Source: Bryoerythrophyllum caledonicum
Taxonomy: Eukaryota; Streptophyta; Bryopsida; Pottiales; Pottiaceae
Assembly: GCA_963971425.1 (NCBI GenBank)
Contig: OZ020517.1
Coordinates: 1,676,501-1,740,500, forward strand
Length of the DNA: 64,000 nucleotides
Direction: 5' to 3'
The notes beneath the pieces were generated by a model. It saw only the letters and a program-made list of their open reading frames with translations. It was not told where the DNA came from and did no database searches. Shown piece by piece: positions 1 through 64,000 of this stretch (its first letter is position 1; the number at the start of each line of letters is the position of its first letter). The translations under genes and the position numbers were made by a program.

Positions 1-584
1 TCCATCACTGACATGCATTCCATGTACCTAGGAATTGTGTGTGGGTTTTCATAGTATATCTTCCTATCTAAGGAACAAAAAAATCTAGTTTTCAGAAGCG
101 AACCTTGGGAACTATGAATATCCAAGAGGAGCAGAAGTAACTCATCTAACAGATACAAATTAGCCACGTCATTGCTTGGGTAATCCCACGTATTGAGCAA
201 CACGACGTTCTCGGGCCGATTTAGCATATGCTTAATTGGGTTGTCGTCAATTACTAGAGTATTTTCTGGAGTGTATTGACCGAGAAATCGATTAAACAGA
301 TGCTTTGACAAGGTCTTCAAGAGAATCTCCTTATCTTGCTTTGGAGACTCACTCATGTAGGTTGTTCTTCCAATGTGGTTACTAGTGGCAATTTTATCAC
401 ACTCATCTTGGCCTGAGACCCTAGCCGGTTTGGTGCCAGAGTGCTGAAAAACATAATCAACAATTTTCTTTGTGCTCAAAGTCTTCATCAAACTCCAGAC
501 CATGATGGTGGAAAACTGAGACAACTTAGTGAGGAATTTGGTACATCCCGGCCATACCCTCACAAGTTTTGGAGGAATAAGGGT
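1..584 (-). CDS. FCP1/NLI-like HAD phosphatase, partial (exon running off the left edge)
   Basis: On the minus strand one frame stays open from about 584 to the window edge, about 194 codons. Its translation carries FCP1-type landmarks in order: RVWPGCTKFLTKLS (the usual 'RPG..EFL..LS' strand), MVWSLM (the WS motif), an insert, then LVIDDNP (the acidic IDD motif near 240-255) followed by NVVLLNTWDYPSNDVANLYLLDELL. Known members dephosphorylate Ser/Thr on proteins such as the RNA polymerase II tail. The catalytic DxDxT segment is not in this exon and should lie in an upstream exon at higher coordinates, which I did not find. An in-frame TAG at 585-587 provides an AG acceptor for an exon starting at 584. 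It could also be a pseudogene fragment. Family assignment is moderate; substrate is unknown. Confidence 0.55.
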
Positions 585-587
585 CTA

Positions 588-2459
588 TCGGTCGGTTTTG
601 CAAATTCATGACGTCAAAGTTTATGAAATTTTTTGAGCATGTGATTTTATGGCTCTACATCAAGATCTTATGGTTCCAAATTTAAAAATAATTTATTTTT
701 CAGTATTCATACTAGTCTAATGGGCAACAAATAATTTATAGACAATGAACAATCTATAAACAATGACTTCAAAATTTGAAATTTATTAACAATGTATCGA
801 AAAATAAATAAATACAGTAAATAAAAAGTAGGTTTCATTGTCGCAAGGAGGCAATCCGAACATTTGTCGGATGTTTCTCATGTACTGGGATTTTGCTTTT
901 TGTTGTCCCTCTTGCCGAGGTCACGCTCAAGCTCAATAAGCCGCCTCCCCCTCACATCAACATCATCATCTTAAGGTAAAGAATGCAATTCCTAATGTCT
1001 AGATTCTCGGTAGGTTGCTTGATCAGTCATTTTGGATGTCAGACGGTTGATCGTTGCTCTAAAAATGTTCCAAATGGGCTTTTTTAGAACTTGGCATGAT
1101 TCTTGTATTGTCAATTTTCATCAATGCTTTTCAAGATTTCAACTTTAGATGGACACTCCTAAATGCCTTGTGGACATATAGTTGTTTGCTTTATCCAATA
1201 ATGGATGAAAAATTATTCTACTCCAGTGTGTTTTGTAGGAGTGTGGAAAATTTAGGCAGCTTGCCAAATTACTCAAAAAAGTTCCAAGTTTTTGTTATAG
1301 AACCAAGCTACAACACTTCCTAGAAGATTTCACATTCAAATACTTCCAATAGTGCAAAGATTTCACACCAAGACAAGTTGTATCTTCCAAGTAGCATGCC
1401 AAAAAACTATCATTCTTTTAAATAAAAAGGCAAAATATTTTAGAATTTTGCACTTTTATTCCTTGTTCTTTCCCTACCTCAAGAAATTTGTAATAATCTC
1501 TAGCTTCACCATCTGGAAAAAGATTTTATGTACAATTGAGACCACAAAAAATTAAATGGATTTTTTATTGTGATTTTGGACCACTTCTTGTTGCAAGATA
1601 GTTTTGGATATAGTAAAAACCTTGAATGTGCCCAAATGCTATTGAACTAGTACCTTATATCATATAGATTGTGATGGCAAAGAGTGACAACTTTGCATAG
1701 TGTAAGTTTCATTTAATCATAAAAGCTTAGAATTCTAACACTATAATATCAAGGTGCAAAAAACCATTGTGATAATACTATAATCTTCCGACCTATGCGA
1801 TCAAAAACTATATTTAAGATTTTCCATGTTTCTCCAATGGTAGATATCAAGATCTTACAGTTGGAAGTCATGTGAGATAATTATTTGTGAATGTGTTATA
1901 TTGCCACCATGAACAATTGTTGCGGAAAGTGTTTAGGAAAATCTGAACATGATGTACATTTCCTTCAGAAGCATATTTATATTGTTCATAAAGTTGATTT
2001 TGTGAAGTTGTGAATATAGATACCTAATTATGAAATTGTTTGTGCCAACGCCAAATTATATTGTTTTAAAATGTGATCCTTATATGAAATCTCAAAATGA
2101 TTATCTTAATATATCAGTAATTGGGTTGCTTTCTTTTTGCAAAGATTCTTTGACATATAATGCTTTCTAATCCTCTTTGCATACCATCAGTAAATCTCAC
2201 ATCTAATGCATGTAATCTAATATTTTTGTGCAAGTGTCAAAAACATTTAGTTTCCATTTTCATGAAGAGTAAATCCTCCAATTGCTTAATATGGATATGC
2301 CAATATTACCATAATCTATTTCTTCCATATCATTTATGTTATAAAGCAGTATATACAAGTAACTAAGGTGACAATTTTTTTATAATTTAACCTTGTAAAG
2401 CGAGCCCACAAGAAATTAATGCATCATCTGTCAACGTTCTAGAGCTTCTCCATTTGAAA
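588..2459. other. Intergenic, no supported gene
   Basis: AT-rich sequence with only short open frames of about 65-75 codons that show no domain or codon pattern. A minus-strand stretch near 886-972 is more GC-rich and open (it reads DDDVDVRGRRLIELERDLGK) and might be a small exon of the edge gene, but its splice sites are weak. Confidence 0.5.
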
Positions 2460-2820
2460 TGAGGTAAGGTTAGCCCCCCATAACCAACAAAAATCTATAG
2501 CCAACGCCTATAAAATTGGGGTATATCCAACCCTCTTCCTTCCCATTACCACCAACTCAGCTCCAAATGGAGGTTTGCTATTAGTCAAGACCCATACTTT
2601 TGGTCGTTGGTTATGGGGGATACCTAGTGTTGGCCACCCACTAAACATGGCTATACAGTTTGAAAATTCATAACTAATTCAATTTTCATTGAAAAAATAT
2701 GAAATCACTTGGGTTGGAATTGTAATTCTATTGGCTATCACTGAAAATAACAGTATAATTATCTCCTCTCTCCATATATGCACATTCCTTAACTTCTCGG
2801 TTTTAGGGGGGCTTACCTCA
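2460..2820. mobile_element. Foldback MITE, about 360 bp
   Basis: The ends are imperfect inverted repeats: TGAGGTAAGGTTAGCCCCCC at the left, and a right end whose complement reads TGAGGTAAGCCCCCCTAAAA. A second inner inverted pair follows (CATAACCAACAAAA near 2480, against TCGTTGGTTATGGGGG near 2602). It has no coding capacity. A target duplication could not be fixed with certainty; a short AT is possible. Superfamily unassigned. Confidence 0.55.
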
Positions 2821-3256
2821 TATCAACTAGAAGCCATGAAAATTAGTTAGAAGTCTAACTGTTTTCAGTGGCCAAAATATCAAGAATTGGTCATTAAACC
2901 CTATACAGCAATTTTTACAACATTCTTGAGCAGCCCAAGAACAAACTCATTCCTATCAGGGAATTTTCTAGGGAGCTGTTCTGAAATGCAAGGCACCGGA
3001 AATCCCAAACTTCCAAAACAACGGTCTCAGAGTCCATATCAAAGCAAGTGCTGAATTATGTCGATGGCATTCTCTGGGGTTTTGAAACTTGGTTGGATAA
3101 TCTGCAATTATCTAATCTGGAGTTTCAAGAGTAAGCCACATTGTACTCTGTTTTGAGATGAAGAGAGCATTCACATTCAAACCACATTAAATATCTGACT
3201 GAATTACTGCACGGCTACCACATATGCACCACAATGTGAAAGGGCCAAACATTTTA

Positions 3257-4183
3257 CCCCTAAATGAGAAAGTCCTGAGGGAGGCTTTTGCAAATCTTGG
3301 GCACGTTCCCATGGTTGCAATTTATATTTGCAATTCTTGAAATTTTGTACAAAGATGCAAGAAGACAAGAGGTACGTGGGAGTATAATTGTTATTTTCAT
3401 TAGACTTGTAAAAAAAATCTATGCCATCTTAAGGAAAAAATTGTCGAGTACCAGCACGTTGGGCAACTCCAAAAACTTTTGCTAGGACACTCTAGTAAAT
3501 TTGAGATTTTCAATACTAGCAAGTTGTATTATTTATTTCATATTGTCAAAAAACATTTCTTGTCTTTAGTGAAAAATGCATTTTATCCCAAGTCAAAGAT
3601 TTTTACATATTGTTGGGCAGGGAACCAGAAAACTTCTTCTTTTCCACATAAAACTTTGAGATCTTCATATTCTTCACTTTTTATTTTTTCTATGACAAGT
3701 AGTGGTGTAAACCTTCTTTTTTACTCTTTGGATTATCATTCTAAAACATGTAATGTTGCCAAAAAATTAAAACGTGAATGGGCACTTTTTGAACCTCCAC
3801 TCCTTGCACATTTTTTTGAATATGCTACACCCCTTCCCTACCTCCAAAATTGGTGTACAAGGAGTTAATACTATGATCAACATGATGATAAAATTTAGAC
3901 CTTGTGTAGTGCAAAAATTTGACACCAAGTGAAGTCAAAGTCTACTGACCCACTCAATGCAAGGATGAAAGTGAACTAATTTTTCGACTTTGAACACTAT
4001 AATCATTGAATCCGTGCAGTCAAAGTTGATGAATTTTGTTCGAGTATGTTATTTATTAAGTGTTCAATGAGATCCTACAATTAAAACTAGAAATACAAAA
4101 AAAAAATTCCTTCCTTACTCATTGCATTGAAACTAACAGTTTTGAAGTGTTTTTGGTGTGAAATTATGAAGGAAATTTAGGGG
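3257..4183 (-). mobile_element. TTAA-type (piggyBac-like) non-autonomous element, family A, reverse copy
   Basis: The right end is ...ATTTAGGGG followed by TTAA; the left end is TTTA then CCCCTAAAT. The interior matches the reverse complement of the complete family copies at 9504 and 56847, for example the stretch for 'cacaccaaaaacacttcaaa', the CTACACCCCTT block near 3826 and the 'AAGTGAAGTCAAAGTCT' block near 3928. Open frames inside are accidental. Length about 927 bp. Confidence 0.65.
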
Positions 4184-4187
4184 TTAA

Positions 4188-4737
4188 ATTCTTGTAAATG
4201 AATTTCTACTTACTAGTTCACAATCTCGTAGTTCCTTAGCCCCGAGTGCCTAAGATATCAAAAGGAGTCTATCACCACAATCCATTCAATATACAACGAA
4301 TTGCTAAAAACTTCTAAAAAGCAAGCAGGTGTTAGTGAGGGATTCAAGACCTTCTAGTGCAACATAAGGATGCTTGGGGTTAGAAAGTCATGTCATTGGA
4401 CACATTTATTCTAGAAACCAAAACCTATGCATTCAATAAACTCAAATGAAAAACGCCAAAGTTTGACAAATTCCCAGATGCCGAGTCAGCACGACGACGC
4501 ACATTATCGACAAGAATTATCCGATGAATGGCGCGTCACAGACATGGGACCACAATGAAGAAAAACCATCGTCAACTTCCTCCGAAGTGCATCATGGAGA
4601 GCGGTTGAGATGAACGGAATGGGCTGTGGCGCAAGGACTGTGAGCCAGCCAAGTGGAATCCAGCCACTTGGCTCGCATGCCACTCGCATTCTCTGCACTC
4701 GATCGCCACTGCGACAGCGGCGCTCCAGAGCCATCCT
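4188..4737. other. Intergenic / upstream region of the LEA gene
   Basis: No gene is supported. GC content rises toward the LEA gene and the last 300 bases probably hold its distal promoter. Open frames on both strands here are short and overlap each other. Confidence 0.4.
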
Positions 4738-4743
4738 ACGTGG
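4738..4743 (+). promoter_or_regulatory. ABRE-like ACGTGG element upstream of the LEA gene
   Basis: ACGTGG (context CCTACGTGGTT) lies about 30 bases upstream of a TATA-like CATATAAC at about 4769-4776 and about 160 bases before the LEA start codon. ACGTGG is the core of the abscisic-acid response element bound by ABF/AREB bZIP factors, which fits a desiccation-protein gene. Activity is inferred from sequence only. Confidence 0.45.
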
Positions 4744-4901
4744 TTGCCTCTACATGCCTTCTCTCGCTCATATAACGCCATCTCCAAGACTCCGCTTTCT
4801 CATTCGATTCATCAATCTCTCCGCTTTCACATCTCTCATTTCAGACTTCTTACTTGCTTTTCCTCGTTTTCATCTTTCTACCGACTTTACCGTAGTTCGC
4901 T

Positions 4902-6059
4902 ATGTCGACCTTCGATCAGACCAAGGCGCAGGCCGGGAAGAAGGCCGACGAGACCAAGGGATTCGGCCAGGAGAAGGCTGGACAGGCCCACGGCGCTGCT
5001 CAGGTACTACCCGTTGAATCTGTGATTTGCTCTTGCTCTCTGATCTTGAGGGTTGTATTGAGGGTTCAGCTGCTTTCGGGGGGTTTTATGTAATGGTTAG
5101 TATGATCACAAGGATCCGAACTTGATGGATCAGCTTCTCGCTCCTCGTGATGCATGAGAGATGGCTAGGCTTTCACCTTGTCGGTTGTTTGATTGGGCAC
5201 ATGGTCGATGAAAGTGTTCTATGGTGATTTGTGCTTGCTCTTAGTTACATCATCTTGCAGTGCACCTGCTGGATCTTAGAATCTAGATGAGATGTTAAGT
5301 GTTTCAGCTGTTGCATGCGATCTGATCAGATTATGTGAGGTATTGGTTTTGAGGGTGCGAATTCCTTGTGTTTGATTGCAGAGCGCGACTGGAACTGCGC
5401 AAGGCAAGGCTCAGCAGGCCAAGTCTGCCGCGTCGGACACCACCCAGAGCGTGGGTGACTCGGCGGCCAACACCGCGGGCGCGGCCAAGGACAAGGCCTT
5501 CGGCGCCAAGGACGCGGCAGGCAGCAAGGCCGACGAGACGGGGAGCTTCGTGGGCGACAAGGCCAGCCAGGCCAAGGGCGCGGCTGCCAACACCGTGGGC
5601 GCGGCCAAGGACAAGGCCTTTGGTGCCAAGGATGCGGCGGGCAGCAAGGCGGACGAGACGGGGAGCTTCGTAGGCGACAAGGCCAACCAGGCGAAGGGCG
5701 CGGCTGCCAACACTGCGGGCGCCGCTCAGGATAAGGCCATTGGCGCCAAGGATGCGGTGGGCAGCAAGGCCAGCGAGACAGGGAGCTTTGTAGGCGACAA
5801 GACCAACCAGGCCAAGGGGGCGGCTGCCGACACCGCGGGCGCCACCCAAGATAAGGCCTCAGGCATCCTGGGCACGGCGCAGGCCACGGCCGGGGATGCT
5901 GTGAACTACGCCAAGGGCGCGGCTGGGAGCGCGCAACAGACCGCCGTGAACGCCGCCACTCAGGCCAAGGACGCTACTGGAAATGTGTTGCAGCAGACGG
6001 GTGACGCTGTGGCCAGCGCTGCCACCAAGGCCAAGGAAACTGTCACCCCCAAGCAATAG
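4902..6059 (+). CDS. Late embryogenesis abundant (LEA group 3/4-like) protein, 2 exons
   Basis: Exon 1 is 4902-5003 (starts MSTFDQTKAQAGKK), the donor is CAG|GTACTA, a 378-base intron ends TTTGATTGCAG, and exon 2 is 5382-6059 ending in TAG. This gives about 259 residues, rich in Ala, Lys, Gly, Asp and Thr with no Cys or Trp. The centre is a 40-residue tandem repeat containing DKAFGAKDAAGSKADETGSF and VGDKASQAKGAAANT: three near-full units plus a partial fourth, from about 5467 to 5860. Such proteins are disordered in water and form amphipathic helices on drying, protecting membranes and enzymes. No signal peptide is evident, so it is probably cytosolic. The ACGTGG site upstream suggests abscisic-acid or drought control. 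The exon is very GC-rich compared with its surroundings. The LEA family call is firm; the exact group is less certain. Confidence 0.9.
5467..5860 (+). repeat. 120-bp in-frame tandem repeat within the LEA gene
   Basis: Three units of 120 bp and a partial fourth encode the 40-residue LEA module. The first two units are nearly identical and the third is more diverged (KASETGSF for KADETGSF, AQDKAIG for AKDKAFG), which suggests stepwise unit duplication or local gene conversion. Confidence 0.85.
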
Positions 6060-7133
6060 AGTTGTGTAGACCGTTGTGAAGGCCCAAGTTGTGTAGACCA
6101 TTGTGAAGCCGTATTTATTGTTTGTAGTGTAGTTGTTGGTAAATAACTACTATGCTCAGTTTTGCATATCTGTAAAGACCACAGAGTATTCGTTAATTAT
6201 TCAATCACAACGCTGATACTGTATTGATCTAATCTTGGTTTTTTCACTGATGTTCGTTTATAACTATGCTTCCTTATATTGGTCGCTGAGTTATGCATAC
6301 TTGCTAAAACTAGTGTGCTATCATCGTCTTAGTTTGACGACATCTTTCAGAAAATTGACTGTTATGCTTTACACTTGGATTGAAGGAAGCCTGCACAATA
6401 TCGATTTCCAGTACGCAATGTACAGTTTTTTGACGAAATTAGTCATTGAAAACAAATCTTGGACGTGCAGAGCCCTCTCAGGAAAAATTAGAGTTTCACC
6501 CACGCTTCACATTAGTGACGAAACTTGTCAGAATATAACTTCCAAAGGGTGAAATATTACAGTCTATTCAGTTAAAACTTAACACTGGACATGGAAAGGG
6601 AATGATACTCCAAGGCTGCAGAAGTAGTTGCACTGAAAGCGTGGCGTGAGCACTAGATCTGCACCCAGCAGACTCTTTATGGTATTAGCGTGAATCTCCT
6701 TGGGCATTAAAAGTTGTGCTCTGTGTATGTCTCTTCACCTCAAGTCACAGTTAATATCATTAGAGCATCCGCAAAAAGGACTTCGGCAACAAGCCTCAGA
6801 AAATTTGTCAAAACCTACGCCTACTATATGAATGTAACTGTACATACATGTATATATACGATCACGGGCTCCAACAATCAATTTGGTAGGAGGAACACAA
6901 GTTTGGATACCCCTATTCATGATGGAGTATCCATAAAGTGCTTGTCGATTTACCTGCATCACTTTTTATTGAATATACCTGCAGCACTTTTGATAGTAAA
7001 GCTTCTCATACATTGTATTGGTGCAGGGCTATCACTAGACCAAAAAAACAATTATGGTCAATTGTTGTTTCCTATGACTTTCTCCTCTAAAGGCCCAAGG
7101 CATTATACTTTCTAGAAACATTCCAAAACTGCC
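6060..7133. other. LEA 3' region and intergenic, no further gene supported
   Basis: The first 150 bases are probably the LEA 3' untranslated region, including a direct repeat of AAGTTGTGTAGACC. The remainder has short frames with no recognisable product. A short CTAAAGGCCCAAGGCATT near 7087 recurs at about 35596 and may be an end fragment of a family A repeat. Confidence 0.45.
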
Positions 7134-8642
7134 ACTACACTAAAGATGGCATTTGGTGTAGTGGACACTAAATACGAACCCATACACTACTACTCAACTT
7201 GACAATTAGTGTAGTGACAAAACTATACACTAAATGTCAACTACTACACTAAATGTCCATTCTAGTAAATAGTGGAACTTAGATTTTTTTACATGTGGAC
7301 ATTTAGTGTATGAAACATAGAAAATGATTACGTGCACATTTCAAGCATCAAAGTAAAGAAAGTTTCGAGTGCATTGAAAAAAAAAAAAAACAATTTGCAA
7401 AAGAAAGATTGGAAAAAATATAATGTGGATATGGAACCACAAAAAAATCCCGGAAGTAGAAAAAAATAGAATGTGATTATGGAAGGAAATGAATTTGCAA
7501 ATATAAGATTGGAAAAATAAGAAATTGGAATTCAAAGGAAAGTGAGAGAAGAAAGAAATATTGGAAAATTCAAAAAACATAGATATAAAATAAATAAATG
7601 ATAAATAAATATTAAATAAACAAACATACAATAAATGTTCATTAAGTATAATATTGGATACTAATATAATAAATATTAAATAATGCAATTGGTAAAAACC
7701 AAACATTAAATAATCATGGATCATGATAAATGAATATATATAAAGATTAAATATTCACAAAACTTACAAATATACAAAAGTATCATATTATATTTTTTAA
7801 ATATTTCAATACTCATAAAAATCATAATATACAATCTATATTCATTAAATATTCACAAATATTCATTAAATATCACTTAAGTATTAATTGAATATTAACT
7901 AAATATTAAATAATTATTTATCAAATATATATTATATACCAACATAATATAATTCAAATATCAATTAAATTCTTAGTGAATGTGAATCAAATATTAATTA
8001 AATATTCATCAAATATTCATCAAAATATTCAGTACATATTCATGAAATACTAATTAAATATCAATTACATATTTATTAAATATTCAAAAATATTCAGAAA
8101 TAGTCATAAAACATTCATTAAATAATTATTGTATACTCATTGAATATTCATAAACTATCATTTTCATATTTAAATATTATTTACATACTAATGAAGTATT
8201 AAATAAGCATACATTACATATCATTAATTAACAAATATTCATTAATTATATAATGAATATAAATTTAATATTAACTTAATATTAATTTAAATGTTTTAAT
8301 CTTAGTTTAACATTATTTTAATATTATTTTAATATTATTTTGATGTTATTTTGGAAATAGGATACTATTTTAATATTATTTTATTAGGGTACTATTTTAA
8401 TATTATTTTAGAAATAGGGTAGTATTTCCCATGTGGGTAAGTAGTACTATTTATACCTTTTAATATCATTTAAGTATTATTTTAATATTGTTTTAGAAAT
8501 AGGGTACTAAGGTAGGTGGATGATTGGGGGTTATTTTAAATGTCAATGGCCGCTAACACTAATTGCCAACTTGTTCACGAATAGTGTACTAGGGTAATTA
8601 CACTATTCGTACCATTACACTAAATGCCATCTTTAGTGTACC
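7134..8642. mobile_element. AT-rich non-autonomous element with palindromic inverted ends, family C (1.5 kb)
   Basis: The left end reads CACTACACTAAAGATGGCAT and the reverse complement of the right end reads TACACTAAAGATGGCATTTA. Each end is itself a near-palindrome, because TACACTAAA is followed by TTTRGTGTA. Between about 7330 and 8520 lies degenerate low-complexity DNA built from AAATATTCATTAAATATTAA-like words. No protein is credible. A 284-bp relative lies at 35846. The starting CACTA is suggestive of CACTA elements, but without a clear 3-bp duplication I leave the superfamily open. Confidence 0.6.
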
Positions 8643-9480
8643 AAAGCGTGGCAAGCAAATCTAAATTTGAAGTAACCCTTTGGAGTTTTACCCGTAAGAT
8701 TTTAAAATAAACTACTATATGAACTTACCATAATTTTTTTGGTGCAATCCACCACACTGGTATGAAGTTTATGGCGTTTGAAGTCAAGACCGGTTCATTT
8801 TGTTCCCCGCGCTAAGTGAATGAGGAGACTTTGACTTCACTTGGTGATAATTTTTTGCACTACACAAGGTCTAAATCCATTACCATTGTGTTAAGCATGA
8901 TGTTATGTCTTTAAGCCCCAATTTTTAGAGGTAGAGAAGGGGTGCAGCATATTCAAAACAAGTGTGCAAGGAGTGGAGGTTCTAATATTGCCAATTCACA
9001 TTTTATTTTTTGTGAACTGAATATGTTTAAAAATAATAATCCAAACAAGCAATAGGAAGGTTTCCATCACATATTGGCACCAAAAAATAAAAAGTGAAAA
9101 TATGAAGATCTCTAGGTTTTATGTAGGAAAGAAGAAGTTTTTTTGGTACCTTGCCTGACAATGTATGAGAATGTTTGACTTGGGTTATATATATTTTTTA
9201 CACAAAAGACAAGAATTATTTTTGACATCTTCAGAGAAGGTAATATTCTCTATATGTATGAAAAACCTCAATGTCAATAGAAACTTCTAGCAAAACTTTT
9301 GGAGCTGCCCGAAGTCTACAATTTGACTTTGAATGCTAATAACTTTCATATAATAAATCCCACCAATTTTATTTTATTTAAATATAAAAATTATCCACAA
9401 AGCTCTTATCACAGACAATCTAGTATAAAATTTTCAAAAAGAAAAGGTTTTTTTTTCAAAATTTAGGAACTTGCCTAAAA
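8643..9480 (+). mobile_element. Family A element, truncated forward copy
   Basis: The sequence from CAAATCTAAATTTGAAGTAA onward matches the second unit near 22195. It then follows the family A body, including GACTTTGACTTCACTTGGTG, CACTACACAAGGTCTAAATC, the GTGCAAGGAGTGGAGGTTC block and the TTTGACTTGGGTT block. Its left side is cut by the family C element. Noncoding. Confidence 0.6.
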
Positions 9481-9503
9481 TGATAAATGTCCCCCATGAT
9501 TAA

Positions 9504-10449
9504 CCCCTGAGGTACCGTGACAGTTTTACACCAAAAACACTTCAAAATTGTTAAATTCTAGAGCACTAAACAAAGAAAGAAACAAAAACTTTGAGTTCTA
9601 GTTTTGACCGTAGGATCTCAAAGACGACTTATTCAGTACTGTATCTGGAAAATCTTATAAACTTTGACCGCATGGATTGAAAAATTATAGAGTTTGAAGT
9701 CAAGAAAATGGTTCATTTTCTTCCCTGCATTCAGTGGGTCAGCAGACTTTGACTTCACTTGGTGTCAAATTTTTGCACTACACAAGGTCTAAATCCATTA
9801 CCATCTTGTTAAGTATGATGTTAGTTCCTTATTCACCAATTTTTAGATGTAGAGGAGAAGTGTAGCATATTCAAAACAACTGTGCAAGGAGTGGAGGTTT
9901 GAAATTTGCCAATTCACACTTTATTTTTTTGTGAACTTAGTATGTTTTAGTTTGATAATCCGAATGGTCAACAAGAAGGCTTACACTACATGTTGTCGTG
10001 GAAGAAATAAAAAGTGAAAAATAAAAAGATATCTAGGTTTTATGTGGAAAAGAATAAGTTTTTTTGATACCTTGTCCAACAATGAGTGACAATGTGTGAA
10101 AATGTTTGACTTGGGTTGGTATGCTATTTTTCACTAAAGACAAGAACTTTATTTTGACAGTATGAAGGGAAACAATAGTACTTGCGAGTATTGAAAATCT
10201 CACATTCAATAGAGTGTCCTAGCAAAAGGTTTTGGAGGTGCCCAAAGTGCCCGCTTTCCCCATTTGAAATTCAAAACCCTATAACCGTTTTCATCAAATG
10301 TCAAATTTAGGAAAATCTTATTTTCCCACTAAGGTCTTGGTAATCCGTTTCTATGGTAAAAAATTCAAAGAGGAATGTTGGAAATTGAAACCATAGGAAC
10401 CTGACCAAACTTTCAAAAAGCCCATTTTTGACACTTGGTCCTTTAGGGG
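9504..10449 (+). mobile_element. Complete family A element (946 bp) flanked by TTAA
   Basis: Left: TTAA (9500-9503) then CCCCTGAGGTACCGTGACAG. Right: CACTTGGTCCTTTAGGGG then TTAA (10450-10453). The ends are short inverted repeats (CCCCTRAGGTACC-like), and the TTAA duplication with C-rich termini is the signature of the piggyBac superfamily. No transposase is encoded, so any movement would need an enzyme supplied elsewhere. The copy at 56847-57789 is collinear and nearly the same length (943 bp). Confidence 0.75.
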
Positions 10450-10453
10450 TTAA

Positions 10454-10863
10454 ATAGGCATTTCAGGGTTGAATCAACTCAGAGTTCATCCTGTCTAGGC
10501 CCTTACCTTTTTAGATATTTCTAAGGTTCTTACAAAATTTGAGTAGCCACACTAGTCATCCAACAAGCAGAAAAGCGATAGGGTGCCTTGAACTTCTCTA
10601 CCGTAAATTTTCTTCTAAAGCTAAAGGATGTTGGAACAACAATGGTAGGCCTTTCCACAGGAGGTTGTTGTAGAGGTTGCAGGCACGGTAAGAAGCATTG
10701 ACTAATGAGGAGCTAATGGGACTAAGAGATGATGAGAGGGGAAGCTCATGGGATGCTGTAGCTTTGACACATGGCGGCCTAATATTGTTAGAGGGTCAAG
10801 GTTGACAACGCGAGCAACTCAACTTGGCCGGCCCAACATCTGCCATGACACGGCATTCACTAA
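10454..10863. other. Intergenic, nothing recognised
   Basis: Unique-looking sequence with a 69-codon open frame at 10748-10957 that has no domain. I see no splice or promoter signals that would support a gene. Confidence 0.4.
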
Positions 10864-11236
10864 GAGCATCTCCACCCGGAGACAGATAACCACCAAATTG
10901 GAGTTTGGTGAGGTCAAAAAGTTGCACCCAACACCTCAAAACGGGGAAACTTTATAAAATTTTAGAAGTTTTGGTGCATGGCACACCAAAATCTCCTTGG
11001 ATGGGGGGGGGTGTGCCATTTTTTGATGTTGGCGACACACCCATATCCTCGTGACACGTGGCGCCGTGTCATTGGTGGTGGGAGGTGAAAGGTGAAAGGT
11101 GAAAGCGTTTTTGTGGGTTGAAAATTTTGGAGCTTTGCGGTGGAGCTCTTATTACTCCAAACCCTAAACCACTCCTAGCGTGGAGTAGATTTTCCGACCT
11201 AGCGTGGAAAATTCCACGCCATGAGTGGAGATGCTC
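10864..11236. mobile_element. MITE with GAGCATCTCCAC inverted ends, 373 bp
   Basis: Perfect 12-bp terminal inverted repeats: GAGCATCTCCAC at 10864-10875 and its complement at 11225-11236. Flanks are TAA on the left and AAA on the right, compatible with a 3-bp duplication. AGAGCATCTCCA-type ends are common among plant Tourist (PIF/Harbinger) and hAT MITEs. Short open frames on both strands are incidental. Confidence 0.65.
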
Positions 11237-11397
11237 AAATGTGAGGGCTAATGTACCCAAAGGTGCAACTGCTCTTAACCCTTCAAGGTTGATGGAAGGT
11301 GGTCGCTCGTCCATACACGACCCGTGCTTGGCTTCTACATCTTCACTTGAATGTGTTGATGGTTGGGAAAGGAATCTAGCCCTTTTTTAGCCAAAAG

Positions 11398-12128
11398 TGG
11401 GGGCACCTCCAAAAATTTTGACAAAAGTTTCTATTGACATTGATATTTTTCACACATACAAAGAATATTTCTTTTTCTAGAAATTTTCAAAAAAATTCTT
11501 GTCTTTAGTGTAAAAAGGCATTTTATTCCAAGTCAAACATTTTCACACATTGTCGGGCAATGGGGGAAAAACAATTCATCTTTTCTACATAAAACGTAGA
11601 GATCTTTATATTTTTCACTTTTTATTTTTTCAACAACAATATGTGGTGAAAACCTTCTTATTGACCGTTTGGATGATCATTTGAATACATACGTAGTTCA
11701 CAAAAAAATAAAACGTGAAATGGCAATTTTTGAACCTCGACTCCTTGCACACTTGTTTTGAATATGCTACACCCCTTTTTTACCTCTAAAAATTAGTGAG
11801 TTGGGAAATAACATCATGCTTAAGACAGTGGTAAAAGATTTAGACCTTGTACAATACAAAAATTTGATACAAAGTGAAGTCAAAGTCTGCTCATCTACGC
11901 AATGCAAGGAAGAAAATGAACCATTGTTTTGACTTTAAACACTAAAATTTATCAATCCATGCAGTGGATTGCAACCAAAATTTCATGGCATGTTTATATT
12001 GAAGTTTATTTTAATATCTTACGGTTGAAAATCCGAAATTCACTTTAAAATGTGATTTTCATGTCTCTTTTTGGCAGTGGCAGTTTTGGACTGGTTTTAG
12101 AGCGAAAGTGGTCGTGGTCCTTTAGGGG
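11398..12128 (-). mobile_element. Family A element, reverse, truncated at its distal end
   Basis: It begins inside the family at GGGGCACCTCCAAAAATTTT and ends GGTCCTTTAGGGG directly followed by TTAA (12129-12132), which is also the left TTAA of the family B element. The interior has the usual landmarks in reverse, including the CTACACCCC block and AGTGAAGTCAAAGTCTGCT. The first about 200 bases expected from full copies are missing. Confidence 0.6.
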
Positions 12129-12132
12129 TTAA

Positions 12133-13735
12133 CCCTTTACCGCCCGGGCTTGTTCCTAGAAAAACCAAGATTTCTGCTGATTTTTTACTTTGAACTGGAT
12201 TCGATGGAAATGCAATGCTTAATATTAATATTTAACCTTACAAAATTGAACTTAACCCATGACCTGAACTTTGGGGAAACTTTGCACAAAATCCAACAGT
12301 TGGTAGAACAAATTATAGTGTTTAAAATTACTCTATATTGGTAGTGAAAACTGTGGATTTTGGAGGGTGGACTACTTTACCCATCAATAGATTCTTGCAA
12401 GAATCATTTTACTTTGAATTAGAGCGGTTCACATGTGCACTAAATTGATAGCTTCGCATTGACATATCAGATGTGAAGAAAATATTTGTACACAATTATT
12501 GGTGATTTTTTTGCTTTTTCCTACTGGATTGAATACAAAAAATTTCAACCATGTGCCAATCAAAACGGAAGTTTCGTATGTGAGGAGAGAAATCAACAAT
12601 CACAAAACAATGAAGAATGTCTTAACCCTTTAGCGCTCAGGAAGCCCGAAATGGGACTCCGGAGGTGCTCAAATTCAATTTGCATGAAATCCATGAGGAA
12701 CTAGGCTTCGAGATACCAGGTTCAGATTTGCGCACTCGATACACAAACACTCTTTAACAATCAGATCCTGATTTGGACTTATAGAACTCTTGGAAAAGCT
12801 AGGAATACAACACAAAACACACCAAATACACTCAAATACAGTGAATACTTTGAATACTATGCCACATACTATGTTGTATTTCACACACATGCACATTGAT
12901 TTTGGTCTTAAATTTTGGTTGAACTTGGTCTTTAAGACATTCTTCATTGTTTTGTGATTGTTGATCTCTCTCCTCACATATGAAACTTCCTTTTTGATTC
13001 GTATAAGGTTGGAACATTTTTGTATACAACCAAGTAGAAAAAAGAAAAAAAATCACCAATAATTGAGTATAAATATTTTCTTCACATATAATATGTCAAT
13101 GCGAAGCTATCAACCTAGTGCACATGTGAACTGCTTTAATTCAAAGTAAAAAAATTCTTGCAAGATTCTATTGATAGTTAAAGTAGTACACCCTCCAAAT
13201 TCCATAGTTTTCACTACCAATATACGGTAACTTTAAACACTATAATCTATTCCATCAACGGTTGGATGTTGTGCAAAATTTCCCCAAAGTTGAGACCATG
13301 GGTTAAGTTCAATTTTGTAAGGTTAGATATTAATATTATTCATTGTATTTCCATCAATTCCGGTTCAAAGAAAAAAATCAGCACAATTCTTGGTTTTTCC
13401 ATAAACATCTCTGGGCGCTAAAGGGTTAAAGTCAAAGTTCAATCAAAATTTAAGACCAAAATCAATGTGCATGTGTGTGAAGTACAACATAGTATGTGGC
13501 ATGGTATTCACTGTATTCACTGTATTGTAGTGTATTTGGTGTATTTTGTGTTGCATTCCTAGCTTTTCCCAGAGTTCTATAAATCCAAATCATGATTGGA
13601 TTGTTGGAGAGTGTTCATGTAATGAGTGCACAAATTCAAACCTTGTATCTCGAAGCCTAATTCCTCATGAATTTCATGCAAATTGAGTTTTAGCACCTCC
13701 GGAGTCCCATTTCGGGCTTCCTGGACTGTGTAGGG
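12133..13735. mobile_element. Family B TTAA-type element (about 800 bp) split by a second family B copy
   Basis: The outer copy consists of 12133-12625 and 13430-13735, about 799 bases together. It is flanked by TTAA at 12129-12132 and 13736-13739 and starts CCCTTTACCGCCCGGGC. Its sequence is interrupted inside a CTTAAAGACCAAG-like site by the inner copy at 12626-13425. The left part matches the reverse complement of 12945-13425 and the right part matches the complement of 12626-12930, so outer and inner copies are relatives in opposite orientation. Noncoding. Confidence 0.75.
12626..13425. mobile_element. Complete family B element (800 bp) nested in its relative
   Basis: The ends are CCCTTTAGCGCTCAGG on the left and, as reverse complement, CCCTTTAGCGCCCAG on the right, a terminal inverted repeat of about 15 bp. 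TTAA is present on both sides (12622-12625 and 13426-13429), while the uninterrupted site in the homologous copy has a single TTAA (reading CTTAAAGACC). This shows insertion into and duplication of TTAA, as for piggyBac elements. Short open frames are shared by both copies only through homology. Confidence 0.8.
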
Positions 13736-13739
13736 TTAA

Positions 13740-15551
13740 CTTTATAGTCCAAGGACGATGCAGAAAACGACCGTGCGAGGAAACATGATAATGAGCCGGA
13801 GGTGATTCATAATGAGTTCTCTCGCTCTCTCCAAACTGCGGTCAGTGTCACGAGGTTATGGACAGCACTTGAAACTTCACCCACTTACATCACACACCTC
13901 TAGTAAAAAGGTAGAGTAGCATTAGCTTCTTAATCAAGTCGTGTAAGGACTCATTTAATATGTGAAGAGGCAAACCGACTCACTAATCACATTTGGCATC
14001 AAATCAGGTACTGAATTCATGTAAACGAACCTACAAAACCCTAGTATTTCGGTACCGGTACATTTAAAGAGCCGAGGTTCTGGAGTTGTCAGAAGTTACA
14101 TACGGGTACCTCGTCATAATGGTGCGAAGGCAGAAGCAGAGCCTGCCCTCAACTTGTCGTCAGAGCTATTTTTTTGGATTAGGATTTAGTGTCAACTTTT
14201 ATTTATCTGAAGCCAAGAATTTGATCGATGTCACTTTTCATGTAAATATGTCACATGTTTCATCTGATTTGATCATTTTTCATCCACATGCATTTCATCC
14301 ATGAAAATGAAAGTTGGCAACAAGTTGATATTTATTGGGATAAAATAGAGGCAATAACAAAATTTTCAAACATTAAAAATACCATGTGGGTCCAATAGAG
14401 CTAGGAAAAATACCATTGCTTCTTGTTGTCAAGAGATTTCTTTTGAGTAATATAGTTGGTTCTTGTGAAATCTCCACATATCATTAAACTGCATTATGTA
14501 CAACCTTCCTTCATTTTTGGACAATTATGTAGCTTCAAGCTATATGGCTTATCTTTTAGGTTATCAAACAAAAGTGATGTACTTCTTAGATACATTTCTT
14601 CCTAGAAACACACCCACTAGATGCTAAGGGCTTATAGGACCACTTCATGTGTTAAATGTCAAACCTTGAAATTCTACATATCGTGCAATTGAGTCGTCTC
14701 CATCCCCACACTTTCCATTTACTTCTAATCTCCTAAAAAAATGGTCAGAGCTGATTTCTTTCCATAAGACTTAGATTTCTTTGATTTAAAAAATAAAAAT
14801 GAAATCACTGATTCTTGGATGGAAATGACACAAAATTGGCCATGTGATCTACCCGCAAAATGCACATAGAGTAGGAGTTGTATTGAAATAGTGGGATCGC
14901 AATCTTGATAAAGTGTAAGGTTTCACCATAAACAATAAAGTGTAAAGTGTACATTGCACAAAGAAAGTGTAGATTGCACAAATCATACCTTGTCATTGAA
15001 AATTCTCACAATTTATTAAAAAAAACCCCAAAACTAAACTTGACCGGACACAGCTTCTTGTTTTTTTGGTTTGTTTTTTGTATTTCGGTTCGGTCTGATC
15101 AGCCTTGGAATCTTGGCATGGCAACGGAAAAAGTGTCAGGAAATGGGATGAAATGAAAGCGCAACATTTTGAACACTTGAAAGAGCTGATGCGTCGGTTG
15201 GCGTTTTGGAGGAGGCCAGGCAGTACACGAGGTACAAGCTTCAAAGGTTGCAGCAGAACGATACGAATATGTGCATGTCCCTGATCGTCATCGTCGCGTC
15301 TCTGTCGCATTCGCTCGCAATGTCAGCGCTCGCAGTACGACCAGTAACGCGTGCCGAGTTCAAATCCCCGCTTGCTTCCACAGGCTCGCCCATGTCACAT
15401 GCAGTGGGTGAGCTAGCTGCAGTAGGGCATCATCACTTGCAGGTTTGAATTTCAAGACGTTGAAGACGTATTAATTGCACACTGGATGAGGATGCGTTTG
15501 CGGGTTTAAGGTGTTTGTTTGGCTATGGAGGGGAGCTGGTGACGTTTTGAG
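13740..15551. other. Intergenic / upstream of the coiled-coil gene
   Basis: I see no supported gene. The last 500 bases become more GC-rich and probably hold the promoter and 5' untranslated region of the following gene. Short frames on both strands (63-105 codons) have no recognisable features. Confidence 0.4.
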
Positions 15552-18246
15552 ATGTCGACGAGAGATGGGTCGCTGGAGTTGTTCGGCGACTACAGGCGGG
15601 GCAGTAGCCGGAAGCCGCCGCGGCCGCACTGGCGGCGTCGGCGGAGGCGGTGCGCGTCGGAGGATGTGGGGAGGCGCAGCGGCGGGACGTTCCAGAAGCT
15701 GGACCGGGAGATGGGGCTATTCGTGCAGCAGGCGCGCAAGGATCAGGTGGTGGTGGCGTCGGAGGCCGAGGACAGCAGCAGCGTGCGCGGCGTGCGCCAC
15801 GGCGTGAAGTGGAAGTGCGGGTGGATGTTTGAGCAGGACAGCTTGTACTGGGAGACGGTGCGGCGCCAGGACGTGTCCGGCGGCGAGGAGAAGAAAGCGT
15901 CGTCATGGCGCTGCCGCGGGGGGAGGGAGAAGTTGGGAGATCCTTCGCCGTTGCGGTACCATTGCAGTACTGACCATGAGTCGGTGTCGTCCGGCATGGA
16001 GTTGCACCTGCGGCGCAGGACGCATGCGTCCAGGAGGAGAGCGGCCGAAGCGGACTGTGTAGAGAATGGTCGCCATGGTGAGGGGAAGGGGTGGCCCGCT
16101 GTTTTGAAGGCCAAGTGCGAGGTGTTGCAGATGGAGAAGGAGCTCGCTGATCAGAAGTTTCAGCAGCAGTGTGTGGAGATGGCGCAAGCTGCCAAGATGG
16201 CGCACTGCTTGCGCGCGTCTGTGCAGACCATTCTCGAGGTAAATTTGCATCTCTGCCTCATCAATGGCAGCTGTGTTTCCAAACCGAACTGACTTGCAAT
16301 TGTTCGTAGGTAGGGTCGCCATGGTCATTATTTTGGCAGTTTCATGCTTGCGAGATGGAAAATGTGTGTTCAGAGAAGGCTTTTTAAACAGTGAACAACG
16401 TCTCCATGAAATGTACATGTCACAAGTTTGTGCGTACATGGTCATATTAATTCCGCACTGCGGCAGTTTTTCCATTGCCAAAATGACGTTCATTTTGGCA
16501 GTTTTTCCATTGTCAAAATTTAATGATATGCACGAATATAAAGGTAAAATTGCAAGAAGCTGCCAATACAATGAAAATCTCCATCTAGACAACCTTAGAC
16601 TGACACTGTGAGGGCTTGATTGGGCAACAGACTGCGAAGAGGGGTACGGTATCGGCTCCTTGTACTCCTGGCAGAGTGCATTTTTCGGAGGAGGGTCCGT
16701 GTGTCAAGCAACGGATTCAGCAGCTTCAGAAGGTGAACGTGCAGCGTGACCTACAAGAGCAAGCGAAGAACTTCCAGGACAGAATCGATAATCTCCGGCG
16801 CCGGTCCCAGGTTCGAAGTACTGGGGATTCGCGTAGCTTCCGGCCGAAAGATCGTCTCCTCTCCAAGACACCTCAGAGCAGCACGTCGACGACTACTCAA
16901 GTTGTAAGTGCTATGTCTTCTCGGTGCTGGACATGGTCGGGGAGGGGGTTTGCTGAATCATGTTCATGCCACTGTTAAGCAGGGTCACTGGATGCTTCAT
17001 GTACATGACGTTAAAGAGCCGGCAAATAGCATCTGTTTTTGCTTACGCGTGCAGCCATCAACTCTTTTCTGCGGAGGATTTTTATGGTTCATCTCTACAA
17101 CTAGAATTGTCTCTGCAACATAAACCAACCTTAATATTTTCTAGTGAATAATCCTGTTGCAGCTCACGTCAGACGGAGAGGATTGGGCACAAGTGCAGGA
17201 AGTGTTGAAGCAACTGAGAGGCAAGACCGGATCATTGCAGTTTAGTTGTGAAAACTGGGAGAAAAGGGCCCTTTTCGCTGAATCAAAAGCGGCTTCCTTG
17301 CAGATCGAGGTACGTACTCCCTGAAAATATAGCTGCCTTGACACATAATACATTGTTCCTTTCAGACCTTGCAACAGCCATAAATTAGTGTCATCAGACT
17401 ATAATCCAATCAACATGGTTGGTTCAGGAGGAGAAATGGCGGCTGGAAGCTCAGAGAAGTGAAGCGAGAGTGCGAGAACTGGAGCGGGAGCTGGTGCAAG
17501 TTAGAGCCACGCTGGAAGAAGTGAGAAACCGCCATGCCCTCGAGCAGAGCCGGTTGCTGGGGTCCGGAAGCAACCATGGTTACACTTTGGTGCTGCAGCC
17601 CATCGTGACGAGCAGCGTGACCGGATCATGCAGCAGATGCCATGCTACTTCTGCTGCCGACAGCGAATCGTGCATGGCTTGTGGGGGTCATCACCACCCA
17701 GCACGAGTTCCTGGAGACAACCCTGAAGTGCCCAAAGAAGCCACATTCGAAAACGGCGACGAGATTTATCCTTGTGATGAACCTAATCCTCCTATCGAAC
17801 CAAGCCCTGAGAGGGAATTATTGAGTGAGAGTACCACAAGTACTGGCCAAGGCAGACACAGGTACGAAGGAGTAGAACCCGAGGAGGACGACGACGACGA
17901 AGCTCCAAATGTTGAGAACAGTAATACTATCAATGTGCACGCTGCAAAATCCGAGGTGGAGAAATCTCTGTCCCAGAAGTGGTTCAAGCAACGGCCCTTG
18001 AAGAGCAGAAGGCCTGGTGGCGGCGAGATCACCGTCTCGGAGACTCGGAATCCCAACCTTGGGAACAGCCCCATTCCAGAGAAGCGTGGCCATGGAGGAT
18101 TGACTCGGAAGCCAGGGCCGGTGTACGCTGGCAGCATGAAAGTGTCGTCTCCTTCCCATCCTGAGAAGAGAGTGCCTCTCCGAGAGATCAAACGAAACAA
18201 CAGCGCAGGGCCCAACGACGCCGCCAGATCCGCCGAATGCTCATAG
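15552..18246 (+). CDS. Coiled-coil protein of unknown function, 4 exons, about 641 aa
   Basis: Four exons join in phase 0: 15552-16238 (donor GAG|GTAAAT), 16631-16903 (acceptor CAACAG, donor GTT|GTAAGT), 17163-17309 (acceptor GTTGCAG, donor GAG|GTACGT) and 17428-18246 (acceptor GTTCAG, ends TAG). The N-terminus is Arg-rich. Residues about 190-229 (KCEVLQMEKELADQKFQQQC) and the stretch across exons 3 and 4 (EEKWRLEAQRSEARVRELER) look like coiled coils. Exon 4 has two CxxC pairs (CSRCHATSA and CMACGG) that could bind zinc, an acidic EEDDDDE run, and a basic Pro/Ser-rich tail. No enzyme motif is seen. The rest of the protein looks low in order, so it may be a scaffold or nuclear/cytoskeletal protein, but that is a guess. 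Exon 1 is strongly GC-rich. I do not recognise the family. Confidence 0.75.
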
Positions 18247-18798
18247 CTCATGATGCATGCTCCATAGAGCTCTAAATACTAGAACATGGAATTGCTCTGG
18301 AAGTAGATCTAGTGAAAATTTGTGCAGAAACTTGATCTTGTTGGACTCGTGTGTTCACAGATCCAGTGTGCTTTTGCGGAGTAGTTTGTCGATTGTGCTT
18401 GAACATCATATATTTATCCATCAATCCACAACTCAAAGCAGTGAATGAACTCGCACCCGGACCCCGCCCAGGTCTCATCGCACGCCGAGTACTCCCAAAA
18501 CAAATCACAGAATCCACCTTGCAGGTTGGAATGGATCGCAAACCCACAGAAAAGTTCGCGGCACACGGAACAAAACCCTCACTTTTCTTAAGGAATACTC
18601 GGTCAGTACCAGTTTATACCCGTTTCATCCACCAACAAGACGGTTCCGGCTGTCCGACAATATCTAGTCTTATACCAAGACAACACCCTTGTGATACTTG
18701 GGCAGTCGTGGACAGAGAAACTTGTGGAGGTTGCCTTGTGCCGAGGACATAGTTGTGTAGAGATCACATCACATCGGATTGGCAATCAGGTATGAAGT
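18247..18798. other. Spacer between two co-oriented host genes
   Basis: This 550-base stretch should hold the 3' end of the coiled-coil gene and the promoter of the CCDC90-like gene. Open frames on both strands are short and without features. Confidence 0.4.
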
Positions 18799-21566
18799 TT
18801 GATAGTTGAGGAAGGAGAGAAAGGGAAGACGGTGAGGATGGCGAATGCGGTGGGGATGAGGGCCGTGCGGCGATCGGCGCTGAATTGGGACGGGGCGTGG
18901 GGGAGGAGGTTCGTCGCGTCGCAGCCGTATGTGCAGGCGCAGCAGCAGCAGCAGCACCAGAGCCTGGCGCCTGGTTCTTCGCCGGAGCCGTGGGGGTGGA
19001 GTTGGAGAAACGGAGCGCGGAGCTTCCACACGCGGAGCTTCTCGCAGCTTGTGGCGTCCAGGGGAAGCAAGCGCCTCTGTCTCGTGGATACTCTCGCATT
19101 GGTAAGGCCCATACGCCTTCTCAGTGTGACTTGGAGCCATTTTCTTGCAGTGCAGTAGACTTTTTATATTTCATTTAGCTAGTCGAGCACCTAATTAGGT
19201 TTTCCAGGCTCCGTACCCTTGTTTGAATATGCAACTTCTTGTGGAATTTACCCAGACATGCTAGAATGAGTGATCTGATACCGTTGGCATGCATACTAGA
19301 TGCATATCCTAGGGTTTCATGGAGCCAGTTCTTGCAGTGCAGTAGACCTTTCTTTTTAAGTTTAGTTTGTCGAGTACTTAAGTCGGTGCTTTAAAGGTCT
19401 GGTTTTGCAGCTTCTTGCAGAGGATGGAAACACCTTAACATTCGAGAATAAGCATCCTGAAACCTTTGGCATGCAGTTAGATGCTTCCAAACTATGAATG
19501 TCTGGAGATGGTGTTGGATCAAAATTTTTGGACCATTGGATCCTTAGAAGGCAGAACCTAAAAACTGACAAACAATCTAGAATATTTGTCCATAATTTTG
19601 GTATGCATGAAGGTTAGGTTTATTGTTGGTGAATTTGAATCTGGCCACAACGGGTGCGACTTCCTTAATGTTGTAGCATTGGGAGTTTGGTGGATGTTCA
19701 TCATGGATATGGGACTTCAGTAGGCTTATTATGAGCTCTTGTGGACAGGTGAGAAGGTTAGAGTCACAGGGGTTGACGTCTAAGCAGGCGGAGGCTATCA
19801 CTGCTGTTATTACAGAGGTTCTGAATGATATCTTGGAGAATGTGGGCCAGACGTTCACCTCTATTCATGAAGCGCAGCGAGTGAGTTTTTCTTTACTCAA
19901 TGACTACAGATGTAATTGTGATTATTGACTACTAATGATATACAGATTTTATGGTGCAAGGCAGTTCAGTTAAACGTATTGATATCTAGGGCAGCTTTTC
20001 AGGAAGCGGACACTTTCTAATGGTTTTCGGTAAAGACTAACGAAGGACTGCTACCTTAACAGTCACTGATGTGTTGTCTGATGATATATTTACAATGCTT
20101 GATTGTAATAGTTTACGGCACTTGATTTAATGTTTTACCGATTTATTTGGTTCTGAAGTTCGAGAATTGATCTAGTATAATTGATTTCTTCACTTATGAT
20201 TTCTCTTGGTTCGAATTTCTTTTTGGCAGAATGAAATGATGGCAGAAGCCGCTCTGTCGAAATTCAAAGCGCAGATGCAAAGTTCTCAGGTGTTTTACCC
20301 AATCAATTTGATGTTTCTGACATTTTTCGCCAGAACTTAAAAAATAACCACTGGTATTTCTTCACATTCAAGCATGAATGAGTTAGAATGAATGTTTTGT
20401 TGGGCAAATACGTCAAGCGCTAGCCTTTATGTTAATAGGTGAATGATATGTATGTTGCAGAATACTTATGTATTTTGACTAAGCATTTTTTGTCTGAATG
20501 TGTGTTGGACTACACGGAATCTTCTTGTGTAGGAGCATCACTTCTCCATGTTACAGCAGGAGCTCGAGAGGCTTCGCACGGACATTGACAAGATGCGCAA
20601 CGAATCCAAGTTTGTAACCTCTCTTTCATGCTACGTCATGGCAAGCTTGTAGTGTTTTGCTTGTTACGGACTTGTTACTTTTCACTAGAAAAACAGTAAC
20701 GGGTTGTAGTCCCTCTCATGATATAGTGCTTTAGGCTTGAGTTTCCAGTTTGTTTATTTCGCCCTTGCAGACGTCCCTCTGCCTTATGGTTGGTGTGTTA
20801 CACCCTTTCAAGTGACGCAGATATGCAATTGACAAAGTCACGTCCGGGCAACGGTTGGATCTGAATTTAGAAAGGGGGTAAGGTAGTTATCTTCCTGTTC
20901 ATGTTGCTGCTTAAATTGCTGAAGTGAATATACCATGGCTTGCATCGGCTGTTTGTAACGGCTCGCGACCAGCTAAACAACTCCCATTACGGTGGGCTGT
21001 CGTAGCTTTGACATTTCAGTTCGGATCAAACGATATAGGTTCTTATCGATTTTGGTGTCAGAAGTGATGAGAATCTTATATAAGTCGAACAAGCTCTAAG
21101 TGACACTCTATTTGTGTCTGCAGGCGGATTCGAGATGAACTTGCTACTCAAGCTACAGAAACTTCCGAGTTGACCAACAAGTTGGACAGAGTAAGTTAAA
21201 TAGGCATTGACTACACCTATTCACAGCGAATGATTTTCTGATCGTTTGATTTCAATTGAGCAGGAGTTACATGCACTGAAGACACAGCTCGAAGCAGCTA
21301 AGTTTGATGTGATCAAGTACTGCATAGGTATAACATTTTTTTCTTCTTTGAGTGCATTTTTCCTGAGATGAACCCGGTTGATTGGAACCCTCGAGGTCGA
21401 GATCCTTCATGCACTAGATTCTCTACGTGACAACCACCGAGGTAGTTTAATATTTTATGTGCGCAATATTTGATTATTTCTGATACGCTTCGTTGTCTGC
21501 TGAATTTCAGGTACCATCGTGTCACTCACCGCCGTTGGTCTTGGGATGCTGCGGCTCATTATGTGA
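18799..21566 (+). CDS. CCDC90/DUF1640-family mitochondrial inner-membrane protein (MCU regulator 1-like), 8 exons
   Basis: Exons: 18799-19101, 19749-19880, 20230-20289, 20533-20609, 20821-20877, 21124-21190, 21264-21327 and 21511-21566. All have GT..AG borders and phases that fit, giving 271 residues, or 258 if the second ATG at 18838 is used. I prefer 18838 because MANAVGMRAVRRSALNWDG looks like a mitochondrial presequence. The core RLESQGLTSKQAEAITAVIT, the long coiled coil (LERLRTDIDKMRNESK), the GQRLDLNLERGRIRDEL block and the C-terminal membrane segment IVSLTAVGLGMLRLIM are hallmarks of DUF1640. Animal MCUR1 binds the mitochondrial calcium uniporter; yeast relatives affect respiratory-chain assembly and proline use. 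The precise role in plants is unsettled. A Gln run is seen near residue 50. Confidence 0.92.
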
Positions 21567-21778
21567 AAGTTGCGCTACTTCAGGCAGATTATTACCCCAG
21601 ACGGCGGTTGATTGTATATTTCGCAGATGCATTTCATTGACATTCATTCCTTGAATTCATTTCATTTCAATTGTTTTGTCTTTCTCGTAAGGAGTCAACA
21701 TTCTGGCACTTCCTGATTTCATCGTGTCTGAAGGCACCTTTGAGCAAGTATGTTGCAACCTCTTCTAAGTGAACCTGC

Positions 21779-22170
21779 GTTGAGTGGATCAGCAGACTTT
21801 GACTTCACTTGTATCAAATTTTTGCACTGCACAAGGTCTAAATCTTTTACCATTGTGTTGAGCTTGATGTTAGTTCCATATACAACAATTTTTAGAGGTA
21901 GAGAAGGGGTGTAGCATATTCAAAACAAGTGTGCAAGAAGTGGAGGTTCAAAAACTGTCAATTCATGGTTTATTTTTTTGAGAATTTAATATGTTTTAGA
22001 ATGATAAACTAATATGTCAATAAGAAGGTTTACACCACATATTGTTGTAGAAGAAATAAAAAGTGAAAACTTTAAAGATCTCTAGGTTATATGTAGAGAA
22101 GATGAAGTTTTTTTCCCCGCTTGCCCAAAATGTGTAAAGATGTTTGACTTGAGTTAAAATGTTTTTCTTC
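21779..22170 (+). mobile_element. Family A element fragment (forward) just after the CCDC90-like gene
   Basis: It starts inside the family at GCGTTGAGTGGATCAGCAGA, about 210 bases past the stop codon. It contains the CTACACAAGG-like, CATATTCAAAACAAGTGTGC and TTTGACTTGAGTT blocks. Both ends are truncated, the right end by the next copy. Confidence 0.6.
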
Positions 22171-22841
22171 ACTCCAAATTTGCCACTATCAAGAAGTGGC
22201 AAGAAAATCTAAGTTTGAAGTATAATTTTGGACTTTAGGTCGTAAGATCTTAAAATAGACTTCAAAATAAACTCACCATATTTTTTTGGTTGCAATCTAC
22301 CGCACAGATGAAGATTATAGTGTTTGAAGTCAAGAAAATGGTGCATTTTCTTCCCTACTTTGAGTATATCACCAGAGTTTAACTTCACTTGGTGTCAAAC
22401 TTTTGCGCTACACAAGGTCTTAATCCATTGCCATTTTGTTAAGCATGATGTTAGTTCCTTATACACCAATTTTTAGAGGTAGAGGAAGAGTAGCATATTC
22501 AAAACAAGTGTGCTAGGAGTGGAGGTTCAAAAATGGCCAATTCACATTATATTTTTTTGTGAACTAAATATGTTTTAGAATGCAAATCCAAACAGTTAAT
22601 AAGAAGGTTGATAGCACACCTTGTAGTAGAAGTAAAAAATATGAAGATCTCTAAGTTTTATGTGGAAAAAGAAGAAGTTTTTCTGGTACCTTACCCGATA
22701 ATGTGTGACAATGTGTTGACTTAGATTAATTTGCAATATTCCTTTAAAAATAAAATTCTTTCTTTGACATTTTTTGCTATTATTGAAAATCTCACACTAA
22801 AGAGAGTGTTTTAGCAAAAGCTTTTGGAGTTGCCCGACTTG
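22171..22841 (+). mobile_element. Family A element copy, interrupted by the LINE
   Basis: The copy begins near AAGAAGTGGCAAGAAAATCT, carries the family A body and runs to TTTTGGAGTTGCCCGACTTG, where the LINE begins. The family sequence resumes after the LINE at 34957 with CTACTCTCCCCATTTGAAAT, which corresponds to CTTTCCCCATTTGAAATTC in the uninterrupted copy near 10252. The host element was therefore older than the LINE insertion. Confidence 0.65.
22831..22841 (+). repeat. Left target-site duplication of the LINE (TGCCCGACTTG)
   Basis: The 11 bases TGCCCGACTTG occur here and again at 34946-34956. Joining the flanks there gives the family A sequence expected without an insertion. Confidence 0.75.
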
Positions 22842-25096
22842 TCAGCTTTCCAATACCAAGAGGATGGAGAACTAAAGGAGCTCCGTGATTTCTGGTGAGG
22901 GGTGCTCTTGGAAGTTAGTCGCAGATTGAGAGTAGAGGGCAACAAGAGGTGTTGGGCTTGTTGACGTTCCACCTTTACTCCAGATCTAGAAGTGTATGAG
23001 CTTGGGGAGAGACGTGAATTGTTGGATTGGGGCTGGATTAGTCAGATCTACTTGTGCAAAACTTTTTGGAAGTGAGTGTGTGCCTAGAGGCAAGACCGTG
23101 TCGTAAGTCATCTGTGAGAGCTGGAACTTTGAGTGTTGGGCGATTAGGTTAGAACCTCACTCCAGATCGTATGAGCAAGTTGCAGATCTGCTAGTTCATG
23201 CGAGTACACGTACAGAGCTCATACATTAACTTCCAAGACTACCCGAATCCAGAAAATCAACATCACAACGCTGGAGAAAGGAGATCAACACACGCTGCCA
23301 CCAACGCTCAAGACGCCCACCGTTGAGCTACGCACTTCCCTCAACCTTCTCTATCTTTTTTGCATAGTCTTGCTTTCTCTTCTTATTATTTTTATTAACT
23401 TTCCCACTAGACATCCCACGATATACACACAGCCCCACTTGGGAGTCACAACTAGCTTAGTACCACACAACACTCACAAATCTCTTAGATCTAATAGCAC
23501 ACAAACTAATCAACATCACCAAAAAATTAGATCCAAAATCACATTAGAGAGACAACACCAGCACTATCACATTCTTAGACACCATATTAGTAAAGTCAGA
23601 TCCACAAATACCACGTGGAAGCGCTGCCAAAAATTACACAAACATCACCAAGATGCACATCACGATAACTCTCACCACACTTTTGCTCTCACCATCATAT
23701 GCAACAGTTATGTGCTAGAAACAGTTAGTAAACATCCAAACAAGGAACTACAACGACCATACAGGAGGAGACCGAGACCAGAAGACAAACACTTCAACAA
23801 CCGAAAGCCTGCACACAGCCGAGAGCATGCAAGAAAAAAAGATCGACACGACGACCTAACAAGCAGAGGAGTAGCGTTAGAAACGAGGAACAACATCAAC
23901 AAAACTTCCACGACCAGCAGCAGAGACGAAAACAAGTACGGCTTCAACTCGCCCAAGCTCGGCACACAAGCCAGAGGATCACATGCGAAAGCATACAGGT
24001 TCTTTCTCCCCAATTTCGATTCAGAGCCTCCTAGGTACTCTCATTGCTTCCTTCTATGGTATACGCAGTACTCATGCAAACTAAACCGAAAATATAACTG
24101 CGAACTAGAACAAAGAGATCTTCAACAACATAAGAAAAGTAGATACACACAAACTAACGACACTAATAGACAACGCTGCACCAGAACTAGAGTTGCATGT
24201 GCCCTGCAGAAGTACTATCCACCTCTCCACAGATCCGAAGAAACCACTTTGAGGTCTACACCTAGCCTACCTCTTGCAGACCAACACAACCGCATCATCA
24301 ACATGCAACGTCCACATTAATTGAAGAATACTGGACTAAAGCAACTTATCCACCTGCGACCATCATCAGGTACGGCACTATAACTAATATTCATGCAGAT
24401 CAGGTAGAAGAAGATCAGCACTTGCGCACAGGTCCGCTCAACACCACAACACCAGCGAAACGAACTTCATCAACAGCAGAAGCCCTGCCATATAACATAT
24501 CACAAGTCAGGTACAAAAGGAGAAGACCTGGCGCTACAACAAATCGGGAGGTCCAAAGCCCGAAATCAAGCACCCGGAGAGACATAGAAGATCTGGCCAC
24601 AACAAAACACACCGCAAGAACAAGATGGAAACCCCCGAGCCCAGGTACCTTGACACTGCAGCAACTGGAGAGAGTACACAAGTTATCAAAAGACGGAGAG
24701 TCCACAACACCAAGAGCTCAAGAGCCCGCAGCACAGGCTAGCCATACGCACGAAGACTCAAGATCAGAGGCACAGAGAAGACTGGAGTCGAAGAACCAAA
24801 CGACCTTCCTGAACAGACACTCCCCCTACCCCCAGCGACCTACCACTTTACATCCACGACCTGCCTTGCATCGCCAACGACCTACTACTCCCTGCCAGCG
24901 ACCTACTACTCCTTTCCAACAACCTCTAGAACCTCCCCAGCGACCTTCCACCTTCCCCACACTACCAACTTGTCTCAGCCATCGACCCTGCAAGTTCCAA
25001 CAAGCCTCCAGCGACATACTCAAGGTAAGTGACTACACCTCTCCTCTGCCTAACCCTTGCACATTAGTAGTGGTATTACAGTGGGGAGGGACAGGT
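22842..25096 (+). other. Long leader (5' untranslated region) of the LINE
   Basis: About 2.25 kb precede the likely ORF1 start. It holds a 316-codon open frame (23370-24320) and the 5' continuation of the ORF1 frame (from 24422), both rich in His, Thr, Arg, Gln and Pro as expected from A/C-rich noncoding sequence. Near 24830-25010 a degenerate CAGCGACCTACTAC-type repeat encodes a Pro/Arg/Thr-rich stretch. I see no domain. It may contain the internal promoter, which LINEs need, but no motif is evident. Confidence 0.45.
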
Positions 25097-26767
25097 ATGG
25101 ACACACGAAGTGCGAAGAAAGCCCTCAACTATGTAGACCACATGGAGATCGAGCCCCCAAGTGAAAGTCTCAAGCGGCTCCAAGGGAAACAAGTGGAGAA
25201 GCAACGGCATGAAGAGGCATATGCCAACAAGAAACAAAAGCCCATCCATGAAGAAAACAAAGGACAAGAAGGTATGACTCTAATCTCCATCCCCGATATT
25301 AGTTGCTTCAAGTTTTGGCTAGGTTTTCAAGTAATGGAGGACCTAGCGGTGGAGGAGGGATTGGACGAACTCTTCAACAAGGAAACTATTGAGGATATGG
25401 TGACAAGAGGACTCAAAGAAAGTGAAGCCCGTGAAGTCAAACAAGCAAGGATAGCCTTCCCACGCATCCCTCAAATCCATTATCCACAATCACGAGGGGC
25501 TAGAGGACTAGGAGGACAACACTACAACCTTACGCAAGTATCCACCAACATCCCCGTTGACGAAGGTACGGGTTTGGCTCTAGATTTTCAAGTGGCTATC
25601 CATTTTGAACCACCCACTAACCCTATTTTTCATGATGAAGTCATGAAGATGGTTACTAATCGCCTCAAAGACATGGATATCCTCCTCGGTAAGAAACTCA
25701 TCGAACCAATCTCCATTCATTGTTTGAGTGTCAAAAATGGAGGGGGAAAAAAGGGTGTATGGGCCGGACTCATTAAATTGCATCTTGCTAACCCAACAAT
25801 TGATGGCCTACTCCTCCTCAAGGAGATTAGACCCTTCATTCTCAAAATCGATGAGATAGACGTGGTGGGAAAGGTATGTAAAACCTATCATAGCATTTCA
25901 CACCACTCTAGTCTTTCAATTAAGATACAAAGCCCATCTTTGCAAAACATGGATGCTAACCACCTCTTTAATGAGGTCCTTGAAACTAGCTTTAAACGTG
26001 GGCATGACTTTGAAGTAACTAACGTGCAGAAGGCTAAAGGTGATGGATTTGCCTTCATCATGACCACCACCCCGCAACAAGCCAAGAAAATTCAAGAGTT
26101 ACAAGTAACCGCAAGACAAGAAGTCTTTCAAACAAAGAAGCCCCTTGGAAGAAGTCGCATCACCAAGGAAATGAAGGCCAAGAAAGACGCCCTCACTCTA
26201 ACACTCTCCCACCTTCCTATACTAATGAGTGTTATTGAGACCACTAGGGCTATCTACATGATCATAGGAGATACTAACATTGGCTCTATTTGGTTTCACA
26301 AGGATAATGGAGTTTGCCACAACGGTAGTGCAAATGTGGTATGCTCTAACCCAATTGTGTATAGGGCATTTGTGGGGAAAACCATTCCCATAGGAGGCCA
26401 CTTCGTGGAGTTCGCCCCTCATAGAAGAAGCATTGACGGAATTGAGGCCCCCACCCAAGCTCAACTCATAGAGTTTGGATTTGGAGACATCAACAAAGCC
26501 ATCATCAACACGGTGGAGACCTTCAAACTCAACACCCCGTCACAAGCTATCACCAAGAAGGACCTAGTGGAAGCATTTGAAGCAAACAACAAAATCTTGC
26601 GACAAGAAGTCAAAGAACAAGCGGATACAAAAGCCAAGGAACTCCAAGAAATCAAAGACCAAATGTTGAAGATCCAAGAATGCGTTGGTACCACCTTTGC
26701 AATGTTGCAAAATATCACGGGGTCCAAACCACATACCTCGATTGAAGGGGACTCGTCAAAAATGTGA
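25097..26767 (+). CDS. LINE ORF1 protein (likely nucleic-acid-binding), about 556 aa
   Basis: The first plausible start is MDTRSAKKALNYVDHMEIE at 25097; the frame is also open upstream to 24422, so a longer start is possible. The frame ends TGA after EGDSSKM. There is no CCHC knuckle. The middle (about residues 170-260) shows alternating strand and helix patterns that could be an RRM-like fold (SIHCLSVKNGGGKKGVWAGL). A later block reads YRAFVGKTIPIGGHFVEF. The last about 100 residues, with EAFEANNKILRQEVKEQADT and KELQEIKDQMLKIQE, form a clear coiled coil. LINE ORF1 proteins coat the element RNA and often trimerise by coiled coils; this role is inferred by position. Base composition is ordinary, unlike the very G-poor sequence that follows. 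Confidence 0.65.
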   Translation: MDTRSAKKALNYVDHMEIEPPSESLKRLQGKQVEKQRHEEAYANKKQKPIHEENKGQEGMTLISIPDISCFKFWLGFQVMEDLAVEEGLDELFNKETIEDMVTRGLKESEAREVKQARIAFPRIPQIHYPQSRGARGLGGQHYNLTQVSTNIPVDEGTGLALDFQVAIHFEPPTNPIFHDEVMKMVTNRLKDMDILLGKKLIEPISIHCLSVKNGGGKKGVWAGLIKLHLANPTIDGLLLLKEIRPFILKIDEIDVVGKVCKTYHSISHHSSLSIKIQSPSLQNMDANHLFNEVLETSFKRGHDFEVTNVQKAKGDGFAFIMTTTPQQAKKIQELQVTARQEVFQTKKPLGRSRITKEMKAKKDALTLTLSHLPILMSVIETTRAIYMIIGDTNIGSIWFHKDNGVCHNGSANVVCSNPIVYRAFVGKTIPIGGHFVEFAPHRRSIDGIEAPTQAQLIEFGFGDINKAIINTVETFKLNTPSQAITKKDLVEAFEANNKILRQEVKEQADTKAKELQEIKDQMLKIQECVGTTFAMLQNITGSKPHTSIEGDSSKM

Positions 26768-27151
26768 AGAACAACAACCTCAAGGCCATTAATTCTACAC
26801 CCCACCCGTATTGTTTAAAATACGACCATAGTAAAATACACCTAGTCAAAACCATAGCAATACTAACTAACAAATACTTATACTATACAATACTATTAAT
26901 CTTACGCAAAATACTACTAGTATTTTGTAGTATTTACATAGTATTATCCACCATACATATAGATATGCACAAAATAGAATACATGGTAGAATACATGTTA
27001 GTATACATAGACATGTATTTCACAGTGTATAAAAAATATAGACTACATACGCTATACCCATATTGTACTAGAACAAAAAAAAATACAAATACTATACCAA
27101 AAATATGTATACAACACAAATACAAATACATATATATATACACATACTATA

Positions 27152-27661
27152 TTGGACAAAAATACTGACCTTTATACAAATACGAACACAAATACAAACA
27201 CTAGTATAAATACTGAAATACATACTAATAAAAACACCAAAACATACAATAGTATAAATCCCAAAACATATAATAAAGCCACATATAAAAAGGACATAAA
27301 CACCACCTTAAAAACCAACACAAACCATCATACACATATTCTTAATAAAAACCACATATACACATGGGCAAAAACAACCAAGATAAAATACAACAAAACA
27401 TACATACATCTACACAACACAATAACAAAAACAACCACGAAGAAAAACACAAGGACACAAAATAAGAAAAAAAGTAAAACAACCATAGCTACCAGAAAAA
27501 TAAATAAACCCACAACTCACACACAAAATACAAACATCCACCTACCCCCAAACCAACAAGACACTAAGAACACAACAAAACCTTTAAAAAACGACACTAA
27601 ACATAAATACCACAAACTCCTAATACTTCTAGGATGAGACATAGAAACAAACCCCGGACCC
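27152..27661 (+). CDS. Asn/Thr/Lys-rich leader of ORF2 ending in a 2A-like peptide
   Basis: A frame of 161 codons, very rich in Asn, Thr, Lys and His, ends ...HKLLILLG, then one TGA (27635-27637), then DIETNPGP (27638-27661) and Met. The Leu-rich lead followed by D-I-E-x-N-P-G-P matches the 2A consensus, in which ribosomes skip the Gly-Pro bond and release two proteins from one frame. The residue before D is normally Gly, and GGA to TGA is one change, so this copy is probably broken there. The rest of the peptide is a low-complexity product of A/C-rich DNA. 2A-like sequences are documented in several LINE groups such as L1Tc/ingi and CR1. Confidence 0.6.
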
Positions 27662-28298
27662 ATGCCAAATATACTAAAAAGACACCCTACATCACATAAA
27701 AAAAATGCCAAAATATACTTCATACGTAATACCATAAAACTCCAACCAGAATATGAACACATTGCAAAATCCTTCGCACCTTTTCTAAAAAACACACATA
27801 CACTACACCACATACACTACACCACATACACAACACTTCCCACCCAAACATTGCTCACTACATACAACAAAAAAATACGCAGCCACCACTCCACATCCTA
27901 TATGCACTAATAATCACTACTCATCCAAACATAGATGAATGTAACCATCTTCTAAATCCACAAAATCTGAACACTATTACATGGACCAATACACTTCTAC
28001 AAACTTTACTAAACTTACAAAACCCACCAGAACGACATATTTCCATTCCACACCCTTATACTAATTTCCTGGCAGATAACCAAAATATTATAAACCATGA
28101 GAACTCAATACATAAAAGACTATACGACTTCATACATAGTCAAGACATACCACCCTCAAATGAAACAATAAAACTAAAATTCCCTTACCTTCCTAACAAC
28201 CTCATAAATGAATCACTAAAAAGTCTAGACCCTATACCAGAATACACACATCCACCCCCACCTCTTCCTTACATCCCTCCTCAAAATCAAAATAGTAG
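27662..28298 (+). pseudogene. N-terminal region of ORF2 between the 2A-like site and the endonuclease
   Basis: The frame after the 2A motif runs MPNILKRHPTSHKKNAKIYF to 27910. A second frame is open from about 27870 to 28322 (including PHPYTNFLADNQNIINHEN and PPPPLPYIPPQNQNSRSNQ), so one shift in a run of A near 27870 and another near 28310 separate it from its neighbours. The roughly 210 residues show no domain I recognise. Algal Dualen elements carry a cysteine protease in addition to the endonucleases, but I do not see its motifs here. Confidence 0.5.
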
Positions 28299-29666
28299 AT
28301 CAAACCAAGAAAAACATACATAATCACATGGAATGCCTCCTCACTAAATACCACCATTTCTAGCTTACAAACTCTAGTCACAAACACAGACACACCACCG
28401 GCCCTCATAGTTATACAAGAAACTAAACTAACCGCCACAAAATCTACAAAATACATACAAAATATATTTCAAAACTATAAACTCATCTTTAACAATACAC
28501 ATACACTTACAAGATGCATGCAACAATGGAGACCATACACTCCGGGCCGAGGTGGCCTCCTTACATTAATACACAAAAAATATACATTCCCAGGCAACAT
28601 CAACAAAATCCCTACCCCAAAGCACATATCACCATACATCCAAATAATTCAAATCACTAACCACCGACTACAACCGTGGTTAATCTTTCATATGTATATG
28701 CCATCCCATCCCGAAGATACTAGATTTCTCTTAGATATACAGAACACTATTACATCCCAAATTAATAATAATCCCAACCATACATACCTATTATGCGGAG
28801 ACTTCAACAGAGACATAGCGTTAATTGGCCGACAAAATGGAAATCACCACACCCCCCCTCAAAACATTGATTATCAATGGCGTCGCTTCACAGAAAACTT
28901 AAACCTCACTTATATCAATACCGATACACAATTCTCTAGACAAGGTGGCTATAATTATAGTGATTGGAGTCTAATAGATGGATTCTATATAAATACAAAC
29001 AACAATACACAATACACCTCCACAACAAACAAAGATATTATTCTCAACTCGGACCACTCATCCGTACAATTACACATCCCAAATAACACACTAATTAGTA
29101 GAACTCCTACAATCCTAAACAAAGATACTATACGCATACTCAACCCCATCCCAAAAACCAACATAGAAAAATTCAACACAAAATTCTTTGAAGAAAACTC
29201 CATACAAATAGACTCCCTCATAGACACTCTTGAAAATAATAGTCAATTAACACAAGTTCAATGGCAAGAAGCATGCCACACCCTAGACAAACTCATCAAT
29301 AAAATCTCTGAAACACTAGAACAAACTTGTAGAGCACACCCAATACCCCAAATGACAAATGGAACTTCTCAACAAGGCGGATACCTACCCCGCAAACTTT
29401 CTAAAACTTGGAAACAACACTTAACCACATACCATACCATACGTAAAACCATTAGAATTGTAAAAAACAACCCTCAATGGCGTAACCACCCCATATACAA
29501 TGAACTACTAATTCTACAACACATCCAAATCCCTACCCCGCCACCTCCGGACCTTCCCCACGATACATGGATAAAAGATATCGCGATAATTGCTAAAAAT
29601 GCCAACATACAAGCCCGGAAAATAATCACAAAATACACCAAAGAAAACGTTAAAAAAGCCATCTGA
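28299..29666 (+). CDS. LINE ORF2, APE-type endonuclease domain
   Basis: The open frame includes the endonuclease from ITWNASSLNTTISSL (the N/W motif), through VIQETKLT (metal-binding Glu), LLCGDFNRDIAL (catalytic D and N), WSLIDGFYI, to LNSDHSSVQLHI (the S/D-H motif). These are the ordered motifs of apurinic/apyrimidinic-type endonucleases that nick target DNA to start target-primed reverse transcription. The rest is a helical spacer leading to the polymerase. The frame is stopped by TGA at 29664-29666 in the sequence KAI-stop-KYRQLYE; the second copy has Ser (TCA) there, so this is a recent loss. G is very scarce on this strand: 3 of 60 bases at 29101-29160 are G, against 21 C. Confidence 0.8.
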   Translation: MKPRKTYIITWNASSLNTTISSLQTLVTNTDTPPALIVIQETKLTATKSTKYIQNIFQNYKLIFNNTHTLTRCMQQWRPYTPGRGGLLTLIHKKYTFPGNINKIPTPKHISPYIQIIQITNHRLQPWLIFHMYMPSHPEDTRFLLDIQNTITSQINNNPNHTYLLCGDFNRDIALIGRQNGNHHTPPQNIDYQWRRFTENLNLTYINTDTQFSRQGGYNYSDWSLIDGFYINTNNNTQYTSTTNKDIILNSDHSSVQLHIPNNTLISRTPTILNKDTIRILNPIPKTNIEKFNTKFFEENSIQIDSLIDTLENNSQLTQVQWQEACHTLDKLINKISETLEQTCRAHPIPQMTNGTSQQGGYLPRKLSKTWKQHLTTYHTIRKTIRIVKNNPQWRNHPIYNELLILQHIQIPTPPPPDLPHDTWIKDIAIIAKNANIQARKIITKYTKENVKKAI

Positions 29667-31490
29667 AAATACAGACAACTATACGAAATCAGCCCAAAAA
29701 AAATTAACAAAAAAGTCTTTAAAAACCTTGAATCCCCGCCAATGGACTGTATCATAGATCAATATACTAATATTCTAACTAGCCCCGAAGACATTGCAAA
29801 TGAAATATTTAACCAACAAACAAAAACTAATAGACCAACAGTACCAATATGTAATTATCAGCTACAACATACAATAGAATGTACATGCGCAGTACGCCAA
29901 TACCCATGGCATGACCTCGACGGATATACCCTTAACAAACGGGGCGAACTAGAAATCCCAGTACACAAATACCTCAACAGAGCCATATACGACACATGCC
30001 TCCAAAATCTTGGAAATAATAAAGCCCTAGGCCCAGACCGCATACCAAACTCAATACTCAAAAACATGCCTCCAAGATTTCATAAACTACTATTCCTATT
30101 CTTTTCTCACTCCTATAAACAAAGACAAATACCAAATTCATGGAAAACAAGTATAACAATTCTACTATACAAAAAATGCGATCCGTCCATGCTACCCAAT
30201 CATAGACCAATTGCACTAGCTAACACAATATATAAACTTTTTACCAGTACACTCACCCACATACTATCCTCATACGGAGAAAAATTCAAAATCCTACATG
30301 ATAGTCAAGAAGGATTTAGAGCGGAGAGAAGAACCGCACGACAAATACAAACCATAATAGCCGCACTAGAAGACGCAAAATTTACTAACCAAGATATATA
30401 CATACTATACGTGGACTTCAAAAATGCCTTTGGCTCAATTGACCATGCCAGACTCCTAGCAATAATGTCAGACCTTGGCTACCCAAAAGAGGCAACTACA
30501 CTTGTTGGAAACATCTATTCCCAATCATCTACTTGCTATATCGGTGAACACTTTGGGAAAACAAAACCTATATCCATCCAAAGAGGAACTATACAAGGGG
30601 ACACCCTCAGCCCATACCTATTTATTATATTTTTAGAACCACTACTTAGATGGCTAGAAAGAGGCAATAACCGATATACTTTCGGCACATCACAAGTCAC
30701 AATGAACTCCGCCACATACGCGGATGACCTAGCCACCATAACTAACAAAATCAAATCAATCCAAATACAACTCAATAAAATTGATAGATACTGTAAATGG
30801 GCTGGCATGGATGTGGGAGTCCCAAAATGTGCCGCTACCGGATGCCCAAACAAATCTAAATTGAACCCTACCACTTTCAAAGCCCTAATGCAAACCTCTA
30901 ACATCAACTACCGCAACCAACCAATCCCTATACCACACCAAAACAAACCATTCATATACCTAGGTACAAATCTTGTTCCTTCACTAAAATGAAAAATCCA
31001 AATCCACACTACAACCACAAAGCTCATCAAACAATGCAAAGAACTAACAACATGTCCGGCCACCATGAAACAAAAAATAAAAATGGTTGATACCGTACTA
31101 CGCCCAGGTGTGGCATACAGTTTTTATGGGGTACCATACTCTATGCCAGCCATCAAAAAACTTGATCAAAAAATAATCGCCATACAAAAAACCATATGTG
31201 GATTACCAAAATGTATGTCAAACGCAATAACACAACTACCACATAACCTATTCGGACTTGAAGCTTTCTCCCTAAAAAACGCATATCTTCGATGTATAGG
31301 CAAACAACTACAAAATGCCTTAAACGATAAAGGTAGACTTGGAAAAATTTATAATGTATTAACTCATTACATCCTCGCCCAATACGGGGGCGCCGAAAAC
31401 ATACCCAAAATTAAAAAAAAAAGATTGTATAAGATCACCAATAACATGGACATTCTTCTTATTAAAACATATAGCCAAAGTCCACCTTAA
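29667..31490 (+). CDS. LINE ORF2, reverse transcriptase domain
   Basis: It continues in the frame of the endonuclease. Polymerase landmarks are present in order: LGPDRIPNSILKNMPP, NHRPIALANTIYKLF, SQEGFRAERRTARQI, LYVDFKNAFGSIDH (the first catalytic Asp), IQRGTIQGDTLSPYLF (fingers/palm), TYADDLATI (the catalytic DD) and the thumb-proximal YLGTNLVPSLK. The enzyme copies the element RNA at the nicked target. The GTIQGDTLSPYLF..FLEPLLRWL signature resembles the RandI/Dualen group as I know it. An in-frame TGA at 30990-30992 lies where LINEs usually have Trp, and the frame is lost by a shift in a run of A near 31415. Confidence 0.85.
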
Positions 31491-33147
31491 AAGCACACTC
31501 CCAAACTTCCTCATTAATCCTACAACACTTGAAACACTATGGCGGCAAGAAACACTAAACCACAACACACTCAATGCCCAACTCTTTCAAAAGCTTCTAC
31601 AAAAACTCCTCTCAAAAAATATTTTTGAATTAGCACAAATTACGTTACCCAACGGCACACATATCATGAACAACGAGGACTTCAAAACCTACCATTTCAC
31701 CCCATCCAAACTATTAAAAAGTGCCCTAAATATTGCTAAACAATTATTTTGCCACCAAACATGCCCCAACATATGTCTTTTTCCTTGTAACATACATTTA
31801 TACTCTCATATACTTAAAGACTCATTCATCACCCTCAACAATAACATCAACCCAAGAAATATCCCCACACCAATCAATCCCGCTAACCCTCCACATACAT
31901 ATCACCCCCGCCCCCCAACATACATCCCCAAAAACCCTACCACGTATCCCATTAATGACATCACACACCATAAACATATCCAATACACAGACTCAAACAA
32001 CATACAAAATACCTACACAAAATATCTATGCCAATGGCAACACAATGATAACACATATAATAAATGGCTCCCCCAAAGAGACCTTTTTCCACGACACGAC
32101 ACCAATACCTCCACACATAACACCAAAAAATTAAAACAATACTACCAAAGAATTCAAAACAAAACATACTCGGATATCATCCTAGCCCACCACCCCCAAG
32201 AACAATTCCCAGACTTAAGAGCCGTAACACCACCCATAATTATCCCACTCTTAAACATCTACACAACAGAATGCAACCCTGAAAACGATATTCTTACATC
32301 CTCAAACACAATTCAAATAGATAACAATCAAGTACATCTATACGAAGAAAACGGCCGACATTTACACACCATATCCACTACCCGGCTCCAATGGTTATGG
32401 AAACAATATCATACAAAATTCCAAACCCCTACAAACATTGAACCAACAACCCAACCCTTTGAAACCGAACTAATATGGCTTAACCAAAGGTATAAATATC
32501 GAATACCAAAAACTGACCCCCTCAAAAATGCACAATACACAATACCCACCCCCATTTTAGACTCACTAATCTCATCCTTTAACATCGAACACTCATACTT
32601 TTCCTCCCCGATCACATGTCCTACCAAACTAAATAAATTCTACTCACCGTGCAAAAGAGACAAAATATTTGGATCCCTAGGCAAGGCCTTTGACCACAAA
32701 TGGATCGGAAATGGCATAGCTCACCCCCACAACAAGAAAGACATGGAACAAGCCATACATTGGGCTAGACTTGCCGCCAAACACGATCCAAATAACACAA
32801 AAACAATCATCGTCACATCAAACAACAATTGGTACCAAAACAATAACCAACATTCAAACCCATTCCCAGATTCCCACATCATTGCAGTATTTGAAGCAGA
32901 CACGATACCATACGTAGAACCTAATATTCCACCCGAGCTAAAAAAACCCCGAACCGAGCCATCTACATTACAAATACTATGCGTCCATCATCAAAATCAA
33001 ACCCTTGGCTCCCTAGAACAACTTGCGGAACTTACCTCCATAACAAACAATCTAGACATACAACGACCATACACAAAACTGGCCCAACCAACACCCATAC
33101 AAACCCCCGTAAACAAAAGTAAAAACTCGTCAAAATTAAATACATAA
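31491..33147 (+). CDS. LINE ORF2, connector between polymerase and RNase H
   Basis: From about 31470 the homologous frame shifts by one and stays open to TAA at 33145-33147 (Met codon at 31666, MNNEDFKTYHFTPSKLLKSA). It encodes about 550 residues of very Asn/Thr/Pro/His-rich sequence with interspersed conserved blocks such as IFGSLGKAFDHKWIGNGI. The second LINE copy preserves the same blocks at 61612-60341 on the minus strand, so this is real coding sequence. I recognise no catalytic motif. Its N/T/P richness follows from extreme scarcity of G. Confidence 0.65.
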
Positions 33148-33198
33148 ACAACACATTAAAATACCCCGTCACACCTCCCCTTCTCCAAGACTACCCAA

Positions 33199-34450
33199 TT
33201 CATACCACACAAAAATTTAACCCTGCACACAGTTATTACACCGACGGCTCCTTTAAACCACCGGAACAAATTAGCCCGGGCTCTTGGCGCAGAGAAAAAG
33301 CTGGATATGGCATATATAATTCTACCAAAGAAATTAAACTAGCCAAAAGACTCCATGGACTACAAAATATCCTCAGAGCAGAACTTATGGCCATTCACAA
33401 AACACTACAAATCATCACAACAAAATACAAAAATGAACCCGCACGTATATTCACTGATTGTATAAATGCACTTTACCTACTAAACACTCAAATAACACAC
33501 CCTACCCTTCACAATAGTCACCCCGACCAAACCATATTAACATCAATGGTCCAAATGTTACAAAACCGTACACAAATCACAACCCTCCACAAAGTGAGAG
33601 TCCATGCCAACATTGATGGCAACGAACAAGCAGACAAACTTGCAAAAGAAGGCCGAGAAAAAACACACAAAAATGCCAAAGACCCACACGAACATGCCCA
33701 TGCCACCCCATACTACTTTCAAAAAGAAGATTGGCCTTCCAAAGAGGATATCCCCGACAAAGGCCCAATTAGATTCTTGGGTAAATATCTCAAAAAACAA
33801 GACCTCTACAACAACCTTGACACAATCTCAGAAAATATTCCTAACATAGAAAAATGGACGAACAATAGCGACATAGACAATGAACTCTCTACAAACTTTT
33901 GGAAAAACCCCATCATCTCAGACTCACAAATAACATGCCTCATCAAATTCCGTACTGGTCAGTATATGGGAAACGCTCGCAAACAACTATTCTTTGGAAT
34001 AGAAAGATTCCCATCCATAACATGCCCCATATGCCCCTCAACGGACCCCGACACATGGCTTCATGTTCTACTCAAATGCCAAAACCACCACATATACTCT
34101 CTAATTGTTAAAAGGCATAATAAAGCGGTGTGGGAAGTCCGAAAACTAATCACCTCCTACAATAAATCGAGATGTTTTATACTAATGAACGCCGGCACTT
34201 TTAATAACAACCCACAAGAAAATACGGTCCCCTCTTGGCTACTCCCATGCTCATGTGTGATCCAAAGATGTCATTGCAATGCTAGGCTCAAACCGGACAT
34301 CCTTTGTGTTAAAGGTTTACCATACAATGACCCGCCACCCGACCACATTAACCTAAATTACACCATTCAATTCATTGAATTCACATGTTGCAACGATAGA
34401 TTTTCCCCGGAAACAATCCAAACAAAATTGACAAATACCAACCCCTCATT
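33199..34450 (+). CDS. LINE ORF2, RNase H domain followed by CCHC knuckle and restriction-like endonuclease
   Basis: RNase H: SYYTDGSF (D, near 33231), RAELMAIHK (E), RIFTDCINALYLL (D) and VRVHANIDGNEQADKLAKEG (H..D) give the D-E-D-D set that degrades RNA in RNA/DNA hybrids. After a spacer comes CPICPSTDPDTWLHVLLKC (a C-x2-C..H-x4-C knuckle, near 34022-34083), then KRHNKAV, then LKPDILCV (PD, near 34287-34305) and IQFIEFTCC (E, near 34364-34390). This knuckle-KRHN-PD-E order is that of the restriction-like endonuclease of R2- and Dualen-type LINEs. A one-base shift near 34430 breaks the frame before the last about 85 residues. Confidence 0.75.
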
Positions 34451-34696
34451 GACGACATCATTGCCATTGGATGGAAGGTGGACCCCCTTATTGTTATCAC
34501 ATCCGGCGCTCGTGCCACCACCTTTATCCCATCTATGAAAACTCTTGAAGATACCTTCAAAATACCCATTGAAACAACCAAAACCACCTTTAAAAACATT
34601 AAGACCATCGCTATTCAATATGCCATGTCCATTTTGCTACATAAACGTAAAATTGAAAACAATCAAGCCCTCCCCGATATACAAGACCCCCCTTAA
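34430..34696 (+). CDS. LINE ORF2, C-terminal end of the restriction-like endonuclease
   Basis: In a shifted frame the sequence continues KIDKYQPLIDDI, GWKVDPLIVITSGARATTF and ALPDIQDPP before TAA. The block KYxxLIxxLxxxGWxVxPxxVxxGxR is typical of the last part of PD-(D/E)xK nuclease domains at LINE C-termini. The second copy has the same segment joined to its nuclease core without a shift, ending LPGPHDTP. Confidence 0.7.
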   Translation, partial: DKYQPLIDDIIAIGWKVDPLIVITSGARATTFIPSMKTLEDTFKIPIETTKTTFKNIKTIAIQYAMSILLHKRKIENNQALPDIQDPP

Positions 34697-34945
34697 ATGC
34701 TTCTTCGCCCAGACTTATCCTGACTTGTTGGTTTTGTGTTTTTGGCGACTTGCTTAGTTAGTTGTTACGTTGATTGTCTGTGTGCTTGGTTGGTATTCGG
34801 TCACTTGTTACAGAGTGTCTACGCTCGAGAGGGGGAAGTAGTTCCAGTTTACTAATTCCTTGTCCGGTGGGCATGGTCTTAGTAGTGGAACGAACAGACA
34901 CTTTATTCACGCCGGGTCCTTCGGAGACCGGCATTCTTCTTCTTC
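34697..34945 (+). promoter_or_regulatory. LINE 3' untranslated region with terminal hairpin and (TTC)n tail
   Basis: After the stop, about 215 bases shared with the second copy (AGAGGGGGAAGTAG, TAATTCCTTG, CAGACACTTTATTCACGCC) lead to a GC-rich hairpin at 34911-34932 (GCCGGGTCC-TTCG-GAGACCGGC) and then ATTCTTCTTCTTC. In the second copy the hairpin is GCCGGTCC-loop-GGACCGGC; the stem is kept although the bases differ. In CR1, L2 and RTE LINEs such 3' structures and microsatellite tails are recognised by the reverse transcriptase, so the same role is inferred here. Confidence 0.7.
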
Positions 34946-34956
34946 TGCCCGACTTG
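34946..34956 (+). repeat. Right target-site duplication of the LINE (TGCCCGACTTG)
   Basis: Identical to 22831-22841. The following CTACTCTCCCCATTTGAAAT resumes the family A repeat that received the insertion. Confidence 0.75.
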
Positions 34957-34998
34957 CCTACTCTCCCCATTTGAAATTCAAAACTTGCTACTCCAAAA

Positions 34999-35041
34999 TA
35001 TATATATATATATATTTTGTTTTTCTTTTTCTTTTTCATAG
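34999..35041. repeat. (AT)n tract followed by a pyrimidine-rich tract ending in CATAG
   Basis: ATATATATATATATATATAT and then TTTGTTTTTCTTTTTCTTTT end at TTCATAG. The second part is a strong splice-acceptor-like polypyrimidine tract. A similar AT run with TTTTTCTTTA lies at about 35355-35390. Confidence 0.6.
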
Positions 35042-35240
35042 GTGGAACCACTACAAGATTGAGAACGTCATTTGGCAAGGTCTCACGGATTATGGGAGAA
35101 TCCCTTGGGGCAGAGTTCTCACTGCCAACACCGAGGCTAGCAGAAACAAGGCGGCGAACCTTTTCGACTCCACTTGGGGTTGTCATGAGTTGCTGTGTAG
35201 CGCCCAAGGCGATTACTTAGTTTGGGTCAAAGAGTTCCAT
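35042..35240 (+). CDS. Exon-like coding segment of unknown family
   Basis: It starts right after a pyrimidine tract and CATAG and stays open for 66 codons (WNHYKIENVIWQGLTDYGR, TANTEASRNKAANLFDSTWG, HELLCSAQGDYLVWVKEF). It ends at CAT|GTCAGT, a good donor. Its GC content and amino-acid mix differ from the AT-rich flanks and the LINE. No partner exon was found nearby. It might be an exon of a gene whose other exons lie beyond the inserted elements, a captured gene piece, or a relic. I do not recognise the protein family. Confidence 0.45.
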
Positions 35241-35257
35241 GTCAGTCTTGTGTCTTG

Positions 35258-35845
35258 AGTCTTGGGTCCTTGGCGTTGCCGGAACTGGCTCGCCTGACCT
35301 TTGTACGTCCTAGTGACTTTTTTCTGCAAACAAATCCGTTTTGTTTTGCTTCAAAATATATATATATCTACATATATCTTTTTCTTTATGTACGTATGTT
35401 AGGTTTTGTAACTATGATAGTACCTCATCATAAGCATATTGAACATATGTCATTTTGAAGTTTTTGGAAATTTAGTTCATTTTGGATATACCCTATACAT
35501 TGCTCAAAAGTGTACATAATTAACTTACAGTGGATATTGTTCAACAAATTTGGAAAATTCAAAGTATTTATTCAAGACTAATCTCATTTGATCCCTAAAG
35601 GCCCAAGGCATTTTTACACCAAAAACACTTCAAAAGGGGCAAAAAGTCCACTAAACGCTGAAGTAGGAATTTCAATGTTTTACGGTCTTTGGTATGAACA
35701 GTGTCTTGCATCCCTAAATTGGGTACACCAAAAAATTGAATTAATGTGCTAGACTTCAAATTAATGTACTATTTATTTTTTACCACCTCAGCTGATTGGA
35801 CATGATTGAAGATGCACACCATATGACTGGCCATGCCTACTACTT
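35258..35845. other. Intergenic with a small family A end fragment
   Basis: No gene is seen. At 35592-35640 CCCTAAAGGCCCAAGGCATT and ACACCAAAAACACTTCAAAA form a family A terminus that stops after about 50 bases. The rest is AT-rich. Confidence 0.45.
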
Positions 35846-36129
35846 GACTACACTTAACATCGCATTAAGTGTAGTCACACAAATAGTGTAATTACCCTAC
35901 TACACTATTTGCGAACTTGTTCACAATTAGTGTTAGTTGCGGCAAGCTTTTTCATACACTAATTGTGCACAAGTAAAAAAAATAACACCCATTTTTACTG
36001 CCATTCACATATAGTGTAATGTTTCACATTACTGTAATGTTGTGTCATTACACTAATTGTAATTCTTACATTTAGTGTAAGGGTTTGTATTGAGTGTAGA
36101 CGACACTAAATGCAATGTTTAGTGTAGAC
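35846..36129. mobile_element. Short family C MITE (284 bp)
   Basis: The left end is GACTACACTTAACATCGCAT and the complement of the right end is GTCTACACTAAACATTGCAT. Each end is a near-palindrome as in the 1.5 kb element at 7134. The interior shares CACTATTTGCGAACTTGTTC and AATTAGTGTTAG with the right side of that element. Noncoding. Confidence 0.65.
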
Positions 36130-38268
36130 ATTGCCAGTCATAACCAAACATAGGTGGGGCAAAATGTTCCGATACAGCCAGGTAATATGACATCTTAAAA
36201 TAATGTGCCACACACTAAACTGAATTTCGGATATAGAGGACAAAGCTTGATGAGGGTAATTTAACGCAACGCAATGTAAAGCAGGCTAGCCCAAGTTTGG
36301 CCTATTCCATTTCCATTTCCATTATCCTTTTCCTTGCCCTTACCCCCATTGAGGCCTATTGGTGCTAAGGACCGTCAAGTTTTTGACTTCCTGATACATT
36401 GATATCAGATACACCTGGATATATACACCTACATACAATCATGAAATACTCAAATGAGATCAACCCGGATATGTCATTAAACACTCAAATCAGATCCAAC
36501 CGGATAAAGTGCATCCACTAACTAATGTTTTTGCATTGAGAAACCTGGTAGTGGAAATTGTTGCAATTATATTTGTTATAATTATGTAAACAATGCAATT
36601 TCAACATAGTACTTGGTTACCTAGTTAGGTTCTTGCATGCATTTTTTATTCCTGAGTTGTCGTTTTCCGTAGGGGCTACCTATCTCCTCCATCCTTCTTG
36701 TTGGTAATGTAGATAAGGTTAAATACCTTTGTAGTATGGGATTGTGCTAAAGTTTTTGAGAAGCTAATCAAAGGAAAGAGAACCTAAAGATTAGTGGCAC
36801 AAATGCCTGCACTTGTGTTTTTGGTTATCATTTGACGACTCCATACATTATTGTGAAATTGTTGAAACTTTAGTTTTGACAAGTTCAATAATACAATGAT
36901 GCATTTCAGGCATAAAGGTTACAAAGGATTGCATCTTGATAGTCAACTTGATGAACTCTTTGGCTTCCATTGTATTTACGAACCACAAAAATGTCTTGGT
37001 AAAATCTAACCTTGAACTAGGATTGCTACATACCTTGATATGAATTTTCAAAATTTTCTTACTACCGTATCAAAATTGGAAGCAAATTCATTGCTCGAAT
37101 GTTTCTAAGGTTTGGAGTGTATCTTTTGAGTATGAGTACTGTTGGATGGCCCATCAATCTTAGCCTGGCAATGAAGCTTAGTCAGTCAATTTTCTTTTAT
37201 ATCTGTAGGGTGTACTAAAGGCCAATCTTTCTTTTTATATTTCTTCAAGATATGTGATGGACAGCTTGTCCATCTAACTTGCAGCAAACATGTATGTGAC
37301 AAATACGTGTTTGTTGTTAAATACAGGGTACCTACTTCGATTCCACCAGATTTGATCTGTGTCTATTTCATGTTGCAAATGAATTGTTGTTGTACAATGT
37401 AGATGCTCGCAAGCTGAACTATGCAATGAGATTTTGACTGGAGACAGATAAAGCTCCTCTTGATTATAAGCAAGCTTGGATGTTGCATAGCATGTGGGAT
37501 CCAGCCTTCTTGGTGACCCTTCCGAGTGCTGCAGGTGATCATCCTTGGCCAATGAATCCTACCAACAAGAATTTCACAACTTGCTTTTGGAGACAATTGT
37601 GCCACATCCCAAGACTCAACATAGCTATTCCAGACTCAATCAATAAAAGCCAATTTCTAGTGTAGCCACGTCTTGACACTCATGTAGAGTTCGATTTTTA
37701 CACAAGTATCCAAAGCTAATCTTCAATCCTATTTGCATGTAGCATACTAAGATGGGGACCCTAAGCCAATCTCGCCTACAAGCTGATGCTTCTCATCCTT
37801 AGAAAAAGGCTATAGGTTTCATTTATTAGTTTCCATACATTTAAAAATCATACCATGGAAATGGATGTATATAAACATACATACTTCTATGTAGCTTGGA
37901 CCTTAGAACATTATACAATACGCATTGTGTGTAGCCCGGATTCTCAATCCATTTTGCACTAAGTTTAGTTACAATTATATTTCTCAACAAGATTTTTCAA
38001 TGTACAGTACGCAATTTTCATATCTCGTGTCTTGCTCTATTTTACCGTAATGCACTTCTATCATCTTAATCTTGCATATGAAAAGATGGTATTAGTCTCT
38101 TTCACCATTTACAAGACTTGTTTTCCAGAACCATGGATGGGCCATGCATTGTCTATCAAAACATGGATGGGTCACCCATCTCTGTGGGTGGATATCTATC
38201 AATTATCAAGCCAACAATGATGTATGGACAACCCATTATTTGAAAAAGACAATCAGAATAGTAGTGCA
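36130..38268. other. Intergenic, no supported gene
   Basis: About 2.1 kb of AT-rich DNA. A stretch at 37330-37670 is somewhat more coding-like on the plus strand (WMLHSMWDPAFLVTLPSAAG) but is preceded by an in-frame stop and matches no family I know. It may be a gene or element remnant. Confidence 0.4.
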
Positions 38269-39612
38269 TGGACAACCCATTCTTGCTACTAAGGGTTGTT
38301 TGAAAACGAAGTCTGCCTCTCTGCCTGGCGGGGCTCTCTGTGCGGCCAGCCCCAATCTTGGCTCCCAATTGACCCCCAATCCGGTGGTTGCGTCCCCGCT
38401 CACAACCCATCCCCGCCCCAGACTCGGTACCTCGCCTGCAATGTTTGTGGTCAAACGTTGGCTCTTCCTCATATCCACCTAATGCTCCCAATATCCGTCC
38501 CAATTGTCCACATGCTTTCTAGACTTGGGGTGTCGGAGGTTTGAAATGTGTAGTCAAAGAGAAGAGAAACGATAAATACTCTTTAGATAAGAATATCATT
38601 GTTTCATCTTACCAAGTGTTATGTAATGTTCATTTATATAAAAGTCGTGGTGCATTTATCCAAAGAATTTGGACTGTACGAAATTATGATTTGGTGTGGT
38701 TGGAGTATAAAAATTGATGTGCAGATTGGTCATAAGATTGTCAGGTACCACAAGAATGTTACCACATAATCATAGAAGTATCATACAATAAATCTCATTA
38801 GTAAACCATCAATTCGATATTGCAGTAAGCTAATGGAGCAAAATTCAGACTAGACGGCAAGATTTGAGATGGAAATTTCAATGTGAAATAGTTAAATATA
38901 TGACACTCTACAAGTGAGTGGAGCACAAACAAAGGTCCTCTTGCACAGGACAAGACGCTACCACAATTGACTTAATCTTAGTTTCCTCATCTCACAATCT
39001 TGCAGTGCCTTACGTCAAAAACTCTTGCTTACAATTTGTAACTTCCAAATTGATTGATCATGAGTTTTGAAGTGGATTGAAGACTGATGTCGCAGGTATT
39101 GAAGGAAAATCTAGGGTTTTGAGTTGCATTGGTGCTTATAGAGTTGGGTTTTCTATATGATTCTGTGCATTTCAAGAATTAGAGGTGTACTCTTTCTATG
39201 GTTCTTTTTACCAATCTTTGAATTTACAAATCTCATGAGGCTACATTAGGATTTAGGGCTATGTTTTTGAAAATCAATGGCATTCTTTTCTGAAGAGTAT
39301 TTACTATGTGTCTTCTTTTTACTATACATGAACCTCCAACACCACGACTCTAGAAAGGATGTGGACAATTGGGATGGGTACTGAGAGCATTGGGCGGGTA
39401 TCGGGGAGAGCTAGTGTTTGACCACAAACATTGTTGGCGGGGCACTAAATTTGGGAGCCAGGGCAAGATGTGAGTAGAGACGTAGTCATGGGAACGAGGG
39501 TCGCAAGAGCTAGCCAAGATGGGGGATTGATTGGGTAGTATCCCACGCCGGAAAGAGAGGCAGACCCCCGTTTCCGGACAGCCTTTAGTGGCAAGTAGTG
39601 GTCGGGCACAAT
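38269..39612. mobile_element. Element with long inverted-repeat arms (about 280 bp each)
   Basis: The left arm (38269-38545) and right arm (39325-39612) are inverted copies. For example GTCTGCCTCTCTGCCTGGCG on the left matches GTCTGCCTCTCTTTCCGGCG on the right, and both contain CAATGTTTGTGGTCAAAC and CCAATTGTCCACATCCTTTC-like sequence. The arms are GC-rich and moderately diverged; the 780-base centre is AT-rich with no coding capacity. This resembles Mutator-like or foldback elements, but no target duplication was identified. Confidence 0.55.
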
Positions 39613-40804
39613 GGAACCGTCGTGATGGAACGGACAAAAATCTAAAATTGGGTAGGGAGGTGTACGCCAAAATCTGTGGCACCGTTAGTCGCGAGGACCA
39701 GGGCTTTTTTTTTTGGCGAAATTTCGCCAGATTGTCAGAAATCTGACCTCTCTAGCTTCGTCCCTCCAAAAACTGGCCTGTGCAGTACAACCAGCAGGAG
39801 GGACACGGGTCCAAAAAAAAAGGACTGGCGAGGACAGCCCATCCTATATTCCTAATTTGCATAAAAAATATTTTAAATTTAAATTGTACTTGAATGGCCC
39901 TTGCAAGATTCATTAATGTTCATATAAACCATCTTTATTCGGACTCATGAATTTGTGTGGATAATATTGTAAATTTCATAAAAATTTGTACATTCTCTAA
40001 ATACAAATTGTCCAAAAATAACAAAATACTCCAGTTCTTAAAAAGTATTTACTCTCTAGGAGTTAAGATTCTTGCAACAAATGATGTACATTATACACCT
40101 CGTTGAAGGATGGAAGAGGGCAGTGTAAAAATTTTATTAGTAGCACGGGTTGAAATGGAGGGATGTATAAATTTACTTTATCTACATTTCATAATATGTT
40201 TTTGCAATTACATAATTTGGCTACAAACTTGCAATTAAGAAATTATGCACTTAGCCAAGTGCACTCATTGCTGGTAGAAAGCCGCAAGTTATTTGCTCAT
40301 AACTTTTTTTTAAATCAAAATTTGACAAGAGTTTAGTATGTTTTTGTCACAAAATTTTGCTGTTCGTCGTGTCAAACATTGGCATCTTCATGTTCATATA
40401 AATAATATATTTTTTAGTCCAAGGGCTACCTTTTTAAAAAAGATATATGATTTCTAATCTAATTTGCAATTCCTGCTACAAAATTAGAATCATGTGCCCA
40501 AAGCGATTATAAATGTGTTTTGAGTTGTTATAGGATTTTAGAGTACTGCACTACAAAGACAATGTATAAGAGATACAAAAATGTGTATGCAATTTCTTAA
40601 GACAGTGTAAAGTACCTCACTATATTTTATATGCAAAAACATACATAATCAAGCAATTCCACACTATTGCTGAGAGATTCTAAAATCAAACAAATCATAT
40701 AGACTACCCAATATATAAATATATACCACTCACCGAACAATAGACACATCTTAAACTGCATTATACTAACGTACTCGCCACCTAAACTGCGTGCATGCTC
40801 TACT
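39613..40804. other. Intergenic, nothing recognised
   Basis: AT-rich sequence with only short frames. No repeats shared with the rest of the window were noticed, except for poly-purine/pyrimidine runs. Confidence 0.4.
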
Positions 40805-43800
40805 ATAGTATACAGCTCCAAGTCTCAGAGCTCATCTTCTGGCGCAACGACTCCCTCCACGTGCCAAATGGCACTACTTACCATGGCAGACAGTTCATGA
40901 TCCTGCAGTGGACGATCTTCAACATCTTTGGTGCTAATGGACAAACATTCAACATATCGATAATTGCCAGGAACACCCTCCCGTTTGCCTTACGCTATCA
41001 TCATTGTAGAAAAAGCCATCCTCTGTATTGAAGGACATCTCTTGCTTTGAGGAGAAGGCCCCCTTAAATGCAGTGATGTCCTCGGATACGCTAGATCTTG
41101 GAACAGAAGGCAAACTTGGTCCGATATCACTCTAAGTACCTCCGAACGTCGAACGTGTCCCCGATACCGGCTCTGATTGAGAAGGTATCGAAGGCTGTGT
41201 AATCCTCCTCTGTACCGAAAAAATTCCAATGAGTCAAATTCTTCTTCCTCCACCTCCAGCCTAGGACCATCAAATGTACGCCCCCCTCCTGCCACTGCCG
41301 CCAAATTAACATCCACTACACGGGTATCTTGCATCCTCTCTATAGGTGTTGCAGACATCTCCCCTGAAATATCTCCCACCGCACGCTGCGTTGATGGAAT
41401 CCTCTCTTGTGGAGGAGACTGGTTCACTTCATCTTCATCGTTGTCTGAGATCCTGTGGCTTGAGCTACTGAGAGATGAGGAATCTTTAGTGGTACCTGAA
41501 CGTGGCAATCTCTCATGTAAACCACTTCCATCCTCATTGTCGTCTTCATTCCTCACTCCACCAACCGCCTCTTCGGTCTCATGTACAATATTGCAACGAG
41601 TACTTGTTCCACCAGTCCTGACCAACAGTTGTCCTTGGAAATTTTCGGACAACTCATTGTACAGGAATGAAACTTTATCTCTACAATCGTCAATGATAAA
41701 AATCTCAGATCCCTAAAAATCTCCTTGAAGGATCGTGGGAATGGCCGTAGATATGTTACACGCCACTAAACCCCAACCACGGGGCAAGTATGAGCCCATT
41801 AGTCTTGCCAGCTCTGATGGAGATCTCTCAAGTGAATCAACTTCAGAAGGTTGGCTTGCCTCACTCCAGTGATCTAAGAATACAAGTGGAAGTGGAAGGT
41901 CTCCAGAAGAATACAAGCGGAAGTGGAAGTGGAATGGCAATGAGAAGTATGCACAGAGTACTGCATACAAATCACAACATCGCCAATTGGTTGTACTACT
42001 TGCTCCGAACGGCCATTCTCTGTAAAATCGAGAACATAGGGATTAACCGAGTTGGAATCAAATGCCCAACATCTACGTCGCATAGTACATCCCTCTGGAT
42101 GCTTCACCTTTGAAAAAAACTCTTTGTTCGCATACACGATTGCTGGTAACAAGAAAATGACGTTCCATCGTTCAATATTTTCCATCCATAATGTCAGCTG
42201 TGCAAAAGCTGCGGATAACTGGGCATCTCCCCAATGACCATCTCCATGTCTTCCACCGCTACGCCGACAATCAATCACCTATAAACATGGTTTTCCTAGC
42301 TCTATGTAGTCGGTGCGGAATAACCCTCTTCTACACCGAACCGGAAAAAGATTCTTTGTGTCGTTCTGGCCTAGCCTCCTGACTTCCATCTGCCATTCCC
42401 AATTAGCAGTAGCCAACCCTCCCACATCCAAGGACAGTCCAATGTATCCACGTCCGCCTGCTGCAATGTCACCATAATAAAACCTGATGGAAGGTGGGAT
42501 GAGGTAGCTTATGTCTTCTAGTTTAGACACCTTCTCCCGCACATGAGCACTCCAAGTTGTTTTCGTGGTAGCATTCAAAAGCTTTCCAAAGGTATCAAGT
42601 TGTTCGTTATTCCTTGGAAAATACTTCCCTTTACAAATACAAAAGAACTCCTCCATGGAATTAGAAGTACTTTCCTTGTTCTCCACCATCAACCAACGGA
42701 TGAAATTCATCACAGCTTCTCGTCTCTGATACTGGTCAATCACACCGGCAATCGTTCGAGGATGTGGGTTTGGGTCTTTTACACCGTTGAAGTAATATGT
42801 TTGACGAAGTCTTACTTCGTCTTCCTTCACCAGCTTCGCTGCAGCAAACTTTGCCAACCGAATATAATATGGACTCAGAACCCTACCTTTCGGCCTCAAC
42901 CAATTCTAGGTCATCTCTTTTCTTGTTGGTCGTACGTCCACATTTGGATCCAGCTCTTTCTTCCTCGCCATGTCCTTCCACTTGTCCTCTTCCTCCTTGT
43001 TGTAAAAGTGAATGTTGTCTTCGTAGTCCTTGCATACTTGAATGATAGCTTCAAAGCAATCATTACTTAGATTCCATACATGATTGGTTAGATCCTCCAT
43101 GTTTTTGGCCAACCTCTTTACCGTGACAACTCCATTCCCCTTGGGCAACTTATGCACTACACTTGCCGCACTCACCAAAGCAACAACCCTACGTGCATCG
43201 TCCGCACGTAGTGTGCTATTAGGCCTCCTTTATAGATCCCAAATCTGACGGAGCTTCCTCAAATCCTCCTCCATGGTAGAATATGATTTTCTCTGGAACT
43301 CCGCTACGTTGATCCGCGTAGACTTCTTAATGTAGAAGCGGCGATCATCATACACCACAAAAGAGGCCTCCCGCCGCTCGAACGTGTCTAGGTATTCATT
43401 TGAAGGCATGGAACCATCTCTCCACTGCTGCTGTGCAAACTTACAAGCTGCTACTATGTGTTGCCCATCCACCGGTTCCCAAATGATATGATCTTGAAGC
43501 CAAGAATACTTGGATCCCATGGAACCATGTGTTGAAGCACTCCCGTGTGCAATGAACATGCACTCAAACTCTTGTGCTCTTGCTACCAACGGAAATGGTA
43601 ACTCTTGCTTCTCAACGACACCATTTTTAGTGGTAGTGTGCACGATGTATCTGATTGGTCGAAGTACCAATCTATTCAGCCCAGTCGTGGATTCTGGGTC
43701 TCTTAAGCGATTAAATACTTCTTTGACCCTCTTCTGTGATAAAACCCAGTGGTTTATTTCCGAATTCTCTACAGAGACAATGCGGTCTATGTGTGCCTTA

Positions 43801-44760
43801 AATACAAAATTCCCCCACACTGATCATTTTGTAATCTCCTCCGTTGTAGGCACTGGTGCTTTTAAATACATTGAAGTTGGAACATCTTGTGGTATCTCCC
43901 CATTGTCTTCAAAATCCTCTGGTATTATGTCTGATAGGTTGTGAAATTCTTCTGCCTCCGACACCATGCCTGGCAAATCAACTATATCTCCCGGTGTAGA
44001 TGCAGGGGCCCTACGATGACCATCAGACGTCCTGAGCCCCGACCTAGGAACCCTGCCACCCGATCTTACACTTCTCCCAATCAACCTCCTCCCGCTTGGA
44101 TCCAAACCTGAAGGGCCTTCTCTTGAACCAGAAGCTACATCCCTCTCAACACGCCGTGGCCTCTTCGTAGGACGTCTACTCGTTAATGGAGGATTAGGTA
44201 ATGTTTGTACCTCAGAAGTTGTGGTGGGATGTTGGCTTCCACTTCCACTCAACCCGTCCATTGATCGCCAATCCAATTGCAACAGCTCAGCAAGAATTCG
44301 ATAAACTTCTATTTCTTCTAGTTCCGCTGGTGGGGCTTGAATTGTCGCACGTGATGGATCCCTCTCCCGTAATGCCTCATATCTAATATGTTCCTCCATT
44401 ATCTTTTTAGCCTTCAGCACCATCTCCGGTGATAACGCTAAACAGGCTAAGACGTTATTGTGTCTAGCAGTACGTACCGCAAGAGAGATGTTCAACCAAA
44501 ACCTCTGCAATGATTTGAGGAATTTCACTTGACTTGGATTTTGAAGAAGATTCAAAGGGACATGAGCAAGAAGCAACTTCTTCGAAAGAGAAGTCTTCAA
44601 CTCCAATTGACCTGAACCCACTGCGCAAGTTACGTAAACCATATCATCACGTCAAAGAGTGATGGCCTGGATTTTGCCAAAACTCTTCTCCAACGCCGAT
44701 GCACGCTTCCCCAGTTCAAAGAGATAATTCGTCACCACAAGAAGGCGCTCGACTCATCCA
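40805..44760 (-). pseudogene. Decayed gene with DGQH (ParB-like) motif and possible methyltransferase-like region
   Basis: On the minus strand one frame runs from about 44760 to 41874 with only scattered stops (near 44657, 43825, 43231, 42907 and 42280), then continues in another frame from about 41970 to 40805. Near 43460 it reads IIWEPVDGQHIVAACKFAQQ; DGQH is the conserved loop of ParB/sulfiredoxin-like domains. Further on come FRTDYIELGKPCL and CRRSGGRHGDGHWGDAQ, WNVIFLLPA, and later GWGLVACNISTAIPTILQGD with IFIIDDC. That order resembles beta-class N-methyltransferases, with a catalytic-like block before the SAM-binding GxG-like block, but no DPPY is visible. The N-terminal third has a disordered Arg/Ser/Pro region and the C-terminus is acidic. 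Total length would be about 1,300 residues. Function is unknown; mobile-element origin is inferred from its setting. Confidence 0.5.
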
Positions 44761-44869
44761 CTTCCGCGATCCACCAGCCGTGGCTCTCCTACATTCTCTC
44801 AATTTTTGGTGGTGCCGTAATGCTACGCTAAAAAAAACCCGTATATCATTACAAAACGATAGTCACTAT

Positions 44870-45645
44870 TAGTATGGAATAAGAATTTTTGAACCTCCAC
44901 TCATTGCACAATTTTTGAAAATATGCTACACCCCTTGTCCACCTCTAAAAACTTTTGCACTACACAAGATCTAAATCCAATACCATCGTATTAAGCATGT
45001 TGTTAGTTCTTAGGTGAAATAGCATATTAATCCAAATAAATTATTTTCACACATTGTTACACATTTTCGGCCACGGTACCAAAAAATCTTCTACCTTTCC
45101 ACATAAAACTTTGAGATCTTTGTATGATTCACTTTTGGTTTTTCCTACGGCATTATGTGATGTAAACCTTCTTATTGACCATTTGGATTCTCATTTAATA
45201 CAATATAAAGGTCACAAAAAAATATAACGTGAATTGTGAATTATTGAACCTCCACTCATTGCACAATTTTTTTGAACATGCTACACTCCACCGCTACGTC
45301 TAAAAATTGGCGTACAAGGAATTAACATCATGCTTAACATTATAGTAATTAATTGAAACCTTATAAAGCGCAAAAATTGAACACCAAGTGATGTAAAAGT
45401 CTACTGATCCAGTAAACGCAGTGAAGAAAATGAGCCCTTTTCTCTACTTCAAACACTATAATCTTTCAATCCATGCGGTCAATTTTTTTGAAATTTTGTG
45501 ATTATCTTACTTAATAAGTCATAATTGAGATCCTACGGTTTAAACTACAAATTTTCTTTAAAAAAATTCTTCCTTACTCATTGCATTAAAACAAGCAATT
45601 TTAACGACTTTGTCTTGAGAAATTGTAACATGATTTTTGGGCTAA
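44870..45645 (-). mobile_element. Family A element fragments, reverse
   Basis: Two overlapping reverse pieces of family A, each with the GAACCTCCACTCATTGCACA and ATGCTACAC blocks (at 44893 and 45246), sit side by side. The segment ends near TTTTTGGGCTAAGTTACTTA without a clean TTAA end. It lies directly upstream of the decayed DGQH gene. Confidence 0.55.
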
Positions 45646-46180
45646 GTTACTTAGGGTATTATAGCGAGGGTATCACCACCAGGGTATGAGCACTGCGGTA
45701 TCAATCTAGGGCATCAATCCGGGTATCAATCTTGGATATCAGCTAGGGTATCATTATTGGATATCAGCCAGGGTATTGGCAAGTCTTACAAGGGGTGTGT
45801 GCACACACCCCTACTGTTAATTGTGAGGGAGGTTCTTGTGAGGGAGGCTAGGGTTTTGCTCTATCTTGTAAGGGAGGTTTGTGTGAGGGAGGCTAGGGTT
45901 TTGCACTAACTTGTGAGGGAGGGTCAGTGTGAGAGAGCTACAGTTTTGGGGAGATGGCGAGGAGAGAGGGGCTGCGAGGAGAGAGGGCCAGCGAAGAAAG
46001 AGGGGCTGCGAAGAGAGAGGGCTGCGAGAAGAGAGGGGTTGCGAGAGAGTTGGGTGGGGGCATCGGAGGGAGGGAGGGTTTTATGTGAGGGAGGGTCTGC
46101 TGCTGGGGAGAGAGGGTCTATTGCTAGGGAGACATGCTCCAACTCTCGTAACTGTGGTTCAATAATGGATTTCTGAACCG
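45646..46180. repeat. Degenerate short tandem repeats (AGGGTATCA- and GTGAGGGAGG-type)
   Basis: From 45660 to 45780 the words AGGGTATCA and GGATATCAGC recur every 15-25 bases. From 45815 to 46120 units like TTGTGAGGGAGGCTAGGGTT and GAGAGAGGGGCTGCGA recur. The open frames across it are simple-sequence artefacts rich in Arg, Glu and Gly. Confidence 0.55.
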
Positions 46181-46920
46181 CAGCTTTGTTTTAGGTGGAC
46201 GAAGTTGAAGGTGGTTGAATAAGATGAGTTGAAGGCGGCCGGCGGTGGATGAGCGCTACACTCGGCTACAGAGGCTATACCCGTGCCAAGATGTGGATCA
46301 CATGAAGCTCCGCCGCCTTATTCTGGACTCGAAGCTGGAGCCTTGTTTCTCCGGCGCCGAGGAGCCCGTACAACCTCGCGCGCGCGCACTCTCCAACAGC
46401 CTCGTCGCAACAGCCTTGTCGCGCACATCCTCCAACGCTGCAATCCCGCGCGCACACCTTCAAACACTGCAACCCCCCGCGCACACCGTCGACACAACCG
46501 TCGGACGTTGTTGAAGTTGACGCAACACAGTCGCGCTGCCCTCGAGCTGTAGGAAAGGTGTGCACGCGCACACCTTGGTCGGGATCTACGAGAATGCCGC
46601 GGCTAGGGTTAGACTTCTTAGGGTTTGTGTTATTAAGGTCGGCGACTAGGGTTCAGATTTAGGGTTGCGGATTCTAGGGTTTGGGGTGTTGGTTCAGCGG
46701 CTAGGGCTGGAGGTTGTGGCGGCTAGGGCTAGAGGTTGTGGCGGCTAGGCGGCTAGGGTTTGGGGTGAGTTAGGTTGGTGGGGTTTTCTGTATGGCTATT
46801 AGGGTTAGCTTCGTGGGCTGCTCTGCATCCGCTGTCACAGAGTTCAAGCAAGACTCTTTGGGCTACCTCCAACATTTCAATACTATGCTGGGGGCTGCAG
46901 TCAGTAGTTAATGGCTTCTA
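46181..46920. other. GC-rich and TAGGG-rich intergenic sequence
   Basis: 46250-46560 is GC-rich with overlapping frames on both strands and no domain. 46590-46790 repeats GGCTAGGGTT and TTTAGGG-like words in degenerate form. No gene is supported. Confidence 0.4.
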
Positions 46921-47475
46921 TTATGTGTAAATTCTGAACTTCTAATGAATTTGAAATTTTAAGTGATCAATGATTTCGTGTGATCAATGATCTGAACTTC
47001 TAATTTCGTGATGTGTGTAATTTGAGTGATCTGAACTCACTAGAAGTGAACTTCTAATTTGTATAATTTGACTCTTGAGTGATCTAAACTACTAATCTGA
47101 ACTTCTAAATGATTAGAAGTGAACTTCGATTTGTGTAATTTGAGTGAACTTCTAATTTGTCTAATTGAGTGAACTTCTAGTTTGTGTAATTTGATTGATC
47201 TGAACTTCTAATTTCGTGATGATCTGAACTGATTAGAAGTTCTAAGTTCAGATTGAGTTCAAATCACTCAAGTGCAGATGATTGAGTTCAGATCACTTCT
47301 AATGAGTTCAGATCACTTCTAACTAAATTGAGTGATCTGAACTGAGTACACTAAATTTTGAGTGATCAATGAATACACGAAATTTGTAATTTGAAATTTG
47401 AAACTTCTAATGAATTTGAAATTTCGTGTGATCAATGATCTAAACTTCTAATGAATTTGAAATTTCGTGTGATCA
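46921..47475. repeat. Degenerate tandem repeat around GAACTTCTAATTTGTGTAAT
   Basis: The motif GAACTTCTAATTTGTGTAAT with TTTGAGTGATCT recurs irregularly, partly inverted (GATTAGAAGTTCTAAGTTCA near 47230), over about 550 bases. No coding potential. It looks like a decaying satellite-like or slippage-derived array. Confidence 0.6.
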
Positions 47476-48239
47476 TGATTATTCATGCTTCACCTCATTC
47501 TATCGTACTGACATATACTTTTAGTTTCCTAGTTTTGATTCTGCAATTAAATAGAGTTAGAGAAGCTTACCAAGCTCACGTGATTTGCCTCGGAGCTCCA
47601 CTTGCCTCGTCCAATCTACACACAACACACAAACCTAAACCGTAATTAGCAAATGAACTAATGAAGACACTTGGTTTTGATGTCGCGATTCCACGAGAGC
47701 TCACCTTTGAAAGTGAGAAGATAAGTGACCATTTAGATTTGTACGGAAACCTTACATTCACGTTGAAACCTTGTGCCTCAAGTTGAATAGTCCAATTTTT
47801 ACTTTTGGACTTTGGAAATTTTATTTTGTTTTCCATTTGTTTAAAAATATATATATATATAAAATTATTGTGCTATATGTAATATAAAGGTACTTGGGAG
47901 TTTTCATCACATAGTTTCAACAAAGCACCATATACATTTTATGCAGGTTCCACAAGTAGGAAAGAGTTGAAGAGCATGTCAACCAATAGTGGGGGAATGG
48001 AGATTTAATGTTAAGCGCCATCAAATACCGGAGCTTATACTACTAATACCTGCAACGTATCTTGAGGTAAGAAATTAATTTTTATTCATTTTTTAAATTG
48101 ATTCCCAATCGATCTTTTGTTTTGTGTTGTTGTTAGAATGACCTACATTTGGAATTACAAATCCTTTCTTGTATTAGCGGTTGTAACAAGTTTCAATGGT
48201 GTCAATAATAACAAGTAATATTATTTCCTCTCATATTTT
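47476..48239. other. Intergenic, nothing recognised
   Basis: AT-rich; a short (TA)n run lies at about 47848-47866. One 86-codon minus-strand frame (47576-47836) has no recognisable features. Confidence 0.4.
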
Positions 48240-48890
48240 TAAATTACATTTTTTGTCTCTGTTGAAAATTTCTCAATTAACCCAAGTCAATCATTTGCCT
48301 ACATGATCACGCATTGTAAGGCACCCAAAAAACCACTTATTTTCCACATAAAACTTAGAAATATTTATATTATTTTCATTTTATTTTCTGAATCAGATGA
48401 TGTGGTGTAAACCTTCTCTTTCACCATAATACATACGGATTCTTATTCTAAGACATGGTTTCGTCACAAAAAAATAAAGCGCAACTTGGTAAATTTAGAA
48501 TCTATATCCCTTGTACAATTGTTTTGAATATGCTACACGCCTTTGGTACCTCAAAAAATTCGTGTACAAGAATATAACATCATCATTAATATAATGGTAA
48601 AGAACTTAAACATTTTGTAGTGCAAAGACTCCACACCAAGTAAAGTCAAAGAAAATTCCCCTCAACCTAGGAAAGAAAAATAACCGTGTTGTCTACGTCA
48701 AACACTAAATTTCTTTCAATTTGTGCGGTCAATCTTTACGAAATTTTGTGAGGACGTTACTTCTTAAGTATGAACTAAGTTTGTACGCTTAGACGTATCC
48801 ATAAAAAAAATTTGTTTCCCACTGTACTCATGGCACTAGAATGAGCGGTTTTGAAGAGATTTTGTTGTGAAAATGCCGGTCCTTTAGGGA
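48240..48890 (-). mobile_element. Family A element, reverse, 5'-truncated
   Basis: It contains the family blocks in reverse (AAACCTTCTC, GAATATGCTACACGCC, CAAGTAAAGTCAAAG) and ends GGTCCTTTAGGGA followed by TTAA (48891-48894). That TTAA is shared with the next copy. Confidence 0.6.
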
Positions 48891-48894
48891 TTAA

Positions 48895-49815
48895 CCCCTA
48901 AGAGCCCAAATGTACGTGGGGGGTACAATTTAGATTTTGTGCAGGTTACTAAAATTCGAAATTAAATCTTTAAGACAAAAAATTCTTATACTATATTGTC
49001 CCTGATAAGAGCTCCATGGAGATATTTTTAATTTCATTTTTGGATTCATGGTGTGAAAGTTAGTACCACTCAAAGTTAGAAATGGGGACTCCGGGGAGCT
49101 TCCAAATTTTGCTACGAGTCTCTATTGACATTGAGATTTTCCATACAAGTAGATAATATTACCTTCTTAGAAGATGGAAAGAAATTTTTTTGTCTGTAGT
49201 GTAAAAAAATAAATTAATTGAAGTCAAACATTTTTACACATTTCGGGCAAGCGAGGAAAAAAACTTATTCTTTTCTACATAAAACCTAGAGATCTTCTTA
49301 TTTTCCACTATATATTTTTTCAGCAAGAATATGTGGCGTAAACCTTCTTTTGACTATTTGGATTATCATTCTAAAACATATCAAATTCTCAGAAGAATAA
49401 ATTGTGAATTGACAATTTTTGAACATCCACACCTTGCACACTTGTTTTGAATATGCTACACCCCTTTTCTACCTCTGGAAATTGGTGTTATGGGAACTAA
49501 CACCATGCTTAACACAATGGTAAAATATTTAGAGCTTTTGTAGTGCAAAAACTTAATACCAGGTGAAATCAAAGTCTGCTGATCCACTGAACGCAGGGAA
49601 CAAAATCAACCATTTTCTTGACTTCAAACAATAAAATCTTTCAATCCGTGTAATCAAATTGTATGAATTTTTTTAGTATGTTACATAGTAAGTCTTGATG
49701 GAGATCCTACGGTCGAAAGGATAAATATAAGGTTTTATTTCCTTCCTTATCCATTGCACTAGAATCAACAATTTTGAAGTGTTTTTGGTGTGAAATTGTC
49801 ACGGGCTTTTAGGGG
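48895..49815 (-). mobile_element. Complete family A element (921 bp), reverse
   Basis: Left: TTAA then CCCCTAAGAGCCC. Right: GGGCTTTTAGGGG then TTAA (49816-49819). The terminal inverted repeats match except for one base (CCCCTAAGAGCCC versus CCCCTAAAAGCCC). The interior is the reverse of the complete forward copies at 9504 and 56847. It abuts the previous copy with only a TTAA between them. Confidence 0.75.
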
Positions 49816-49823
49816 TTAAGTAA

Positions 49824-50110
49824 CATACTCACAAAGTTTCCTGAAATTTGATCGCATGGATTGAAAATTTATAGTTTTTATAGTAGACAACATTGGTTCA
49901 TTTTTTTCCTAGATTGAGTCGATTACTGTAATTTCAGTTAACTTGGTTACAAAAGTTTGCGTAACATAGGGTCTAGGTTCATTACCATTATGTCAAGAAT
50001 GATATTAGTTCCTTGTACAACAATGTTTAGGGATAGAGAAGACGTGTAGCATATTGGAAGACACTTTGCAAGGAGTTGACGCACTACAAATGTTAAATTT
50101 TTTCATTTCA
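49824..50110 (+). mobile_element. Family A element fragment, forward
   Basis: It starts at ACATACTCACAAAGTTTCCT and contains GATCGCATGGATTGAAAATT, a diverged CATTACCATTATGTCAAGAA block and CGTGTAGCATATTGGAAG. It stops near the DUF7869 gene without a defined end. Confidence 0.55.
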
Positions 50111-50273
50111 AAGAAGTTTTATCAAAAGGTTCAATATCATCATCATATTATGAACATTAAATATGCGATCAGAAACATATCTTCTATCAGTGGATGGTGC
50201 TTTAGAGGTTAACAATTAGTACAATTTTTTTTACTAATGTGCAACCATAATGTTTTTTTTTTCAATAGTGATA

Positions 50274-53200
50274 ATGGAGAGCCAAACAATTCCGACTCCT
50301 TGGATACGGCCACACATCCAAAGGAATAATATGGTTTCCAATATCTCTGTGGGGGCCCAATTAGTACGAGCAGCACGTGCAAGGCAAATTCAACAAAGAT
50401 CTCTTGACGTCATGACATCTGAATTGGGAAGGATAGTAGAATTGCTTTATGAAAGAGAGGATGTGGTGAGCTTAGCAAACATGGAGCATGCATTCAAAAG
50501 CGGCATGGAATTGAATGGATCGAAGTTGTTCCCATTCGAGGTGGTGGTGCGTATCACTAGGGTAGGTGATGCATTGCATTGGACCGGAGAGATTGTAAGA
50601 GAACGCCTTGGCATGTGTGTGGGCTTGATCATTCGTTGGCACCGGTCTTTGCTACATATAGTGGTTGTAGAACCGGGTATTCCAAGTGTCCCTGGTGACC
50701 TTGGATCACGAGCAGCGCCCACAGGAATGATGGCCCCAAAATTAGATTTTTCCGAATTCATCAACACACCAGGATCAACCGAGAGGTCTTGACGCAGTAG
50801 TCAAGCTTCTAACGCCATAGATGAAAATTCAAAGTTTTCCCAACCTACTCCCTCAAATATCCAAGATTTGCCCCATGTAGATGGATTTGCTTATGCTAGA
50901 CCAACACGTCGTCCCTATTTCATGCAAAATAGGAGAAGGAGAGATTCAAGAGAGCCATCATTGATAGAAGCTGCACCATTTAAGGTATTCCTTAGAAGCG
51001 TGCAAATTGCAATGGCACAAGGATGATGCAAACAGAATTGTTTGAGGGACATTCCAACAAGGTATCTATTGGACATGCGATATAATGCATGGGTCAATGA
51101 GTTTTCAGTACGAAGTACGTGAATGAGACAGATGTTGGTTTCTTTTTACACAAGGACGGAAAGAACTCGTCGAGACAAGTTTGCAATAAAGTTAGATGGG
51201 AAATAAGTTTACAATGCTTGCTACGCTCTTGAGGTTGGATATTCACAGAGGCGCTTTAAGCAATTGAAGAAGGATTGTCTAATATATGGAAGACTGACAT
51301 CGATTCACGGAAATACTCTTTCAGATCCGATCAGAGAAAGCACTAGAATGTCTCTGGCAGAGGCTTGTTTAAAATCGTTTCTTGATGAAGCTGGTTGTCC
51401 TCAACCTCATCGTTGTATTTGCCGTAAGAGTGACAACGAAATGGTGCCTCTTATTCTCCTTCCTACGAAGACTGCCAAATTTGATATATTCAAGTACGTG
51501 AACGAGGAGGTCAAGAGAATTTGTAATGGAAAAACCATTTCTATCAGTTCGTTCTGGAGGATGTGGCGCAGTAAGTATCCCCACGTTCAGGTACCTCCAT
51601 TCTCGAGATTTTCAAAGTGCTATCATTGTTGGGAGTATAAATGTGCCATGGAGGGAACCACCAATGCAGATGCAAGGATAAAGATAAAGAAGTTGTTTAT
51701 GTTACATCTGCGCAACCAGATGGAAGAACGTAGGCATTATTGGATATTCAAGAGGTCGTGTTATATTAGCCCTGAGTTGTACATGTGCATCATAGTGGAT
51801 GGCATGGACCAAAACACAACCATGGTACCCAGGATGCGTCAGACTGTGAAGAACACTGAACACCGGTTTGTAAAGACCCATCTGTGTGAAGCTCTTGTAC
51901 ATGGGATTGGTTTATATTGCGACATGTGGTTTCAGGCTCACCACAAACATGATAGCAACCAAGTCGTGAGTACATTGTTGTACGTGATTGGAGATGTGTT
52001 GCGGAGGAAGGGCTTTAGCCCACCAAAATTACGAGTCCAGGCGGACAACTGTACACGGGAGAACAAAAACATTTACATGTTTGCTCTATGTGCTACATTG
52101 GTGGGATTGGGGTTTTTTCAGGAGGTGGAGCTATCTTTTCTCATAGTGGGCCATACTCACAAAGATATTGATCAACGCTTCAGTTGTATATCAAATATGT
52201 TGAAGAGGTCGGACGTAGACTCGTTGAAGGAAATGATGAGTTTTGTAGATCAAGGAACATCTCCTACGGAGGCATTTGTTAGCGCCCAGCTGCTAGAGAA
52301 TGTATGGAATTGGAAATCGTTCATAACTCCTCACTTACTGACAGGTCAGGATTCATTGGTGGGCATAACATTTCCACACCATATGCGATTCTACATGGAC
52401 AATCGAAAAGGGACTCGTGAGGTTCGAGTACAACACAAGCATTATTGCAAGGATCCATGGGGACCTGAGGTAGGGACAAAAACTTTGAGGTCGTTGCCAA
52501 GTAGGGATGAGCGACCATTGTTTGCGGAAGTATTTGGAGCGGACGAACCGGAGTTGAAGGCGTTGGATATCTTCATTGTATATAAACAAAGGTGCATTCA
52601 AAGGTTGCAGCATGAGGACAAGAATCGTGAGGCAAAAGTAGAGGCTAAACGATTGAAACTCTATTTAGCTGAATTTCCATACAAAGACCGTAGCAATGAG
52701 CATCGTTCTTCACCGTTTTGGCCTTCAGAGTTCTTCAACACCGGACCAAGAAAGAGTGCATCTTTGGATGTAATAGATAGTGCAAGTGAAGAAAATCGCG
52801 AGATAAATGTTGTAGAGCAGGTAGTGGCGATGCTTCCAAATGCCGAGGCTCGAAGATACTTTGGTCCTCGTAGAGAAAGATCCTCTAATCAAGCACTACG
52901 TAGGGCACAACGAACAGAGCGCAACTATGTTGAGGAATGAGCCAAAGAAGGAGCAAGATATGAAGGTAATCACGACCCATTTCCACCATTCAATCCACAA
53001 TCTGATATCTGTTGTGGACAATTTGTAGCCTTGTGTGTTGATCGAGCAGAAATAGAAGGAGGTGTACCATTCTATATAGGGAAAGTGATTGAGGAAGGAA
53101 AAAACCGATGGAGACTTAAGATAAAGGTTTGTTGGTATTGGCCCATCATCCAAGGGGGGGTTGTTGATGGACATGGGTCATCTGCACAACGGTATACAAA

Positions 53201-53465
53201 TTGCATGGATTCATTATGGGAGCCATCTGGGGAGAACTATAGTTGAGTAGAGAAAGATGCATGCATTTTTTCATGGGTAGATACACCGGAAAGAACCATG
53301 TCCGGGGCCAGCGGGTGGAAAAAGCGCAATGTATTTGGAGTGCAGGTTGAAAGCAAGATTCGCATTCTTCAATCGATTAAGGCTCACATACTACAATATA
53401 TTGCAATGCAAATCGAAGCTATCGACGACGACGGTTTGCAAGGAGCCCTAAATTCTATGGAGTAG
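50274..53465 (+). pseudogene. DUF7869-type (putative DDE transposase-related) gene with several stops but an unshifted frame
   Basis: One frame runs from MESQTIPTPWIRP (50274) to ALNSME (53465), about 1,060 codons, broken only by stop codons near 50790, 51027, 51119, 51206, 52938 and 53244. Landmarks: NCLRDIPTRYLLDMRYNAW, YNACYALEVGYSQRRFK, CYHCWEYK, VDGMDQNTTMVPRM, VQADNCTRENKN and VGHTHKDIDQRFSCIS. The last three are the DUF7869 signature, whose D..D..D/E spacing suggests an RNase H-fold nuclease like DDE transposases. A C-terminal segment (CGQFVALCVDRAEIEGGVPF, YIGKVIEEG, IKVCWYWP) looks like a BAH- or Tudor-like module, then a helical tail. DUF7869 proteins are numerous in non-seed plants as I recall. 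The longest intact part is 51264-52940 (558 aa). It is probably a dead mobile-element gene. Confidence 0.65.
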
Positions 53466-55600
53466 GTAGTGTGCCTTTATGAGAGTATACTAGTTGTGTA
53501 TGGTAAATGCTATATAGTGTATGTGTAAGAGTAGTATATTCTAAGGGTGATGTAAGATGTTATGTGATTAATCCTATAGAGTAAAGGTGTTTTTACTATT
53601 GGTGCTAAGTCCATTTGTAGAAGCATCTATATTTAGTTTCCACCATTGTATGCAATATGTACTACGTAGAATATCTTTTACTCAATTGCCAACCCTTGCA
53701 TAAAGTATGTTTTTTTGTGATTACGCCTATTTGTATACTACAAACCTTCAAATCTATCTTTGAAATATTGTGAAACTACATTAAATACACATTTATCTAG
53801 TATTAAGTTTTACCGAGGGGCCACCAAAAATTAGTTGAAAATGCCAAAAAATCGCTTCCAAAGTTAACAACCATAATTGTACATATTATTGTTGCAGAAG
53901 CTCAATTTTTTTTCTTTGAAAAACTTTTTTTTGGTAATTTTGCCACTTTTGTTTGCAATGGCCGCCGTTGTACCTAAGTGCACTTTTATTTGGTGAGTGC
54001 AAAATTGCTTAATTGCGTGTTTTTAATGATTACCAATAAATCCTATTTCTATAAAACATGAAGATTCAAATAATAGTGTCATAATTTGTTGATATATTGG
54101 ATTTGTAGCAAGGTGCAACATATTCATGTAGCTTAAAAGAAGGGAAATGAAAATAAGTTTTTTCAAGATTCATTTTGTTTGGTGTAAATCTTTTAAAATT
54201 AGTGGCTAGTGTTGCTCCTCTATCAAACAAGTTATTTTGCAGCTTATTCTATATAAGAATTCATTAACATTTAGTAGATCTTGAGTATATGGAAATCCAT
54301 GCTTTCAAAGATTTTTAAGACAACATCACTTAGAATTAAAGACATGTGGTATCTAAAGCAACAATTCATTGCAAATATGATGTGTAGAATATGCTTTATG
54401 GTTAAATTGCAAAATCTTGTCCAATCTTGCATACATCAATTGATTTATAAGACTATTTACAACTCAAGAAAATCACCAACAATTCCAATAAGACTCTTTT
54501 ACTTGTCAACTATGTGTAAGATATATTAAACCAAGTTTTATGTATCTCAATAATAAAAAAACCAATACTTTGTCTTTCAGATTCACATGAATATAATCTT
54601 GTTTGTAAATGAAAACCAAAAATCAACAAAATAGACTTCCGAGATTCTTTTATGAGCCTTCGACATGTCAATAGGATTTGATAAAGTTGAAAGCATGTTG
54701 AAAACCCCCATCACACCCAAAAAACTCTCAAACAATGTATGAAGGGTATGGATATTGAAAACAAAGTTCAATAACGCCATTTTAGTCATGGCATTGTTGT
54801 TTGCAAGAAACATAATGCATTTATTCTTAAAAAGACAATGGAAGTGAAATTCATGCCTTAAATTACTACCCAAATATTTTGAGTTGATCTAATATTCAAA
54901 CCATAGATCTTGATAGTTCTACAAATTCCAAGTAGATACATATGCCAAAAGACCAATTTTGAGAACCTCATGAAATTTTTTAGGAGCGTGCCCAAAATCC
55001 AAAACGTGCGTTCCGCATACGCTTGGGCTCTTAGAGGTTATACAAGCTCTAAATTTTATAATGTATCATGGTGTATATAATGTCAATTCCTTGTACAGTA
55101 TCATCAAGAAACTCTTGCAACCCCTCTAAGAAGCCATTCAAATTTCTTTCTTATATTTCCATTGTAAAAGTATTCTATTAAATCTATTGCTTTATAGAAC
55201 CGTAACTTTTATATGAATGTCAATATCTAAATTTTAGAACTCTATTTTCGGTTAATTATTTTATTTTATTTTCTTGGTTTCACATAAAAATTAGTTGAAA
55301 AATACATGTGATGATTTTTTTTAATTCAATTGTACAAATATATAGGAAACATCATTGTTCCCATCTTTTGTATTACAAAGATACACACTATGAAGGTAAA
55401 ATTTTCCTCTTTGTGGCTATAATGTGTTTTTGAAAAAATTTCATACAAATTTAAGACTAAGAAAATCAAACTCATGTATTAAACCCAAACTAAAACAAAC
55501 GTAGTCAAGTAAGGTATCATTAGAAAGCTATAGTAATGTAGAAACCTACAATAACATGAAATTTACAATATGTCTTCTTCACTAGCAACTATTTGGTAGC
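53466..55600. other. Intergenic, nothing recognised
   Basis: About 2.1 kb of AT-rich DNA after the DUF7869 gene. Possible 3' end of that element; no inverted end was recognised. Short frames such as 54281-54529 and 54583-54873 show no features. Confidence 0.4.
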
Positions 55601-56575
55601 AAAGTAGTACACCTACCACCTTCAACTGCTGTCACGCTTCCATTCGGTTAGGCATTGTAGAAATCATCTTTTGGATACTTTCTTGAGGTGTATCCTTCCG
55701 TGCCAAATTAATTGATGTCCACATTTCTTCTTTGTTTTGTCGTCTATTTCTCTGTTGCACTCGATCTTGAACTTGCTTCTACACATTCTCTGTAGGATTG
55801 AGGTATGGAGAATTTGGTGGCCATTCAAGCTTTCTCAATCCAAATTGCTCCCTCCAATCTTTTTGTGCATTACTGTGATGTATGCGTGCACCATCTTCCA
55901 TCAAAATGAGGTGCTCATAATGGCCATGGTGCCAATAATGATGCTCCAATGCTCCGTCATACACTATCTCTATAAAATCTGTAGATGTGCCTCTGTTATG
56001 AGGGATTAATACCAAATAAGACTTAGAAGAGCCAGTCAGAGCAGTCTACACCATAATTGAAGACCTCCCAAATTTGAATGTAGGTGCTAAACGATCCCAG
56101 TTGTAGCATTGACAAACTTTTTGCGAGACTCGAATCTGGCGTGATTGTTTTCCAACTTCAAAGGATGACTCATTGGTCCAAATCACATTGTTCCAATCAT
56201 CAATCGTTCAATTCAAGTGCTCTCTTGTAAAGGCCAACCTCTTACGCTCATGCATGTCACTAAAAAACGGTGCTAATCGCAATTCAACTATTAACACCAA
56301 ACTCATGAATCTCTTTACGTAAAGTCGACATGCACATGGAAGGTGTCACATTGTTGCACAATTTTGCAAAAGGAGCACGATGATTACTACTAAGATATCT
56401 CTTAAGCCTTCTCCTATCTCGATCACTCAACTTTTGTGGCCTACCGGACATACTTGCCAGCCTCACTGTGCCACATACAATAAATCTCTTCAAGACCCTC
56501 AGAAATGATGATTTTGGTCTTGCTACGATGTCTCCAATTTCACTTACTTTGACAAACACAAGTTTTTGCTCACAA
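55601..56575 (-). pseudogene. Tc1-type (DD34E) transposase, broken
   Basis: Read on the minus strand: an N-terminal helix-turn-helix region (VLKRFIVCGTVRLASMSGRP, then QKLSDRDRRRLKRYLSSNHR, 56559-56284), WTNESSFEVGKQ (first catalytic position, Asn instead of Asp), LILMEDGARIHHSN (second Asp) and PPNSPYLNPTENV (Glu). The second Asp and the Glu are 34 residues apart, the DD34E spacing of Tc1. In-frame stops occur after EHLN, after SIMV and after PTENV, and the first catalytic Asp is replaced, so the enzyme is dead. Such enzymes cut and paste DNA into TA sites. I did not identify the terminal inverted repeats. The usual plant mariner-like elements are DD39D, which makes a DD34E enzyme here notable. 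Confidence 0.8.
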
Positions 56576-56842
56576 ATTCTCTAGGCTATATCTACAAGCA
56601 ATATACATCCCAAGCAAGCACTCGCATCTTTGTATCCTCTCAACCTCAAACTTCCTCCAAATTCCATATATCAGAGCAGATGTAATGAAATTGTCAAAAG
56701 CAACCTTCTGCATATAAATCAAACTTAGTGGTTTTAAAAGAGCCACGTGTCAGTGGAAAAATAATTTCAGATTGTGTACTGAGTCACAAGAAGATCATTC
56801 GGTTGACTTTGTGGAGGCAAAAAATCTCATCAAAAATCTCAA
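56576..56842. other. Spacer between Tc1 remnant and family A element
   Basis: About 270 bases with no gene; may include the 5' end of the Tc1 element. Confidence 0.35.
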
Positions 56843-56846
56843 TTAA

Positions 56847-57789
56847 CCCCTAAGGTACCGTGACAGTTTTACACCAAAAACACTTCAAAATTAATGGATT
56901 CTAGTGCAATGAATAAAGAAGGTAACAAAAACTTTGATTTTTAGTTCTGACCATAGGATCTCAATACAGGCTTATTGAGTAATACATGTACAAAATTTCA
57001 TAAACTTTGACCGCACGGATTGAAAGATTATAGTGTTTGAAGTCAAGCAAATGGTTCATTTTCTTCCTTGCGTTTAGTGGATCAGCAGACTTTGACTTCA
57101 ATTGGTGTCAAAAACTTTCACTACACAAGGTCTAAATCTATTACCATCTTGTTAAGCATGATGTTAGCTCCTTACACACCAATTTTTAGAGGTAGAGACA
57201 GCGTGTAGCATATTCAAAACAAGTGTGCAAGGAGTGGAGGCTCAAAATTTGTTAATTCACACTTTCATTTTTTTTGAACTTAATATGTTTTCGATTGATA
57301 ATCCAAATGGTTAATAAGAAGGTTTACATTACATATTGTTGTGCAAAAAATAAAAAGTGAAAAATATGAAGATTTCTAGGTTTTATGTGGAAAAGAAGAA
57401 GTTTTTTTGGTACCTTGCCCGACAATGAGTGACAATGTGTGAAAATGTTTGACTTGGGTTGGTATGCTATTTTTCACTAAAGACAAGATTTTTTTTTTGA
57501 CAATATGAAGGGAAATAATATCACTTGCAAGTACTGAAAATCTCACTTTCAATAGAGTGTCCTATCAAAAGTTTTGGAGCTGCCCGAGGTGCCCGCCCTC
57601 CCCAATTAAAATTCAAAACCCTATAACTTTTTCATCAAATGTCCAATTTAGGAAAAAATTGTTTTCTTGCTGAGGTCTTGGTAATGTCTTTCTATAGTAA
57701 AAATTCAAAGAAGAATGTTGGAAATTGACACCATAGGAACCTGACTGAACTTTCAAAAAGCCCATTTTTGACACTTGGTACCTTAGGGG
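56847..57789 (+). mobile_element. Complete family A element (943 bp) flanked by TTAA
   Basis: Left: TTAA (56843-56846) then CCCCTAAGGTACCGTGACAG. Right: CACTTGGTACCTTAGGGG then TTAA (57790-57793). The terminal inverted repeat CCCCTAAGGTACC is perfect over 13 bases. This is the best-preserved family copy and serves as the reference for the others. No open frame of note. Confidence 0.8.
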
Positions 57790-57793
57790 TTAA

Positions 57794-57984
57794 CCTGCTA
57801 GCATTACAATTTGAAATTAGTCTACTTGATGCAAAAGCAAACATGGGTTACAAAAATTTCTAGAGGGCAATGTGCATCAAATTTTAAAAATGGTGGAAGG
57901 TCATAGCATATTGTATGAGGAATGGATGTTTAGAAATTGCCAAAACACATTTTTGTATTGTACATATCTTACCCCATAGGGTGT
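57794..57984. other. Short spacer before the second LINE
   Basis: It contains the insertion site of the second LINE copy. The matching target duplication lies beyond the right window edge and cannot be seen. Confidence 0.4.
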
Positions 57985-58010
57985 GAAAGAAGAAGAAGAA
58001 GAAGAAGAAC

Positions 58011-58031
58011 GCCGGTCCGGGAGGGACCGGC
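58011..58031 (-). other. 3' terminal hairpin of the second LINE copy
   Basis: GCCGGTCC, a five-base loop and GGACCGGC form a perfect 8-bp stem (read on the minus strand), directly before the (TTC)n tail. Confidence 0.75.
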
Positions 58032-58297
58032 GTGAATAAAGTGTCTGTTCACACCACCACTAAAACCATGCCCACTAGGCAAGGAATTAGTAGTATGGGG
58101 CTACTTCCCCCTCTTGAGGGTAGACACTATGTAACAAGTAACCATAGGGATGAAAACCAAAACAAAGGAAAGCCACAATCATAGCAAGGGAGTGGGGAGA
58201 AAAGAAAAAGGAAGGAAAAAGAAAAGATATTGAAGGGGGGGGAAGGACTAGGGGTGGAGGAGGGGGAATGAGCGGGCGGTGGGAGAGTTAGGGTGTT

Positions 58298-59029
58298 TTA
58301 TGGTGTGTCATGTGGACCGGGGAGGGTTTGGTTATTCTCAATTTTTCGTTTATGTAATAATATGGACATAGCATGTTGGATTGCAATGATGTTTATATTA
58401 CTGAAGGTATGTTTAATTGTGTTTATGGGTATTTTGAAGGTTTCTTCAAGGGTGTTCATGAGTGGGATATAGGTTGTGGTGCGAGCACCAGCCGTGATGA
58501 CTATGAGGGGGTCAATTTTCCATCCGAGGTTTCTTATGTCGTCGATGAGGGGTTGATATTTGTTTATTTTGTTTTCAATTGTTTCTGGTGAGAATCTGTC
58601 GTTACAATATGTGAATTCAATAAATTGAATGGTATAGTTTGAATCAATGTGGATGGGTGGCGGGTCGTTGTATGTTAGGCCTTTTACGCAGAGTATGTTG
58701 GGTTTGAATCTGGCATTACAGTGACATCGTTGGGTTGCACATGTACATGGGAGTAGCCAAGGTGGGACCGTATTCTCTTGTGGGTTGTTATTGAAAGTGC
58801 TGGCATTCATGAGTATGAAACATCGGGATTTGTTATGTGAGGTAATTAGTTTTCGGATTTCCCATACTGCTTTGTTGTGTCTTTTAACGATGAGGGAGTG
58901 TATGTGGTGGTTTTGGCATTTGAGTAAAACGTGTAGCCATGTGTCAGGGTCTGTAGAGGTACATATGGGGCATGTTATGGGTGGGAAGCGTTCTATTCCG
59001 AAGAAGAGTTGTTTACGGGCATTTTCCAT
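58298..59029 (-). CDS. Second LINE copy, CCHC knuckle and restriction-like endonuclease
   Basis: 243 residues: CPICTSTDPDTWLHVLLKC, VKRHNKAVWEIRKLI, RFKPNILCVKG (PN where the first copy has PD), IQFIEFTYCNDRFSPETI, KINKYQPLIDDIRNLGWKID and PLIVITAGARTTTYI, ending LPGPHDTP. The whole C-terminal nuclease is uninterrupted here, which shows that the domain is a real unit of the element. The change of the catalytic PD to PN would probably abolish cutting. Confidence 0.75.
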   Translation of the reverse strand: MENARKQLFFGIERFPPITCPICTSTDPDTWLHVLLKCQNHHIHSLIVKRHNKAVWEIRKLITSHNKSRCFILMNASTFNNNPQENTVPPWLLPCTCATQRCHCNARFKPNILCVKGLTYNDPPPIHIDSNYTIQFIEFTYCNDRFSPETIENKINKYQPLIDDIRNLGWKIDPLIVITAGARTTTYIPLMNTLEETFKIPINTIKHTFSNINIIAIQHAMSILLHKRKIENNQTLPGPHDTP

Positions 59030-59425
59030 GTATTGACCAGTGCGGAATTTAATAAGGCATGTAATTTGTGAATCGGTAATGGTGGGATTTTTCCAGAAAT
59101 TTGTAGATAGTTCATTGTCTATGTTGTTGTTGCCTGTCTTTTTTTCTATGTTAGGGAAGTTTTCGGAGATCGTGTCAATGTCATTGTATGTGTCTTGTTT
59201 TTTGAGGTATTTTCCTAAAAATCGGACCGGGCCTTTGTCCGGGGTGTCATCTTTGGAGGGCCAATCCTCTTTTTTGAAGTAGTATGGGGTGGCATGTGCA
59301 TGCTCATGTGGGTCTTTGGCATTTTTATGTGATTTTTCTCTTCCTTCTTTGGCTAGTTTATCGGCTTGTTCATTTCCTTCTATATTAGCGTGAGCTCTAA
59401 CTTTATGTAGTGTAGTAGGTTGTGT

Positions 59426-60335
59426 TCAATTTTGAAGCATTTGTACCATGGACATGAGTGTTATTTTGTCGGGGTGGCTATTGTGGAGAGTAGGGTGAGT
59501 TATTTCTGTGTTTAGTAGATATAGGACATTGATGCAATCGGTAAAAATATGTGCGGGTTCGTTGGCATATTTTGTGTTGATGATTTGGAGTGTTTTGTGT
59601 ATGGCCATCATCTCTGCTCTAAGGATATTTTGGAGTCCGTGGAGTCTTTTGGCTAATTTTATTTCTTTGTTGGGATTATATATGCCATATCCGGCTTTTT
59701 CTCTATGCCAGTGTCCAGGGCTACTTTCTACCGGTTCTTTGAAGGATCCATCCGTGTAGTAACTATGTATGGGGTCATATTTTCGGTATGTATGTGTGTG
59801 GTAATTTGGGAGGGGGGGATTTGTCATGGAGTAGTTTAATGTGTTGTTATTGTATTCTAGTTCAGACCATTTTTTGCTACGGTTTACTAGTGTTTGAGGA
59901 GGTGTGGGCGAGGCAATATTTGTGTGTATCCGATTTATGTTTAGAGATTTGGCTATGGATGTGAGCGTGGCTAGTTGTTTTGAGGTTCCCATTGTTTTGC
60001 TCTGGTGATGGACACATAGTATTTGTAGAGTAGCTGGTTCAAGCCTAGGCTTTTTTTGTTCGGTTGGGATAGTGGGTTCTTCATATGTTATTGAGTCTGC
60101 TTCGAATAGTACTATGATGTGTGAGTCCGGGAAAGGGCCTGAGTGTGGATTAGAGTTTTGGTACCAGTTTTTGTCTGGTGTTATGATGAGGGTGGAGGTG
60201 TGGTTTGGGTCATATTTGGCTGCGAGGCGGGCCCAATGTAATGCTTGTTGTGTTTCTTCTTCATTGTGAGGGTGAGCTATGCCATTGCCTATCCATTTGT
60301 AGTCAAAGGCTTTTCCTAGTGATCCGAATATTTTA
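59426..60335 (-). CDS. Second LINE copy, RNase H domain
   Basis: 59992-59426 reads ...SYYTDGSFKEP, GYGIYNPNKEIKLAKRLHGL, RAEMMAIHKTL and HIFTDCINVLYLL, which supplies three of the RNase H catalytic residues. A stop after MVQMLQN precedes KVRAHANIEGNEQADKLAKE with the fourth. In this copy the linker to the RNase H is in one frame, unlike in the first copy. Confidence 0.7.
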
Positions 60336-60340
60336 TCTCT

Positions 60341-61922
60341 TTAAAAGCGAGAGTAAAATTTGTTAAGTTTGATGGGGCATGTGACGGGGGAGGAGAAGTA
60401 TGAGTGTTGGATGTTGAATGTTGAAATTAATGAGTTTAGTATCGGTGTGGGTAGTGTATATTGTGTAAGTTTAAGGGGGTTATTTTTTGGTATTTTATAT
60501 CTTTGGTATAGCCAAATGCTTTTGGTTTCAAATGGTTGGATTATTGGTTCGATGTTTGTAGGGTTTTGTAGTTTAGTGTTGTATTGGTTCCATAACCATG
60601 TGAGCCTATTGATGGGGATGGTAAAGAGGTGTCGTCCATCTTCTTCGTATAGGTGTGCTTGGTCTTTGTCTATTTTAATTGTGTTAGATGATGTAAGAAT
60701 GTCTTTTTCAGGGTTACATTCCGTTGTGTAAATGTTTAGTATGGGGATTATTATGGGTGGGGTGACGGACCTTGTGTCTTGGGGTTGATTTTGTGGGTGG
60801 TGAGCTTGGATAATTTTGGAGTAGAATTTATGTTGAATTCTTTGATAATATTGTGTCAGTTTATTGATATTGTGTGTGATGGTGTTTTGGTTGTGTCTTG
60901 GGAAGAGGTTTCTTTGGGAGAGCCATTTGTTGTAGGTGTTGGTATTGTGGTCCCATTGGCATAAGTATCTCATGTATTTGTTTTCAATTTGGTTGTTATC
61001 TATTTTTTCTTTATGTTTGTGGTGTATGATGATGTTTATGGGGTATGTGGTGGGATTTTTGAGGATGTAATTTAGGGGGCATGGGTAGTGTAGATGGGAG
61101 TGAGGAGGATGTATTGGTGGTGGGGGGGTATTTATTGGGATGATGTAGTTGTTTGTAGTGATGAATGGATTTTTAAGTGTATGAGAGTATATATGTGTGT
61201 TGTTATTACTATTGTGGGGGGGGTATATTGGGTGGCAAAAGAGTTGTCGTGCTATTTTGAGGGCACTTTTAATTAGTTTTGATGGGGTGAAATGGTAGGT
61301 TTTAAATTCTTCATTGTTCATGACGTGTGTTCCATTAGGTAGGGAGATTTGTTTTAGTTCGTATATGTTTTTTGATAGGAGTTTTTGTAATAACTTTTGA
61401 GATAATTGTGTGTTGAGTGTATTATGGTTTTGTGTTTCGAGAGTCCAAGCTTTTTCTAGTGTTGTTGGTTCTATAAGAAAGTTGGCGAGAGTACTTTTTA
61501 AGTGGACTTTCGCTATGTGTTTTAGTAAGAAGAAGGTACGTGTTATTGGTGATCTTGTACAATTCGTCTTTTTTATTCTAGGTATGTTTTCGGCCCCCCC
61601 CGTATTCGGCAAGGATGTGGTGTGTTAGGCCCCTATATATTGTTCCAAGTCTACCACTGTCATTTAGAGCGTTCTGTAGTTGTTCTCCTATGCATCTAAG
61701 GTATGCATTTTTTAGGGAAAAGGCTTCTAGTCCAAAGAGGTTAAGCGGTAATTGGGTTATTATATTAGACATGCATTTTGGCATGCCGCATACGGTTTTT
61801 TGTGTGGCCGTTATCTTTTGGTCCAATTTTTTTATGGCCGGCATTGAGTATGGTATCGCGTAGAAGCTGTATGCCACGCCCGGTCTTAAAACTGTGTCAA
61901 TCATTTTTATTTTTTGTTTCAT
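60341..61922 (-). CDS. Second LINE copy, connector region
   Basis: MKQKIKMIDTVLRPGVAYSF at 61922 and a long frame at 61612-60341 (423 aa, including VMNNEEFKTYHFTPSKLIKS) cover the thumb and the Asn/Thr-rich connector. The segment that is split by a shift near 31415 in the first copy is continuous here (RTFFLLKHIAKVHLKSTLAN). Confidence 0.65.
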
Positions 61923-62269
61923 AGTGGCCGGGCAAGCTACTAGTTCTTTACATTGTTTAATTAGTTTTTTGGTAGTGGCATGGATTTGGGTTTTCTATTT
62001 TAGGGAGGGGACGAGATTTATTCCTAAATATGTGTATGGTTCGTCTTGGTGTAGTACGGGTATTGGTTGGTTTCGGTAATTAATGTTAGAGGTTTGTATT
62101 AGGGCTTTGAATGGGGTGGGATTTGTTTTTGAATTATTTGGGCACCCAGTGACGGCACATTTTGGAACACCTACATCCATTCCTGTCCATTTGCAATATC
62201 TGTCTATTTTGTTAAGTTGTATTTTTATAGCTTTGATTTTGTTGGTTATGGCCGCAAGATCGTCCCCGT

Positions 62270-63228
62270 ATGCCATGGAGTTGATGGTGGTTTGTGATGT
62301 CTCAAATGTGTATCCATTGTTGCCTCTATCTAGCCATCTAAGTAGTGGTTCTAGGAATATGATGAAAAGATATGGGCTTAAAGTATCTCCTTATATTGTT
62401 CCCCTTTGGATGGCTATGGGTTTAGTTTTTCCAAAGTGTTCTCCTATGTAGGAGGTTGAGGATTCCGAGTATATATTTCCCACTAGTGCGGTGGCGTCTT
62501 TGGAGTATCCAAGATCCGTCATTATGGCTAAGAGTCTAGCGTGGTCAATGGAGCCGAAGGCATTTTTAAAGTCAACATATAGTATGAATACGCCTTGGTT
62601 TGTAAATCGTGCATCTTCTAATGCGGCTATTATTGTTTGGATTTGTCTAGCGATACTTCTTTCAGCACGGAACCCCTCTTGACTGTCATCTAGTATTTTA
62701 TGTTTTTCGCCATATGGTGATATTATTGATGTGAATGTACTTATAAATAACTTATAGATGGTATTGGCTAATGCAATGGGTCTATGGTTGGGTAGTATGG
62801 ATGGGTCTCCTTTTTTGTATAGTAAAATTGTTGCGCTTGTTTTCCATGAAGCAGGGATTTGTTTTTGTTTATAGCAGTGGGAGAAAAAGAAGGTTAGTAG
62901 TTTGTGGAACCTAGGGGGCATATTTTTTTAGTATGGAGTTCGGTATTCGGTCCGGTCCGGGGGCTTTATTATTTCCTAGGTTTCGTAGGCAAGTGTCATA
63001 TGTAGCTTGATTAAAGTATGTGTATAGTGGGGTTTCCATATCTCCTCTTTTTTCTAATGTGAATCCATCTAGGTCATGCCATGGATATTGTCGTACTGCG
63101 CATGTGCATGTAGTGGGATGGTGCGGTTGATAGTTGCATGTTGCTGTTGTAGGTCTGTTGTTTTTTGTTTGTTGGTTAAATATTTCGTTTGCAATGTCTT
63201 CTGGGCTAGTTAATATATTGGTCGACAA
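62270..63228 (-). CDS. Second LINE copy, reverse transcriptase
   Basis: Two frames cover the polymerase: 63228-62911 (start of the domain, GFTLEKRGDMETPLYTY and APGPDRIPNSILKK) and 62921-62391 (NHRPIALANTIYKLF, SQEGFRAERSIARQI, LYVDFKNAFGSIDH, AIQRGTI). The palm continues at 62276-61995 with YGDDLAAITN in place of YADDL and YLGINLVPSLK. Frame changes near 62915 and 62395 and a stop after PSLK break it. Otherwise it matches the first copy closely. Confidence 0.75.
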
Positions 63229-64000
63229 TGGAGTCTAATGGTGGAGATTCCATATTTTTGAATATTCTTCTGTTTATATTCTTGGGGTTAGTTTCATATA
63301 GTTGTTTGTATTTTGAGATGGCTTTTCTAATGTTTTCTTGGGTTTGTTTGGTGGTAATTTTTCGGGCTTGTATGTTGGCATTTTTTGCAATTAGTGCTAT
63401 ATTATTTATCCATGTGTCGTGAGGTAGATGTATGGGGGGTGGATTAGGGATTTGTGTGTGTTGAAGGTTTTGTAGTTCGTTGAGGATAGGGTGGTTTCGC
63501 CATTGGGGGTTGTTATTTACGGTTCTTATGGTTTTTGTATAGTGTGATAAATGGTTAAATGTTGTTTTCATGTTTTAGATAATTTACGGGATAAATATCC
63601 ACCTTGTTGTGATGTTCGATTTGTCATTTGTGGTATGGATTGGGCTTTGCAGGTTTGTTCAATTGTATTGGATATGTTGTTGATGAGTGTATCTAGAGTA
63701 TGACAGACTTCTTGCCATTGCGTTTGGGAACAATGGTTGTTAGATTCTAATGCGTTTATTAGGGAGTCTATGCGTAATGAGTTTTCTTCGAAGAATTTTG
63801 TGTTGAATAAGTCTATGTTGTTTTGTGGGATGGGGTTGAGGATATGTTTGTGGTTATTGCTTGTGTTGGTTGGTGTACGGTTTATAAATGTGTTGTTTGG
63901 GATGTGGAGTTGTATAGGTGTGTGATTGGAGTTCAGATGAATGTTATTATTTGTTGTGGACGTAAATGTGGTGTGGTTATTCGCACGGACGTAGAATCCA

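Follow-up and report, generated by a model that had tools for sequence, protein, structure and literature searches.

The window, the whole stretch of 64,000 nucleotides analysed here, carries a full-length non-LTR retrotransposon, Element A, which lies on the forward strand together with all of its features described below. The 11-bp target-site duplication TGCCCGACTTG at 22831–22841 is repeated at 34946–34956 (also forward strand), so that both ends of the element are fixed exactly and it spans 22842–34945. Its size, 12,104 bp, agrees with the full length of 12.1 kb given in the initial annotation. A second, broken copy, Element B (57990–64000, reverse strand), was recognised by its ORFs and its identity to Element A (72–80%, piecewise) and is cut by the window edge; its 3' end is the low coordinate, placed approximately by the 3' hairpin and TTC repeats. 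Stop codons and frameshifts interrupt both window copies, and both are dead. The initial annotation had counted two copies, which holds for A and B in the window but not for the genome: in its 437 Mb, an exact 29-nt pattern from the 3' end occurs 953 times and one from the reverse transcriptase (RT) 494 times (controls, 0), and the reading of only two copies was rejected on these counts. There are hundreds of copies in the genome, some of them open (19 of 90 scored matches lay in open frames of at least 3000 aa, counted by eye), and Element A is about 92% identical to four open copies over 27222–34945.

The first open frame of Element A, ORF1 (24266–26767; 833 aa, conserved part at about 25100–26764), is 53% and 33% identical to the ORF1 of two other genomic copies. 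Pfam and PDB searches with ORF1 gave no significant match and no recognisable domain; its product would be an RNA-binding or assembly protein, with a fold lacking a known match. In the 9.9-kb subfamily that amplified recently, an ORF1 homologue is missing from 5/5 copies, so the element may do without ORF1 or obtain its product in trans. ORF2 would encode a long polyprotein, in which a 2A (StopGo) peptide, DIETNPGP (27638–27661, directly before MPNILKRHP), would separate an N-terminal leader from the main product, judging from the perfect motif. A stop codon stands immediately upstream of this peptide in Element A, and GDIETNPGP is found in all six open ORF2s. The main product would carry, in order, an APE-type endonuclease, the RT, a chromodomain-like stretch, a PCIF1-like domain that lacks the catalytic motif, RNase H and a CCHC knuckle with a restriction-like endonuclease (RLE). 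The initial annotation mentioned neither the 2A peptide nor the PCIF1-like domain nor the recent activity.

Two endonucleases in one frame

The APE-type endonuclease (28314–29081) matched Pfam Exo_endo_phos (E 2.8e-6), and its motifs TWNAS, IQETK, CGDFN, LIDGF and NSDHS were present in 6/6 open ORF2s. The RT (30195–30971; YVDFKNAF, YADDLA), placed by a tree described below, matched RVT_1 (3e-26), and RNase H (33231–33656) matched its Pfam family with E 3.9e-12 in copy A and 1.6e-12 in an open copy, so the initial annotation of APE, RT and RNase H in a single element stands. It had also listed the APE motifs CGDFNRD and LNSDHSS and the RLE motifs KRHN, KPD and IEF, all of which are present in copy A. 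The CCHC knuckle (34023–34079; C-x2-C-x9-H-x4-C) precedes the RLE (34113–34693), identified by its motifs (RHN, KPD-x26-E, Kx2KY, GW) and by Ka/Ks. The motifs of all five modules were found in each of the six open ORF2s.

Among 12 distinct RLE sequences, the CCHC knuckle and Kx2KY are present in 12/12 and KPD in 11/12, the exception being window copy B, which reads KPN where KPD is expected. The RLE of Element A has a frameshift near 34421, ahead of Kx2KY and GW. Neither window copy alone therefore matches the whole ordered pattern of CCHC, RH, K/R-PD-x-E/D, Kx2KY and GxW, which is found in open copies. When the CCHC was left out, 18 of 1,670 translated frames matched the pattern, all 18 from the present element. 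PDB searches of the RLE region, by phmmer and with a profile, returned no R2 chain or other relevant match, and two AlphaFold models built on three-sequence, window-only alignments had a mean pLDDT of 34.1 and 31.5, too low to be informative about the fold. The same layout exists elsewhere, as a second eukaryote, present as contamination in a sediment MAG, has APE, RT, a PCIF1-like domain, RNase H and RLE in one 3038-aa frame, and its RLE (from the genome behind contig L050) matched the present one with E 2.1e-10 and 29% identity.

We compared c1a and c7a, open copies from two subfamilies, and obtained Ka/Ks ratios of 0.085 for APE (bootstrap 0.05–0.13), 0.072 for CCHC-RLE (0.04–0.13), 0.073 for RT, 0.12 for RNase H and 0.128 for the PCIF1-like domain. 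The low ratios of APE and RLE indicate that purifying selection acts on both nucleases. Closer pairs gave ratios that were higher or too imprecise (c7a/c8b, 0.20 for APE and 0.20 for the PCIF1-like domain), and the RLE of c8b gave 0.23 against c1a and 0.16 against c7a. The initial claim of one plant LINE with both APE and RLE is thus borne out by the motifs of the six open ORF2s, by selection on both nucleases and by the shared layout of the second eukaryote. It is conceivable, but in our judgement unlikely, that this is an APE LINE whose C-terminal RLE has lost cleavage and retains only binding to DNA or RNA. Integration resembles the APE type, with duplications of 11–12 bp and no fixed target seen by eye, the PD-x26-E spacing is unusual, and two open copies (c8b and c3a) have altered C-termini; on the other hand, the conservation of CCHC, Kx2KY and KPD speaks against this reading, as does the RLE ratio between c1a and c7a, which is no higher than the RT ratio. 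The PD-to-E spacing in R2 is 12–14 residues, shorter than the 26 found here.

The PCIF1-like domain and its neighbours

Between the RT and RNase H lies a domain (32422–32820) related to the cap m6Am methyltransferase PCIF1/CAPAM. It matched PCIF1_WW (PF12237) above the cut-off, with E-values of 2.8e-9 in copy A and 5.2e-12 and 2.4e-10 in two open copies, and its best PDB match was PCIF1 itself (6irx and 6irv), with weak E-values of 0.012 and 0.034. The core is homologous to PCIF1/CAPAM, from which the present domain differs in sitting inside a LINE polyprotein and in its catalytic motif: NPPF is absent from 6/6 open ORF2s, and AHPHN stands at its place. A related domain in the environmental contig L051 also has HP at this position. 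The domain probably no longer methylates and would serve instead as an RNA-binding, perhaps cap-binding, module. No report of PCIF1 in a LINE or other retroelement was found in the open-licence literature, and as far as that literature shows it would be a previously unreported accessory domain of retrotransposons. One could speculate that the captured PCIF1 fold, its catalytic motif lost, reads the capped end of the element's own RNA and thereby restricts integration to full-length transcripts with a cap, that the module is old, being shared with an element of a distant eukaryote, and that one polyprotein of a currently moving land-plant LINE supplies a separate, unrelated nuclease for each target strand; we regard this combined scenario as improbable.

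Upstream of this domain, a chromodomain-like stretch (KYLCQWQHNDNTYNKWLPQRDLF; 31999–32088) gave weak Pfam Chromo matches in copy A (E 0.084) and in two open copies (0.043 and 0.25), none of which reached the curated cut-off. A similar stretch was seen by eye in L051.

The ORF2 region of copy A is compositionally extreme (40% A, 28% C, 11% G), and chance similarity in such an A+C-rich ORF might produce the RLE and PCIF1-like matches, the more so as the RLE has no PDB match and the PCIF1 E-values in PDB are weak. We rejected this explanation, which is highly improbable, on the basis of shuffles and environmental relatives. Composition-preserving shuffles of an open copy's domain gave the RLE pattern in 0 of 200,000 cases with the CCHC and in 1 of 200,000 without it, and the related RLE of the genome behind L050 and the PCIF1-like domain of L051 come from contigs of 54–56% GC. 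Furthermore, PCIF1_WW reached 5.2e-12, above its cut-off.

Recent copies and integration

Four copies (c1b, c2a, c2b and c3a), inserted elsewhere in the genome, match c1a with 99.97–100% identity along about 9.9 kb, and 4/5 of these near-identical copies have target-site duplications of 11–12 bp at their ends; none was found at the ends of c3a. Some copies have transposed recently. The 3' end of Element A forms a terminal hairpin (34910–34933), imperfect in this copy, followed by a (TTC)n tail without poly(A) (34934–34945). The hairpin, predicted by folding, is supported by covariation among 23 distinct 3' ends, in which 16 cells changed on both sides against 6.4 in shuffles, with 0/500 shuffles as high. 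No fixed target sequence was seen when 3' junctions were inspected by eye.

These features suggest a model in which the ORF2 protein would bind its own RNA at the hairpin and the (TTC)n tail, one nuclease would nick the first target strand and prime reverse transcription, the other would cut the second strand 11–12 bp away, giving the observed duplications, and RNase H would clear the template. We favour an assignment in which APE would take the first strand and leave the second to RLE. The reverse order, with RLE nicking first and APE second, or redundancy of the two, is less probable, although a real contender. In R2 it is the RLE that makes the first nick, and among PDB chains some R2s give the present RT a higher score than L1 does; against this, 3' junctions showed no specific target by eye, whereas most RLE elements are target-specific according to passages of PMC4640811.

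With both cutters apparently kept by selection and some very recent moves, the question of why an element has two of them becomes testable in a plant. We know of no demonstration that both nucleases of any dual-endonuclease LINE are active, and the family, if confirmed, would offer a living system for dissecting the role of each. Such LINEs have figured in the argument that the RLE was replaced when APE elements arose (PMC4640811).

Relatives and comparison with known systems

The RT is 42–45% identical to two environmental relatives (L050 and L051), 23–27% to three R2 RTs and 25–27% to human L1. The initial annotation had named placement of the RT inside a single-endonuclease clade as a result that would speak against it; in a tree with few references, the present RT and its two environmental relatives split from R2 and from human L1 with 100% support. 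This tree, whose references were the three R2 RTs, human L1, L050 and L051 and no Dualen/RandI sequence, separates groups and cannot name a clade. Nothing bearing the name Dualen or RandI turned up in the sequence collections searched. In PDB the best match of the RT was R2 (100 and 90 bits for some R2s, 65 for L1 and 49 for R2Bm). Viral contigs scanned with the RT, the RLE, the RT motif and the L051 RT yielded no relative. No peptidase family was found in the Pfam-scanned pieces of ORF1 and ORF2, a scan that lies outside the long ORF2 leader of the c7a type and that a divergent peptidase may escape. Upstream of its APE, L050 shows a weak match to Josephin, a cysteine protease family (E 0.023, below cut-off). 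A PHD finger noted by eye in L051 was supported by neither Pfam nor PDB.

Taken together, the data give good confidence that Element A, full-length but dead, belongs to a large dual-endonuclease LINE family of the Dualen/RandI type that has been amplifying recently, in a plant that is most likely a moss. The host looks like a moss and not a lycophyte, and the plastid psaB of the genome agrees at 315 of 317 positions with psaB chains of Physcomitrium. Membership of the Dualen/RandI clade itself is likely. A separate, unnamed dual-endonuclease clade, Dualen-like in its working but not sister to it, in which APE and RLE were combined independently, seems to us a distinctly weaker candidate. It would accord with the lack of a detected cysteine protease, with an RT only 42–45% identical even to environmental relatives and with a comparison made without any Dualen reference, but the order APE-RT-PCIF1-like-RNase H-RLE is common to the element of another eukaryote, the weak Josephin match of L050 hints at Dualen content, and the 3' repeats are non-A, as in all eight RandI families covered by passages of PMC3747384, such as (ATT)n and (CTATTT)n. 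The dual-endonuclease type is known from green algae (PMC4438587) and cryptophytes (PMC12747079), and its confirmation in a moss would extend it to land plants; we found no land-plant Dualen described in the open-licence literature on Dualen/RandI and bryophyte LINEs.

Compared with R2-group RLE elements, the present element shares the CCHC knuckle, RH, K/R-PD, the acidic residue, Kx2KY and GxW, most of these hallmarks being as described in passages of PMC5678591, but it differs in having an APE, RNase H and two ORFs and in showing no fixed target. With plant L1 LINEs it shares the APE-RT order and target-site duplications; it differs in its RLE, in the absence of poly(A) and in its RT, so that none of the L1-clade traits (RT inside L1, poly(A), a single APE) was found. 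The genome also contains L1-like RTs apart from this family (a human L1 query gave 3,336 candidates, 125 of them scored). The APE LINEs bearing 2A, reportedly described by Odon et al. in 2013, likewise have a canonical (D/N)(V/I)ExNPGP starting the endonuclease protein; unlike them, the present element is dual-endonuclease, has a plant host and shows decayed 2A-like repeats upstream of the 2A peptide in 5/6 open ORF2s.

Lastly, Dualen/RandI non-LTR retrotransposons are said to have been described by Kojima and Fujiwara in 2005, and the Chlamydomonas Dualen includes a cysteine protease, which is probably not a defining trait. The present element differs from them in its plant, probably moss, host, in the lack of a detected cysteine protease and in its (TTC)n tail in place of (ATT)n or (CTATTT)n; it also has the PCIF1-like domain and the 2A peptide, features that may or may not set it apart from Dualen. 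It resembles them in combining APE and RLE in one element, in its RNase H, in its short non-A 3' repeats and in an RT that lies outside the single-endonuclease references, three R2s and human L1.

Limits and domain layout of the element

The 11-bp sequence TGCCCGACTTG was found twice, at 22831-22841 and 34946-34956, bracketing copy A, the element on the forward strand; the insert is therefore 22842-34945 (12,104 bp), and the full length of 12.1 kb given in the initial annotation is now fixed exactly at both ends. Copy A contains an open ORF1 (24266-26767, + strand) and an ORF2 interrupted by stops and frameshifts, with Pfam matches to Exo_endo_phos, RVT_1, PCIF1_WW and RNase_H. Copy B, on the minus strand between the window edge (64000) and about 57990, is also broken, and the complete pattern of the restriction-like endonuclease (RLE) was found in neither window copy, with a frameshift inside the RLE of A and KPN in B. 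The coding strand at 26768-34693 is extremely biased towards A+C, which sets it apart from most of the window; G makes up 6.5% of the spacer and 11% of the ORF2 region in copy A.

The proposed layout of APE, RT, RNase H and a C-terminal CCHC/KRHN/KPD region was borne out in the six open ORF2s compared from genomic copies (c1a, c7a, c8a, c6a, c7b and c8b). All six carry the APE motifs TWNAS, IQETK, CGDFN, LIDGF and NSDHS, the RT motifs YVDFKNAF and YADDLA, RNase H motifs, a CCHC of the form C-x2-C-x9-H-x4-C, and KRHN, KPD-x26-E, Kx2KY and GW. In passages of PMC5678591, the hallmarks of the LINE RLE are a CCHC knuckle, RH, Kx2KY with its catalytic K, and GxW, a description that the ORF2 C-terminus fits. 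Additionally, GDIETNPGP stands ahead of MPNILK in all six, and degenerate 2A-like repeats (GDMETNPRP or GDMVTNPRP) lie upstream in five of them, two of which also have GELEINPGP; the 2A consensus appears in part of PMC12846837 as (D/N)(V/I)ExNPGP.

Ka/Ks was low between c1a and c7a in APE (0.085), RT (0.073), CCHC-RLE (0.072), RNase H (0.120) and a chromo-like stretch (0.069). Ks is only approximate, since base composition is skewed between the strands (the ORF2 region of copy A has 40% A, 28% C and 11% G). Between c1a and c8b the values were 0.082 for APE, 0.064 for RT and 0.23 for the RLE, the last because the C-terminus of c8b is altered. The c7a and c8b pair gave 0.198 for APE (bootstrap interval 0.04-0.52), 0.074 for RT, 0.203 for the PCIF1-like domain and 0.159 for the RLE. 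The close pair c7a/c8a has so few changes that its values tell little, with 0.43 for the PCIF1-like domain (bootstrap interval 0.15-1.28) and none of 13 RLE changes non-synonymous.

A PCIF1-like domain in ORF2

Pfam PCIF1_WW matched one open copy at 46.1 bits (E 5.2e-12; cut-off 31.1), another at 40.7 bits and window copy A at E 2.8e-9. The best PDB matches were two PCIF1 sequences, with weak E-values of 0.012 and 0.034. AHPHN occupies the position of the catalytic motif NPPF. From these comparisons we conclude that the LINE captured a PCIF1 fold, whose original catalysis has probably been lost, and that selection maintains the domain, its Ka/Ks being 0.128 (c1a vs c7a). All 150 PCIF1-family matches listed genome-wide, of 2,614 candidates, exceed the cut-off, and a host PCIF1 gene may be among them.

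Copy number and recent movement

The element is present as annotated, but the count of two copies did not stand: in the 437-Mb genome (894 contigs, some chromosome-sized), exact 29-nt patterns from the 3' end and the RT occurred 953 and 494 times, and a pattern from the 5' end of a 9.9-kb subfamily was counted 23 times; the reversed patterns, run as controls, were absent. Furthermore, at least 19 RNase H-RLE matches, counted by eye among the best 90 of 10,765 candidates, lie within open frames of at least 3000 aa. Within the 9.9-kb subfamily, c1b, c2a, c2b and c3a are 99.97-100% identical to c1a over 9.89-9.91 kb; divergence between subfamilies is about 10%. Duplications of 11-12 bp flank four of the five (c1a, c1b, c2a and c2b), and none was found at c3a. 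Four of the five share an identical 3087-aa frame, that of c3a being 3135 aa with an altered C-terminus.

An ORF1 homologue lies upstream of ORF2 in c6a, c7a, c7b and c8b and was not found for c8a in the stretch examined. In all five 9.9-kb elements tblastn (E 1e-5) detected no ORF1 homologue, matches falling only in the flanks. Low-complexity repeats replace ORF1 in this most recently amplified subfamily (G000:C1:3619468-3629375 of the source assembly, c1b, c2a, c2b and c3a). The subfamily may move with ORF1 supplied from other copies.

Other sequences were also noted. One family of 250-540-nt repeats, resembling short non-autonomous transposons, has many copies in the window, in both orientations (8731-9143, 9649-10061, 11533-11965, 21698-22716, 45017-45552, 49222-49675 and 56992-57472). 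By eye, 5376-6059 encodes a LEA-like protein with tandem 40-residue repeats (e.g. AANTAGAAKDKAFGAKDAAGSKADETGSFVGDKANQAKG), and a 577-aa open frame at 51207-52940 looks transposase-like. In the assembly, a 115-kb plastid-like contig bears psaB, a 317-residue piece of which showed two differences by eye from 7ksq_B, 6l35_B and 8htu_B, chains that we take to be from Physcomitrium patens, which makes a moss the most likely host. A second intact psaA/psaB pair, additional to that on contig C894, lies at C821:55046-59411 and is possibly foreign (algal or cyanobacterial) DNA.

Relationships, 3' end and known dual-endonuclease LINEs

Against PDB sequences the RT profile scored 100 bits for one R2, 90 for R2Tg, 65 for human L1 and 49 for R2Bm. 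A degenerate pattern for GTIQGDTLSP gave two hits among prokaryote genomes, both on contigs of sediment MAGs named B1Sed10, L050 (PUMO01000020.1) and L051 (PUOC01000032.1); because of this LINE content, we infer that these bacterial MAGs hold eukaryotic DNA. Trimmed RT identities were 23-27% to R2, 25-27% to L1 and 42-45% to L050/L051. The clade membership inferred in the initial annotation was examined by RT phylogeny, and with R2 and L1 as the references grouping inside either was not seen, the element RTs plus L050/L051 being split from R2 plus L1 at an ultrafast bootstrap of 100.

Contig C3 of the genome behind L050 has a single uninterrupted 3038-aa frame covering APE (213-845, 44% identity to the L050 APE), RT (1770-3233, 39% to the RT of the plant family) and the PCIF1-like to RLE part (6669-9008, 27% to that family), all four match starts sharing one frame; the RLE alone matched at E 2.1e-10. 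The L051 PCIF1-like domain scored 25.8 bits, under the Pfam cut-off, and its core aligns, again with HP at the NPPF place; no RLE match was found in the genome behind L051, whose contig ends shortly past this domain. A weak Josephin-like (cysteine protease) match lies upstream of APE in L050.

At the 3' end, a conserved motif occurs at 33 places in the DNA examined (23 distinct sequences), always with TTCTTC directly downstream. A hairpin there keeps its pairing in 88.5% of cells, and 16 cells are changed on both sides; shuffles give 6.4, and none of the 500 reached 16. Three observations run counter to the hairpin: pairs with both sides changed number 4 vs 2.5 in shuffles, a value reached by 69 of 500 shuffles; there are 8 further pair types, fewer than the 10.2 that shuffles give on average, and all 500 shuffles have at least as many; and one inner pair fails to form in 10 of the 23 sequences. 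Its z-scores are -4.1 to -4.8 for copy B, c7a and c8b, where the hairpin is strong, and -0.64 and -0.65 for copy A and the 9.9-kb subfamily, where it is weak.

Our verdict, from sequence, is that this LINE, with both nucleases predicted, is probably a dual-endonuclease element of the Dualen type that exists in many copies and has been active recently; as a variant of that type it would stand out by its PCIF1-like domain, its 2A peptide and its probable moss host. The open-licence literature searched held no report of a land-plant Dualen/RandI. As described in parts of PMC3636483 and PMC4640811, Dualen/RandI carries both nucleases; sections of other sources give it for green algae only (PMC4438587), in all green-algal species compared (PMC8226300) and in cryptophytes except Guillardia theta (PMC12747079). 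In Table 3 of PMC3747384, RandI 3' ends are short non-A repeats in eight of eight families, and in this the element, as far as that table goes, is alike.
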